Source: Diplocarpon mali
Taxonomy: Eukaryota; Ascomycota; Leotiomycetes; Helotiales; Drepanopezizaceae
NCBI GenBank assembly: GCA_024741835.1
Contig: JAENRP010000178.1
Span: forward strand, 25,613 to 89,612
Length of the DNA: 64,000 bases
Direction of reading: 5' to 3'
Shown: one piece after another, positions 1-64,000 of the stretch
How positions within the stretch are numbered: the first letter of the stretch is position 1
Layout: each line of letters opens with the position of its first letter
Made by a program: the position numbers and the translations under genes
The notes under the pieces: model-generated
Told to the model about the DNA's origin: nothing
The model's database searches: none
Seen by the model: only the letters and a program-made list of their open reading frames with translations

Positions 1-700
1 TAGAACTATTAAGCAATTACTTTTTAATTAGCTAAAAGGTAGACCTATTTCGATCCACTTTCTACTACCTTTATATAAGAGAAGCCGGTTATTCTAAAGA
101 AACTTTCCTTTAGTTTTAAGCCTAATTCCAATTAGCTACAATCTAAAGAGAGGTCTTAAGATCTGAGTAGTTCTTCTTTATATAGAATAAGATTACCCTT
201 TAGCTTAAAGCAGCTTGCGCCTTAGTTAAGGCCTCTTAAGGGAAGGACTATACTATTATAATTAATTAATTAAACGCCTTTAATATCAAATACTAAAGCA
301 ACTAACTTTTTAACCCTTCGACTAAAAGCAAGGCGATCTTAGTATTATATTAAAAGATATCCGGTTCGCTCCTTAATAAGACTGCTTGCGGTCTAAGCGC
401 TAGAAGTACTACTTAAGTTTCTAGGACGCTAGCCCTAAAGCCGACTACCCCTTTTTACTAAAATACGCTAGCTAAGGCTAGTTCTTTTACTTTACCTCTT
501 AAATAAGCCACCTGCTAGACCTATAGTAAAACTGGTTACTATAAGACTAAGTGCCCTTTTATAAGTAAGATTAATACCTTAGAAGATATAAAAGAAGCTA
601 ATCCGACTCTAGACTTAATTAAGAATAAGGTTAAAATAAAGGAAGATTAGGAAAACAAAGAGGCTTAAGAAAAGACTCTTACTTAAGCTTGCGAAAGTGC
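1..700 (+). pseudogene. A1 gag remnant with degraded CCHC zinc knuckle
   Basis: Capsid/nucleocapsid part of A1. The translation is interrupted by many stops, but at 513-554 a zinc knuckle is visible: C-x-x-[C]-x3-G-[H]-x4-C followed by P. The second Cys and the His have become Tyr (TGT to TAT, CAC to TAC), which are the changes RIP makes. The same stretch is present inverted in A2 near 61640-62185. The N-terminal part lies outside the window. Confidence 0.7.
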
Positions 701-769
701 AACTTATTAAAGCTAGATCTTAACTCTTTAATAAAAGAGAAGTAATTCCTAACCTCTTATACTATTAAT

Positions 770-2260
770 ATAAATGGACTTAAAGTATTATTATTAGCTT
801 TAATAAATACTAAAGCCCTTAGTTACCTATTTTTAAATCGTTCCCTTTTTATATATCTTTTAAAAGCAACCGGCTTTAAAATTCTTCCTCTTCCAGCCTT
901 TATTCCTATTTATAGATTTTAAAATACCATTTGCGCATAAGCTATATATTATATGCGCTTTCATTTAACAATTAATATAAGGCGTATTTACAACTGCCTT
1001 TAGGTTATTCTTAAACTTAGCTAGCATAATACTATTATTAGAGTTAAATAGATGCGCTGATTCCAACTCAAACTTAACCTAAAGGAAAACTGATTTATAT
1101 AGCCTTTATATTATCCCCTATCCCCCCGATTCGTAAAGGAAATCGTCATTCGTCTTTCCCCTTTTAAAGGACTTTAGATCCGATCTAATTATTAAGCTAA
1201 TATTAATTGTAAAGAATAAGAAATAGCTATAGATAAAGCTCGATAGATTAATAGAAGATAGTCTTATATTAATTTAATAGTCTTAGCTAAGCGCAAGATC
1301 CCTATTACTATTACTAGGCTAGCGCTCCTGCCTATAATTAAGCTAGATCTAAGAAAACAGTCTAATATAAATCGACTATATTCTGACCCTATTTGCAAAT
1401 GCCCTAAAGCTGCGGTTCCTATTTGCAAAATCAGCGCTAATGCCTTTTATTATAATATAAAGCGTAAAGAGACTAAGTTCTTTTAAACTAGTATTTATAA
1501 AGTAGATAGGATTTTAAAGGAAAGATATAAACCTAAGAATCCTAATATCGAAAAGCTAATTAACAATCGACTCCTGAAATAGTACCGATCGCTAAGATAA
1601 GCCTTTTTAAAAAGGGATACGGATACCCTCCCTCCCTATCGGTATTACAATTATAAGATATAGCTAGAAGGGCCCTTGCCTAATGCCTATTCGCCCTTCT
1701 ACTATTAATCTACTAAAGAGCTTAAGGTTATAAAGGAGTATTTACTTGAGAATTTAAATAAAGGCTTTATTAAGACAAGTACTAGCCCCTTTGCTTCGCT
1801 AATGCTATTTATAAAGAAGGCCGATAGTAGCCTTTGATTTTGCATAGACTACCGGAAGCTAAACGCACTAACTCGGAAGGACGCTTACCCGATCCTAAGG
1901 ATAGATAAGCTTTTAAGGCGAGTATCCAAAGCCAAGATTTTTATAAAATTAGATATTCGAGCTGCTTTCAATCGAATATAAATGGACCCCGAATTAGAGG
2001 AATATACTACCTTTTAAATAAGGTACGGATCCTATAAATGCAAGGTCCTCTTATTCAGCCTTTGCAATAGACCTAGTACTTACTAGCAGTATATAAATAA
2101 TATTCTTTTAAATTACTTAAATGATTTTTATATAGCATATTTAGACGATATTTTAATTTACTTAAAGAATATTAAAGAGTACTAGGGTCATATCGAAAAG
2201 GTACTAAAATAACTCTTAAAGGCTAGCCTTTAAGCAGATATAAAGAAGTGCAAGTTCTAT
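770..2260 (+). pseudogene. A1 pol remnant, part 1: aspartic protease and reverse transcriptase
   Basis: Around 780-1160 a retropepsin-like stretch reads LINTKALSYLF, a decayed form of the D-T/S-G motif (the catalytic Asp is now Asn). From about 1740 the Ty3/gypsy RT is clear: FIKTSTSPFASLMLFIKKAD, then CIDYRKLNALTRKDAYPI, KLDIRAAFNRI, and the polymerase box YLDD at 2138-2149 with both Asp intact. The RT breaks at the B1 insertion at 2260/2261 and continues at 5228. Many TAA/TAG codons interrupt the frame, so no functional enzyme is made. Confidence 0.9.
2257..2260. repeat. Target-site duplication of B1 (left)
   Basis: CTAT before the left LTR of B1, repeated at 5228-5231. Joining the flanks restores the gypsy RT reading, as seen in the uninterrupted A2 copy near 59935. 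Confidence 0.75.
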
Positions 2261-2508
2261 TGTAGAGACCTGGAAGTGGAGGATCTCGTGACATAGGTCA
2301 TATAGTCAGATGAGGACTAAGAAAGGGGTATATATAGGACTACTATTATACTTAGAGATAGCGCGCAATGCTAACCACCTATTATACCCTTAACTAGTGA
2401 ATTGTCCTAGTTCTTATCTTTAAAGAGCCTGCTTATGGTGCTTCCTTCCTTTTGTCTTTAGTCTTTATATAAGCCTATTCTTAGGTATTATTCCTATACT
2501 CTTTTATA
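2261..2508 (+). repeat. B1 5' LTR
   Basis: 248 bp, begins TGTAGAGACC and ends TTTTATA (probably TTTTACA before RIP). The right copy begins TATAAAGACC. It is followed by a block conserved in all three B elements (TGACCTACGCA...), where the primer-binding site should be; I cannot match it to a tRNA 3' end. Confidence 0.88.
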
Positions 2509-3320
2509 TTAATGACCTACGCAAGGACGATTCCTTTGAGATTTCGTCTTTATATAACTTCTCCTCTTGATTCTCTTAGTTCGCAGATAAAAGATCAACC
2601 CTTCGAAAACCCCTCTTAAAGCTATAATCATTTAATTATTTGGAACTGTCGGTTATCGTTCCTCTATTATCGACTTAGCAATCACTTAGTTATTTGGAAC
2701 TGTCGATTGCCACTCTTTACTATTAATAACTTCAGATTTTCCTATTTCGGCCCCTATTCCGCCTCTCCTACCTTTGATTTAAAAAGCTTAAATTGTCAGC
2801 TTATTAGTACAATTATCGGGTTTCCAGCCTCTTTAATACAAAGAAGTTTGATTAGCCATTATAGCTACTTTAAATAATAGCAGTTTCGAGTATTTATATA
2901 ATACTAAATAAAAGCTCTAATTAGGAGTATCTCCTTAGTTTTTTTAAAAAGCTAAAATAGAGACTTTAGCCGCCCCTACTCTATAGAACTCTATTCTTTG
3001 CTTTGGAAATAACCCTTAGGATATACTGATTTTAAGAACTAATAGGAATTGTCCTATTAGCTAAGATAAATCTTTCTTAGAAACTTTATCTTAGAAATTA
3101 GTCTTTGATTTAATAAACCTTTTCTTACTACTAGTAATTGCAATACCCTTATTTGCTACTTTGCACTTATTAAAGAAGTCTTAGTAAAGTATAAATAAAC
3201 TTTCTATAGAAGCCGGATTTTCACTCTTAGGCTAAGCTTGCGAGTAAGAATATAAAAATGCAATTTTATATAACTTAAGTTCTTTATCTTTCCTTTTAAT
3301 AACTGCACCTACTTTTTTAA
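2509..3320 (+). other. B1 5' untranslated leader
   Basis: No long frame. Aligns with the leaders of B2 (18958-19700) and B3. Holds a palindrome copy at 3222-3246 at the same place as in B2 (19631) and B3 (48802). The equivalent of position 2636 is where copia F2 entered B3. Confidence 0.6.
3222..3246. repeat. 25-bp palindrome copy (B1 leader)
   Basis: CACTC...CGAGTA type ends; homologous in place to 19631 and 48802. Confidence 0.8.
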
Positions 3321-3329
3321 TATTAACAC

Positions 3330-4540
3330 TTGAAAATATTAAAAATATCAATTTTAAACCTCCTTCTAACCCTTTACTTAAATCTTTTTAAGCCCGTCCT
3401 AATCACTTTAAGATTAACTCGGATTCTGAAAATTCTTTAGAATACCTTAAGCCCTATATTCGACCTGGCTCTTCCCCTCCTATTGAAACAAATAAAGCGA
3501 TAATAGCCGCCTTTAAAGCTATTATTAATCATTTTCCCCTTCCTAGTTCCTTTAGCGCTCCTTATTTCACTAGAGCTAATATTATTAATTTCTTTAAATA
3601 ATATAAGGAGACTTATTATAATTTCAGCATTAAATATAATAAGATAATCAATCGACTTCCTTACTATTATAACCAAACTAGCAAAGATATTATCAAATCT
3701 CTACTTAAGTAGAAGCTTCGCAAGTCCTAGGAATTACTTATTAAGGCTCTTAAGTCTAAATTCTAGGAATTTGATAAACAGCAGATTCGCAATACTCTAG
3801 CCTTTCTAAAGGAGTTTATTCTTATTACTTATACTCTTAAGGAACTTAAAAACTACTATTAGACCTTTACTTAAGTATCGAATACCTTAATCAATCAGAA
3901 GATTCTTAGTAAAGTTGAAAGAGGATACCTTTTCTTACTTGAATTACCTATTAGCCTTTAAAATAAGATTATTAAGCATTTTAAAATTAATAAGCGTAAT
4001 CCTATAATATATGCTTAATTCGAAGACTTTTCGACCTTCGCCTTGAAATTAGACCTTAGCGAAAAGACTATTAAGGTAATAGAAAAGGAGAAAGAACTTA
4101 CCTCCTCCTTTATTAAAGATTTTAAAAGCCTAGTATAAGAACATTCGAAGGCTCTAGAGGTTATTAAAGAAGTAAAGAGAAATCTAATAGTAATTCCCTT
4201 TACTTATAGTCCTAGCTTAAGAGTGAAATCTGCCTTAAAAATCAAGGAACTCAAAACCTAGTTTTCTAAACTCTATATCTAATATTTAAAAACCTTAATC
4301 GAAGGCCTTCTTTAGGAAACTTATCGCGCCCTTTAGTTTAGTAATTAATAGGCTTTAGAAGGCAAAAACCAGTACGCGAACTTTAAATACCTAAATCCAG
4401 CTTCCCTTAAGTTAAATAAGCGAGTTGCTACCTTAAAGAGGCTTAATAATCGAATATAGCTATACTAAAGAAATTCCTAAATTATCAATCGAATTTTATA
4501 TAAAGCTTGGATTTTCTTTAGTAAGGACGCCTCTTAAGTT
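3330..4540 (+). pseudogene. B1 gag-like gene, RIP-degraded
   Basis: One frame runs with few indels, broken by TAA/TAG. Recognisable blocks shared with B2 and B3 are NHFKINSDSE, AIIAAFKAI, HFPLPSS, ANIINFFK, KDIIKSLLK, AFLKEFIL, LSKVERG and NKIIKHFKI. The late part is Lys/Glu rich (EKEKELTSSF, VIKEVKRNL) and could be helical. The frame ends before the Cys-rich segment that B2 has, so this Gag lacks a nucleocapsid zinc motif. A palindrome copy at 4202-4226 is translated in frame (TYSPSLRV). Structural (capsid) role is inferred from position and from the B2 arrangement; I do not recognise the exact family. Confidence 0.72.
4202..4226. repeat. 25-bp palindrome copy (B1 gag, in frame)
   Basis: Translated TYSPSLRV; same codon position as 20639 and 47811. 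Confidence 0.8.
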
Positions 4541-4631
4541 GGTTAAGGCATATATACTTAAGATTACTTGAAATTGTCTTTGAATTTTCTTTGAAATTGC
4601 GAATTAATAGCTTTAACAACTTTAAGCTTTT

Positions 4632-4656
4632 GACTTATAGTCCTAGCTTAGGAGTC
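4632..4656. repeat. 25-bp palindrome copy (B1 3' region)
   Basis: GACTT...GGAGTC; homologous in place to 33961 and 47380. Confidence 0.8.
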
Positions 4657-4760
4657 GCATTATTAAAGGAGGAAAAGGAGTTTTTATCATTTTTACTCAT
4701 TTACTACCGTACCTCCCTCCTTCCCCTTCCCTCTCTTTCTTTATATATTTCTTTAAAATC

Positions 4761-4785
4761 CACTTGCGGGCCCGACTTGCGAGTT
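4761..4785. repeat. 25-bp palindrome copy next to gap
   Basis: CACTTGCGGG...GCGAGTT; absent from the same place in B3. Confidence 0.85.
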
Positions 4786-4838
4786 NNNNNNNNNNNNNNN
4801 NNNNNNNNNNNNNNNNNNNNNNNNNNNNNNNNNNNNNN
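4786..4838. other. Assembly gap (53 N)
   Basis: Starts at the base after a 25-bp palindrome copy (4761-4785). The homologous place in B3 is continuous and lacks this copy. Confidence 0.99.
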
Positions 4839-4979
4839 TCCCTACCTTTACGACTTTAAGTACTAACCTTACTTGCACTTATTATTTTTACAAATAGGGA
4901 TTGGTATTCTCAACTTACAAAAGTCTTATATTCTTTACTAATAGTAGCAAAGGCTATTATTTAAATTAGTTAAGGTATA

Positions 4980-5227
4980 TATAAAGACCTAGAAGTAGAG
5001 GATCTTATAATATAAGTTATATAGTTAGATAAGGATTAAGAAAGGGGTATATATAGGATTACTATTATATTTAAAGATAGCACGTAATACTAACTACCTA
5101 TTATACCCTTAATTAGTGAATTGTCCTAGTTCTTATCTTTAAAGAGCCCGCTTATAGTACTTCCTTCCTTTTGTCTTTGGTCTTCACGTAGGCCTATTCT
5201 TAGGTGTTATTCCTGCACTCTTTTATA
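4980..5227 (+). repeat. B1 3' LTR
   Basis: 248 bp, same length as the left LTR; differences seen are mainly C/T and G/A. Followed by TSD CTAT (5228-5231). Confidence 0.88.
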
Positions 5228-7690
5228 CTATATTACTTAAACTCAATATCTCAAATATATTCTAATAATAACCAGGATTGAACTAGACCTTAAAAAGGTC
5301 GAACTACTGCGCAATTAGAAGTATTTAAAAACTATTATTAAAGTAAAGTCCTACTTAGGATTTTGCAAGTTCTATTAACAATTTATTTACAACTTTAGGC
5401 TAATCGCCAAACCCCTCTCTATTTTAACCCAACCGATAGTACCCTAGGATTAGACAGAAGAGTGCTAAATCGCTTTTAAAAAGCTTTATAAGCAGTTGCT
5501 CTCAATTTAGCGAATTTACCATTTTAACCCCGACTTACCTATAAAACTGGAAACTGATACTTTTAATAGCGTTGTCGCCAGAGTACTTTCTTAGCAATAC
5601 TCTAATAAGCAATAGTACCCAATTGGCTTCTATTCGCATATACTCTCTAGCTATAAACCTAATTAGGAAATATATAATAAGGAACTCTTTACTATTATTA
5701 AATCCTATTATAAATAGAGACTTGAGCTTATATCACTTAAAGAGCGAGTTGATATTTACTTAAATTACTACTCCCTTAAGTACTTCATAACTACTAAGGT
5801 TCTAATTGCAAAATAGTACTAATAGATAGAATTTCTATTTGACTTTAATTTTCAAATCGTATACACTCTTAGCAAAGACAACCGGAAGGCTAATATTCTT
5901 AGCCGCTAAGAGTAGGATATGCCAGTTTATAAATAAGCGAAGCTAGATAGCCAATCTTAAGTTCTGATTTCCCTTGCTTAATTAGACCCTTAAATTAATA
6001 CTAAACTTGCTAATAAATTTCTTGCTAAATCTGCTAAAGGTACCCTCGCCCTAATATCAACCGATACTCCTAATTCGACCCCGAATTGACCTAAGAATTC
6101 CTTTGATTTAATTAAGAAGTTTTATTAAGATAATTGCAAATCCTTTTAAGAGATTCGCGCTAACCTTCTTAAAAACTACTCTTTAAAAGATAGATTACTT
6201 TACTTTAAAGAGCGTCTTTGCATACGCTATAATACTCCCTTATACACTTATCTAATTCAAGAAGCTTATAACCAACCTTTAAGCGCGCACCCTAGTAGCT
6301 TAAAGACCTATTAGCTACTTGCTCTTAAGTACTATTAGGTTAGGATAGGTTCAAACTGCAAAAGATTTATTATAAACTATAGACCTTATTAATTCTCGCA
6401 TTTGAAGATAATTAAATAATAAGGCCTCTTATAGCCCTTCCCTATTCCTAACTATCTTATATAGCACTTATATATAGATTTTAAGGATTTCCCTTTTAAT
6501 AAGCACAGTTTTAATCGAATCCTGGTTTTTATAGATTAACTTAGTAAGAGTGCTATTACAATTTCTTATTAAAAAGATATTAACGCTTAAGGAATTATCC
6601 AATTATTTATTTAATAGATTTATCGATTCGGCCATACTTTAAAGACGATTATCTCAGACCGAGGCCTTTAATTCGTCTCCTTATTTTAAAGAGAGTTCTG
6701 CTATATTATTAGTATTAAGATTAAACTCTCTATAGCGTACTATAAGGAGACTAATAGCTAAATAGAGATTATAAATAAGTATATTAATTTAAGGCTACGG
6801 CCTTTTATTAATTACTATTAAAATAATTAAAGTAAACTGATTCTATTAATAGATTATGCGCAATCGACTCTCCTTTATACTTTAATTAGTATAACCTTAT
6901 ATTAGCTTAAGTATAGAGTTGCGCCTTAGATAAGTTAGGACTAGATCTCTTTAAAACCGTCTAGCCTATAAGAGAGATTGAATTAAGCAAAGGCTAGACT
7001 AATAGTAGAAAGGATACACTTAGCCTAAGAAGTAGCAAAAGGCAATATAGAATGCGCTTAAGAGAAAATGCGTAAGTCTACAAATTAATACTAAAGGGAG
7101 ATTGATTAGAAACCTAAAGATATAGTCTACCTTTTAATAAAAAATCTTAAGAACTACTACCTTAATAGGAAACTGGCTAATTAATAGGATAGTCCTTTTA
7201 AGGTTTTTAAAAAGGTAGGCAATTTATATTAAATTAAGCTGCTTATAGATTTTATAATATATAATATCTTTATACTAAAGCTACTATTTAAAGATCCGCA
7301 GAACCCTTTACCAAGTTAGAAATAACCTTAGCTTATTATAGAAAAGATCGCTAAGTAAGAAGAGTATAAAGTATCTAAGATATTAAGTATACGCCTATTT
7401 TAAGGAAAACTAAAGTACTAAGTCAAATGGACTAATTATAACCCTAATTCAAATTAGTATTGCACTTTAAATTTCGCAAGGTCTTTATATAAGATTTGCG
7501 ACTTTTATTAGGCCAATCCTATAAAGCTAGGACCACTTTAAAACTTATAAGCTTAGCTAAAGGCTTAAGAAAGTAGTATAGATAATTATAATTACTTAGA
7601 AGATAATAGGCCAGATGTAAAATAGGTTGGTAAATAAATTTAAAAATATAAAAAAAAAAAAAAAAGAAGAAAAATAATAAAAAATAGAAA
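5228..7690 (+). pseudogene. A1 pol remnant, part 2: RT end, RNase H, integrase, chromodomain-like tail
   Basis: After B1 the RT/RNase H connection reads YLGFCKFY, then LIAKPLSILTQ. RNase H is seen at about 5520-5860 (KLETDTFNSVVARVLS). The integrase has a decayed HHCC region at about 6180-6370 and a catalytic core with the first Asp (YIDFKDFPF), the second Asp in ISDRGLQFVS near 6656, and a Glu in NSQIEII-type context near 6760 (Q stands for a TAA). The C-terminus near 7345-7510 (EEYKVSKILSIRLF, KLKYQVKWTNYNP) is chromodomain-like, placing A among chromoviruses. The frame is broken throughout by TAA/TAG. Confidence 0.9.
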
Positions 7691-8524
7691 AATAATAACA
7701 CTAGGCCTATTGCCCCCTTCCCTTATAACTCTTCTAACCCCTCTTCCTCTACGCTTAAGGAGATAAGCTCCAACTCTATTCTAAAGCTAGAGCTCGCCTC
7801 TTATTTACGCCCTCGCTTAGAACGACCCTAACCTCCTCTTACCGCCGCTAGCACCGCCCTACTAGCCGCTGCGCCTAATGCTACCCTTGCTACTATAAGC
7901 CCCCCTTTCCCTACAAGAGACTCTACTACTATAGCAGTCCGCTCTATTAATATAGCAATAGACCTTAAAAGGCCTAGCATAGTTCGGCTAGATTACTCTA
8001 ACCTTACTAACTAAGACTTAATAAGGTTGCTACGCTTTTATTAAAAAGTTAGCAATCGATTTAATACTAATTCGGATTGAACTTATAATAACTGTCGCCT
8101 AGACCCCCTTTAGCTAGCTTGCTATAGCCTTAGCTATAGAGTAGAGCTCCGCAAGGCTAGTATACTCTAGTTAGAAGCAGCTAGTCAGAGCCTTTGCGCT
8201 AGCTACTAGTAGGAGGTTGATAAGAATCTAGGCGCGCTAGACCGCCTCTTAATAAAGCATCTCGCAGTTCCTTACTAAAACCGCCTGCGCATTATTATTA
8301 TTACTACTATCGTCCTCCTCTTACTACTAGGCAGCCTCCTCCTACTACTCCTTAAGGGCTGCGGATAGCGCTGCAAACTCCTTCTTAATATAAAAGGGAA
8401 ACTATAAATAAGTATTAGCGTAAATAGAACTTTAGAATCGATTTAAGGTACTTATAAGGATATACTCCGCCTTCTACTCCTAGTACTAGTAGCACTTTTT
8501 ACTACGTTTCGACTTAAACTCGCA

Positions 8525-8548
8525 CTTATGCGCAATATTGCGCATAAG
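8525..8548. repeat. Perfect 24-bp palindrome
   Basis: CTTATGCGCAAT followed by its exact reverse complement. No second copy of this part of the A family is in the window, so conservation cannot be judged. Confidence 0.9.
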
Positions 8549-8934
8549 GCATTGCACGTACTAGTAATAATAAACGCAGTAGGCTACTACAAAGGCGCCT
8601 AACGGCAAAGGGATTAGCACTATATATATTAGATGCGATTCGACCCTAGACTAAGGTAAACTTACTTATAGTAGTTAGTAGTAGTAGTAGAATTATTTCT
8701 ACTACTATATATTAGCCCTGCGCTATAGTACTAGGAGTAGGAAACCTATATAATAGTATATAGTTATTGTACTAAGGAAGGAAGATCTTATAAAAGGAAA
8801 AACAAATTTAAGTATATAATGCAACTTACGCTAAACTAAATATAGAATAGTACCGTTCGCATAACAATATGCTAAGTATATTACTATATAAAATTTATTA
8901 TAACCTACTAATACTTATAGGCAAGCGTTCTCAA

Positions 8935-8947
8935 AGGGGGGGGGTAA
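8935..8947 (+). promoter_or_regulatory. A1 polypurine tract
   Basis: AAAGGGGGGGGG-type run directly upstream of the 3' LTR, the expected plus-strand primer position. Confidence 0.75.
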
Positions 8948-9253
8948 TATAACAGCTGCACCCCTAGCTAGTGCAATTACCTAAGAGTATGGCATTTAAG
9001 GTTTTGCAATCTCGATTTAATATAAGATTATTCTAAATCGACCCTAATAGTATAAAAGGATATTCTTATATAATATTATATAAACGGGCAAAGAGCTTAG
9101 AGCTACTTATATATATAAGGGAGAAGGGCTCTCTTATAAGGAGGGCTCTTTAACTTCTTCGTTTCCTTCGTATTAGACCTATAGAATACGCCTTTTGCAC
9201 TACTTCTTGCTCCTATACTTGATCTCGCATTTCGGTGGTTCTGTGTCGTTACA
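8948..9253 (+). repeat. A1 3' LTR
   Basis: About 306 bp, begins TATAACAGC (TG to TA by RIP) and ends GTCGTTACA. Matches the inverted LTR of A2 at 63142-63457. The sequence right of 9253 is A2 integrase, so the boundary is sharp. Confidence 0.88.
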
Positions 9254-9806
9254 GCTATTAGCCTAGCCTCTGCTTGGTTCAATCTCTTTTGCAAGCTGAA
9301 CGGTTTTAAAGAGATCTAGTCCTAACTTATCTAAGGCGCAACTCTATACTTAAGCTAATATAGGGTTATACCAATTGAAGCGTAAGGGAGAGTCGATTGC
9401 GCACGATTTATCAATGGAATTAGTTCACTCTAATTATCTTAATAGTAATTAATAAAAGGCTATAGCCTTAAATTAATATACTTATTTATGATCTCTATTT
9501 GGCTATCGGTCTCCTTATAGTACGCTATAAAGAGTTTAATCTTAATACTAATAATATAGTAGAACTCTTTCTAAAATAAGGAGATGAGTTGGAGGCCTTG
9601 GTTTAAGATAATTATATCTAAAGTATAGCCGAATCGATATATCTATTAAACGAATAATCGGGCAGTTCCTTAAGCGTTAATATCTTTTTAATAAGGGATT
9701 GATATAGTGCTTTTACTAAGCCGGTTTATAAAAACCAGGATTCGATCAAAACCGTGCTTATTAAAAGGGAAATCCTTAAAATCTATATATAAGTGCTATA
9801 TAGGAT
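9254..9806 (-). pseudogene. A2 integrase core fragment
   Basis: Reverse complement of A1 about 6470-7010: integrase catalytic core and following segment, decayed by stops. It ends at the F1 insertion (TSD AGTTA, 9807-9811). The short open frame 9103-9294 (- strand) spans the A1 LTR/A2 junction and is not a gene. Confidence 0.85.
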
Positions 9807-9811
9807 AGTTA
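9807..9811. repeat. Target-site duplication of F1 (left)
   Basis: AGTTA, repeated at 17408-17412. Removing F1 plus one copy restores the A-family sequence. Confidence 0.9.
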
Positions 9812-10009
9812 TGTCGTGCAGAATGGGCGGAGTCTCTACTTATTCTGGAGACCCTCTATATGACTCCTGCTGAGTTATAGACTCTCCCTTTTCTTTCCGA
9901 AGTCTCCTTACCATATATATACTAAAGAATAATATAATAAATCATCTTTATCTATATTAGCGAGCCTTTTAAGCGACCTAATAAAGGCCCTCTAGCTGAC
10001 CGCACTATA
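9812..10009 (+). repeat. F1 5' LTR
   Basis: 198 bp, begins TGTCGTGCAGAAT, ends GACCGCACTATA. The right LTR starts TATTGTATAGAAT: most changes are TG to TA or CA to TA. Confidence 0.93.
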
Positions 10010-10180
10010 GTTATAAGCCCTATAAGCACTTTAATATGCTTTCTCTTTGCATGCAACTAGCTAAAGGGCCTTTTAAGCTCCTGACCGACTTTTCGAGTAT
10101 TTATAACGACTTAAAGGACCTTTATTTTTAATTAATAAATCTCTATTTTCCAATCGAACCTCATTTGCAAATTTCATTTA
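10010..10180 (+). other. F1 leader / putative primer-binding region
   Basis: Starts GTTATAAGCCCTATAAGCAC directly after the LTR. This is where the primer tRNA would pair; I cannot name the tRNA. No coding frame. Confidence 0.5.
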
Positions 10181-10189
10181 TATACCTAA

Positions 10190-11400
10190 CCTTTTCACTA
10201 GACTCTATTTAATATATCTAACTCTTTAAGCATCTCTAAGCCTCGCCTTAATACCTCTGCCTCTTAGGTAAAGTAGTTTAGTAAATATATATTCTTTGCT
10301 AAGCTCTATAATATTACCATTTTTGCCGATCTGAGACTCCTATTTAAGTTAATTATAAAGACCGAGCCTTAAGCTCCCTCTATATAGGAGCTTAAGGAAT
10401 TAGAAACAGCTAACCTCTGTGTAGTATACGCGAGGTCGTATGAAGAGTATGCAGCAACTCTATCCGAATAGATTTACGCCCGCTTTCCCCTAGGAGACCT
10501 GTTAAAGGCTCCTCTTTTATAGGCTTTATATAAGGATATTAAGGATGAGTATGAAATCCTAATAAAAGAGTACTATATATGTAAAGAAACTTAAAAGACC
10601 TAATGCAAACACTATAAGCTACTACTCAAATAGGTCTCTAAGACTGTCGATAGAACGCTCCTAGCTTCTGCGATAGCTTAAGTATAAATCTAAGCTAAGA
10701 AGTTCTCCTTCTTAATACCTAATAGAGATACTCCTATAAGTGGAACTACTGCTAATAACCTGTATGCTAATTTAATAAACTAGCAACTCTCACTTTAAGG
10801 CCTAGTATCTATTTTAAAGCGTGATATTGCGCCTTCTAATAAGGCTATTCAGTCTTAAATAAGGCTCTAATACCGCAAAGTACTATGCTAAGGCAAAACT
10901 AAGAGAACTAATACTTAGTAGTAAATCTAGGAGTGGCAGGAGGTATACCGCTTAGCAGAATAATATAATCTCCTTAAGATTAAAGGGAGATTAAGAGTTA
11001 TTGATTTTTTAAATTCAATTGTAGTAAAGATTAATCTAAGTTAGGCGACTTGCTTAAAGGAGGAAATTATTACTAATAAGCAGATAGGAACCCTATGTAA
11101 GCATGACCTAATGCAGCTAAGCCGCGCCTTAGTAGGCATTAAATCTAATAGAGCAATTGATAATAAAAGGCTAGCAGTTTTTACTACTTAAGAGTCTCTC
11201 TTAAATGCTAAAACCCTTTCGCAAGCTCTAGCAAGCAGCTCCTGAAATCGCTCTATAAGCTCTAGAAGGGAGATCAGGCCTAAGTGCCCTTATAAAGGCT
11301 TTAAAAATCACTATTAGAAGCCCTAGGACTATTAGAAACTATTATATACTATAGATAGGCGCAAGGAAAATATAAAGGTTCTCCCCTTATAAGAGGAGGT
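10190..11400 (+). pseudogene. F1 copia gag remnant
   Basis: Gag part of the polyprotein. Visible blocks are PRLNTSAS, FAKLYNITIFADL, EEYAATLSE, DIKDEYEILIKEYY and LLASAIA. Near 11280-11340 a decayed nucleocapsid zinc knuckle reads CPYKGFKNHYQKP. Joined in one frame to the protease, as in other single-ORF copia elements. Interrupted by TAA/TAG. Confidence 0.82.
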
Positions 11401-14400
11401 CTTACGAATACAAAAGGCGTTAAACGCAGGAGATTAGTTTAAGGGTCTTTGAGTATAGCTTAAGGAGAATGATATTATAGTAATAGCGATCGACAAATTT
11501 AAGGGAAAAGCTTCAGCCTTTAGGGAGGATGGTTTAGGCAAAAGGGAGAACTTACCAATCTTTACAATAATAGATCCCTTTGCCTTTAACGCTTTTGAAG
11601 AATCGTTTAATATCTACTACCTCTTTAAGCTAGAACGCCACCCGCTCTCCTTAAGTACGCTCCTTAATAATTGCGCAGCTACTCATATTATTAATTCAAA
11701 GGATTTACTTATCGCAGGTACCTTTAAGCCTTCTGGCGACTTGCAATAATATATTAAAGCAGGTACCTTAAGGCTCTTAATTATTAGGAGAGGTAATAGA
11801 TATATAGCGGACTCTCTTCTATAGTATGACGGCTCTCTTATAAGGATAACGCTTTGCAATATTGCTATTATAAAGGAGTTTATTACTAATATTATCTTAG
11901 AAAGGCTCCTTATAGATAAAGGCTTTTAATACTCTAAAGTAGACCTTACTTTGCGCTTTAAGAGCATTAGAGATTCTATAAAGCAAGCTCAATTAGAGCG
12001 TTGCCATAATCTCGTTTTCTTTAAATATAAGCTTATTAACTATTTAGATCTCTTAAATATACTTTAATATGACTTCTTTGCCTTAATAGCGTTTCCTATA
12101 GCTAAGATAACGCTTTATAATAGGTTCTAGTCTAGCTATGTACCTACTAGGGTGTGGGATAATAACGCGTATACTTAGTACCTTCGCGCTAGCTACCTAG
12201 GCGCAAAGGCTCTTTAAGCGTTAGTCAAGTGCGCTAAGGGAGTGAAGATCAAGGGAATATAAAGGTTAAAGTGCCTTGTATACGCAATAGCGTCTGCTAG
12301 GCAAGTTATTTCTTGCGCTACCTTTGAGAACTAATCTCTGAGGCCCTTCTTTAAGATCTTTTAAGATCTTTTTAACTTTTTAAATAACTTATACAATAGT
12401 TGCTTATAGGTTCTTTTAATTAAGGATAAGTATAGTAGTATGCTTTAGACATTCCTATTAAGATCGAAGGGCAGAGACGTAGTTATAGAGGTCCTTTAGG
12501 CCTTTAAAGCATAGGTGAAACGCTAATATAGGCTTTTAATTTGCAAGATTAGGTAAAATAATGATACTTTAATAATCTCCCTAAGGGAAGACTCTCTTAT
12601 AGAGTACTAGAGATAGGTAAAAGAGGAGGGAATTGATTTAGAGCTTACTCCTACTTATATATATTAACCTAATAGAGGCATAGAGCGAGTAGGAAGGGAG
12701 TTGATTAAACGCTCTATTAAAATGAGAATCCACGCTAGGCTTTTAGTAAGCCTTTGGCCAGAGGTTATAAAGGCTGCTATATACTTCTATAATATCTCCC
12801 TACTTACTAGGAAGAAGATGGTCTTATTAAGCAAGGCTTTTTATAGTTGGTTTAAGCAGTATTTTCGATTCTATAAGCTACTACTTATTAAGCAGATAAT
12901 AGTAAGCTTAAAGCCTAACTAGAGTCGCGTTTATATATATAGCGCTTGCGCATACCCTTTAATTAGAAAGAGGAAGGCAGGGAGGGACCGCCGAACCTTT
13001 AAAATTGAATTATAAAGGTACCTAAGTTACTTAATTAGATATATTACCTTTAATATTTATAGAATCTGGGTTCTTATACTCTAGCGAGTAATAATAACTT
13101 ATAATATTGAATTCGACGAGTCTCTCTTTTATAGTCCAGAAGCTAAGCGCGTAAACCCTATATCGCGCTAGGAACTTAAGACAATCCTCTAATTAATTAA
13201 AGAGGGAGAAGGAGCTTAAGATGCTAAGTTCGAAGGCATTTTTAAAGAATCAGAGCTTATCGCAAGGCCGAATGCAATTGCTGTAGAAGAAGCCGCTGTA
13301 TAAAAAGAGCCTATATTATAGACCGATGCTGCTCTATAGCCTTTAACTAATAATATAAAAGGCCTTAACTTAAATCTAAATTCTCTAAGAGACCTACCTA
13401 GAAACTTAAGGGTAAAAGCAAGCGAATTAGAAGCTATTTCGCTAGTCTTTAAGAAGGCAAATAGCAACTAGAGCTTAGGGGTGATAATTCCCTATAAAGG
13501 CCCTACTAAAGAAGGAACTGTAGATAACTCTAAGGGAGTCTTTAAAGACGAGTTCTATAGGGCAATCGGCAGATCTCTAGCCGCCATTTTATATAAGAAT
13601 AGAGATAGCTTAAGGGCTTTAAGACAGAGTCTTTAATTATAAAGGCAGGCCTTAGTAAACTCTGGTAAAAGGCTAAAGGTACTACTACTAAGATCTGGAA
13701 GGAGCTTTAATAGTTTTATAAGAAGCGACTTAATAAAAGGAGTAGGCCTTAATAATATAATACCTTAAGTTATAATACTAGCTTAAAGACTATAGGCTTA
13801 GGAGATAAAGCTACCTAGACTCTTAAAGGAACCTTTAGCAATAATAAAAATAGAAGAGGAGACTTATAGAGAAAAGCGCAAGGAGGAACTCCTTCTTCCT
13901 AGGCAAAAGAGGATAAGACGCTTAAGCATTAAGCAATAGGAGACTTTAAAAGTGTATGCTATTGCTTTAAAGTATATGCTCTTTTAAAGCAATATTGATT
14001 TACCCTACTCCTTATATATATAGGAGTTTGTATCGACCTTTTAAGCGAACGAATAAATAAAGGAGGATAAGAAGGACTATTTGATAGTTTATATAGTTAT
14101 TAAAGCTGCAGTTAATAGTTAGGCAAAGGATAGAGCGCAGTCTCCTAACTACCTATAGTATTAAGGCTCTCTGCCGAAGCCTTCGAAAGGATGGCTGGAC
14201 CTAGAGAAGCACCCTTTTAGCAAACGATTTAAGGAAGGAGGGCGCTAAGAGATTAGGAATTTAGAATCTCGGAGTTGCTAGAGAATTATGCAAAGGGATT
14301 ACTCAAAGCCCTTGCTAATACTATTAAAATGGGTTTTTACCTATAAAGTCAATAGCTCTAGCGAGCTTCTAAAGTGCTAATTACGGCTAGTTATGCAAAG

Positions 14401-15720
14401 GGATCTCTAAGATAAAGCTTTAATTTTCTTAACCTACGTAGCCACGCTTATAGCAAGGTCTTTTAAAGTACTAATAGCGCTTACTGCGTACTTCGATATA
14501 GAAGTAAAGCAGTTCGACGTTATTAACGCGTTTATTAATGCTCTTAAAGACCTAAGGAGTGCTCTAGTCATATACTTCCTACCAAATGGCTTTAAGTGCC
14601 CTAGTATAGTAGTAGAACTGGACCGCGCGCTCTATAGGCTAAAAGACTCTCTAGCGCTATAGTATAGGAACTTCGTAGGAACGCTCAAGGGCCTTTAACT
14701 TAAGCCACTAAGCGAGGAGCCTTATATTTTCATAATAAAGGATCGCATAGTCTTTATAGCATTTTATATTAATAATATTTAAGTATTATATAAGGCGTTC
14801 AACTTAGATTAAGCGACTCGTCTAATTAAAGACCTAAAGAGGGCATATAAGCTTACTATTATAGGAGATATCTCCTAGTTCCTTAAAGTAAGGATTATTT
14901 AAGATAAAAAGGTAAAGAGGATCTCCTTAGTTTATAATACCTATATTAAGAAGATCGCTCAAAAGTTTAGAGCTAATATAAGAAGAGTGCCTAGTACTTT
15001 ATTATTAAAGAAGGAGTTTATTAAGAACTTAAGGCAAGCTTCCTTAAAAAAGGTAAAGGAGTATTAAGAGAAAATAGGCTCTATTCTCTATATAGCAATT
15101 ATAATACGCCCGGACGTTGCGTTCGCAGCCTTTTAACTATCTTTCTTCTTAACTAATCCAAGCTCTAAGCACCTCTTAGCCGCGGACTAGACGCTTTAAT
15201 ACCTATATAGTATGCGCTTCTTAGGAATTGCCTATAGCTTTAAAGCCAGGGAATACCAATTGGTTATATTTTCAAATGCTTCTTTTAGAGATGACCGAGA
15301 GACCCGCAGATCCTCTTAAGGATACGTCTTCTTCCTATTTAAAGGACTGATTATTTGGAAAGCGAATCGCTAAGCAACTATTATACTCTCCTCTATTAAA
15401 GTAGAACTCTATAGTATAGTTTTTACTACAAAGGAGATAATAGCTATAAAACGCCTCTTTAAGGAGATTCGCATAGACTCTATCTTTAAATAGAATATAT
15501 ATTGCAATAACTAATAGACGATTCGGCTAATTGTTATAAAGAATAAGAAGATTAAGATAAGCCTTTGATATATTGAAATTAGTAATATATAGATCTACTA
15601 GGAGTACTAGAGAGGAAGCTTTTAGATAATCTACTTCCCTACTAAGGAGATATACGCAGATAGGCTTACTAAAAACCTAGACCGCTAAAAGTTTAAGAGC
15701 TTTGTTTGTTTATTAAACCT
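11400..15720 (+). pseudogene. F1 copia pol remnant: protease, integrase, RT, RNase H
   Basis: Protease near 11670-11730 (NCAATHIINSKDLLIAGTF; the catalytic Asp is decayed). GAG-pre-integrase and integrase run about 11940-13140, with the conserved C-terminal core block GIDLELTPTY followed by PNRGIERVGRELI (catalytic Glu present) and RSIKMRIHARL. RT runs about 14150-15050: VKQFDVINAFINA, ALYRLKDSLA, then YINN at 14765-14776 in place of Y-x-D-D, so both catalytic Asp are lost. RNase H follows (SNASFRDDRETRRSS, then ILSSIKVELYS) to about 15710. Stops are TAA/TAG. Confidence 0.92.
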
Positions 15721-15729
15721 CTAAAGCTT

Positions 15730-17209
15730 TTAAACAATCGTTTAGCAATTCGCACTCGCTAGCGAGTAGTCACTTATTACTAGGAGACTTATACTTACGA
15801 GCTCCTACTCTCTTATAGTCATATTCATTTGTTTTCTCTTATAAAGCGCATTGCAAAAGCTCTCCTTTTTTAAAAATATAAGATAGGTAATATTCTTAAG
15901 CTGCTATTATAAGGCGTAACCCTTTCTTAGATCCTCTTAGCTAGCACTAGGAGCTGCGAAGCTATAGCTATAAGCTTTATATAGATCTCCTCCTAAGAGA
16001 GGCCTGGAGGCACTCCCTCGGCTAGAGGCCCGCCGGCGAATATACTAGCGATAGCAGGGGCAAAGGCAGGGGGTATAGCAGGGGCGATAGGGGCGAGGAC
16101 AGCAGGGGCGGCGGCGATAGCAAGAGCGGCAATAGCAAGGGCAGGGATAGGAAAGACGAAGGGAGATACTATAGCGGCGGCTGCGATAGCAGTAGTAGAT
16201 AGGATAGGAGTGGCGGCAGCAATAGCAAGGGCGAATAGGTCTAAGCTAAAGGGCCTAGGAGCGAATAGGAATAGTATACTAAGAGTAAGGGAGGCAGCGA
16301 TACTACTACTTATAGGAGTAGCAGGCCCTCTTAGCATAAGGGTCCGATCGCTCCTATCTTTTAAAATCAGCCTAGAACTTAATAAGACTCGACAAACGTA
16401 CTATAGAAGCTTTAGAGCGCACCCTTTACTATATTAAGCAATAGTACCACCTCCTCTTTAAAGGCGCTATAGGCGCAGGCTGATACGATAGCCTCTTAAG
16501 AGGCGAGGAGAGGTCCGCTGGCCTGCTAGTAGCTATTGCTTAGCACTATATAATAAACGCAACGCGTACCGAAGGTGCTATTAAAGTACTAACAATTGAG
16601 ATTGCTAATGCTCTTATATGCGATATAACGCATATATGCGTCGTCGCGCTCTATTATAGGCTTAAGTATATAGCACGCAGCGGGGGCAGGGCTCTTAGGT
16701 AGCGGTGGCGGCGGCAGCAGCGGCAGGGGCGATGGCGGTAGCAGCTTATTATCTAGCAGGCGCTAGGATAATCGCACTAAGGTTATAGCTCCCGAAGGAG
16801 CGCTAGCGATCTAGCGCAAAGTTAGTATAACGCAGAGTATAAGGACTCTAAGGGTCTTACTTTATAAGGGCGGCCGAGGCTATAATAAGCAGGAGTTCCT
16901 TCTATATTTAAAAATTATTAGTATAAAGATGATATTTTTAAATAATAAAGGAGGGTTGTTTTTAAAAGAAGGGAAGGAGAACCTCTATAATAGAAATACT
17001 TTATAAGAAGCCTAATAGAGCACTAGCGTAGAATTGCGAAGATTCTTAAGCGCGCTTATTGCCTATAGTAACCCTTCTTATTCTAAAAGGAACGACCTCT
17101 AAAGGGGTAGTACGTAAGATAGAGCCTCTTTTTCTTACAATTGCTATTCTTTCTTTTGTTTTATCTATATAGCTAAGCGATTCTAAGAGCATCGCCTAAC
17201 TAAGGGGTA
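15730..17209 (+). other. F1 3' region with GC-rich Ala-coding island
   Basis: About 1.48 kb between RNase H and the 3' LTR. At 16000-16340 lies a GC-rich, RIP-poor island of GCGGCGGCGATAGCA-type repeats; both strands read Ala-rich over about 100 codons. A second GCGGCGGCAGCAG patch is at 16690-16745. The counterpart in F2 (55600-55950 and 56290-56335) is conserved. No known protein. It may be untranslated RNA structure or a small extra gene. Confidence 0.6.
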
Positions 17210-17407
17210 TATTGTATAGAATAGGCAAAGTCTCCACTTATTCTAGAGACCCTTTATATAACTCCTACTAAGTCATAGACTCTCCCTTTTCTTTCCGAAG
17301 TCTCCTTACCATATATATACTAGAGAATAATATAATAAATCATCTTTATCTATATTAGCAAGCCTCCTAAGCGACCCAATGAAGGCCCTCTAGCCGACCG
17401 TACCATA
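17210..17407 (+). repeat. F1 3' LTR
   Basis: 198 bp, begins TATTGTATAGAAT, ends CCGTACCATA; preceded by the purine run TAAGGGGTA. TSD AGTTA follows at 17408-17412. Confidence 0.93.
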
Positions 17408-17998
17408 AGTTAGGAATAAGAAAGGGCTATAAGAGGCCTTATTATTTAATTGTCTTTAAATGCAAGAATTGATAAGGTCTATAGTTTGTAATAAATCTTT
17501 TATAGTCTAAACCTATCCTAACTTAATAGTACTTAAGAGCAAGTAGCTAATAGGTCTTTAAGCTACTAAGGTACGCGCTTAAAGGTTAGTTATAAGCTTC
17601 TTGAATTAGATAAGTATATAAGGGAATATTATAGTATACGCAGAGATACTCCTTAAAGTAAAGCAATCTGTCTTTTAAAGAGTAGTTTTTAAAGAGGTCG
17701 GCGCGAATTTCTTAAAAGGATTCGCAATTATCTTAATAAAGTTTCTTAATTAAATTAAAGGAATCCTTAGGTCGATTTAGGGTCGAATTAGAAGTATCAG
17801 TTAATATTAGGGCTAAGGTGCCTTTAGTAGATTCGGCGAGAAATTTTTCAACTAATTCGGTATTAATTCGGAAGTCTAACTAGGCTAGGGAAATTAGAAC
17901 CTAGGATTGGCTATCTAGCTTCGCTTATTTATAAACCGGCATATCCTACTCTTAGCAGCTGAGAATATTAGCCTTCCGGTTGTCTTTACTAAGAGTAT
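17408..17998 (-). pseudogene. A2 fragment: RNase H end to integrase N-terminus
   Basis: Reverse complement of A1 about 5870-6440, the linker after RNase H and the zinc-binding N-terminus of integrase. It lies between F1 and the left LTR of C. Ends with AGTAT (17994-17998), the TSD of C, repeated at 59283-59287. Confidence 0.87.
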
Positions 17999-18297
17999 TA
18001 TAGGTTCTATACCAGTAATCGATATTCATATGAATATAATTAAGTACTTATTATCAAAAAGAATCTATTATAATATCTGTCTCTCTTTATATAACTGAGA
18101 TAGTACCTTTATACCTATAAACGTCCTCCCTCCTATAGTCCCTCCTAACCGTATATAGATATCCTTCCGAAGTCCTCCGGCTAAATAGCCGTCCGAAATA
18201 TATATAAAACCCCTTATATCGCATATAGTACAGCTATGTAGGATGACCCTAGGAATAAGGGCAGCTTGCCTCTTATATAAGAATCTGCGTACTAATA
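17999..18297 (-). repeat. C 3' LTR
   Basis: 299 bp, on the + strand beginning TATAGGTTCTATACCAG and ending GCGTACTAATA. Purine-rich AAAAGAAAG (minus strand) lies next to it at about 18308-18316, a possible polypurine tract. Partner LTR at 58984-59282. Confidence 0.9.
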
Positions 18298-18710
18298 CTA
18301 GCAGTACTTTCTTTTAAAAAGACCTTTTCAACTCGCATAAGGAAGTATGCAAAACAAATACATAAAGGAGGCAGATTAGTAGCAAATAATCAAATAGCAA
18401 TAAAGAATAAAATAGCAAAGACAAATAGCTTAATAGCAAAGGCAAGTGTAATAGGTAATAAGGACAATATATAGGAAGTAGAATAGCAAAGATAAAGGCA
18501 AATAGTAAAGAGGGAAAGGAAAGGTATCCAAATGATAGAAGCAATCTAAGGTCTTTATTCAAGCCTTATAATAGTATAATTATAATCCAGTTGCGTTCTA
18601 GTAAGTTCGAGACTCTTTATTAAAGAGTCATCTAGAGTTGTAATCCACTATAGCTATAAATTATAATAATTTATAAAAGGGAAAAGAGGGGCCTTTAAGA
18701 AGGCATATAT
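18298..18710 (-). other. C terminal 3' region, non-coding
   Basis: Low-complexity AATAGCAAAG-like repeats at about 18370-18500, then unremarkable sequence up to the B2 insertion. The open frame 18314-18562 (- strand) is Leu-rich because of the repeat and shows no domain. Confidence 0.55.
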
Positions 18711-18957
18711 TATAGAGACCTGGGACGGATAGGTCTTATGATATATATCACATAATCGGCGCAGGACGGTAGGAGGATAAAAGGGCCATCTTCTGTACAT
18801 AGAGACAGGGCGCATCGCTATAGTACTAAATATACCCTATACTTAGGACTTGTCCCTAATATCTTATCTAAGAGAGCCCGCTTATAGTACTCCCTCCTTT
18901 TGTTTTTAGGTCTTCCCTTAGGCCTATTCTTATATTATCTCCTCCCTCTATTTTATA
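18711..18957 (+). repeat. B2 5' LTR
   Basis: 247 bp beginning TATAGAGACCTGG and ending TTTTATA. Partner at 34257 differs mainly by G/A and C/T. TSD ATAT at 18707-18710 and 34504-34507. The LTR centre (AGGACGGTAGGAGG) differs from that of B1/B3, so B2 is a separate subfamily. Confidence 0.9.
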
Positions 18958-19700
18958 TTAGTGACCTACGCAAGGACCGATTTCTTAAGATTTCTATCCT
19001 TAATACAACCTTATTAATCTCTTAGTTCGCAGATAAGAGACCGGCCTTTAAAATACGTCTTTAAAACACTTATAGCATCTTAATTAACTTTAAAAACCTT
19101 ATCCTTAATCGCTTAATTACTTAGAACTATCGATTTTCATTTAGCAACTATTAATAACCTTAGATTTTCCCTTTTCGGCTCTGCTTTAAAAACCCCTATT
19201 TTCTTCCTTAACTCTAAGATTTTCGGAATTTTCGGCTTCCTAGTATGAAAAGTTTAGCAAACCCTATAATAGCAATCTTAAACAGTAGTAGTTTCAAGTA
19301 CTCGAGTAATACTAAGCGCAAACTCCAACTAAAAGTGTCTTTTTAAAATCTTTAGAAATCCGAATCTGATAATTCAGCCGCCTTAGCTTAATAGAATTCT
19401 AAAAACTGCCTTAGAATCGTCTCTAAAGACCCCTTTATTCTAAGGACCAATAGGAATTGGCCTAAAGGCTAAGAAGAATCTTAGATATAAACCTTATTTT
19501 AGAAATTTGTCTTAGATTAAGTAAACCTTATCTTATTACAATTAGTCGCAACACTTCTATTAGCTATTTAGCACCTACTTAGAATCTCTTAGCAAACTCG
19601 GATTAAACTTTTAATAGAATCTAATATTCTACTCCTAAGCCTAGCCTATAAGTAAGAGGATAAAAAGACATCTTTAAACAACTTAAGGCCGCTACCTACT
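18958..19700 (+). other. B2 leader
   Basis: Opens with the block TTAGTGACCTACGCAAGGAC shared with B1 and B3, the likely primer-binding region. No convincing frame. One palindrome copy at 19631-19654. Confidence 0.6.
19631..19654. repeat. 25-bp palindrome copy (B2 leader)
   Basis: ACTCCTAAGCC...ATAAGTA; homologous to 3222. Confidence 0.75.
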
Positions 19701-19709
19701 TTTTTAATA

Positions 19710-22535
19710 TCGATATTAGAAAACATTAAAAATAATATTAATTTTAAACTTTTCGCTAACCCTTTATTCAAATCTTTTTAAACTCGTCTTAATCACTTTA
19801 AGATTAACTCGGATTCTAAACGTTTTTTAAGCCCTTTTGAATTTCGAAGTACTCCTCCTAGCAACTAATCATACGATATTAAGGCTTCCCCTTTGCCCCT
19901 TATAGATTCTATTAACTTAAACGGTTAGTATAAAACGATAATAGCTGCATTCAAGGCTATTACTAGCCACTTTCCCCTCCCTAGTTCCCCTAGTGCTCCT
20001 TACTTTATAAGAGCTAATATTACTAATTTCCTTAAGCAATATAAGGAAACTTATTACGATTTTAGTATTCTATAAGCGGATATGATTTCTCAGCTCCCTT
20101 GCTACTATAACTATATAAGCAAAGATATTATCAAATCCCTCTTTAAATAGAAGATATATAATTCATAAGAACTCCTTATTAAGGCTCTTAAGTCTAAATT
20201 CTAAGAATTTAATAAATAGTAGATTTGCGATACTCTAGCTTTCTTAAAGGAATTTATTCTAATCACTTGAACTCCTAAGGAACTTAAGAACTACTATCGG
20301 ACTTTTACTTATATATCAAATACCTTAATTAGCTAGAAAATACTTAGCAAAGTTGAACGAGGCTGCCTTTTCTTACTTAGATTACCTACTGGCCTTTGAA
20401 ATAAGATTATCAAGCATTTTAAGATCGATAAGCAAGACCTTATAACCTTTGCCTTATTTAAGGAATTCTCGGCCTTTGCTTTAAAATCAGATCTTAATAA
20501 GAGAACCATTAATACTATAGAATAGGAAAAAGCCCTTACTCCCTCTTATACTAAAGACCTTAAGAGCCTGGTCTAAGAACACTTGAAAGCTTTAGAAGTT
20601 ATAAAGGAGGTAAAGAAGAACTTAGTAGTCATACCTTTCACTTATAGGCCTGACCTAGGAGTAAGATCTAACCTTAGAATTGAGGAACTTAAGACCTAAT
20701 TTGCAGAACTCTAAATTTAAAGCTTAGAAACTAGGATTAATAATCTCTTATAAGAAAAATAGCATATTCCCTAGTTTAATAATAGATAAAACTCGGCCAC
20801 TATAAGCCAACCTAATAGTTCCTATTACTAGACTCCTGCTTCTTATCATTTGGAACAACCAGCTAATATAAGAATACAATAGCTAGCTAAAGAAGGAGGA
20901 ATTGATCCCAATTAGCACTCTGCTAATATCAATGCTATAGGGTACTAAGGAAACGGCAATAGAAGACAACTAACCTGCAATTTTTGCAATAACGAAGAAC
21001 CTAACTGCGCTTTATATAAGTACTATAACAATTGCCCTCTTTTCCTTCGTTTTATTAACACTAGGGTCATATATATTAACAAGTATGGGATGCTTTGCAT
21101 TAAAGATCCTAGGCTAAAAGCTATCCTTATTAAAAAGCACTAGAATCGCTTATAGTTATAGACTGTTTAAATAATAATATATAGTATGAAATAGGATAAG
21201 AATTTAGTCGAACAATAGCGTATTATAGATATGAATGCTAAAATTCCAACTTATATATACATAGGTCCAACTAGCAACCTACTTAAGGGAGTTCTTAAGG
21301 ACTTAGCTTTTGATTAAACAGCTATAGAAGTTAAAGGCATCTCTATCTTAAGATAGGTTAATAATAATATATCTATTGATATTAATACTACTTCTATATC
21401 TAGAAACCCTTGGAATACTCAGCGTCCTTTTAGATCTACCACTCCTTTAATATTAATAAAACCAGCCAAAGTCCAAAAATCAACGCGTATAACTTAAGAA
21501 TCTTAATATAAAGTCCAAATGCTAAAAGATACCTAACAATCTAGAACTATAGTAGATAAGGATAAAGCTAATATAGTAGACGAATTGATTAGAGATATAA
21601 TAGACGAAGATGGCTTTAAGCTTAAAGATTAAGAAGTTAAAGTTATTACATAGACCCTTAACCTTAAGCGAAAGAGATAGATATTAAAACGGGAAAAATT
21701 CATTAATAAATATACTAATTCAATTGCAATAAAGAAAGCTATAAAGAATATTATAGCCTAGCAAATTAACCTTATATTTAAAGACCTATTTAGTTTAACT
21801 AGACGCTTTAATAAAGTGCTAGGAAAGCATATCCCAATTGCCTTTAAAGATTTGAATAATAATAAGGAAATGGAAATTGTAATACGAAAGAACTCTAAGA
21901 AGCACTTAGCCTTAATTAAATATCTTTAGATTGCAGAAAACGAAAGAACCCAAAGGTACTATAACATTATGGCAATAGCTTTAATATCTTAGAATATCAA
22001 TCGAAATTATTCAGCAGTTGTAATAAAAAGCCCTATTATTATTTATTTAATAGAAGAATTAGTTAAAGCAAAGGCTCTAATCGATTATAGTTTAGAAGTT
22101 AATACGATAATTAGAAAAGTAGCAGAAATGACTTAATTAATAATCGTTAGCGATCGACTCCTTATTTATTCAACTGTTTCTAGATCGAAATACAATTTTA
22201 ATAGATAGGTGAAAAACGTAAAGGTTAGAGTCAAAGGAATCGTTAATTATACTAACTTTCTAGTAATAGAGAATTCTTCAAATGACATTCTTTTAGAAAT
22301 GCCTTTTATTTTAGAATCTCAGCTAATATTTAACTATCTTAAAGATAGTCTTATAAAAGCTAGTCTTTAGAATATAGATCGATCTTTAAAAGGATAAATG
22401 GTTATCGTAGGAGATATAGCCGAATTCTAAAATGAGGTTTTAGGAAACGATTAGCTAGCATAAAGGCTAGGCTTAATACTAATAAAGGAAGGCACCTAGT
22501 AAGGAGTTATAGTAAAAGAAAGGTAAGTTTGCCGA
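19710..22535 (+). pseudogene. B2 gag-protease ORF, RIP-degraded
   Basis: One frame of roughly 900 codons. The N-terminal half matches the B1/B3 gag (NHFKINSDS, AIIAAFKAIT, HFPLPSSPSAPYF, FLLRLPTGL). Unlike them it continues into a Cys-rich nucleocapsid segment at 20976-21035 (C-N-F-C, then C and C-P), spaced differently from a classical CCHC knuckle. Farther on, about 22190-22330, VKGIVNYTNFLVIEN followed by DILLEMPFILESQ resembles a retropepsin with its flap (ILLGMP in many gypsy elements). In-frame palindrome copy at 20639 (TYRPDLGV). Stops are mostly TAA/TAG. Confidence 0.75.
20639..20663. repeat. 25-bp palindrome copy (B2 gag, in frame)
   Basis: Translated TYRPDLGV. Confidence 0.8.
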
Positions 22536-22554
22536 TTTTGAATAATAGTGATTT

Positions 22555-22579
22555 GACTTATAATCCTAGATTAAGAGTC
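22555..22579. repeat. 25-bp palindrome copy (B2 gag/pol spacer)
   Basis: GACTTATAATC...AGAGTC. Confidence 0.75.
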
Positions 22580-22716
22580 AAATCTAGAATTTTGAAAAAT
22601 AGTATAATCGGCGTTTTATCGGCTTAACAATTAAGAAAAAAGAAAAATAAGATAAAGAAGAGAGTTCGTTTTACAAATTTCGATAATTCACTAATCATTT
22701 TGAAAAACTTAAAAAC

Positions 22717-22741
22717 CACTTATAAGCCGGACCCGCAAGTA
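22717..22741. repeat. 25-bp palindrome copy (B2 gag/pol spacer)
   Basis: CACTTATAAGCC...GCAAGTA. Confidence 0.75.
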
Positions 22742-24683
22742 AAAAATAATAAAATTACTAATGATATTTCCATTTACGCACTTTAAATTAATAACTTAGA
22801 AAATCTTTTATTTGTTTTTAAAAAGGAAAATTCAAACCGTTTTATAGGATTTAATAAAAAAGGAAAGAAGTAGAGAAGCATAGTACTAGCTAATATTCAA
22901 ACTATATATAAAAGCAAGGCTGATAAAGTACGACTAGTGGATTAGGGAATCTCTAATAGCTTAAAGCCTAAAGGACTAGATGATTAATTTAAATAAGATA
23001 AGAAGCTTCGACCTTTAAAGCTGGGTGGCAAATTCAATAAGTTTATTATAGGCAGATTTTCTAATAAACCCATCGGATATCGGCTAATAAAAGAACGTTT
23101 CAATATACTGAAAATTAAAGAAGACTTAATAGAGTAAGAATGCGAACTACTTTATAAAACCTTAACAAATCGAAAGGACGCCTTAGCTTTTAACTAGATA
23201 GAACTTAGCCAGATTCGAAAAGAGGTTACGCCTTATATTAAGATTAAGATAATACCTTACAAAGCTTGGCAAGAGAAAACATTCGATATCCCTAAAGCTC
23301 TTTAAGAAAAGGTAATCGAAATATTAAAGGATAGGCTAAAGCAAGGTATTCTCGAGTTCTATAATAGCCCTTATAAGAATAAATGGTTTTTAATTGCTAA
23401 GAAAGAAAAGGGAACTTACAGACTAATAATAGCAGTAGTAAAGATAAACCGAGTAACTATTAAGGACACTAACATTCCTTTAAATATAAATAAGTTCTTA
23501 AATGAATTCGCAGGATTAACCTGCAGCTCTCTTATTAACTTCTTCTTTAGATACAACCAATTTATTCTTAATATTAAATTAAGAGATATAATAGCAATTT
23601 AAACCCCTTTTAAGCTACTTCAAATAATAAGATTACCTTAAGAGGCTATAAATTCGATCGCTTAATTTATTTAAGTAATTTATAAGATACTAGTAGATTA
23701 TATACCTAATATTGCGCTCTCTTATATAGATAATATAGGAGTAAAAGGATTAAGATCATTCTATAATTATAAAGAAGTTCTCCTTAGTATATAACAATTT
23801 ATAATAGAATACATTTAGAACTTAGATTAAGTGCTTATATAATTCGAAAGGGCAAGAGCAATAGTTAGTCCGAAGTTATAATACTATCTTCTATCGATAG
23901 AAATTATTAGTTTCATTACTAATTCTAATAGCCGAAGTCCTTAAAGGGCTAAAGTACTTAAAATCGATAAATAGAAGAGGTGTGATAATATAGCAGAAGC
24001 TCGCGCGTTTATTAGCATTATAATATACTATCGCATATAAATCAAGGATTTTGCTAAAAAGGCAGTACCTATTTATTCCTTATTCTAAAAAGGGGCTAAG
24101 TTTCAATAGGAGGAACTTTAAATAAAGGCTATAAAACAACTGAAGCAGGCGTTGCTTAAAGCGCTATATCTGATTAAAATAGACTATAGAGCCGACGCTA
24201 GGCCAATTATACTAATAGTTGACGCAAGTTTAATCAAATAGGGTACTATCCTTTAATAAGCTAATAGCTAGTAGAGAAAACATCTAGCTTACTTTAAAAG
24301 TGGTCTTTAGAATCCAGCGGAGATAAAGTATAATACTATTAAATAGGAATGCAAAAGAGCCTTAAAAGCAATAAAAAAGATAAGAAGCGACCTCTATAGC
24401 ACTTACTTCATCCTTAAAACTAATGCTAAAGTGCTAATAGAATAATTGAATAGAGCTATAAGCGACCTACCTAAAGCCTTGCTAATAAAATAGATTGCTT
24501 AAATAAGACTAATGGACTTTAAAGTCAAACACATTCTAAAAATAAAAAACACTACTACTAACGGCCTTTTAAAAAGAACTCGTCCTTACCCCTTTAATTT
24601 AATTAAAGAAGATAAAATAGATATTAATAAATAGGTAGAAAACAAAATTAGTTATCTATTAATATATCGCCTTAAAGGGACTC

Positions 24684-24708
24684 GACTCGCGGTCCCGGCC
24701 TGCGAGTC
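24684..24708. repeat. 25-bp palindrome copy (B2 pol, different phase)
   Basis: GACTCGCGGTCC, C, GGCCTGCGAGTC: one of the best preserved copies, two mismatches in the stem. Read as LAVPACES, a different phase from the others. Confidence 0.88.
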
Positions 24709-26118
24709 AAATAAGAGAATTTTATTACTTAACTACTTAAGTAACTTTAAAGAAATCGCGAAATTTTTAATTACATTTAAACGACTAAAGACAATTGCTC
24801 TTAAGGATTTTTAGAAATTCAAAGCTAAAGCTCTGATTTATCTAATATAAGGAAGACGATTATTTAAAAGGAGCGATAACTCATTTCCTATATAGCTCTA
24901 TTTAGATAATAATAAACTGCAAGCTAAGGCTATTTAAGATATTTATAAGGAGACTGGTTATTAAGGAGCTAAGTCTACCTACCACTAACTCTTAAGGAAA
25001 TTCTTTTAAAAGGGTTCTTTTAAAGACTGCAAAGCCTTTATGAAAAGTTGCATCCCCTATTAGAAACGAAAACCTAATTATAAGGAAAATCCCTTATTCC
25101 TAACCTGGCCATTAGGCCTTTTCTATAAAGTCAGCCTTAATATTATATAAGTACTAACTATTAAGAATAGGATAATATATTTTATTTTAGTAAAGGAAGA
25201 CCTATTAAGATAGCCTAAAGGACAACCTTTAAGATCTGCTAACTCTAAATCTATTGCGAAGTTCCTTTAAGAAGATATAGTCTATTACTATAGACTTTTT
25301 AGCAGACTAACTATTAATAAAGGCCTTGAAAACAAAGGAGTAATTAAAGCTTTCTTATAGAAATATAATATTAAACGGGTTCAAATCTTAATATATAATT
25401 CAAAAGCTAATAGAGTAATAGAACGAGGATACTATAATATTCTTAATAGTCTATCTAAAGTTACTTATAAAGGATTTAAGGATTAGATAAAACGCTTTTA
25501 TAGAATACTCTTTACTTATCGAATGATAATCTATAAACCGACTAGAGTTATACTATTCTTCCTTATCTATAGCAAAAAGGCATAGCTCCCTCTTAAATCC
25601 TAATAGCCTATTTAAAGATTATTCAACTATAGTCAAATTTGGAACCGTTCTGATTTGCTTACAATAAGATGCCGATAACTTAAGCTCTAAGATATAGATA
25701 TAGAGGAAATCATTCTATAAAAGAAACGATATTAGGAAAAAGCTAAAGAAGCGTAGGCTGCTTCTAAAGTACTTAAAACGCACCTTATTTAAAAAGATAA
25801 TCTCGTCTTAGTCTACGATATTGTAAAAAGTATTAATATATTTGCAAATACTAAACTTAACTATCGATAGCTTAGTCTATTTAAGGTTAAGTCCAAGTAA
25901 GAAAAAAAGGGATACTATTCTCTTTAGGAACTTAATAGAGTCGATATTAAAGGAACCTTTGCAGCCAACCGACTGAAGCGCTTTTATTAATACAACTAGA
26001 CCTTATTCCTTTTAAAAGATAAATCAGAAATTGATACAACCTCCGAATCTTCTATAGGAATTAACGGCAATATAAGCAATTTTAAACCCTTAGATAAAGA
26101 CTAAGATTTTTCCAATTT

Positions 26119-26143
26119 GACTTATAAGCCGGTCTTATAAGTA
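26119..26143. repeat. 25-bp palindrome copy (B2 pol end, in frame)
   Basis: Translated TYKPVL-stop-V. Confidence 0.78.
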
Positions 26144-26235
26144 AAGAATATTAAAATACCTAACTAATCGCGACCTTAAGTTATTATTCCTAAAATATCC
26201 AAAGAATATAAGTAGGAATATTAAACGATTTCCTA

Positions 26236-26536
26236 GCCTATTAATTGTCTTACCTTCCTCTAATCCTTGTTTTTACATTTTTAGCAAGGTCGCCTCCTTT
26301 ATTATTTAGGATATAGATCTTTTAAGATCACTTTAAATTCTTACTTGCTTTAACTTATTTTGCATTCTTAATATTAGCCTTTAATTATAACATTCCTATT
26401 ACTTTCCTTAAATAATAAATAAAAAGTCCAATTTCCTTAATATATATATAGCAAACCTATTGCAGCTTATATGCCCTTTTAATTCTTATACCCTATTAAA
26501 CTCTTTTATTTATACTCCCTATCTTTCATAAGCAAT
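26236..26536 (+). other. B2 spacer between pol and first accessory gene
   Basis: AT-rich, no frame, includes a TATATATAG tract at about 26442-26450. No LTR-like ends seen. Confidence 0.5.
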
Positions 26537-27381
26537 ATGCCTTTAAAGAACTCACAAATGGTTTTATCTACTATAATAAGGGATAAATAAGCACTAGTTA
26601 TAAACTTCTCTTAGGACAGTAGAGCTATTATATTATTAGAGAGCTTCAAATCGACCTACGCAGCCTTAGGAGATATAGAGTAATTAAAACTCCTTTCAGC
26701 TTATGCAAATGCCATTAGCAACCTTTCAACCTAAGTGGCCCCTGGAATTCTCTAATTTGACAACTTCTTAACCGAAGAATTAAGGCTAAAGGGAATCTTT
26801 AAAGAGGAATTCTTAGCTAATGCAGATTAATATATAACTTTGGCCAACACTTTTAAAATAGACTAAGATAAAAGGGAAGAATCTATTTAACGATTAGATA
26901 ATTTAGCTACTAATAAAAGAGGACTCCTATTTCGTTTACGTTTCTTAACAAATATTAATTCTAATAATAGAAGGCGAGTATTATTAAAAATTCTTAAGGA
27001 AAACACTCCTATAGCTAGAGCTATTTAAATTCTTAATTTCTTTATTATTTAAAAAGGAGTAGTAAAATTCCAAGGCAATCGAATTCGCGGCTGTAAATTT
27101 ATAGGCCTATCTAATATAATACTTATAGCAGCTGATAGAGCTATAAAAAGATCAAATTAGGCTATAGATATTACCCTACCTAATAGCACTATTATTAATA
27201 TACTAGGGCTCTGCGCTTCTACTTATAGTTTGCTTATTTTAAAAGAAAACTAGACTCTTATGCTAAAGTTTAGACGAGATTTCTTTAATAATAAAGAAGA
27301 GAATTAGTTATTTGTAATCAAGCCTGCTTTAAAATTCGCCTCTTAGCCTAAAGATATAATAAGCGCTAAACTATATAATTT

Positions 27382-27406
27382 AACTCGCGGTCCTAGACTA
27401 GGAGTT
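27382..27406. repeat. 25-bp palindrome copy (accessory gene 1, in frame)
   Basis: Translated TRGPRLGV. Confidence 0.82.
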
Positions 27407-28767
27407 AGAAACGAGAATTTTAGAACTGGACCTAACCTGCCTTTTGCCGAAATGATTCTAGAAACCGCTGCCGAACAAACTGCCTAAACGCTTAGCGTAG
27501 CCTCTTTAGAGTTTTCGAAATCTTTAAGAGACTTTCCTTTAGCTAAATAACCCATTTTGGCTCAACCTTTAAAAAGGATAGATTATTTAATAGCCACCTT
27601 AGCTGATTTGCAATTTAAAACCAAAGGATTATACGCTTGCTTAGACTTCTTCCTTAATAACTTAAAGGAGCTAGTTCTTAACTTCTTTGTATTTATATAC
27701 AACTGTTTTAGAAATGATAAGATAAGAGAAGACCTTATTCCTACTACTCTAAAGATAACTAAGAGAGCTGTTAGATAAATTCAATAGCTTATCTTAGACG
27801 AGTTCGCCCTTATAGATATTATTTAATTCTTTAATAATTACAAAAGTTAAGAACCTAGTCTCTTAGATGCCAAGCGAGACTATTTTATCTTATAAGAAAG
27901 AGAATATAAAGAGGAATCTATTGATTAGGATATTTGTAATTATAGCAATATGCCTTAATCGGTTATTCTCAACCTTGAGCTTAGAGAATGATATAATATT
28001 TAGGTATCCTTTATAATAAAAACTCGCTTTCGATAGTATCTTCCTAGTATAGGAATCGAAGGAAGAAGACTTTGCAACCTTTATATTTGCTCTCTTTCGG
28101 TTTACTATAGTCTCAATTATAAAGGATTTGATATTAACGAAACTATTAAATACCTCAAACTTCTTTACGCAATAGAAGATATTGATCTTTTTCTAATCTA
28201 CCTTAATAATCAGTTCTTTGTCTCTTTAAAGATATGCAAATCTAACCTATTAATAATAGAGGCATCTCTAGGTATTATAAAATTCAAGGCTGATCCTAAA
28301 GCCTTAAAGGCGTTAAAGCCGATTGAATGGAACAATTCTTTCTTTTCGATATTATTAAGTAATAAATAGCAAAAGGAAATAGAGGAAGAAGGGTTAATTA
28401 TAATGCCTAAACCCTTCGGATGCCGCTTCCTAACCGACAATTTTACTACCGATAATAGTGCTTTTACAAGTATATTCCTTTCTATTATAAGATAAGAAGT
28501 AGAGATATACCTTTATTACTTCCGCCTTATAGATAACGCGACCTCTATACCTTCTTATTTTCTTTATAATATGATATTCAGCCTTACTTAATAAGTCCTT
28601 CGGATGCATTATAGACTCTACCTTTTAGCTATAATAGCGAAAAGTAAAAGAGCCTATCAGCTTATAGCCTACCCTGAACCTCCCTAATTGATTGGCCTTA
28701 GTCTTTATAATTAAGTCATTTTAATAAAGAGAGATATAAGTACTACTAATAAAGAAATTCCGATTTT

Positions 28768-28792
28768 CACTTATAGTCTTAGCCCGCAAGTC
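28768..28792. repeat. 25-bp palindrome copy (accessory gene 1, in frame)
   Basis: Translated TYSLSPQV; near the position of 32714 in accessory gene 2. Confidence 0.75.
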
Positions 28793-29652
28793 AATTTTAT
28801 TAAAAAGTAAGTCTTAGATTATCAGATCCTATTAATCGGATAAGGGCTAGCTTTTAAAAGCCTTAATAGGTAGGTCGGCTTTTAATTAATTATAAAACTC
28901 ACTCTATTTGCAAAGAAGATAAGTCAATAGACTTCTTAGGCACTCGGTTCAAAATCTTAATTAGCTCAAATAACCGCAAAGTTAAAGCGAAAGGAGATCT
29001 TGCGACCTATTACTAATAATAGCAATCTAATTATAATAATAATAAAATAGGAATACCTTTTTAAAATGCTTTCGGACAATTCTTATAAGACTAATAGTTT
29101 TATAGCCTTTTGCAATAACTATATAGCTGTCCTTAATAAGAACACCTTGGAAAATGAGATTCGAATCTCTAATTTTATCTTTTTAATCTCTACTTTAAAG
29201 CAACCTCTAGTACCTTAATAGATTAACGCAAGTAGAACCACTGCACCTTTTAAAGCAGCTTTTCATCTTAAGAACTGCAGTAGCCTCTTTAAAGCCATTA
29301 TTAGTTAATGCTCTTAAATAGATCTATCAGTTATAATCGAAGTATAGGAGTTGTTTCTTCTTAATAAAGACGAATTAAAAATCCACCTTATAAAATATAA
29401 TCAGAAGCTCTTTAATGCCCTTATTAAGGCCTAAACGAACGTTACAAATACTAAGTCGCTTTTTTATAGACTTAAGTCTTAAAGATAATGCGATAAAGTA
29501 AATGCTATCCGAGAGCCTAATACACTAATTAATAAAGGCATTATTATAAGAAGATTCGGAAAAGGGACGAACCGAGACGCTAGTATAGTATCAGACCTTA
29601 ATTTGGAAACCAATCCCCTGTTTTTACCCTTAAGCTTAGAAATGCTAAGACT

Positions 29653-29677
29653 GACCCGCAAGCCTAGCCTACGAGTA
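29653..29677. repeat. 25-bp palindrome copy (accessory gene 1, in frame)
   Basis: Translated TRKPSLRV. Confidence 0.8.
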
Positions 29678-29830
29678 AGGATAGACTCAGCTGGCTTAAG
29701 CCTATAAGAAGGTTCGGATGAACCTCGGTCACCAAATCTAGGGGTACTAATAGAAGATCCTTTAAGAGAGGTCCCTAAAGCTAAGAAATCGCTAAGAAAT
29801 AAGAACCAATGCAAGAGAAGAAGACTCTAA

Positions 29831-30410
29831 AGTAATAATAGAATTAACAATTAAATTGACTTAATCTAGAGAATCATAATCTACCCCCTTTTGAAAACCA
29901 TTTGGAGAGATTGCGAATTAGATATTGAATTTTTTTTAAGATTATTTACTTTCTATATACCTATACCTCTTTATTCTTAACCTATTATTCTATTCTATAT
30001 ATATTCTTTATTTACTTTACTCTTTATATGATTTATTCTTTAATTATTCCCTTTATATACAACTTTCTAACGCTTACCTTTGAAATATCGTCCTTACCTT
30101 TGACAATTATCATTTACTAAAAGTAGGTCCTTATATGCGTTATATCCTACTTTTGTTCCTACTTCTAGGCTCATTATGCCTACTTTTTCTTTATGCACTA
30201 GTACGATTCCAAACTCTATAAATAAGCCTTTCCTTGCACTACGATTTTACTTTTTTACTTCTTCTATAACCCCACTAGTACTAATAATACTACTAGTACT
30301 ATCTTTCTATTATTAATCTTTTCTAATCCAAGCCTCCTATTTCGACAAAATTCTTTCTAAAGATTTATTCCTTAGCAAGGAACCTTATCACTTTTATCAA
30401 ATAATTCATT
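29831..30410 (+). other. B2 spacer between the two accessory genes
   Basis: 580 bp, AT-rich, no frame. Contains a T-run near 29930 and scattered TACTAGTACT-like inverted motifs at 30265-30305. No LTR, terminal inverted repeat or target duplication recognised. Confidence 0.5.
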
Positions 30411-31297
30411 ATGGCCCCCTTTAGCATAGGCAAAAAGGTCACACTTAAGAAGAATATATTACTTATTGCCTTAGGTAGTAAGTCTTTAGCAATATCTAGC
30501 AATGAACTAATATTAGAAGGTGGATTCTTATAAGATAGGAAGACTCTTCGGTCATTAGAAGATATTATAAGTACTTATAGAACATTAGGCGAGATAGAAC
30601 AGCAGGTATTCCTAAATTCATCTATTAAAGTGCTTAACTATAGAATTTCTACTATTAAGGAAGGATTCTTAGGTTTTGATAATTTCTTAGATAAGGAACT
30701 CTAAGGCAAAGGTATTAATCGAGAGAAGTTTTTACAAGAGTATTAGAGGTATGCTAATTTAATTGATTTATTTCGGAAGAACTAAGATAAGAAAAATAAG
30801 TGTATAAAAAGGTTAATATAATTCATAAATAGCATTTGTAGCATACTTTTCCAGACCCACTTTATAACCGACATTACCGCTAATAATACCCTATAGGGGC
30901 TTAGTAAAATTTTTAAGATATACCAACTAGTAGCAAAGGCTATATAAGTATTAAATCATTTCACTATTTAAGAAGGTATAAAGAAACTCTAAGGCAATAA
31001 GGTAAGAGGTAGAAAATTTGTTAGTTTCTTAAGCACTATTATACACACTACCATTTAGACTATAAAAGACAATCCCATATAGTACGATAGTCTAGCCCTT
31101 CCCAACTAGACAATTTTAAACACCCTCGGCCTATAATAATTATAATATAGTCTACTTATTGCAAAAGAAAAGATAATCTATCTTATTAAGTATATTATAA
31201 ACTATTTTAATAATAAAATAGAAAGATAGGAATTTGTAGTTCCTATTGCTTAGAAAATGCTGCCACCCTTAGTGGAACTAACTAATAAGGAAAATCT

Positions 31298-31322
31298 AAC
31301 TTATAGGCCTAGCCTATAAGTA
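31298..31322. repeat. 25-bp palindrome copy (accessory gene 2, in frame)
   Basis: Translated TYRPSL-stop-V; AACTTATAGGCC/GGCCTATAAGTT-like arms. Confidence 0.82.
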
Positions 31323-31483
31323 GAATCAGCATATAATAGAGAAGTCCTTAAGCATAAGGTACCTATGATATTAGAAATACAAACTGCTAACTATTATAAT
31401 CCTAAATCTTTAAATATAGATATATTTAAATCACTATCCTTAGAAATGCCTAGAATACCTTAAACACTAGTAGCAAAGAAGTT

Positions 31484-31508
31484 GACTCGCGGGCCTAGCC
31501 TACGGGTT
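31484..31508. repeat. 25-bp palindrome copy (accessory gene 2, in frame)
   Basis: Translated TRGPSLRV. Confidence 0.82.
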
Positions 31509-32713
31509 AATATATATAATAATATAGACTTAAAAGAAGATTCATTAAAGGAAGAGAATAGCGCTATTACTAATATGCTAGAAATTTTTAATAATACTAA
31601 GAAAGACATTTCTAATATCGTTCAATCCTTCCTTAAGGACTTATAAAAATTTGTGCTTAAATTCTATAAGTCGATAATAAAGCGTTTGAGAAAAGAAGGT
31701 TAAGGAGAAGTTTTATTAGCATAAGAAGGAATAGCAAGGGCTGTTAAACAAATTATAAAACTGCATTAAGACGAATTCTCTATAGATAATATTATATAGT
31801 TCTTTATCAACTATAAGAAATTAAATAGTAACTACTATATTCTTAAAGAAAAGTCAGAAGATAGTATAACTATTATCTTTATAGAATGCTATTAAGTTCC
31901 CTTTAATATTAAGATAATACTATAGTATGGCGATAGATTCAAGATTATAGTAATATTAGAAATGAAAACAAGACTTTCCAAATTTATAGTAGGAATATTC
32001 AAGGACTTTAATTTTAATAAATTCTATACCCTTTATAAATGATAATATGCGTAGTACTATAGGCTGGCGATAATAGGCCTTAATAACGAAGATATATTAT
32101 CTAATATCTATAAACTTTATACTACTCTTAACTTAAAGTTGTTTTTACTATACCTAGGGAATTATGCAATTGTAGCTACTAGCAATAGAATAGTAAGCTA
32201 GGTTAAGAAAGATATATCATTAGGATTCGCTAAGTTTAAGGTAGCGCTTAAAGCTTTGAAATTATTTTATAATATCGCCTGGACTCCCGCCTAGTATAAT
32301 GCTATATTAACTAGTGATAAATTGATATTATTTTAAAGCAAAGGTTTTTTAAATATGCCTAAGCTATTTAGCTATGCCTTTTTAAGTGCTATACGCATAT
32401 ATAGTTATAGTTCTCGCGCAAAGACTTCATTTTTAATATTAGCATAAGAAGAACTAGAAATATACTGATACTACTTCTAAGTCTCTGATAAGAAGCTAGC
32501 TCCTCTATCCGCGTTCCTCTATAATATAACTCACAGTTTAATACAATAGACTCTAAGAATGCACTATAGATTATATCTAAGCGCTTTGCTTACTTATTAT
32601 AATTCTTTATATAAGCTAGTAATATACCCTAAGCCTGCATAGTTTATTAAGGTTAACCACTATTTGAAAATCGTTGCAATTAGAATTGATACTAATATAA
32701 GATTTATAAGATT

Positions 32714-32738
32714 GACTCCTAGGCCTAGCTCGCGGGTT
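32714..32738. repeat. 25-bp palindrome copy (accessory gene 2, in frame)
   Basis: Translated TPRPSSRV. Confidence 0.82.
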
Positions 32739-33535
32739 AGCCCTCTTAATAATAGAACTATTAACTACTATATTATTCTAGTAGTTAAACAGTCGACCGG
32801 CCAATTTGCTATATAAGAGAAGTCTTACGAATTATCAATCCTTATACTAATTAGACCTAAGAATACTTAATGGATTTCGATAAACTTAGTATAAAGTACT
32901 ATTTAATAAAAAGAACTAAATATTAAATAAAGGACGTTCTTAAAAGAATATGTTTCTAATAAGACTGTCCTATTCTTAGTATTTATAAGATAAGGAATAT
33001 TCGTTAACTTAGATTCAGAATAAGAACCTAGCAAAGGCGGCTTCCTTACGATTAGTAACAACTATACTAAAGTTGTTAAGAACGAAGCCCTTAAGAATAG
33101 AGTAGACCTAAAGGACTTTTTAATCGAAGCTATTAATATAAAGCGACCCTAAACTGCAAGATAGAGTATTATAGGCGAATTATTTGCAAAGTTTTATATA
33201 ACACTTGGAATAACAAAAGGTGGTCTATTATTAAAGGCGCTTATAAGAAGAAGACTATAGAACGATCTATTAGTTATAATAATAGTAAAAGACTTATTTG
33301 CAAAGGATATTACGCAGTTGATAACTTATTTAAAGAAATATAAGTAAGAACTGTTCGAAGATTTTACAAATACCTGGAAAATGATTCAATAGTTAGAGCT
33401 ATAGCTATATAAAGACAAGTCTTAGGCTAAGACTAAGGGTATAGATAATAGTATTAAGGCCGATAATATAATCGACGAAGTTATTCTTCTTAAGAAATAT
33501 AGCACTAAGAAACCTTAAGCAAAGACCCTAGAAAT

Positions 33536-33560
33536 AACTCCTAGGCCTGGCCTACGACTC
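33536..33560. repeat. 25-bp palindrome copy (accessory gene 2, in frame)
   Basis: Translated TPRPGLRL. Confidence 0.8.
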
Positions 33561-33960
33561 AATCTAAAGAAGGGTAAGGATAAAGAACTTATATCTATCG
33601 AATCCCCTGCTGTATCTCCTTTAGCAGTAGGTAACTCTCTAGAGGATAATAATAATAATAAAGATAATAATAATAATAATGCTATAATATAAGTCTCTCT
33701 CCCTATTAGCAGAAGCTATTATATTATACTAGTATCCGCAAGGAGTATAAAAGCTCTTGCTATACTAAGACCTACCTCGTTAGATACTAATAGCAATACT
33801 ATAAGAAGAAGTGGTCATTTAGCGAAGAGAGTATTATCTAATAATAATTCTCCCTATCTCCTAAAGAGAACTAAGGAAAATTGACATCTGAGTTAGTACT
33901 ATTTTTAATTGTTTTTACGACTCTATAGCTTGTTTATCTATTTTGCTAGTTTCGTTTTCT

Positions 33961-33985
33961 AACTCCTAGGCCTAGCCCGTAGGTG
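33961..33985. repeat. 25-bp palindrome copy next to gap (B2 3' region)
   Basis: AACTCCTAGGCC...GTAGGTG; the N gap follows at once. Confidence 0.82.
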
Positions 33986-34071
33986 NNNNNNNNNNNNNNN
34001 NNNNNNNNNNNNNNNNNNNNNNNNNNNNNNNNNNNNNNNNNNNNNNNNNNNNNNNNNNNNNNNNNNNNNNN
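33986..34071. other. Assembly gap (86 N)
   Basis: Starts at the base after the palindrome copy 33961-33985, as does the other gap in the window. Confidence 0.99.
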
Positions 34072-34256
34072 AAAAAACCCCTTCTTTTTTTCTTTTACCT
34101 TTAATAATAATATAGCTCTAGTTTAGGCCTTTTAACATATTAGTTTTCTTGCACTTAGGGTTTACTAGTAATTGATATACTATTGCCTTAACCTATATTA
34201 TTTTATATTCTTTGCTAATAGTAATAGAGGCTACTACTTTTATTATTTAAAACATA

Positions 34257-34503
34257 TATAGAGACCTAAGACGGATAGGTCTTATAATATATATCATATA
34301 ATCGGCGCAGGACAGTAGGAGGATAAAAGGGCCATCTTCTATATATAGAGATAGGGCGCGTCGCCATAGTACTAAATATACCCCATACTTAGGACTTGTC
34401 CCTAACATCTTGTCTAAGAGAGCCCGCTTATGGTACTCCCTCCTCTTGTTTTTAGGTCTTCCCTTAGGCCTATTCTTATATTGTCTCCCCCCTCTGTTTT
34501 ATA
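34257..34503 (+). repeat. B2 3' LTR
   Basis: 247 bp beginning TATAGAGACCTAAG and ending TTTTATA; TSD ATAT follows at 34504-34507. The open frame 34410-34715 crosses this boundary and is spurious. Confidence 0.9.
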
Positions 34504-34507
34504 ATAT

Positions 34508-35640
34508 ATTAAGCTTTCCTCTTCCTTTGATCTTTCAACTCCAACTCCTACTTCTTATAAGTAGGTCGATTCCCCCTCTTGCTTTTAAGTTAATTAACCC
34601 TATAATAGATCTTATCTCATATCATCCTATTAATAATATTATCATTATTAGTAAGTGCCCTAATAGTTGGCCAACCCCCTTTAATATATATATCGCTAAC
34701 TTAGATAATGCTTAAATGTAATCCTAAGGACCTACCTAAGGCTTTTCAAGTGCTATACGTATATTATACATATATAATATTAAGAAAGGAGATTAATAAG
34801 AACAATACCAGCCATATATACGCATTCAATACTCTCACTTCTAAGAAGTATAACTATTGCATTATATAGCAGGCAAAGTATATCCTAATAAGTGCCCTCT
34901 AATATCCTCTTACCTTAATAACCTTTAATAGATATCCGTTCTAGATACCTATCTAAGCTTAAGATAAGTACATTATCCTTTAAGATACTTAGGTTAGCGG
35001 CGATATTAAAGTAATCTAAAAGGCAGCTTAAATCCTATCTAAGGAGACTTAGATATAAATCTCTATAGTCCTAAAAACTTAAGATGCCCTTTAGCTAGCC
35101 TAGCTAAATAAAGCTTATATCCTCTACTATAGTATTAACTTTACAAATACCTAGTAGGCTATAAGTGCCTTTAAATCTATTTAATATTAATAATTGACTA
35201 TTCGCAGGATCTATTGCGCGCTATCCAAGGCGGTAATACTGCCCTTAAGCGCCTTAAGACTTAAGGCGCTAAGGTGCTCGGCTCCCTTTAATATATAAAG
35301 GGGCTATCTAGCTTAATTAAAGGCCACTCTTAAGCTCCCTTTAATAATATCCGCTGCTAAAAGGGCAAAGGCAGATAAGTCCCTTTTAAAGGCTCTTTAA
35401 AGGGTAGGGATCTAGATCTCAATGATCTAAATGAACCGAATCCAAAGGAGATCGCGGCTGCTCTTACTTAAGTACAAGCTTAAAAGGAGCAGGCCAACTT
35501 AGTTGCTATTTCGGATAGTAAGGCTTCTAGGCCTTAGGGGTTTAGGGATTTATACCTTAGAAATCCTAGTGCTTAGGATAGGTGCTTATTAAGGGTAGAA
35601 TCGTTGGTAGATTGTTATTTTTAATAATATAATAATCGCT
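34508..35640 (-). other. C 3' region, unassigned 1.1 kb
   Basis: Lies between the B2 insertion and the RNase H remnant of C. Composition in places looks coding-like on the + strand (about 34730-35560), but I recognise no protein and no element ends. It could be a long 3' UTR of C, as in F1/F2, or an older fragment of another element. Confidence 0.4.
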
Positions 35641-35780
35641 GCTTTGCCATAATCCCCTTTCTCAAGTACTACTCAAGTGATAAAAATGCAAATACTCACA
35701 GGTAAGTAAGGAAAAGATAAAAAGAAGGTAGTAATAGCAAGTATAGGAATATATCTTATAGTAAAATAAAAAAAATTGCC
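35641..35780 (-). other. C 3' untranslated start
   Basis: AT-rich, A-run near 35768; nothing recognised. Confidence 0.4.
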
Positions 35781-36595
35781 AATAGCTTGCAATTAAAAAT
35801 ATCAGATATTATCAATCTAGGACCTTTTCAAGTCTAGCTATACCTTAATAGGCCTTTGTACCTATCCTTCCTTCTTAATAGTTATCGAATTAGTATCTAC
35901 CAGTTGTTAAAGGGCCTGATTTAGATTGGATTTTATTATAGCGTCAGCGGGATTGCTAGCGCCATCGATCTAATATATCTCTATAAGCTCCCTATTCTCA
36001 TACGATTATCAAATAGCTATTATATCGATTATCAATCGCTTCTCCTTTATAGTACTTAATTTAATAATACACTCATATAAGGAGAGAGAATCTGTATACA
36101 CAACAGTAGAAAGGCAGGGTAGACTCAGCTTAGCTATCACCATATCGATCGTTATAGCTATAAAAACCAGCATATTAATACCCGCCACTATAGCATACAG
36201 TTCAAAGGCTAGTATAGCTCTTATCACTCTCTTATACTTCATCAAGCTATAGTATAGAATATTGCCTTTTAAAGTAAACTGCAATTCTCCTTCCTCTTCA
36301 ATAGCTAATACAATAATATAGCCGATCTACAAGCTTAAATCCTTATTATTAGCAAAAGATCTATCGATAAATGCAAATAGCTTAGCATTCTGCAAATTAA
36401 TAGCAAGGTAGGTCAGGCCTCTTTCAAGATTATTTTAGATCTATTTAAATCGCTTATTTAAATTCTCTATATCTTAAACTATCAGATCCTAATATTAGGC
36501 TATAGCTAACAAATCGAAGGAAGCTTCTAACTAATAGATTATAGCTAAATAAGCTCCCCTTGCTCTTTGCTCCAGGTATTATTACTTATAGCCCT
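35780..36595 (-). pseudogene. C pol remnant, part 2: copia RNase H
   Basis: Minus-strand reading includes KRVIRAILAFELYAIVAGIN and VVYTDSLSLYECIIKLSTI at 36009-36284, then KEKRLIIDIIAI: the C-terminal RNase H of fungal copia polyproteins, with the Asp of YTDS and the Glu of FELYA kept. Farther on, weak similarity to the usual polyprotein end. Separated from its RT by E (TSD GCCCT at 36591-36595 and 43619-43623). Confidence 0.85.
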
Positions 36596-36850
36596 TGTTA
36601 CGGCCGCATTACGTATACGGTTATATCACGTATTGGTCAGGTGCACGAAGTCAGGTGCCCGCTAAGGTAGCAAGGTAGCTGGATCACGTGCATACTAGTG
36701 AAGCACCTGTACTTATTCTGAAGGAGCTCTATTAAAGACTCTCTTTTCTTCTTTATCTTTTCTTCTTAATTATATAGCGTACCTCTTAAGGTAATATAGT
36801 TAGCGTTATTCGATTCTCGCCTTTTATACGCTTAAGAGCGAGTTGTAATA
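36596..36850 (+). repeat. E 5' LTR
   Basis: 255 bp, begins TGTTACGGCCGC, ends GAGTTGTAATA. GC content is higher and RIP lighter at its start than in the right copy (TATTATAGCCGC). Confidence 0.93.
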
Positions 36851-37690
36851 TAAAAAAAGATCAACTTAACCTCTGCTAAGAAGCTTGATATCTACTACCT
36901 TTAGAATCGTTATTTCGAACTGCCTTAAGCAACTCGATCTCTCGATCTCGACTTCTATTATAAACTACTTTAAGCAACTTATATATAGCACTTAGATCTT
37001 ACTAATCTAGTTTTTAGAAAAAGCTGAAAAACGACCTTCAAATATAAGATTAGCTCGTTTTTTCGACCTTTTACCTCCTCTATTTAGCAAACGGAGATTT
37101 ACCTTTAATTTCAATTCGAAAAAATTTTATTCACTATACCCCCGCTTCGCTAGCATAGGCTGCTGCCTAAAGTAGTATAATAGCTTTTCTCTTCTTAACT
37201 TTCTCCCTCCCTTATAAACAACTCTGTACTACTCTTTTTTATTAATAATATACTTATTAACAACTCTCCTTATACTCTTCGAAGCTCCTTACTCCTTCCT
37301 TCGAATACTCGGGTACGAAACTGGAGGACCTATACTTATATATATATATAGAGACTTGGTCAGCCTTAGTAGGTTATACTATACTATTAGAGACTAGGTC
37401 AACTTTAGTAGAATAATAAGCTTTAGATCCTTAGACCCTACTTCCTTAGATTTGCACTATACCCTTAAGCAACCTTATTGCAACTCCTGATTAGTAAAGA
37501 GAAGTGATCTTAAAGTAAAACCTTCTTTCTTAAGATTTATAAACTTATGATACCTTAATATATACTCTACTAGAAGGCTTTAAGAATATATATAGCTCCG
37601 CTTATACTAATCTTCCCCCTTTTAAATAGGTCACTATTTAGCATTAGGTCCCTTTAGACTAAATTAAATAATATAAAAAGAGTTAATACT
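36851..37690 (+). other. E leader
   Basis: Starts TAAAAAAAGATCAACTTAAC after the LTR (putative primer site, tRNA not identified). No credible frame; a TATATATATATATA tract occurs near 37339. Confidence 0.55.
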
Positions 37691-37691
37691 T

Positions 37692-39060
37692 ATGACCTCT
37701 AATCTTATACCACTTAAGAGAAGTGAAAGGTTAACTATACCTCTACTACTAGGCCTTACTGCCACTAGTTCTATAGGCCTTACTGCTAACCCTGGTCCTA
37801 GAGATATTCCTCCTCTTAAGCCTACTTAAGAAGAAACCTCCTTTAGTACCGATTTTACTCCTAGGCCTAGACTGCGAGTGGATTCTTAAAATACTCCCCT
37901 TTTATCGATTAAAGTTAAGGAAGAACTAATGTCTACTTCTACTATATTAGCCCCTCTTTTCTTAGCTACTTAATAGACTGAAATCGCAAACCTTATTAGC
38001 GCTACTATAGCTATCGCTCTTTAAAATAATACTGCCGCCCCTTCTTCTTTAAATACTAGCCCTTAGAATACTTAGTCCTTTACCGCTGACTTACTGCCTC
38101 CTTTAGACTATTACCTTCCGATTATTAGACCTTTAGTCTTAGCTATCGACCCCTATCGAATTAAGTACCCTTAAACTTATTTTAGCAACTACTAGGGCAA
38201 AATCACTTATAACACTTAAAAGATAGCTATAAAGGTATTTATTTAAAAGTACTTAAGCAACTTTACTTTAGGAGAGGACTAGATCACTACCTACTTTAAA
38301 TATATAATAGGTAAAGCTTAAAACTTAATCTTATAATATATAGATCCTATCTTTACTAATAAGTTTATATGCGCTACTAACGTCCTTAGGGTCTTAGATT
38401 AAAGGTTCTTTAATTATAATTACATTTAATCCACTAAGCTCAAATATAGCAGGCTAACTATAGGTTTATTATTATATAATAAGTTCCGATCTAAGTTTAT
38501 TATCCTTATTATAATTAGAAAGATCGATTAATTTCGCTAATTCGATAATATCTATAAAAAGGTCTCTTTAGCTTTAAAGAACGACCTTTAAATAGAGAAG
38601 TATAAAATAAATAATAATTATACTACTTTAGATAAGTTCTTAGCTATTGCGGACCGTAAGGCCTATAATATTAAGTAAGAAAAGGCCTATAATACTCGAT
38701 AAGTCGCCTCTGCTATTGCGTTCTCTCTCTTAAAGGACTGCGTCCCTGGTATACTAAAAAGGGAGTTATAGAGACCTACTGCTATAGCTATCTCCTTAGC
38801 TCCCTACACTTATTCCCTTTTGCCAGCGACTTATTAAGAAAGGTCTGCTAGCCTAAAGCCGTTATCTAGTCTCTATTATAACTATAAAGCCCTTAATCAC
38901 TATATAATAGACTGCCTAAAGCTAAAGAAGCAAGGTGAGTTTATAATAGCTAAAGTTGAGATAGAAAACGACCTACTATTAAGAAACTACTAAGCTATAG
39001 CAAAGACTCCTACTATAATATAAGTTATAATTTGTAAAAAGATTTAGATTTTGATTCCTA
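37692..39060 (+). pseudogene. E gag remnant
   Basis: From ATG 37692 (MTSNLIPLKRSERL) a frame runs through a Thr/Ser/Pro-rich N-terminus into a capsid-like middle and a decayed zinc knuckle near 38876-38925 (YNYKALNHYIIDCLK; first Cys residues now Tyr, His and last Cys kept). Palindrome copy 37856-37880 is in frame (TPRPRLRV). TAA/TAG stops are frequent. Confidence 0.78.
37856..37880. repeat. 25-bp palindrome copy (E gag, in frame)
   Basis: Translated TPRPRLRV. Confidence 0.82.
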
Positions 39061-39630
39061 CCTATTAATAGGCGGCCGCCAGTTTTTAATTCCTATAGAA
39101 CTAGCTTAAAATAGATCATTTATTAAAATAGTTACTTATATTAATAATAGAGCTAATATTTTCAGTATTATTAAGATATCTTTAGTATACTAGCTCTCTT
39201 AAAGACTTAGGGTAAAGTTTATTAAACTACTTAAACCAATTACCCTTATTAGCTATAATAGCCTTAAGAGAGAAACTATTCGATTTACCGTCTTACTTAC
39301 CCTTATAATCGATAGGCGATAAATAAACTTCCCTTTCTTAATCATAAGCTTAAGAGCAATTGATATTTTAATTAGTAGGAAGTTCCTAAAGTACTATAAC
39401 CTTAAATAGTCCTATAAAAGGAAAAAAAACAGTATCTCTTAGCTTAAGGATATGCCTATTGTTTCTTACTTTAATTAATATATACTAATCGATCTCTTAT
39501 AGCTAATAAAACCCTTAATAGCCTAATAAGATATCGATTATTAAGCAGCTATAATAGATGCTAAGGATAAAGACCTTAGAATAGCTTAAGCCTAGCTCTT
39601 AGTACTAGTAAGCATTAACGCCTTGAATTC

Positions 39631-39700
39631 CACTCTTAATCCTGGCCTACGAGTGAAATCTGCGAACTCGAATTCTACTCCCAGTCCTGGCTTATAAGTA
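39631..39700 (+). repeat. 45-bp tandem repeat, 2 units, in E pol
   Basis: Two palindrome copies, 39631-39655 and 39676-39700, exactly 45 bp apart with similar linkers. Translated in frame as NSTLNPGLRVKS and NSTPSPGL-stop-VKP. Confidence 0.9.
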
Positions 39701-41584
39701 AAACCTACTAATTCGATTCCTACTCCTATAGCCTTTTATAGACTTAAGGATAGTAGTTTCTTTAAAGACTTAAAAAGAGATCTGAACTATATAAAGAAGG
39801 CCTTACTAAGAGTATTAGACCCCTTGCTCCCTCTCTTAGTAAAAAGGAACGCTACTTTAAAGCCGGCTTACTAGATTAGCTTAATTTTAGCCTTAGCAAT
39901 CGGTGCCCTCTACTACCGCTTTATAACTAAGGTAAGATAAGCTATATAAACTTAAGAACCAGCGCTTAAAGAGTTTATATTTATAAGCTCTATTTACAAT
40001 CTAAACTAAGAAATCAATCGCTAAGAATCGGTTAGGCAAGCTGAAATTAGCTCCCTTGGCCTTAGTTCGGCGCTATAAGCTAAGTATAAGAGCAATAATA
40101 AGCTAATAGATTAGAAGCTCTTGCCTTAATACGCTAAGTTTAAAAATGTCTTTAGTTGCTAGGCCTTTAACTAACTGCCGGAATCTAAGCTAAAGGTAGA
40201 TTATAAAATCAAGCTGATAAGTAAGAACAACTTAATAATCGAACCCCTTTGCCGCCTTACTAATAAATAGCTCTTAAAGGTTAAGAGCTATATTCTTAAG
40301 AACTTATATAAAGGATTTATTAAAGCTTTAAGTTCCCTTTAGGTAGCCCTAATCCTCTTTATTAGAAAAGCTAATAGCTCCTTATATCTATGCGTTGACT
40401 ATTAGAAATTAAACGCCTTAATAAAGAAAGACCCTTACCTAATTCCTTTTATTAATAAGATAATAGCATATATATTGAAAGCTTATGTTTTTATAAAAAT
40501 CGATATATAATAAGCCTTTTACTATATTTGCATATTAGCTAATGCTAAGGACCTAACTACCTTTCGCATACGCTATAGGACCTATAAGTATAAGGTTTTA
40601 CTATTTAAGCTAATAAATAGGCCTACTACCTTTTAAAGGTTTATTAATAATATTCTCCTTAAGTACCTTAACGATTTCTACTCTACCTACTTAAATAATA
40701 TTCTAATCTACTTAAAAAACTCCTTTAACTATAAGATTTATATTAAGAAGATCTTAGGAATTCTCTAACGCTATAGCCTTTAAGTAGATATTAAAAAAAG
40801 CGAGTTCGGGATTATTAAGACTAAGTTCCTAGGGTTTATTATTAAAGTTTATAAAATTGAGGTAGACCCTAATAAGGTCTTAGTTATTTAAGAGTAGAAA
40901 TACGCCAAGAATGTATATAGTATATAAAGCTTCCTAAGGTTTTATAACTTCTATCGAAGGTTTATTTAAAGCTATAGTTATATCTGCCGACCTTTAATAG
41001 CTCTTATAGGAAACGTTCCTTTTAATTTTAATAATACTTATAAGGAAGCTTAGGAAGCTTTGCACTTAAGGCTTTAAACGACCCTGATTTTATATTACTA
41101 TTACCCTTAGAAGTAGATAAGGCTTAAGACCGACGCCTTTAATAGTGTAGTTGCTAGCGTACTCTCTTAACTTTAAGAAGACGAGAATTACCATCTAATT
41201 AGGTACTTCTTAAAGATAATAAATGACGCTAAGCTAAATTACCCTATTTATAATAAGGAGCTCTTAGCGATTTTTAAATCATTCTACTAATATAAGGCAG
41301 AGCTACTTAGGGCTTAGAAAATAGTATACGTATATATAGATTATAAGGCCCTTAAGTACTTTATAATAATTAAGGACTTAATAGCCCGGCAGGCTTGCTA
41401 GGCGGAATTCTTTGCTAATTTTAACTTCCTTATTATATATTAAATAGGTATAACGAATACGCTAGCTAACACACTCTTACGTTAAGACTAGGAGCTGACC
41501 CCTCTTAAGGCCAGGAAACGAGCTTTACGCTACTAGTAGCTCTTACCTAACGATAAGCTCTCTATAGAAGTACTTGCTACTAGA

Positions 41585-41710
41585 GGCGATTCTACTCCTA
41601 GGCCCGGCCTACGAGTGACTTTAGCATAGGTCGATTCTACTCTTAGGCCCGGCCTACGAGTGACTTTAGCGCAGGTCGATTCCACTCCTAGGCCCGGCCT
41701 ACGAGTAATA
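41585..41710 (+). repeat. 45-bp tandem repeat, about 2.8 units, in E pol
   Basis: Palindrome copies at 41593-41617, 41638-41662 and 41683-41707, period exactly 45 bp (15 codons), in frame (DSTPRPGLRVTLA). Nearly identical units, GC-rich and little RIP. The minus-strand open frame 41533-41757 is only its mirror. Confidence 0.93.
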
Positions 41711-43344
41711 ACTGTGCCAATCGCGCTAATAGAAGCACCTGCCGACCTAATGTCCAAGGTCGAGTACGATATAGTAAGCTATTATATTATCGATAAGGTT
41801 ATTTAAGCTAATAAGACCTCCCTTAAGCTATAGAAGTTCTAAGATAAGGCGTAGAGCTATAGCCTCGACTATAAACTTAGCTAAAGCAAACTCTTCTTTT
41901 AAGGTAGACTCGTTATACTATCTTAACCTCCTAAACTGCGAATAGCCCTAATTCGTTATATGCATAAGCAACCTTATATCGCATACGCTAGAATCGGGAA
42001 AACAAGGCTTCTAGTAAGAAGAAAATACTATTAGAAAAGTCTTAATAGCAACGTTAGCACTTATATCTAAAACTATTATTATTTAAGAATAAAAGCTTAT
42101 TGTAATAAGACCTTAGGTTTCTTATAACCTTTGCTAATTCCTAAATAAGCTTACTAACATTTGATAATAGATTTTATAGAGCTTCTACTTAATAAACTTA
42201 GTTATAATTTTGCCCTTATAATTATTAATAGATTATTAAAAAAGGCAGTTTCGGTTTTATATTATAATTCGATTGATACAAAAGGCCTTATAAAGTTATT
42301 TTTAATTTATTAGATATACTATTTTAATATGCCTGACTCGATTCTATTAGATAGAGGCGCCTAATTCGTCTCTTCCTTTTAAAAAGAACTCTATTAGATA
42401 TTAAGTATAAAGGTCAAGCTAACTATAGCCTATAACCTTAATATCAATAGCTAAACTGAGATTATAAACTAATACTTAAAATAACGCCTTAGACTATTCT
42501 ACTTATACTATTAAGACAATTGGAGTCGTCTCTTACCTTTAATAGATATTACCTAATTGACTTTACCTTATAAATCCCTAGGGCAAATTTCCCCTTTCTA
42601 AGTATTAAACGGCTATAAAGCTTGCTCCTTTTAGAATTTAATTAACCTAGAACCTCTATAGATAGCAAACGAGAGAGTAAATTGTAAAATAGTGCTTTAT
42701 ATAGCTATTAGAGCTTAAAAAGTAGTCTAATTCGCTTAATTATCTCTTTAAGTATAATAAGCTAAAATAAAACGGCTTGCAGATCTCTATTGCTAGCTAG
42801 TTAATTAGACTATAAGAGATAATATACTAATTAGTATTAAAAATTGGAAACTAGACCGGCTGAGCTAAAAGCTCTTTAATAAGTGGTACGGCCTAGTAAA
42901 AGTATTAGAAAAGCTAGGAGAAAGCTAGAAGCTACAATTGCTTAATTTACTCTATTTGATCTACCCTATATTCTACTCCTACTTACTATAAAAATACGTT
43001 CCTAACCCTCTACTAGGCTAAGCTTAGGAACCTCCAGCTTTAATTAAAGTATTGCCAGAATAAGAGGAATAGGAGATAGAAGAAATAATTAGATCTTGTA
43101 TTTAAGCTAAGAAGCTTAAATATCAGATTAAGTGAAAAGGAGCTAATAAAGACCTTAAATGGTACCTATACTCTAACGCTATAACGGCGCCGTATGCTAT
43201 TCGAGACTTCTATCTAAAAAACCCTTAAGCTAAGGGGCTACTAAGGGCGCTATTAAGCTAGCTTAGGTTATATAATAATAGAGTTAACGATTATAAGGAC
43301 TTAGAGGATAATACGCCTATAGATATAACTGTATAAGCGCAGTT

Positions 43345-43363
43345 TTTCAAAGGGGGGAGGTAG
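43345..43363 (+). promoter_or_regulatory. E polypurine tract
   Basis: CAAAGGGGGGAGG immediately upstream of the 3' LTR. Confidence 0.75.
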
Positions 43364-43618
43364 TATTATAGCCGCATTATATATATAGTTATATTATATA
43401 TTAGTTAGGTGCACAAAGTCAGGTGCTTGCTAAAGTAGCAAAGTGGCTAAATCATATATACGCTAGTAAAGCACTTGTACTTATTCTAGAGGAGCTCTAT
43501 TAAAGACTTTCTTTTCTTCTTCATCTTTTCTTCTCAATTATATAGCGTACCTCTTGAGGTAATATAGTCAGCGTCATTCGATTCTCGCCTTCTGTACGCT
43601 TGAGAGCGAGTCGTAACA
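43364..43618 (+). repeat. E 3' LTR
   Basis: 255 bp, begins TATTATAGCCGC, ends GAGTCGTAACA. TSD GCCCT at 43619-43623. Confidence 0.93.
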
Positions 43619-43623
43619 GCCCT

Positions 43624-46140
43624 CTTAAGAAGTATCGACTAGTTCCAGCCTTTGGCCTTGGCCCTTTTATCATATATATACTATATCCCCTTCTTAGGAA
43701 ATAATATACCTATTAAAAGCCAGTGATTCGGTGCTCGATAGGTGCTATATTAGCTTTATAAGGAATCCTACCCTTTTGATCTTATCCTCCTCCTTTTTCA
43801 AAAAGTCTACTTCTCTAAGTATCAAAGTATCGTCCATTTGTATTCCTACTATGCTAAAAAAGGGAGAAGTGCTTAAGGTTAATAATAGACAAGGGTTATA
43901 AGTTGAATTAGCTATATCGAGATTACTACAATAGTACTTATAATAGGTACTAAACCAGTGATTTCCTAATTCGGGAATGCCATAGAGCAGCAGCACCACT
44001 TTAAAGACCGTACCTATAGGGAACAGCTTAGCGATATCTTATAAAGGAAATACAAATATATCGCATAGTAGCTTTAAAGCTGCCTAAGTATATACTTATA
44101 TAATATCCTATAGGCTAAGAATGCCCTCCTTGCCCTATTCTTTAAAGTATTCCCAGATTAATACCAAAAGTAATACTAAAAGGCGTTAGCTTACTCATTA
44201 GATAGTTAGGGATTAAGTGATTATGCCTTCCTCCTTCTTACTAGTATCATTCTAGGCCTATATAATTAGGCGTGATTTCTCAAATAGGTGATCTATCTCC
44301 TTCCCCTTTATCTTATTAACTATTCTCGATTTAAAGATCCTCTTACCTTTTATAGCAGGGTCATTTTTATTTATTAGTACAAATACCCTCCTATTTATTA
44401 GCCCTTAGTACTCCTTTAGGCGAGATTGCTAAAAAGGGCGCCTAAGAGTAGTAATCTTGCCTTCTACCTATAGCTTCTACGATAGTTCCTGGTCCCTATT
44501 CTCCTTCTCCGTTAGGAATACCTCCAATTTAACCATATATAGCTTATCATCTACTCCAAAGGATATCCATATCTTAGCATTATAGTTGTTATCGATTATA
44601 AAAAGGCCGGAAATAGGCTTAATAAAGGGAACCTCTACTTTTAGCAATTGCTTATAGCTATTAAGTTGCGGCTTAACTAAGCGAAAGGGCTTTACTTCTT
44701 TATCGACGTCGATTGCATTCTACTCCCTTTTAATAGTCGTTCGATCCTTGGGTTTAGTTCCTTTAGTTTCCTTTAGGCAGTTTTCTTTATTATCGATTTT
44801 AAATAGGCATACGCTTATCGACCTAAAGTGCCTTATTTTACCGCTAATATTAACTATATAGGTTTCGTTCTCTAAGCCTAGGAACTCGAATAGGCCTATC
44901 TATCCTCCCTTCTCCTAATATACTAATACCAGGTCTTTTAACCTTAAATCATAGATATAAGTAGTTCTAGGGCTATTCCTTATGCCTAAAGCGTTATTAA
45001 CCTTGCGAGTAGTATAGATCTTCTGCACTTCCTTTATAGCCTTTTTAATTATCGCTATCCTCTATTTTACTAACGGATTTAGTAGATTTAGTTTAGTTAG
45101 CCTTAGATATGCCTTAAAAATGAGTAAGGTAGGAATCATCCTATTAAGCCCTGCTATATCGTTAACTACTTTAATAGCCATTTGCAGCCTTTTATCGTTG
45201 CTTAATTAAGGGTATTTAGCTATTATTATCTCAAAGGCATATCTTAAAGGGCAATAATACCATTCGACCTTACCGATAGAGTAATGCGCCTTTATAGGAA
45301 CTAGTTTAAGGGTTATTCCTATAGATCTTAAAGAGCTTTTAAACTCTACTAAGTTGAAGTTAGTACTATAGTCGTATATTATAAAATCAAGAGGTCTAAT
45401 ATACGTATCTAGCTAAGCCAATTTGAGGGCTCGAAATACTATATCGGCCGAATATGCTCCTATTCCCTTTTATAAGAACCTTATAGCTCTAAATCCTATT
45501 GCTTTATTAACTATATAAAGGGTATTCCTTCTACCGAACTAAGCAATATCAATATATATAATATAATTGAAGTCGATATTATCTTATAGCTTAAATCGGA
45601 ATCTATAAGAGGCATTGGCATAGAGTTGATAATATTAGCATATTTCCCTTACTCTCACTATAATGCTAGAGTCTACATTATAACCGGCCTAATTTAAGAG
45701 GTATTTAAGGCGTTTTACTAATAGGTATTCGAATCTTTTATATAGCCTTTGGATCTCTATTTCTATCAAGTGACATATATTGATTATACCCTTTGAAGTT
45801 ATTAGAAGTTGCTCTATTATATTAAGTAAGAGCTATAAGTGCTTATGTTTTCTAATAATTAAGTATTTCTCCTTACTAATAATAAGCAAATTGCGCAGAT
45901 TATCGTATTTAGCTCCTATTTTATCGAGTTATTGCAAGCAGATTAAAAACGGTATATCTGCCTTTATAATTAAGAACTCTATAGGGCCTGCCGGTATTCG
46001 AATAGTTGTCTTACCAATTGCATTTTGCGAACCTGCCTTAAAGGTAATTTTATACTTTTTAGCGCTAAGTAGAGCTAGAACTGCGTCTTATATATTTTGC
46101 AAGGCTTTAAATTAGTTGATTCCTCTTACGTTTTTATTTA
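43624..46140 (-). pseudogene. C pol remnant, part 1: protease, integrase, RT
   Basis: Read right to left. Protease region: AGPIEFLIIKADIPFLICLQ and LDKIGAKYDNL. GAG-pre-integrase: IQRLYKRFEYLLVKRLKYLL and a Cys near CQYYQLY. Integrase: DFNYIIYIDIA (Asp), IIYDYSTNFN (Asp), SIGKVEWYYCPLRYAFE (Glu), and C-terminal RKVNNALGIRNSP, LKDLVLVY. RT: YGIPELGNHWFSTYYKYY and QMDDTLIL with the Asp pair intact (codons at 43829-43837). One of the best preserved pol remnants here: the stretch 43745-43999 is still open. E separates it from RNase H. Confidence 0.92.
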
Positions 46141-46905
46141 AGGCGCTTATATCGATCAAGAATCCTTAAAAGAATTAATCCGTCTACTAGGTTATAAACA
46201 CCTTAAGGTCTATTTGTATCGGTTTATTGACCCTTATTATTAAGAGGTATTTAGCCTTCTACTTTTCAAGCTGGTTAAGCACGGTTCTTAAGTCATATTC
46301 CTTCTTAAAAGCTAGGAATACTATAGTAAAGTTGATATCATTATCCTTAGGGTCGCTAATTACTTAGTCCTCCTCTTTTAAAGAGGTTTCCTATTCATCC
46401 TTATCGGTCCTATTGCCTTCCAAATATACTCTATTATCTTCTTAAGCTAGGTATGCCTTATATGTTTTATCTATTAGCTTATACCTTTCGGCTTATCGGC
46501 TTGCTATATAATAAGACTTCTAAGCGGCTCTTTCTTCTTTTAAATGCTTGCTATTATAGTAGTCCTTCTTCTAATATATAATACACCTTATATAGCCTGG
46601 TTTTAATTAGAAGGTTATTCCTCTCTTATTACTTTAGGCAAACTTTATCTTTCTATTTAAAAAGTGCGCTATAGATTGCCTTTGCTCTTTAGCTAAATAA
46701 TATCAAGGTCTATTAGTAGCTAAACTAAGGTGCTAGGATCTAGATGGTCTATCTTAGGCAACTACTCTTGCGCAAGCCTATAAGCTATTTAATAAAGCTG
46801 GGAATATTGCTAGTAGCTTAAAAAGTGCCATTTAGAAGAGCTGATTCTTAGAAACACCTTATATAAGTCTGTCTCTAATCGATCGATCGTTCCTTATACT
46901 AGTAT
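46141..46905 (-). pseudogene. C gag remnant, C-terminal part
   Basis: Minus-strand continuation of the gag from 57372-58983 after removal of B3. Blocks such as QRQSIAHFLNRKIKFA are visible; a Lys-rich tail precedes the protease. A zinc knuckle is expected near 46540-46590 but is too decayed to confirm. Confidence 0.65.
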
Positions 46906-46909
46906 ATAG
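46906..46909. repeat. Target-site duplication of B3 (left)
   Basis: ATAG, repeated at 57368-57371. Confidence 0.8.
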
Positions 46910-47156
46910 TATAAGACAGAGGGGAGACAACACAAGAATAGGCCTAAGGGAAGACCTAAAAACAAGAGGGAGGAAGTACTATAAGCGGGCTCTCCGAAGA
47001 CGAGAACTAGGACAATTCACTAGTTAGGGGTAGAATAGGTAGTTGGTATTGCGCGCTGTCTCTAAGTACAATAGTAGTCCTATATATACCCCTTTCTTAG
47101 TCCTTATCTGACCATATGACCTATATCACAAGATCCTCTACTTCTAGGTCTTTATA
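46910..47156 (-). repeat. B3 3' LTR
   Basis: 247 bp; on the minus strand begins TATAAAGACCTAG and ends in TCTTATA. Confidence 0.9.
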
Positions 47157-47440
47157 TATGCCCTAACCAACTTAAGTAGCGGCCCCCTGCTACTATTAGT
47201 AAAGACACAAGGCTCTTGCAGGCCGAGAATACTAATCCCTATCTGCAAATAAACAATAAGTGCAAGTAAGGTTAGTACCTAAAGTCGTAAAGGTAAGGAG
47301 AGGGGGAAGGGGAAGGGGGGGAGGTGCAGTAGTAAACGAATAAAAATAATAGAAACTCCTTTTCCTCTTTTGGTAATGCGACTCCTAGTCTAGGACCGCG
47401 AGTTAAAAACTCGAAGTTATTAGAGCTATTAAATCGCAGT
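47157..47440 (-). other. B3 3' region with purine tract
   Basis: Contains an almost pure A/G run at about 47298-47333 (pyrimidine on the element strand), which B1 also has at about 4711-4740, and a palindrome copy at 47380-47404. Confidence 0.6.
47380..47404. repeat. 25-bp palindrome copy (B3 3' region)
   Basis: GACTCCTAGTC...GCGAGTT. Confidence 0.8.
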
Positions 47441-48740
47441 TTCAAAGAAAATTCGAAGACAATTTTAAGTAATCCTAAGTATATATGCCCTAACTAACTT
47501 AAGAGGCGTCTTCGCTAAAGAAAATCCAGGCTTTATATAAAATTCGACTGATAATTTAAGAATTTCTTTAATATAGCTGTATTCGATTATCAAGCTTCTC
47601 TAAGGTAGCAACTCACTTATTTAACTTAAGGGAAGCTGGATTTAGGTATTCAAAGTTCGCATGCTAGTTTTTACCTTTTAAAGCCTATTGATTTTTAAAT
47701 TAAAGGGAGCGATAAGTTTCTTAAAGAAGGCCTTTGATTAAGGTTTCTAAATATTAGATGTAGAGTTTAAAAAACTAGGCTTTAAGTTCCTTGATTTTTA
47801 AGGCAGATTTCACTCTTAGGCCGGGACCGCAAGTGAAGGGAATTATTACTAGATTTCTCTTTGCCTCCTTTATAACTTCTAAAGCCTTTGAGTGTTCTTA
47901 AACCAAGCTCTTAAGGTCTTTAGTATAAGAGGGAGTAGGGGATTTTTCTTATTCTATAGCATTAATAGTTCTTTTATTAAGATCTGATTTTAAAGCAAAG
48001 GCCGAAAACTCCTTAAATAAGGCAAAGGTTATAAGGTCTTATTTATTAATCTTAAAATTCTTAATGATCTTATTGCAAAGGCCAATAGGTAATCTGAGTA
48101 AGAAAAGGCGGCCTCTTTCAACTTCGCTAAGTATTTTCTAATCGATCAAAGTATTCGACACTTAAGTAAAGGTCCGATAGTAGTTTTTAAGTTCCTTAGG
48201 AGTACGAGTAATAAGAATAAACTCCTTTAGAAAGGCCAGAGTATTGCGAATCTGCTATTTATCAAATTCCCGAAATTCAGCTTTAAGAGCTTTAATAAAT
48301 AGTTCCTAGGACTTGCGAAGCTTCTACTTAAGTAGAGATTTGATAATATCTTTGCTAGTTTAGTTGCAATAGTAGGAAAGTCGATTAATTATCTTATTAT
48401 ATCTAATGCCGAAATTATAATAAGTCTCCTTATATTATTTAAGGAAATCAATAATATTAGCTTTAGTAAAATAAGGAGCGCTAAGGGAACTAAGGAGGGG
48501 AAAATGATTAGTGATAGCTTTAAAGGCGGCTATTATCGCTTTATTCGTTTTAATAAGAAGGGAGTTAGGTCGAATATAGGGCCTAAGGTATTCTAAGGAG
48601 TTTTCAAAATCCGAGTCAATCTTAGAGTGACTAGGGCGAGCTTAAAAAGATTTAGGCAAAGGGTCGGAAGGAGGTTTAAAATTGATATTTTTAGTATTTT
48701 TAGGTATTGATATTAAAAAAGCAGGTGCAGTTATTAAAAG
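47441..48740 (-). pseudogene. B3 gag-like gene, RIP-degraded
   Basis: Minus-strand reading parallels B1 gag through its whole length and likewise ends before the Cys-rich segment found in B2. Palindrome copy 47811-47835 sits at the same codon as in B1 (4202) and B2 (20639). Two independent gag-only copies make this a defined non-autonomous subfamily rather than a one-off deletion. Confidence 0.72.
47811..47835. repeat. 25-bp palindrome copy (B3 gag, in frame)
   Basis: CACTCTTAGGCC...GCAAGTG; same codon position as in B1 and B2. Confidence 0.82.
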
Positions 48741-49422
48741 GGAAGGTATCGAAGGAGAAGGCGAAGAACTCGAGTTATATAAAATTGCATTTTTATATTC
48801 CTACTCGCAGGCCTAGCCTAAGAGTGAAAATCCGGCTTTTATAGAAAGTTTATTTATACTTTGCTAAGACTTCTTTAATAGGTATAAAGCAATAAATAAA
48901 GGTATTGCAATTATTAGCAGTAAGAAAAGGTTTATTAAATCAAAGACTAATTTCTATAATAAAGTTTTTAAGAAAGATTCATCTTAGCTTTTAAGATAAT
49001 TCCTATTAGTTCTTAAAATAAAGGGGTCTTTAGAGATGATTTTAAAGCAGTTTTCAAAGTCCTATTAAGTAGAAGCGGCTGAAGTATCCGATTTAGCTTT
49101 TTAAGAAAGCTGAGGAGACTCTTCCGATTAGAGCTTTCGTTTAGTATTATATAAATACTTAAAACTGCTTTTGTTTAAAGTAGCTATTATAACTAATCAA
49201 ACTTCTTTATATTAGAAAGGCTGGAAATCCGATAATTGTACCGATAAGCTGATAATTCAAGCTTATCGGATTAGAGGTAGGTAGGAGAGGCGGAATAAGG
49301 GCCGAAATAGGAAAATCTAAGGTTATTAATAGTAGAGAGTAGCAATCGATAGTTCCAAATAACTGAGTAATTGCAAGGTTGATAATAGAGGAATGACAAC
49401 TAATAGTTATAAATAACTGAAT
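48741..49422 (-). other. B3 leader, part next to gag
   Basis: Aligns with B1 2640-3320. No gene; the open frame 49207-49455 (- strand) runs into the F2 LTR and is spurious. Palindrome at 48802-48826. Confidence 0.6.
48802..48826. repeat. 25-bp palindrome copy (B3 leader)
   Basis: TACTCGCAGGCC...AGAGTG. Confidence 0.8.
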
Positions 49423-49427
49423 GATTA
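49423..49427. repeat. Target-site duplication of F2 (left)
   Basis: GATTA, repeated at 57000-57004. Confidence 0.9.
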
Positions 49428-49625
49428 TGTCGTGCAGAATGGGCGGAGTCTCCACTTATTCTGGAGACCTTCCATATGACTCCTGCTAAGTCATAGACTC
49501 TCCCTTTTCTTTCCGAAGTCTCCTTACTATATATATACTAGATAATAATATAATTAATCATCTTCTCTTACTTCTGCGAGCCTCCTAAGCGACCTAATAA
49601 AGGCCCTCCAGCTAACCGCACTATA
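49428..49625 (+). repeat. F2 5' LTR
   Basis: 198 bp, begins TGTCGTGCAGAAT; counterpart of 9812-10009. Confidence 0.92.
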
Positions 49626-49805
49626 GTTATAAGCCCTATAAGCATTTTAATATGCTTTCTCTTTGTATGCAACCGGCTGGAGGGCCCTTTAAGCTCCTAA
49701 CCGACTTTTCGAGTATTTATAATAACTCGAAGGACCTTTATTTTCAATTAATAAATCTCCATTTTTCAATCGAACCTTATTTGCAAATTTCATTTATATA
49801 CCTAA

Positions 49806-51015
49806 CCTTTTTACTAGACTTCATTTAATATATCTGACTTTTTAAGCATCTCTAAGCCTTGCCTTAATACTTCTGCCTCTTAGGTGAAGTAGTTTAGTAA
49901 ATATATATTCTTTACTAAGCTTTATAATATTACCATTTTTGCCAATCTGAGACTCCTATTTAAGTCAATTATAGAGACCGAGCCTTAAGCTCCCTTTATA
50001 TAGGAGCTTAAGGAACTAGAAATAGCTAACCTCTGCGTAGTATATACGAGGTTATATAAAGAGTATATAGCGACTCTATCCGAACAGATTTACGCCCGCT
50101 TTCCCTTAGGAGACTTATCAAAGGCTCCTCCTCTATAGGCTTTATATAAAGACATTAAGGATAAATATAAAATCCTAATAAAGGAGTACTATATTTGTAA
50201 GGAGACTTAGAAGACCTAATGCAAATACTATAAACTACTCTTAGAATAGGTCTTTAAGACTATTGATAAAACGCTCTTAGCTTCTGCGATAGCTTAAGTA
50301 TAAATCCAAGCTAAGAAGCTCTCTTCCTTAATACCTAATAGAGATACTCCTATAACTAGAACTACTGCTAACGACCTGTATTCTATTTTAATAAACTAGC
50401 AACTCTTACTCTAAGGCCTAGTATCCATTTTAAAGCGTAATATTGCGCCTTCTAATAAGGCTATTCAGTCTTAGATAAGGCTTTAGTATCGCAATATACT
50501 ATATTAAGGTAAGACTAAGAGAACTAATACTTAATAGTAGATCCAAGAGTAGCAAGAGGTATACCGCCTAGTAGAATAATACAATTTCCTTAAAATTAAA
50601 GGGAGATTAAGAGTTATTGATTTTTTAGACTTAATTGCAATAAAGATTAATCCGAGTTAGGCGACTCGCTTAAAGGAGGAAATTATTACTAATAAGTAGA
50701 TAGGAATCCTATATAAGCACGACCTAATATAGCTAAGCCGCGCCTTAGCAGGCATTGAATCTAATAGAGCGATTGATAATAAAGGGCTAGCAGTTTTTAC
50801 TACTTAAGAGTCTCTCTTAGATGCTAAAACCCCTTCGCAGGCTCTAGTAAGCAGCTCCTGAAATCGCTTTACAAGCTCTAAAAGGGAGATTAGGCCTAAG
50901 TGCCCTTATAGAGGCTTTAAAAATCACTATTAGAAGCCCTAGGACTGTCGGAAACTGTTGTATGCTATAGATAGGCGCAAGGAAAATATAAAGGTTCTTC
51001 CCTTGCAAGAGGAGG
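49806..51015 (+). pseudogene. F2 copia gag remnant
   Basis: Same blocks as F1 gag (DIKDKYKILIKEYYICKET and LLASAIA). Stops differ partly in position from F1, which shows independent mutation of the two copies. Confidence 0.82.
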
Positions 51016-54000
51016 TCTTATAAATACAAAAGGCATTAAACGCAGGAGACTAGTTCAAGGGTCTTTAAGTATAGCTTAAAGAGAATAATATTACAGTAAT
51101 AGCAATTGACAAATTTAAGGGAAAGGCTTTAGCCTTTAGGGAGGATAGTTTAAGTAATAAAAGGGAGAACTTACCAGTCTTTATAGTAATGGATCCCTTT
51201 GCTTTTAACGCTTTTGAAGAATCGTTTAACGTCTACTACCTCTCTAAGCTAGAATGCTACCTGCTCTCCTTAAGTACGCTCTTTAATAATTGCGCGGCCA
51301 CTTATATTATTAATTCGAAGGATTTACTTATTATAGGCACTTTCAAGCCTTTTAGCAACTTGTAGCAATATATTAAAGTAGGTACCTTAAGACTCCTAAT
51401 TATTAGGAGAGGTAATAGATATATAGCAGACTCTCTTTTATAGTATAACGGCTCTCCTATAGGGATAACGCTTTGCAACGTTGCTATTATAAAGGAGTTT
51501 ACTATTAATATCATCTTAGAGAGGCTCCTTGCGGATAAGGGTTTTTAGTACTTTAGAGTAGACCTTACTTTGCGCTCTAGGAGTATTAGAGATTCTGTAA
51601 AGCGAGCTTAGTTAGAGCGTTACCATAATCTTATTTTCTTTAAATATAAGCCTATTAACTATTTAGATCTTCTAAATATGCTTTAATATAACTTCTCTAC
51701 TTTAATAGTATTCTCTATAGCTAAGACGACGCTTTATAATAGGTTTTAGTCTAGCTATGCACCTATTAAGGTATAGGATAATAACGCGTATACTTAGTAC
51801 CTTTGCGCTAGCTACTTAGGTGCAGAGGCTCTTTAAGCGCTAGTCAAGTGCGCCAGGGGAGTAAAGATCAAGGGAATATAAAGGCTAGAGTACCTTATAT
51901 GCGCAGTAGCGTCTGTTAGGTAAGTTATTTCTTACGCTACCTTTGAAAACCGATCTTTAAGGCCCTTCTTCAAGATCTCCTAGGATCTCTTTAACTTTCT
52001 AAATAACTTATATAACAGTTGCTTATAGGTTCTTTTAATTAAGGACGAGTATAGCGGTATACTCTAGATGTTCCTACTAAGATCGAAGGGCAGAGACGTA
52101 GTTATAGAGGTCCTCTAGGCCTTTGAAGCACAGGTGAAACGCTAATATAGGCTTTCTATTTGCAAAATTAGGCAAGATAATAATACTTTAGTGATCTCCT
52201 TAAGGGAAGACTCTCTTACAGAGTACTAGAGATAAGTAAAAGAGGAGAAAATCGATTTAGAGCTTACTCCTACTTATATATACTAATCAAATAGAGGCGC
52301 GGAGCGAGTAGGAAGGGAGTTGATTAAATGCTCTATTAAAATAAGGATCTACGCCAGGCTTCTAATAAGCCTTTGGCCAAAGGTTGTAAAGGCTGCTATA
52401 TACCTTTATAACATCTCCTTACTTGCTAAGAAGAAGATGATCTTATTAAGCGAGGCTCTCTATAGTTAGTTTAAGTAGTATTTTCGATTCTATAAGCTGC
52501 TGCTTATTAAGCAGATGACGGCGAGCTTAAAGCCTAACTAGAGTCGCATTTATATATATAGCGCTTATATATACCCTTTAATTAAGGAGAGGGAGGCAGG
52601 GAGGGACCGCTGAACCTTTAAAATTGAACTAAGAGGGCACTTAGGTTACTTAGTTGGATATATTACCTTTAATGTTTATAAAATCTAGGTTCCTATACTC
52701 TAGTAAGTAATAACGACTTATAATATCGAATTCGATAAGTCTCTCTTCTATAGTCCAAAAGCTAAGCGCGCAAACCCTATATTACGCTAGGAACTTAAGA
52801 CAACCCTCTAATTGATTAAAGAGGGAGAGGGAGCTTAAGACGCTAAGTTCGAAGGCATTTTCGAGGAATCAGAGCTTATCGCAAGGCCGAATGTAATCGC
52901 TATAGAAAAAGCCGCTATATAAGAAGAGCCTGCATTATAGACTAACGCTACTTTATAGCCTTTAACTAATAATATAGAAGGCTTTAACTTAAATCCAAAT
53001 TCTCTAAGAGACCCGCTTAGAAACTCAAGGGTAGAAGCAAGCGAACTAGAAGCCACTTCGCCAGTCTTTAAGAAGGTAAATGGCAACTAAAGCTTAGGGG
53101 TGATGATTCCCTATAAAGGCCCTATTAAAGAAGGAACTATAGACGACTCTAAGGGAATCTTTAAAAATAAGTTCTATAGGGCGATCGGCAGATCTTTAGC
53201 TGCTATTCTACATAGGAATAGAGATGGCTTAAAGGCTCTAAGATAGAGTCTTTAGTTATAAAGGCAGGCCTTAGTAAACTCTAGTAGAAGGCTAGAGGTA
53301 CTACTACTAAGATTTAAGAGGAGCTTTAATAGTCTTATAAGAAGCGACCTAGTAAAAGGAGTAGGCCTTAATAATATAATACCTCAAGTTGTAATACTAG
53401 CTTAGAGACTATAGGCTTAAGAGACAGAGCCACCTAGACTCTTAAAGGAACCTTTAGTAATAATAAAAATAGAAGAGGAGACCTATAGAGAAAAGCGCAA
53501 GGAGGAACTCCCTCTTCTTAAGTAAAAGAGGATAAGACACTTAAGCGTTAAGCAATAGGAGACTTCAAAAGTATATGCTACTACTTTAGAGTATATGCTC
53601 TTTTAAAGTAATATTGATTTACCCTGCTCCTTATATACGCAAGAGTTTATATCAACCTTCTAGGCGAACGAATAAATAAGGGAAGATAAGAAGGACTATT
53701 TGATAGTTTATACAATTATTAAAGCTATAGTTAATAGTTAGGTAAAGGACAGAGCGTAGTCTCCTAACCGCCTATAGTACTAAGGCTCTTTGCCAAAGCC
53801 TCCGAAAGGATGGCTAGACTTAGAAAAGCACCCTTTTAGCAAACGATTTAAGGAAGGAGGGCGCTAGGAGATTAGGAATTTAAAATCTCAGAGTTGCTAG
53901 AGAATTATACAAAGGGATTACTTAAAACTCTTGCTAATACTATTGAAATGGATTTTTACCTATAAGGTTAATAGCTCTAGCAAGCTTCTAAAGTGCCGAT

Positions 54001-55340
54001 CATAGCTAATTGTACAAGGGGATCTCTAAGACAAAGCTTCAATTTTCTCAACCTACGCAGCTACGCTTGCAGCAAGGTCTTTTAAAGTACTAATAGCGCT
54101 TGCCGTATACTTTAATATAGAAGTAAAGCAGTTTGATATTATTAATGCGTTTATTAACGCTCCTAAAGACCTAAGGAGTGCTCTAGTCATATGCTTCCTA
54201 TTAGATGGCTTTAAGCGCCTTAGTATAGTAGTAGAACTGGACTGCGCGCTCTATAGGCTAAAAGACTCTTTGGTGCTATAGTATAGGAACTTCGCAGGAA
54301 CGCTTAAGGGCCTTTAACTTAAGCTACTAAGTAAAGAGCCTTATATTTTCATAACAAAGGATTATATAATCTTTATAGCATTTTATATTAATAATATTCA
54401 AGTGTTATATAAGGCCTTTAACTTAGATTAGGCGACTTGTCTAATTGAAGACCTAAAGAGGGCGTATAAGCTTACTATTATAGGAGATATCTCCTAGTTC
54501 CTTAAAGTAAGGATTATTTAAGATAGGAAGGTAAAGAGGATCTCCTTAGTTTATAATACTTATATTAAGAAGATCGTTTAAAAGTTTAGAGCTAATATAA
54601 GGAGAGTGCCTAATACTCTACTACTAAAGAAGGAGTTTATTAAGAACTTAGGGCAAGCTTCCTTAGAAAAGGTAAAGGAGTACTAAGAGAAAATAGGCTC
54701 TATTCTCTATATAGCAATTATAATACGCTTAGACGTTGCATTTGCAGCCTCCTAACTATCTTTCTTCTTAACTAATCTAAGCTTTAAGTACCTCTTAGCC
54801 GCGGACTAGACGCTTTAATACCTATATAGTATACGCTTCTTAGGAATTGCCTATAGCTTTAAGGCTAAGGAATACCAATTGGTTGCATCTTTAGATGCTT
54901 CTTTTAGAGATGATTAAGAGACCTGCAGATCCTCCTAGGGATACGTCTTCTTCTTATTTAAAGGACCGATTATTTAAAAAGCGAATCGCTAAGCAACTAT
55001 TACGCTCTCCTCTACTAAAGTAGAACTCTATAGTATAGTTTCTATTGCAAAGGAGATAATAGCTATAAAACGCCTCTTTAAAGAGATTTGCATAGACTCC
55101 TTCTTTAAATGGAATATATATTATAATAACTAATAGACAATTCAGCTAATTATTATAGAGAACGAGAAGATTAAGACAAGCCTTTGATATATCGAAATTA
55201 GCAATATATAAATCCGCTAGGAGTACTAGAGAGGAAGCTTCTAGATAATCTACCTTCTTATTAAAGAGATGTACGCAAATAGGCTTATTAAGAACCTAGA
55301 CCGCCAGAAGTTTAAAAGCTTTGTTTATTTATTAAACCTC
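51016..55340 (+). pseudogene. F2 copia pol remnant: protease, integrase, RT, RNase H
   Basis: Collinear with F1 pol. Integrase block IDLELTPTYIY with CSIKIRIYARL nearby; RT with YINN at 54384-54395, the same double Asp loss as F1. RNase H to about 55330. The shared loss in two copies suggests that the master was already mutated or that RIP hits the same bases. The open frames 51302-51514 and 52835-53086 (- strand) are shadows. Confidence 0.9.
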
Positions 55341-55344
55341 TAGA

Positions 55345-56801
55345 GCTTTTAAACAATTGTTTAGCAACTTGCACTTGCTAGCAAGTAGTCACTTATTACT
55401 AAGAGACTTGTACTTATAAGCTCCTACTCTCTTATAGTTACATTTATTTGTTTTCTCTTATAAAGCGCATTATAAAAGCTTCTCCTTTTCTAAAAATATA
55501 AAAATAGGTAATATTCCTAAGCTGCTATTATAAGGCGCGACCCTCTCTCAGATTCTCTTAGCTAGGGCCAGGAGCTGAGACGCTATAGCTAAGAGCTCTG
55601 TATAGATCTCCTCTTAAGAGAGGCCTACCGGTACTCCCTTGGCTAAAGGCCTGCTGGCAAATACACTAGCGAAGGCAGGAGGTACGGCGGGGGTAATAGG
55701 AGCGAGGGCGCTAGGGGCGGCGGCGAGGATAGGCGTAGTAATAGCAGGGGCTAGGGAGATAAATAGGGAGACTATAGCAGCAGCTGCGATAGTAAAGGCA
55801 AAGGGGACAAGAGCGGCGGCGGCGGTAATAAGGGCGAACGGGTCTAAGCCAAAGGGGCTAGGAGCAAATAGGAATAGTACGCTAGGAGTAGGGGAGGCAG
55901 CAGTACTATTACTCGTAAGAGTAGCAGGCCCTCTTAGCACTAGGGTTTAATCGCTTCTATCTTTTAAAATCAGCTTAGAACTTAATAAGACTTAATAAGA
56001 TATACTATAGAAGCTTTAAAGCGTACCTTTTACTATATTTAGCAGTAGCGCCACCTCCTCTTTAAAAGCACCGCAGGCGCAGGCTGATATAACAGCCTCT
56101 TAAGAGGCGAGGAGAGGTCCGCTGGCCTGCTAGCAGCTATTGCTTAATACTATATAATAAACGCAACGCGTACCAAAGGTACTATTAAAGCATTAACAAT
56201 TGAAATTGCTAGTACTCCTACATATAATGCAATATACATACGCGTTATCGCGCTTTATTATAGGCTTAGGCATACGGCGCGCAGCAGGGGTAGGGCTCTT
56301 AAGTGGCGGCGGCAGCGGCAGGGACAGCGGCAGCAGCTTATTACCTAGCAGGCGCTAGGAGGACTAAGATAGGGTTCCTACTCCTATAGGAGCGCTAGCA
56401 ACCTAGCGCAAAGTTAGTATAACGCAAGGTATAGGGACTTTAAGGGTCTTACTTTGCAAGGGCGGCTAGGGCTATAATAAGCGGGAGTTCCTTCTATATT
56501 TAAAAATTATTAGTATAAAGACGATATTTTTAAATGATAAAGGAGGGTTATTTTTAAAAGAAGGGAAGGAGAACCTTTGCAATAGAAATACTCTATAGGA
56601 AGCCTAATAGAGCACTAGCATAGAATTGCAAAGATTCTTAAGCGCGCTTATTGCCTATAGCAACCCTTCTTATTCTAAAAGGAACGACCTTTAAAGGGGC
56701 GGTATATGAGATAGAGCCTCTTTTCCTTACAATTGCTATTCTTTCTTTTGTTTTATCTATATAGCTAAGCGATTCTAAGAGCATCGCCTAACTAGGGGGT
56801 G
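55345..56801 (+). other. F2 3' region with GC-rich Ala-coding island
   Basis: Matches F1 15730-17209. The island at 55639-55950 is still an open + frame of 103 codons (Ala/Gly/Arg-rich), and its mirror is open on the minus strand too; F1 has stops in one of the two. A second GCGGC patch lies at 56296-56335. Confidence 0.6.
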
Positions 56802-56999
56802 TATTATATAGAATAGGCAGAGTCTCCACTTATTCTAAAGACCCTTTATATAACTCCTGCTGAGTTATAGACTCTCCCTTTTCTTTCCAAAGTCTCCTTA
56901 CCATATATATACTAGATAATAATACAATTAATCATCTTCTCCTACTTCTGCGAGCCTCTTGAGCGACCCAATGAAGGCCCTCCAGCCGACCGCACCACA
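56802..56999 (+). repeat. F2 3' LTR
   Basis: 198 bp, begins TATTATATAGAAT, ends CCGCACCACA: the least mutated LTR 3' end in the family, which defines the true CA terminus. Confidence 0.93.
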
Positions 57000-57004
57000 G
57001 ATTA

Positions 57005-57120
57005 TTATCTTAAGAGGGGTTTTCGAAGGGTTGATCTCTTATTTGCGAACTAAGAGAATCAAGAGGAGAAGTCGTATAAAGACGAAATCTCAAAGGAATC
57101 GTCCCTGCGTAGGTCACTAA
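57005..57120 (-). other. B3 leader, part next to 5' LTR
   Basis: Contains the conserved post-LTR block (minus strand TTAGTGACCTACGCAGGGAC), best preserved here of the three B elements. Confidence 0.65.
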
Positions 57121-57367
57121 TATAAGACAGAAGGGAGATAATATAAGAATAGGCCTAAGAGAAGACCTAAAAACAAAAGGGAGGAAGCACTATAAGCGGG
57201 CTCTCCGAAGACGAGAACTAGGACAATTCACTAGTTAAGGGTAGAATAGGTAGTTGGTATTGCGCGCTATCTCTAAGTATAATAGTAGTCCTATATATAC
57301 CCCTTTCTTGGTCCTCATCTAACCATGTGACCTATATCACAAGATCCTCCACTTCCAGGTCTCTACA
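57121..57367 (-). repeat. B3 5' LTR
   Basis: 247 bp; on the minus strand begins TGTAGAGACCTGGAAGTGG. TSD ATAG at 57368-57371. Confidence 0.9.
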
Positions 57368-57371
57368 ATAG

Positions 57372-58983
57372 GCCTAGTTATAAGTTTTGCAGCTCCTTAG
57401 TATAGTTCTCAAATTAGGTTAAGATCGGTTTCCTCCTTTAATAGTCTTCTTATTAGAATAGGTTAAATATCAGCCGAAACCACCTCTTTAGGAATCTGCT
57501 ACTTCTCTCTTTAGTCTTATAATTAGCTCGAATGGCCTCTACTAGGTCGGTAAACTTAAAGTTCTTATTTTATAAGTACTAATAGTAGTAGGTTAAGGCT
57601 GAGTCTTATAGCATAGAAGGAAACGCTTTATACTATATACTCTAGTCTATAAAGGCTCTTTAGCATAAATCGGCAAATATATAGAGCTTCTTATTAAGGT
57701 GATCTTTACCGCTTAAGTACTGAGTTTCCTTAGTATACATCTTACTCAGATTTATAAGAGTTTTAGCCTAATCTAAAGTCAAAGGTTCTATAATATACTA
57801 AGATAGTTAAGCGTCGCTCTAGTTAAGGTTTAGAAGCGCTTTTAAACCCTTCCTTATAGCAAAGGGTGGTAATAATCCGTCTTTTAATTAGATCAGCGGC
57901 ATTAGTATTAGATTCAGGATTTCTAAGTATTGCATAACTAAGGTTCGTCTTAACTAAAGTTAATAAGGTATTCTTTTAAAGTTGTATCATTTAATTGTTT
58001 ATCTTAAAGTATCCGCTTTATATAAGTTGTCTTATAAAGTATTATTATTATATCTAAGGTATCCTTGCTAAAGCGAATCTTAGCGTAGTATCTCTTATTT
58101 AGCTATAGTAACCCTTTGAGTAGGTGGCTTGCTTATTTGTATAGATTTGGCAAATTCTAAAGTAGACCTTATTCCATATCTCAAAGATTAGGCTATAACT
58201 GAGTTTAGTACTTCTTAAGTCTATGATTTAAGCTAGTCTTCTAGCCACTTGTTTCCTTCTTAGTATACTATATCGAAAAGTGCCTAGCCGATCGAAACGC
58301 CCTTCCCTTGCTAAATATATACTCTATAGTACCGAAGGTCGTCCCTTAGGCGTTGTTGAACGTCCTTATCTAGCGATTTAAAGTCACTAACTATCTAATC
58401 TTAGAACTCCTCTTAAAAGTCCTTAGCAAGGTATAACCCTCTCCTTTTACTATCTTATAATATCTTCCGGAAGTTCTCTATATAAAGGTCTTTTAGTTTA
58501 AGGGCTTCTTCGTTAAGTTAATCCTCCTAAAGTCTTATATCCCTTTCGAGGTCTCTTAGTGTCTAGGGTTGCCTTAGATTAAGCGGCATTAATAGTCCCC
58601 TTTTGATTATTTCCTAATATTGTCTAAATATTGCTCTACGCCTTAATAAGGTCCGAAAGAAGTCTAATGTAGTCGTATTTTATATATTATTATACTATTG
58701 TCTAATTATAGTCGAGATACTAATTGCACTCTAGTTTTGCCTTAATTATAATGCATAATAGAACGTAAGTAGAAGAGGATAGTATCTACCTTTAAAGTAA
58801 TAACTCTGGCTTAATTTGCGTACCTTTCGCCTTTTCCCCTTTAGTAGTAACTGATATTACTTTGTATATTTAGGTTGGTATTTAGGGTAAGCCGGAAATA
58901 CAATTAAGTACTCTTTAAATTAAGAAAGAATTCTTCAGTTTAATAACCTTGCTATCTATGGTAAAGGTACTACTACTAATTAG
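57372..58983 (-). pseudogene. C gag remnant, N-terminal and central part
   Basis: Minus strand from the 5' LTR. The clearest part is near the B3 junction: MYTKETQYLSGKDHLNKKLY, IFADLC, AFPSMLQDSALTYYY, TDLVEAIRANYKTKERSS, as in fungal copia Gag proteins. Upstream, to about 58900, the frame is less certain. Joins 46141-46905 across B3. Confidence 0.78.
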
Positions 58984-59282
58984 TATAGGTTCTATACTAG
59001 TAATCGATATTTATATAAATATAGTTAAGTACTTATTATTAAAAAGAATCTATTATAATATCTATCTCTTTTTATATAACTGAGATAGTACCTTTATACC
59101 TATAAACGTCCTCCCTCCTATAGTCCCTTTTAGCTATATATGAATATCCTTCTAAAGTCCTCCGGCTGAATAGCCGTCCGAAATATATATAAAACCCCTT
59201 ATATCGCATATGGTACAGCTGTGTGGGATGACCCTAGGAACGAGGGCAGCTTGCCTCTTGCACAGGAATCTGCGTACTAACA
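58984..59282 (-). repeat. C 5' LTR
   Basis: 299 bp; + strand ends GCGTACTAACA, keeping the CA end that the other copy lost. Followed by TSD AGTAT (59283-59287). Confidence 0.9.
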
Positions 59283-62200
59283 AGTATATATAATTTGAAA
59301 ATTGAAGTCAAATAGAAATTCTATTTATTAGTACTATTTCGCGGTTAGAACCTTAGTAGTTATAAAGTACTTAAGGGAGCGGTGATCTAAGTAAATATTA
59401 ACTCGCTCTTTAAGTGATATAAGCTTAGGTCTCTATTTATAGTAGGATTTAATGATAGTAAAGAGTTCCTTATTATATATTTCCTAATTAGGTTCGTAGC
59501 TAAAGAGTATATGCGAATAGAAGCCAATTAGGTACTATTGCTTATTAGAGTGTTGCTAAGAAAGTACTCTAGCGATAATACTATTAGAAGTATTAGTTTC
59601 CAGCTTTATAGGCAAGTCGGGGTTAAAATAGTAAATCTGCTAAATTGAAAGCAACTGCTTGCGAAGCTCTTTAAAAGTGATTTAGTACTCTTTTATCTAA
59701 TCCTAGGGTACTATCGGTCGGGTTAGAATAGAGAGGGGTTTAGCAATTAGTCTAAAGTTACAAATGAATTATTAATAGAATTCGCAAAATCCTAAGTAAG
59801 ACTTCACTCTAATAATAGTTTTTAAGTACTTCTAATTGCGTAGTAGTTCGACCTTTTCAAGGTCTAGTTCGATCCCGGTTATTATTAGAATGTATTTAAG
59901 ATATTAAGTTCAAGTAATATAAAACTCGCACTTCTTAATATCTGCTTAAAAGCCAGCCTTTAAAAGTCGTTTTAATACCTTTTTAATATAACCCTAGTAC
60001 TCCTTAACGTTCTTAAAGTAAATTAAAATATCGTTTAAGTACGCTATATAAAAATCATTTAAGTAATCTAAAAGAACGTCATTTATATACTACTAGTAGG
60101 TGCTAGGTCTATTATAAAGGCCAAATAGGAGAACCTTGCATTTATAGGATCTATACCTTATTTGAAAGGTAGTATATTCCTCTAATTTAGGGTCTATTTA
60201 TATCCGATTGAAAGCGGCTCGAATATCCAACTTTATAAAGATCTTGGCCTTAGATACTCGCCTTAAAAGCTTATCTATCCTCGGAATCGGGTAAGCGTCC
60301 TTCTAAGTTAGTACATTTAACTTCTGGTAGTCTATGCAAAATCAGAGGCTATTATCGGCCTTCTTTATAAATAGTACTAGCGAAGCAAAGGGGCTAGTAC
60401 TTGTCTTAATAAAGCCTTTGTCTAAATTCTTAAGTAAGTACTCCTTTATAACCTTAAGCTCCTTAGTAGATTATCAGTAGAGGGGCGAATAGGCGTTAGG
60501 CAAGGGCCCTTTTAGCTATATCTTATAATTGTAGTACTAATAGGAAGGGAGGGTATCTGTATCCCTTTTTAAGAAGGCTTATCTTAGCGATTAGTACTAT
60601 TTCGGGAGTCGATCGTTAATTAGCTTTTTAATATTAGGATTCTTAGGCTTATATCTTTCCTTTAGAATCCTATCTACTTTATAAATATTGGTTTAAAAGA
60701 ACTTAGTCTTCTTACGCTTTATATTATAATAAAAGGCGTTAGTATTAATTTTGCAAATAAGAACCGCAGCTTTAGGGCATTTGCGAATAGGGTTAGAATA
60801 TAATCGATTTATATTAGACTGTTTTCCTAGATCTGGCTTAGTTATAGGCAGGGGCGCTAGCCTAATAATAGCAATAAGGATCTTGCGCCTAGTTAGGACT
60901 ATTAAATTAACGCAAGACTATCTTCTATTGATCTATTGAGCTTTATCTATAGCTATTTCCTATTCTTTGCAATTGATATTAGCTTAATAATTGGATTGGA
61001 TCTAAAGTCCTTTAGAAGGGGGAAGACGAATAACGATTTCCTTTATAAATCAAAGGGATAAGGGATAATACAAAGGCTATATAAATCGGTTTTCCTTTAA
61101 GTTAAGTTTAAGTTAGAATCAATATATCCATTTGACTCTAATAATAGCATTGCGCTAGCTAAGGTTAAGAATAACCTAGGGGTAGTTATAAATACGCCTT
61201 TTATCAATTATCAAATGAAAGTGCATATAGTGCATAGCTTGCGCGCAAATAGTATTTTAAAATCTATAGATAAGAATAGGAGCTGGAAAAGGAAGAATTT
61301 TAAAGCCAGTTGCTTTTAAAAGATATATAAAAAGGGAATAATTTAAAAATAGGTAATTAAGGGCTTTAGTATCTATTAAAGCTAATAATAATACTTTAAG
61401 TCCATTTATACTAATAGTATAAGAGGTTAAGAATTGCTTCCCTTCTATTAAAGAGTTAAGATCTAGCTTTAATAAGTCGCACTTTCGCAGGCTTAAGTAG
61501 GAGTCTTTTCTTAAGTCTCTTTATTTTCTTAATCTTCTTCTATTTTAATCCTATTCTTAATTAAGTCCAAAGTCGGATCAGCTTCCTTTATATCTTTTAA
61601 GGTATTAATCTTGCCTATAGAAGGATACTTAGTCTTATAGTAACTAGTTTTGCTATAGGTCTAATAGGTAGCTTACTTAAAAGGTAAAGTAGGAGAACTA
61701 GCCTTAGCTGGCGTATCTTAGCAAAAAGGGGTAGTAGGCTTTAAGGCTAATAGCCTAAGGACTTAGGTAGCACTTTTAGCGCTTGGACTGCAAGCGGTCT
61801 TATTAAGGAGCGAACTAGATGTCTTTTAGTATAATACTAGGGTCGCCTTACTTTTAATTAAAGAGTTAAGAAGTTGATTACTTTAGCGTTTGGTATTAAG
61901 GGCGTTTAATTAATTAACTATAATAGTATAGTCCTTCTTTTAAAAGGCCTTAGCTAGGGCGTAAGTAGCTCTAAGCTAGGGGGTAATCTTATTCTATATA
62001 AAGAAGAACTACTTAGATCTTAAGACCTCTTTTTAAATTGTAGCTAATTAGAATCAGGCTTAAAACTAAAGGAAGGTTTCTTTAAAATAACTAGCTTCTC
62101 TTATATAGAAGTAGTAGAAAGTAGATCGAAATAGGTCTACCTCTTAGCTAATTAAAAAGTAATTGCTTAGCAGTTCTACTATTTCTTAACAGTTTCGGAA

Positions 62201-63141
62201 GGGGTTAGTCTTTAAAAGGTACTAGGGTTTAAGGTATATTCGGGCTTATCCTATAGTAGATCTTTAAATAAGGGCTTAGCGAGCTCGCTTATTCGAATAT
62301 AAGTTAGTATTAACTTGCAATCGGTCCTAGATTAAAGCTAACTACTACTTATATATTAAGGAGGTCCTATTATTAAAGGGGGTAATCTTTTCGATTAGCT
62401 GAATTTTTAGCTATTTTATATCTATATCGACTTCTAAAGGAGGCTAGGTCTTGCTTTATTAAAGGTAGGTAGATTCTCGCTTGGTCGTCTAATATACGCG
62501 CTAAGCTATCTCTTAGCTTTAATAAGCTAGGGTCTTTAAGCTAAAGATAGCTGAGGCAATCCTATTAATCTCGCTTTACAATTATCAATTAAATTAATCT
62601 TAGTATTATAAAGATTCCTTTAAACCTAAGACTATTCCTTATAAGATATTTAAGTTCGAAAAGTCTCGTTTATCTTAATTAGCTTAGCTATAGCATTATT
62701 ATCTCTTGCCTTTAGTAGCAAAGGAAGGTCTGGCCCTAAGGGCTAGGGTAAGGGTACTCCTTATAGAAGCTGCTTCCTTAAACGAACTAGGTACATTTCG
62801 TATTTACTAACTTCCAACTAATAGGGAATTCATTTTACCAATTTTAGTTTTAGTAGTAATTCAATTAAAAAGGGGTTCTATAGAAAAAGGGTTCTAATAG
62901 CATAGTGCTCTCCTAACTTCTACCTATAGCACTTTTATAAAAGGAGTAGTTAAAAAAATCCAGCTAATAAAAGCGTTCTTCGATTATATTAGTTAATAAG
63001 CTATACTTAAGCTCCTAGTTTGTTTAAGAGATCTCTAGGATCCTGACTCTATCGAAAGTCGAAATAATTGCAAATCGATTTTCAAAAGGGGTAGAATATT
63101 ATTAAAAGCCGTCCCTAGCGGAGAAGAACTTCTTTATTTAA
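59283..63141 (-). pseudogene. A2 gag-pol remnant (RNase H, RT, protease, gag, leader)
   Basis: Reverse complement of A1: 59288-59935 is RNase H and the RT connection, 59935-60540 RT with YLND at 60030-60041 (first Asp lost), 60900-61400 protease, 61640-62185 gag. Because it is uninterrupted at the B1 site, it proves where B1 entered A1. From 62185 to 63141 it supplies the gag start and leader that A1 lacks in this window. Open frame 60751-60939 is a shadow. Confidence 0.87.
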
Positions 63142-63457
63142 TATAACGATATAGAACTATTAAAATGCAAGATCAAGTATAAGAGTAAGAAGTAGTATAA
63201 AAGGCGTATTCTATAGGTCTAATACAAAGGAAACAAAGAAGTTAGAGAGCCCTCCCTATAAGAGAGCCCTTTTCCCTTATATATATTAGTAGCTTAAGGC
63301 TCTTTGCCCGTTTATATAATATTATATAAGAATATCCTTTTATACCTTTAGGGTCGATTCGAAATAACCTTATATCGAATCGAGATTGTAAAACCTTAAA
63401 ACGCTATACTCCGCGTATTCCTAGGTAATTGCACCAGTTGAGGATGCGGCTATTATA
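63142..63457 (-). repeat. A2 5' LTR
   Basis: About 316 bp; + strand begins TATAACGATATAGAAC and ends GGCTATTATA. Matches the A1 LTR (8948-9253) apart from transitions and small indels. Confidence 0.87.
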
Positions 63458-64000
63458 CTATCCTTATCCTGCTAAAGGCCGCAACTACTAAAGAAAGGCA
63501 AAGGAAAAGGCTATTTAGCTAAAACTTCAGCAGATACTTTTAATAATAATAATAGGTTATTTGAACCTAAATCCACTTCTAATAATTTAAATGATAATTA
63601 TAATAAAGATGCTTATATTTTAAAAGCCGATCTTTATAAGATCCTTAAATCTAACTGGTATAGTGATACTAGTTATATAGTATATATAACTGATAAATCC
63701 TACCTATTTAAAGGCCCGCTTATTAAAATAAAAAGGCGCTCTATTAAGGTTAGTAGTAGAAGGTTATATATAGATTCGATAGGTATAGTAGAGATGAATA
63801 TTATTAGTATTTCTTTCCTTTTGTAAAATGTTCTCCTTATGCTTAGCTTAAGTATTAATCTTTTATCTAACTATAAGATTTATATAGAGTTGAATTATAT
63901 AAGAGTTTTTAATAATTAATTTATATAGTTTATAAATAATAATTATAAAGTGATCTTTAAAGCTAAAATTAAAGATAGACTTTATATTATTTTAAAGGTA
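63458..64000 (+). pseudogene. Element G: copia polyprotein fragment (protease and GAG-pre-integrase)
   Basis: Reads KGKGKGYLAKTSADTF, then WYSDTSYIVYITDKSYLF near 63657-63710, the copia protease active site (D-T-G or D-S-G; here D-T-S), then IKRRSIKVSSRRLY and NVLLMLSLSINLL, the typical W-D-S-G-A downstream pattern. It is a family different from C and F and runs off the right edge. It seems to be the host of A2: no other boundary lies between the A2 LTR and this frame. Confidence 0.82.

What the first reader, a model, noticed from the sequence alone, without database searches (positions are those of the whole stretch)
18711..34503. Giant 15.8-kb Ty3/gypsy-type element with two extra 1,100-codon genes
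Seen: equal-length 247-bp LTRs, TSD ATAT, gag-protease and pol in gypsy order, then about 7.3 kb holding two long frames on the same strand before the 3' LTR. Known: typical fungal Ty3/gypsy elements are 5-8 kb and end soon after integrase; known additions are small (chromodomain, dUTPase, RNase H, env-like). Inference: this is an LTR element that carries a large accessory module of unknown function, perhaps env-like, capsid-like or a host-interaction factor.
Basis: partly seen in the sequence, partly recalled or inferred. Interest (0 to 1): 0.88.

Follow-up and report, generated by a model that had tools for sequence, protein, structure and literature searches.

The report
Giant fungal retrotransposon, hypervariable extra gene
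A fungal jumping gene about twice the usual size carries two extra genes that arose from each other, and one of the two exists in many reshuffled versions while the rest of the element stays nearly the same from copy to copy, which suggests it may be used in a long conflict with the host or with rival elements.

Summary
Window 18711-34503 is a 15.8-kb Ty3/gypsy retrotransposon of a fungus, probably Diplocarpon coronariae, degraded by RIP-like C>T mutation. Two extra genes follow pol on the same strand: gene1 26537-29851 (1105 codons) and gene2 30411-33881 (1157 codons). They are a family trait, not a nested insert: 20 of 20 gene1-anchored loci run into gene2 and 16 of 19 pol-anchored loci run into gene1. 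Uninterrupted relatives carry consecutive D. coronariae locus tags, PZA11_006394 and PZA11_006393. The genes are paralogues (28% over 1054 aa, E 1e-101). Gene2 is hypervariable and mosaic: mean pairwise transversion divergence is 4.76% against 0.33% in gene1 of the same 20 copies, with about 25-fold more synonymous divergence and mostly purifying selection. Env-like is not supported: hydropathy shows no membrane segment. No known domain or usable fold was found. Best mechanism, inferred: soluble accessory proteins acting inside the cell, gene2 diversified by recombination, possibly in conflict with host factors or rival elements. Passive exchange with older families is the main rival.

The parts
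18711..18957 (+). 5' LTR, 247 bp, termini TATAGAG...TTTTATA (as expected for RIP-altered TG...CA)
19602..22300 (+). gag-protease frame (approximate limits; degraded)
   Evidence: frame openness, translation; 19900-21500 aligned in the window and 10 linked copies; protease read by eye only
22301..25999 (+). pol: RT, RNase H, integrase, in Ty3/gypsy order (approximate limits)
   Evidence: RT-RH to Ty3 RT 4ol8 E 5e-16; RT_RNaseH_2 E 1.8e-9 and Integrase_H2C2 E 6.4e-6
26537..29854 (+). gene1: accessory gene, 1105 codons plus TAA, frame closed by RIP-like stops in this copy
   Evidence: relative PZA11_006394 of Diplocarpon coronariae
30411..33884 (+). gene2: paralogue of gene1, 1157 codons plus TGA, hypervariable among copies, frame closed by RIP-like stops in this copy
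   Evidence: relative PZA11_006393
33986..34071 (.). assembly gap (N) at an A-rich tract; of 20 fetched copies 4 end at a contig end and 5 run into N at this place
34257..34503 (+). 3' LTR, 247 bp

Best explanation
A multicopy 15.8-kb Ty3/gypsy LTR retrotransposon of the apple-blotch fungus Diplocarpon coronariae (host inferred). It has a fixed accessory module of two tandem paralogous genes between pol and the 3' LTR. Shown: the order pol-gene1-gene2, followed by the LTR where the assembly reaches it, is a family trait; both genes encode full-length proteins of about 1,100 residues; they derive from one ancestral gene; gene2 exists as several old, recombining types inside otherwise near-identical elements, and its types diverged mostly under purifying selection. 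Inferred: the proteins are soluble and act inside the cell, probably in the nucleus (acidic tail, then a basic C-terminus), at a late step such as nuclear delivery, integration or regulation of transcription. Gene1 supplies the conserved function. Gene2 is the variable partner whose contact surface must differ from, or escape, something that also varies: a host restriction factor, or an interfering product of rival elements, as Gag differs between Ty1 and Ty1' under self-encoded restriction. Template switching between co-packaged RNAs makes the mosaics, and rare types gain an advantage.
For: Collinearity: 20 of 20 gene1-anchored loci carry at least part of gene2 downstream. One is cut short inside gene2, one is joined to an inverted LTR after 33837, and one is replaced upstream of 26570 by another repeat. 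9 of 20 show the in-line 3' LTR and 9 of 20 end at the gap or contig end near 33985. 16 of 19 pol-anchored loci run into gene1; at the other 3 the place is taken by the same other repeat. Consecutive locus tags of the uninterrupted D. coronariae relatives. Paralogy. Hypervariability: mean tv 4.76% in gene2 against 0.33% in gene1 over 190 pairs of 20 copies, gene2 above gene1 in 163 of 190; pol end 0.27% (18 copies); gag 0.87% (11 copies). Control sample picked by gene2 instead of gene1: gene1 forms one group (13 copies, tv 0.34%), gene2 forms four (18 copies, tv 1.58%). Mosaics and decaying linkage: r2 0.32 to 0.17 and four-gamete pairs 13% to 49% with distance. Selection: gene2 tv dN/dS 0.25, 4009 of 6048 transversions at third positions. 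Public proteins P0002-P0005, on contigs of 2.3-5.2 Mb, show the same kind of variation and patchwise similarity.
Against: No fold, domain or solved relative for gene1 or gene2 (poor models). No gene2 region shows tv dN/dS above 1 except one 120-bp window in a disorder-prone linker, ratio 1.46, so a fast arms race is not shown; the types are old rather than fast. Gene1 itself has tv dN/dS 0.59 on few changes (432 tv over 36 pairs), so its constraint is less clearly shown. gag also has a dimorphic block at 21100-21400, and the intergenic stretch 29900-30380 has tv 2.64% and the 3' LTR 1.36%, so gene2 is not the only variable part. Of pol only the end was compared between copies by transversions. 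In the gene2-picked control the contrast is smaller (1.58% against 0.34%). Nuclear location rests on composition read by eye. The link to conflict is analogy.
Confidence: 0.5

Rival explanations
1. Passive modular exchange. The gene2 types were imported by template switching from older related giant families, with no selection for diversity; flanking parts look uniform because one lineage expanded recently and exchange happens to start and stop around gene2.
For: Mosaic structure, and limits near 29.7-30.3 kb and 33.85 kb; gag also has a dimorphic block; purifying selection with no clear positive selection; gene1 and gene2 distances are correlated, r 0.52.
Against: Neutral import should also leave deep types in pol and gene1. 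None were seen in gene1 (20 copies, 13) or in the pol end (18 copies). The 42 gene1 copies scored against P0001 show no separate group (67-83% identity), but they are the best of 623 candidates, so this is weak.
Confidence: 0.3
2. Composite artefact: a second element nested inside an ordinary 8-kb Ty3 element.
For: The window is a nest of elements, and nested insertions do interrupt other copies.
Against: Same junctions and spacing in many independent loci; consecutive locus tags of the D. coronariae relatives; no clean junction without the module among the 19 pol-anchored loci.
Confidence: 0.03
3. Envelope-like proteins, making this an errantivirus-type element.
For: Position between pol and the 3' LTR.
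Against: No hydrophobic N-terminus or membrane stretch in P0001-P0005, highest 19-residue hydropathy 1.26; two genes of over 1,100 residues.
Confidence: 0.03
4. Host genes captured and duplicated by the element.
For: Accessory genes in retroelements can come from hosts (general knowledge).
Against: No relative outside D. coronariae in three searches of 5.8 billion proteins, each limited to the roughly 8,000 candidates sharing most exact 5-residue words; no Pfam family.
Confidence: 0.08
5. Local hypermutation of gene2 during replication.
For: The strongest divergence is confined to gene2 and the stretch just before it.
Against: Third-position excess and tv dN/dS 0.25 show long filtered evolution, and whole patches are shared between types.
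Confidence: 0.04

Closest known systems
Ty3/gypsy (Metaviridae) LTR retrotransposons of fungi
   Same: LTRs, gag, pol order RT-RNase H-integrase, RT closest to Ty3 among solved structures
Plant Tat/Retand/Grande elements with long pol-3'LTR regions (PMC11963269, passages read)
   Same: Large accessory region between pol and 3' LTR with additional ORFs; a DNA-binding or regulatory role is suspected there
   Different: There the region is 2.9-6.6 kb, most ORFs are antisense and 97% of clusters have an antisense TRP28 domain (sense ORFs without known domains occur too); here two sense genes of 1,105 and 1,157 codons, paralogous, with no Pfam match on either strand of this copy
Boty-like / BcGypsy1 elements of Botrytis cinerea with brtn (PMC4227169 and PMC8365987, passages read)
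   Same: A gypsy-type element of another fungus of the order Helotiales (placement of Botrytis recalled) carrying an additional gene
   Different: brtn is antisense by the title of its source paper (seen in a reference list only); homology to gene1 or gene2 could not be tested
Ty1/Ty1' gag subfamilies under copy number control (PMC7055915 and PMC12530519, abstracts read)
   Same: One gene diverged between subfamilies with recombination; the divergence decides which elements are restricted
   Different: There it is the gag capsid of a Pseudoviridae element; here an accessory gene of unknown function with five to nine type groups per 300-bp window among 20 copies
crapaud of Podospora (PMC10787394, abstract and sections 8 and 12 read)
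   Same: A RIP-exposed fungal LTR family with variation concentrated in one part of the element
   Different: There the variable part is the 5' half (U3) of the LTR, here a protein-coding gene

Membership tests
Ty3/gypsy (Metaviridae) | Paired LTRs flanking gag and pol | tested here: met
   LTR matches at many loci (706 candidates, 40 scored)
Ty3/gypsy (Metaviridae) | RT-RNase H-integrase order and RT related to Ty3 | tested here: met
   Pfam RVT_1 itself did not match the degraded RT
Ty3/gypsy (Metaviridae) | Target-site duplication | tested here: inconclusive
   ATAT on both sides in an AT-rich flank, one copy only
Ty3/gypsy (Metaviridae) | tRNA primer-binding site after the 5' LTR | tested here: inconclusive
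   two tRNA patterns derived from the bases after the LTR had no match
Errantivirus / env-carrying element | Extra protein with signal peptide and membrane anchor | tested here: not met
   hydropathy of P0001-P0005; no dedicated predictor was available
Plant Retand-type accessory region | Antisense ORF with TRP28 (PF04195) domain between pol and 3' LTR | tested here: not met
   no Pfam match at E up to 1 in the three antisense frames of 26537-33884 or in the sense frames of gene1 and gene2; this copy is degraded, so a weak match could be lost
Boty-like element with brtn | brtn homologue | not testable with these tools

The most novel reading that the evidence does not exclude
Gene2 is a polymorphic recognition gene of a retrotransposon: types are kept diverse by frequency-dependent selection and shuffled between elements, so that each element tells its own products from those of rivals or escapes a type-matched host factor, while its paralogue gene1 stays constant. 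It would be a hypervariable accessory locus inside an LTR retrotransposon.
Probability: 0.3. Interest if true: 0.86.

Novelty: new variant of a known kind. Interest (0 to 1): 0.68.

Why it matters
LTR retrotransposons with extra genes are known, best from plants. A fungal Ty3 element that keeps two large paralogous genes across its family, one of them in many old recombining types, is a different pattern. It offers a natural many-allele system for asking what accessory genes of retrotransposons do and whether elements compete with each other. The uninterrupted public proteins make the question testable in laboratory yeast with single proteins. It also bears on annotation: these proteins sit in public databases as 'hypothetical protein' or 'unnamed protein product' of an apple pathogen although they belong to a mobile element.

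Tried and rejected
Nested insertion: rejected by shared junctions. Env-like: rejected on hydropathy. Known domain: Pfam gave nothing above threshold for the gene1 and gene2 frames, the antisense frames or P0001-P0005; PHROGs and NCBIfam nothing convincing for P0001 and P0002; PDB nothing convincing. Weak hits taken as chance: EF-G-binding_N E 0.02-0.2 in P0002-P0004, ribosomal S15 E 0.006-0.04 in a frame outside the genes, ParcG E 0.06 in gag, phrog_2934 E 0.036, ribosomal L9 and an ABC transporter E 0.26-0.31. Fold: two AlphaFold jobs with five rows each gave pLDDT 31 and 30, so no fold search was run. A short recurring RGPGPRV-like motif in the linkers was sought as one guessed DNA pattern in the genome: 0 matches. 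Primer tRNA: 0 matches. Ascertainment bias (gene1 looks uniform because copies were picked by gene1) was tested with a gene2-picked sample and rejected; 5 of its 17 loci had no gene1 match at the expected place and were dropped from the gene1 side. Other dropped rows: 3 of 13 gag loci (two without match, one partial); 1 of 20 stretches did not exist; L015 (truncated in gene2); L022 for stretches beyond 33800 and in the 100-bp profile; L022 and L026 for the pol end. first gave 2.5% tv for the pol end because the non-homologous stretch of L026 was included; without it 0.27%. The nine type representatives were chosen by me from the identity table. The span lengths are multiples of three by construction of the search; what counts is that at least 1102 of 1105 and 1151 of 1157 residues align in one frame. 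Misassembly of mosaics: made less likely, not excluded, by the public proteins on contigs of 2.3-5.2 Mb. Two notebook entries are looser than the calls: entry 2 says most of 20 copies have the 3' LTR (9 do), and entry 4 gives one LTR start for 8 LTRs (they vary slightly).
Full report
What was checked. The window lies in a 49.4-Mb assembly of 676 contigs. The element at 18711-34503 has two 247-bp LTRs that differ by 18 transitions and no transversions. Its termini, TATAGAG...TTTTATA, are what RIP would leave of TG...CA. RIP is inferred: in gene1 across copies only 9 of 343 invariant C stand before A, and C/T and G/A differences abound, though in CpT about as often as in CpA. The RT/RNase H region matches the Ty3 RT structure 4ol8 at E 5e-16, and RNase H and the integrase zinc domain follow in that order. 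ATAT flanks both ends; in such AT-rich flanks this is weak. Two tests for a tRNA primer failed.

The extra genes are real. No ORF of 150 codons is listed in the 64 kb, because the frames are filled with stops. Read with stops as X, the two frames have relatives only in Diplocarpon coronariae among the proteins scored: PZA11_006394 (1105 aa, 68%) for gene1 and PZA11_006393 (1157 aa, 68%) for gene2, plus three further gene2-like proteins. The two locus tags are consecutive. Aligned to these, gene1 is 26537-29851 and gene2 is 30411-33881, each with ATG and a stop behind it. 42 scored copies of gene1 and 40 of gene2 in this genome align over at least 1102 of 1105 and 1151 of 1157 residues in one frame (the best of 623 and 622 first-look candidates). 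All 370 differences between gene2 and P0002 and 338 of 361 between gene1 and P0001 are of the C>T/G>A kind, against 12% in a shuffled control.

The module belongs to the element. In the capped hit lists, gene1 and gene2 pieces lie 3700-3706 bp apart at 9 loci (3982 at a tenth) and pol and gene2 pieces 8499-8514 bp apart at 8 (my count). Of 20 gene1-anchored loci, all run through gene1 into gene2 (one cut inside gene2, one joined to an inverted LTR, one replaced upstream of 26570 by another repeat); 9 show the 3' LTR in line and 9 end at the gap or contig end near 33985. Of 19 pol-anchored loci, 16 continue into gene1; two are interrupted, and one is occupied, by the same other repeat, by its look an LTR element. 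A clean junction without the module was not seen there; LTR-anchored copies were not surveyed.

The two genes are paralogues. They are 28% identical over 1054 columns, E 1e-101, and P0001 is 36-38% identical to the four gene2-type proteins. No convincing relative was found in Pfam, PHROGs or NCBIfam (P0001 and P0002 only) or the PDB. Hydropathy shows no signal peptide or membrane segment. A middle linker and the C-terminal tail are disorder-prone by composition, and the tail runs from acidic to basic, which suggests but does not show nuclear location. Structure prediction failed.

Gene2 is hypervariable. Because RIP makes only transitions (general knowledge), transversions (tv) measure older divergence. 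Over 190 pairs of 20 copies, tv divergence is 0.33% in gene1 (maximum 0.65%) and 4.76% in gene2 (maximum 6.85%); gene2 exceeds gene1 in 163 pairs, and 28 pairs are under 1% in gene2. The pol end has 0.27% (18 copies) and gag 0.87% with a dimorphic block (11 copies). The stretch between the genes has 2.64%, the stretches behind gene2 0.68% and 0.00%, and the 3' LTR 1.36%. The variable stretch begins between 29.7 and 30.3 kb and ends close to the gene2 stop. Among nine type representatives, synonymous tv divergence is 0.157 in gene2 and 0.0064 in gene1, and tv dN/dS is 0.25 in gene2 (4009 of 6048 tv at third positions) and 0.59 in gene1 (432 tv). Only one 120-bp window of gene2, in a disorder-prone linker, exceeds 1. 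Per 300-bp window, 5 to 9 type groups are seen and copies change group along the gene. Linkage falls and four-gamete pairs rise with distance, as expected from recombination. A control sample chosen by gene2 gave one gene1 group (13 copies, tv 0.34%) and four gene2 groups (18 copies, tv 1.58%), so the contrast is not due to how copies were picked, though smaller there. The public proteins P0002-P0005, on contigs of 2.3 to 5.2 Mb, vary in the same patchwise way, which argues against misassembly.

How it most likely works. Shown: a family-wide module, two paralogous proteins, and old recombining types in one of them under constraint. Inferred: soluble accessory proteins acting late in the cycle, gene1 constant and gene2 under selection to differ. 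The nearest worked example is Ty1, where divergence of gag between subfamilies decides self-restriction (PMC7055915, PMC12530519, abstracts). The main rival is passive exchange with older families. It explains the mosaics, and the dimorphic gag block fits it, but it does not explain why gene1 and the pol end lack deep types in the copies sampled. Purifying rather than positive selection within gene2 is evidence against a fast arms race and is compatible with both.

Known context. Extra genes after pol are best known in plant Retand-type elements, mostly as antisense ORFs in regions of 2.9-6.6 kb (PMC11963269, passages), and in Boty-like elements of Botrytis with brtn (PMC4227169 and PMC8365987, passages). 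A survey of fungal LTR elements mentions added domains in complex, multiply inserted elements (PMC3248453, passages). The D. coronariae genome paper (PMC11527701) reports 20.74% Copia and 5.67% Ty3 elements; in the 12 of 22 passages seen this module is not mentioned, and 'gypsy' and 'RIP' do not occur in its main text. For D. rosae 7.1% LTR elements are reported (PMC5628827, passages). Ten searches of the paper library (seen as listings, with no hit) showed no description of this module; most subscription papers are not held.

Verdict. The hypervariable paralogue is the main result.

Noticed in passing
window 2263-5230 (+); by the repeat pairs a second copy, interrupted, on the - strand between 46907 and 57376: A 2,968-bp LTR element made of LTR, leader, gag and 3' end related to those of the giant element (69% DNA identity over 1-2088 and 2585-2965) but without pol, gene1 and gene2: a gag-only, presumably dependent partner.
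   Followed up: partly
window 21100-21400: A dimorphic block near the end of gag: 4.3% transversions against the window in 3 of 10 copies (L016, L017, L022), but 0.7% in L020, which mostly shares its gene2 type with L016, so it is not tied to gene2 type.
   Followed up: partly
P0001-P0005 linkers; similar peptides by eye in the gag and pol frames of the window: A short recurring motif like RGPGPRV occurs 3-4 times per protein, mostly in disorder-prone linkers; one DNA pattern guessed for it had no genome match.
   Followed up: partly
window 33986-34071 and the same place in other copies: An assembly gap or contig end recurs at the same A-rich tract shortly before the 3' LTR in 9 of 20 fetched copies; some others hold short N runs there too.
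   Followed up: no
window 36598-43616; window 1-2260 and 59919-62178: Another LTR-like pair (84%) and long inverted arms (88%) show that the window is a nest of several degraded elements.
   Followed up: no
L031, L034, L047: Another repeat, by its look an LTR element, has inserted in at least two giant copies at or inside the start of gene1.
   Followed up: partly
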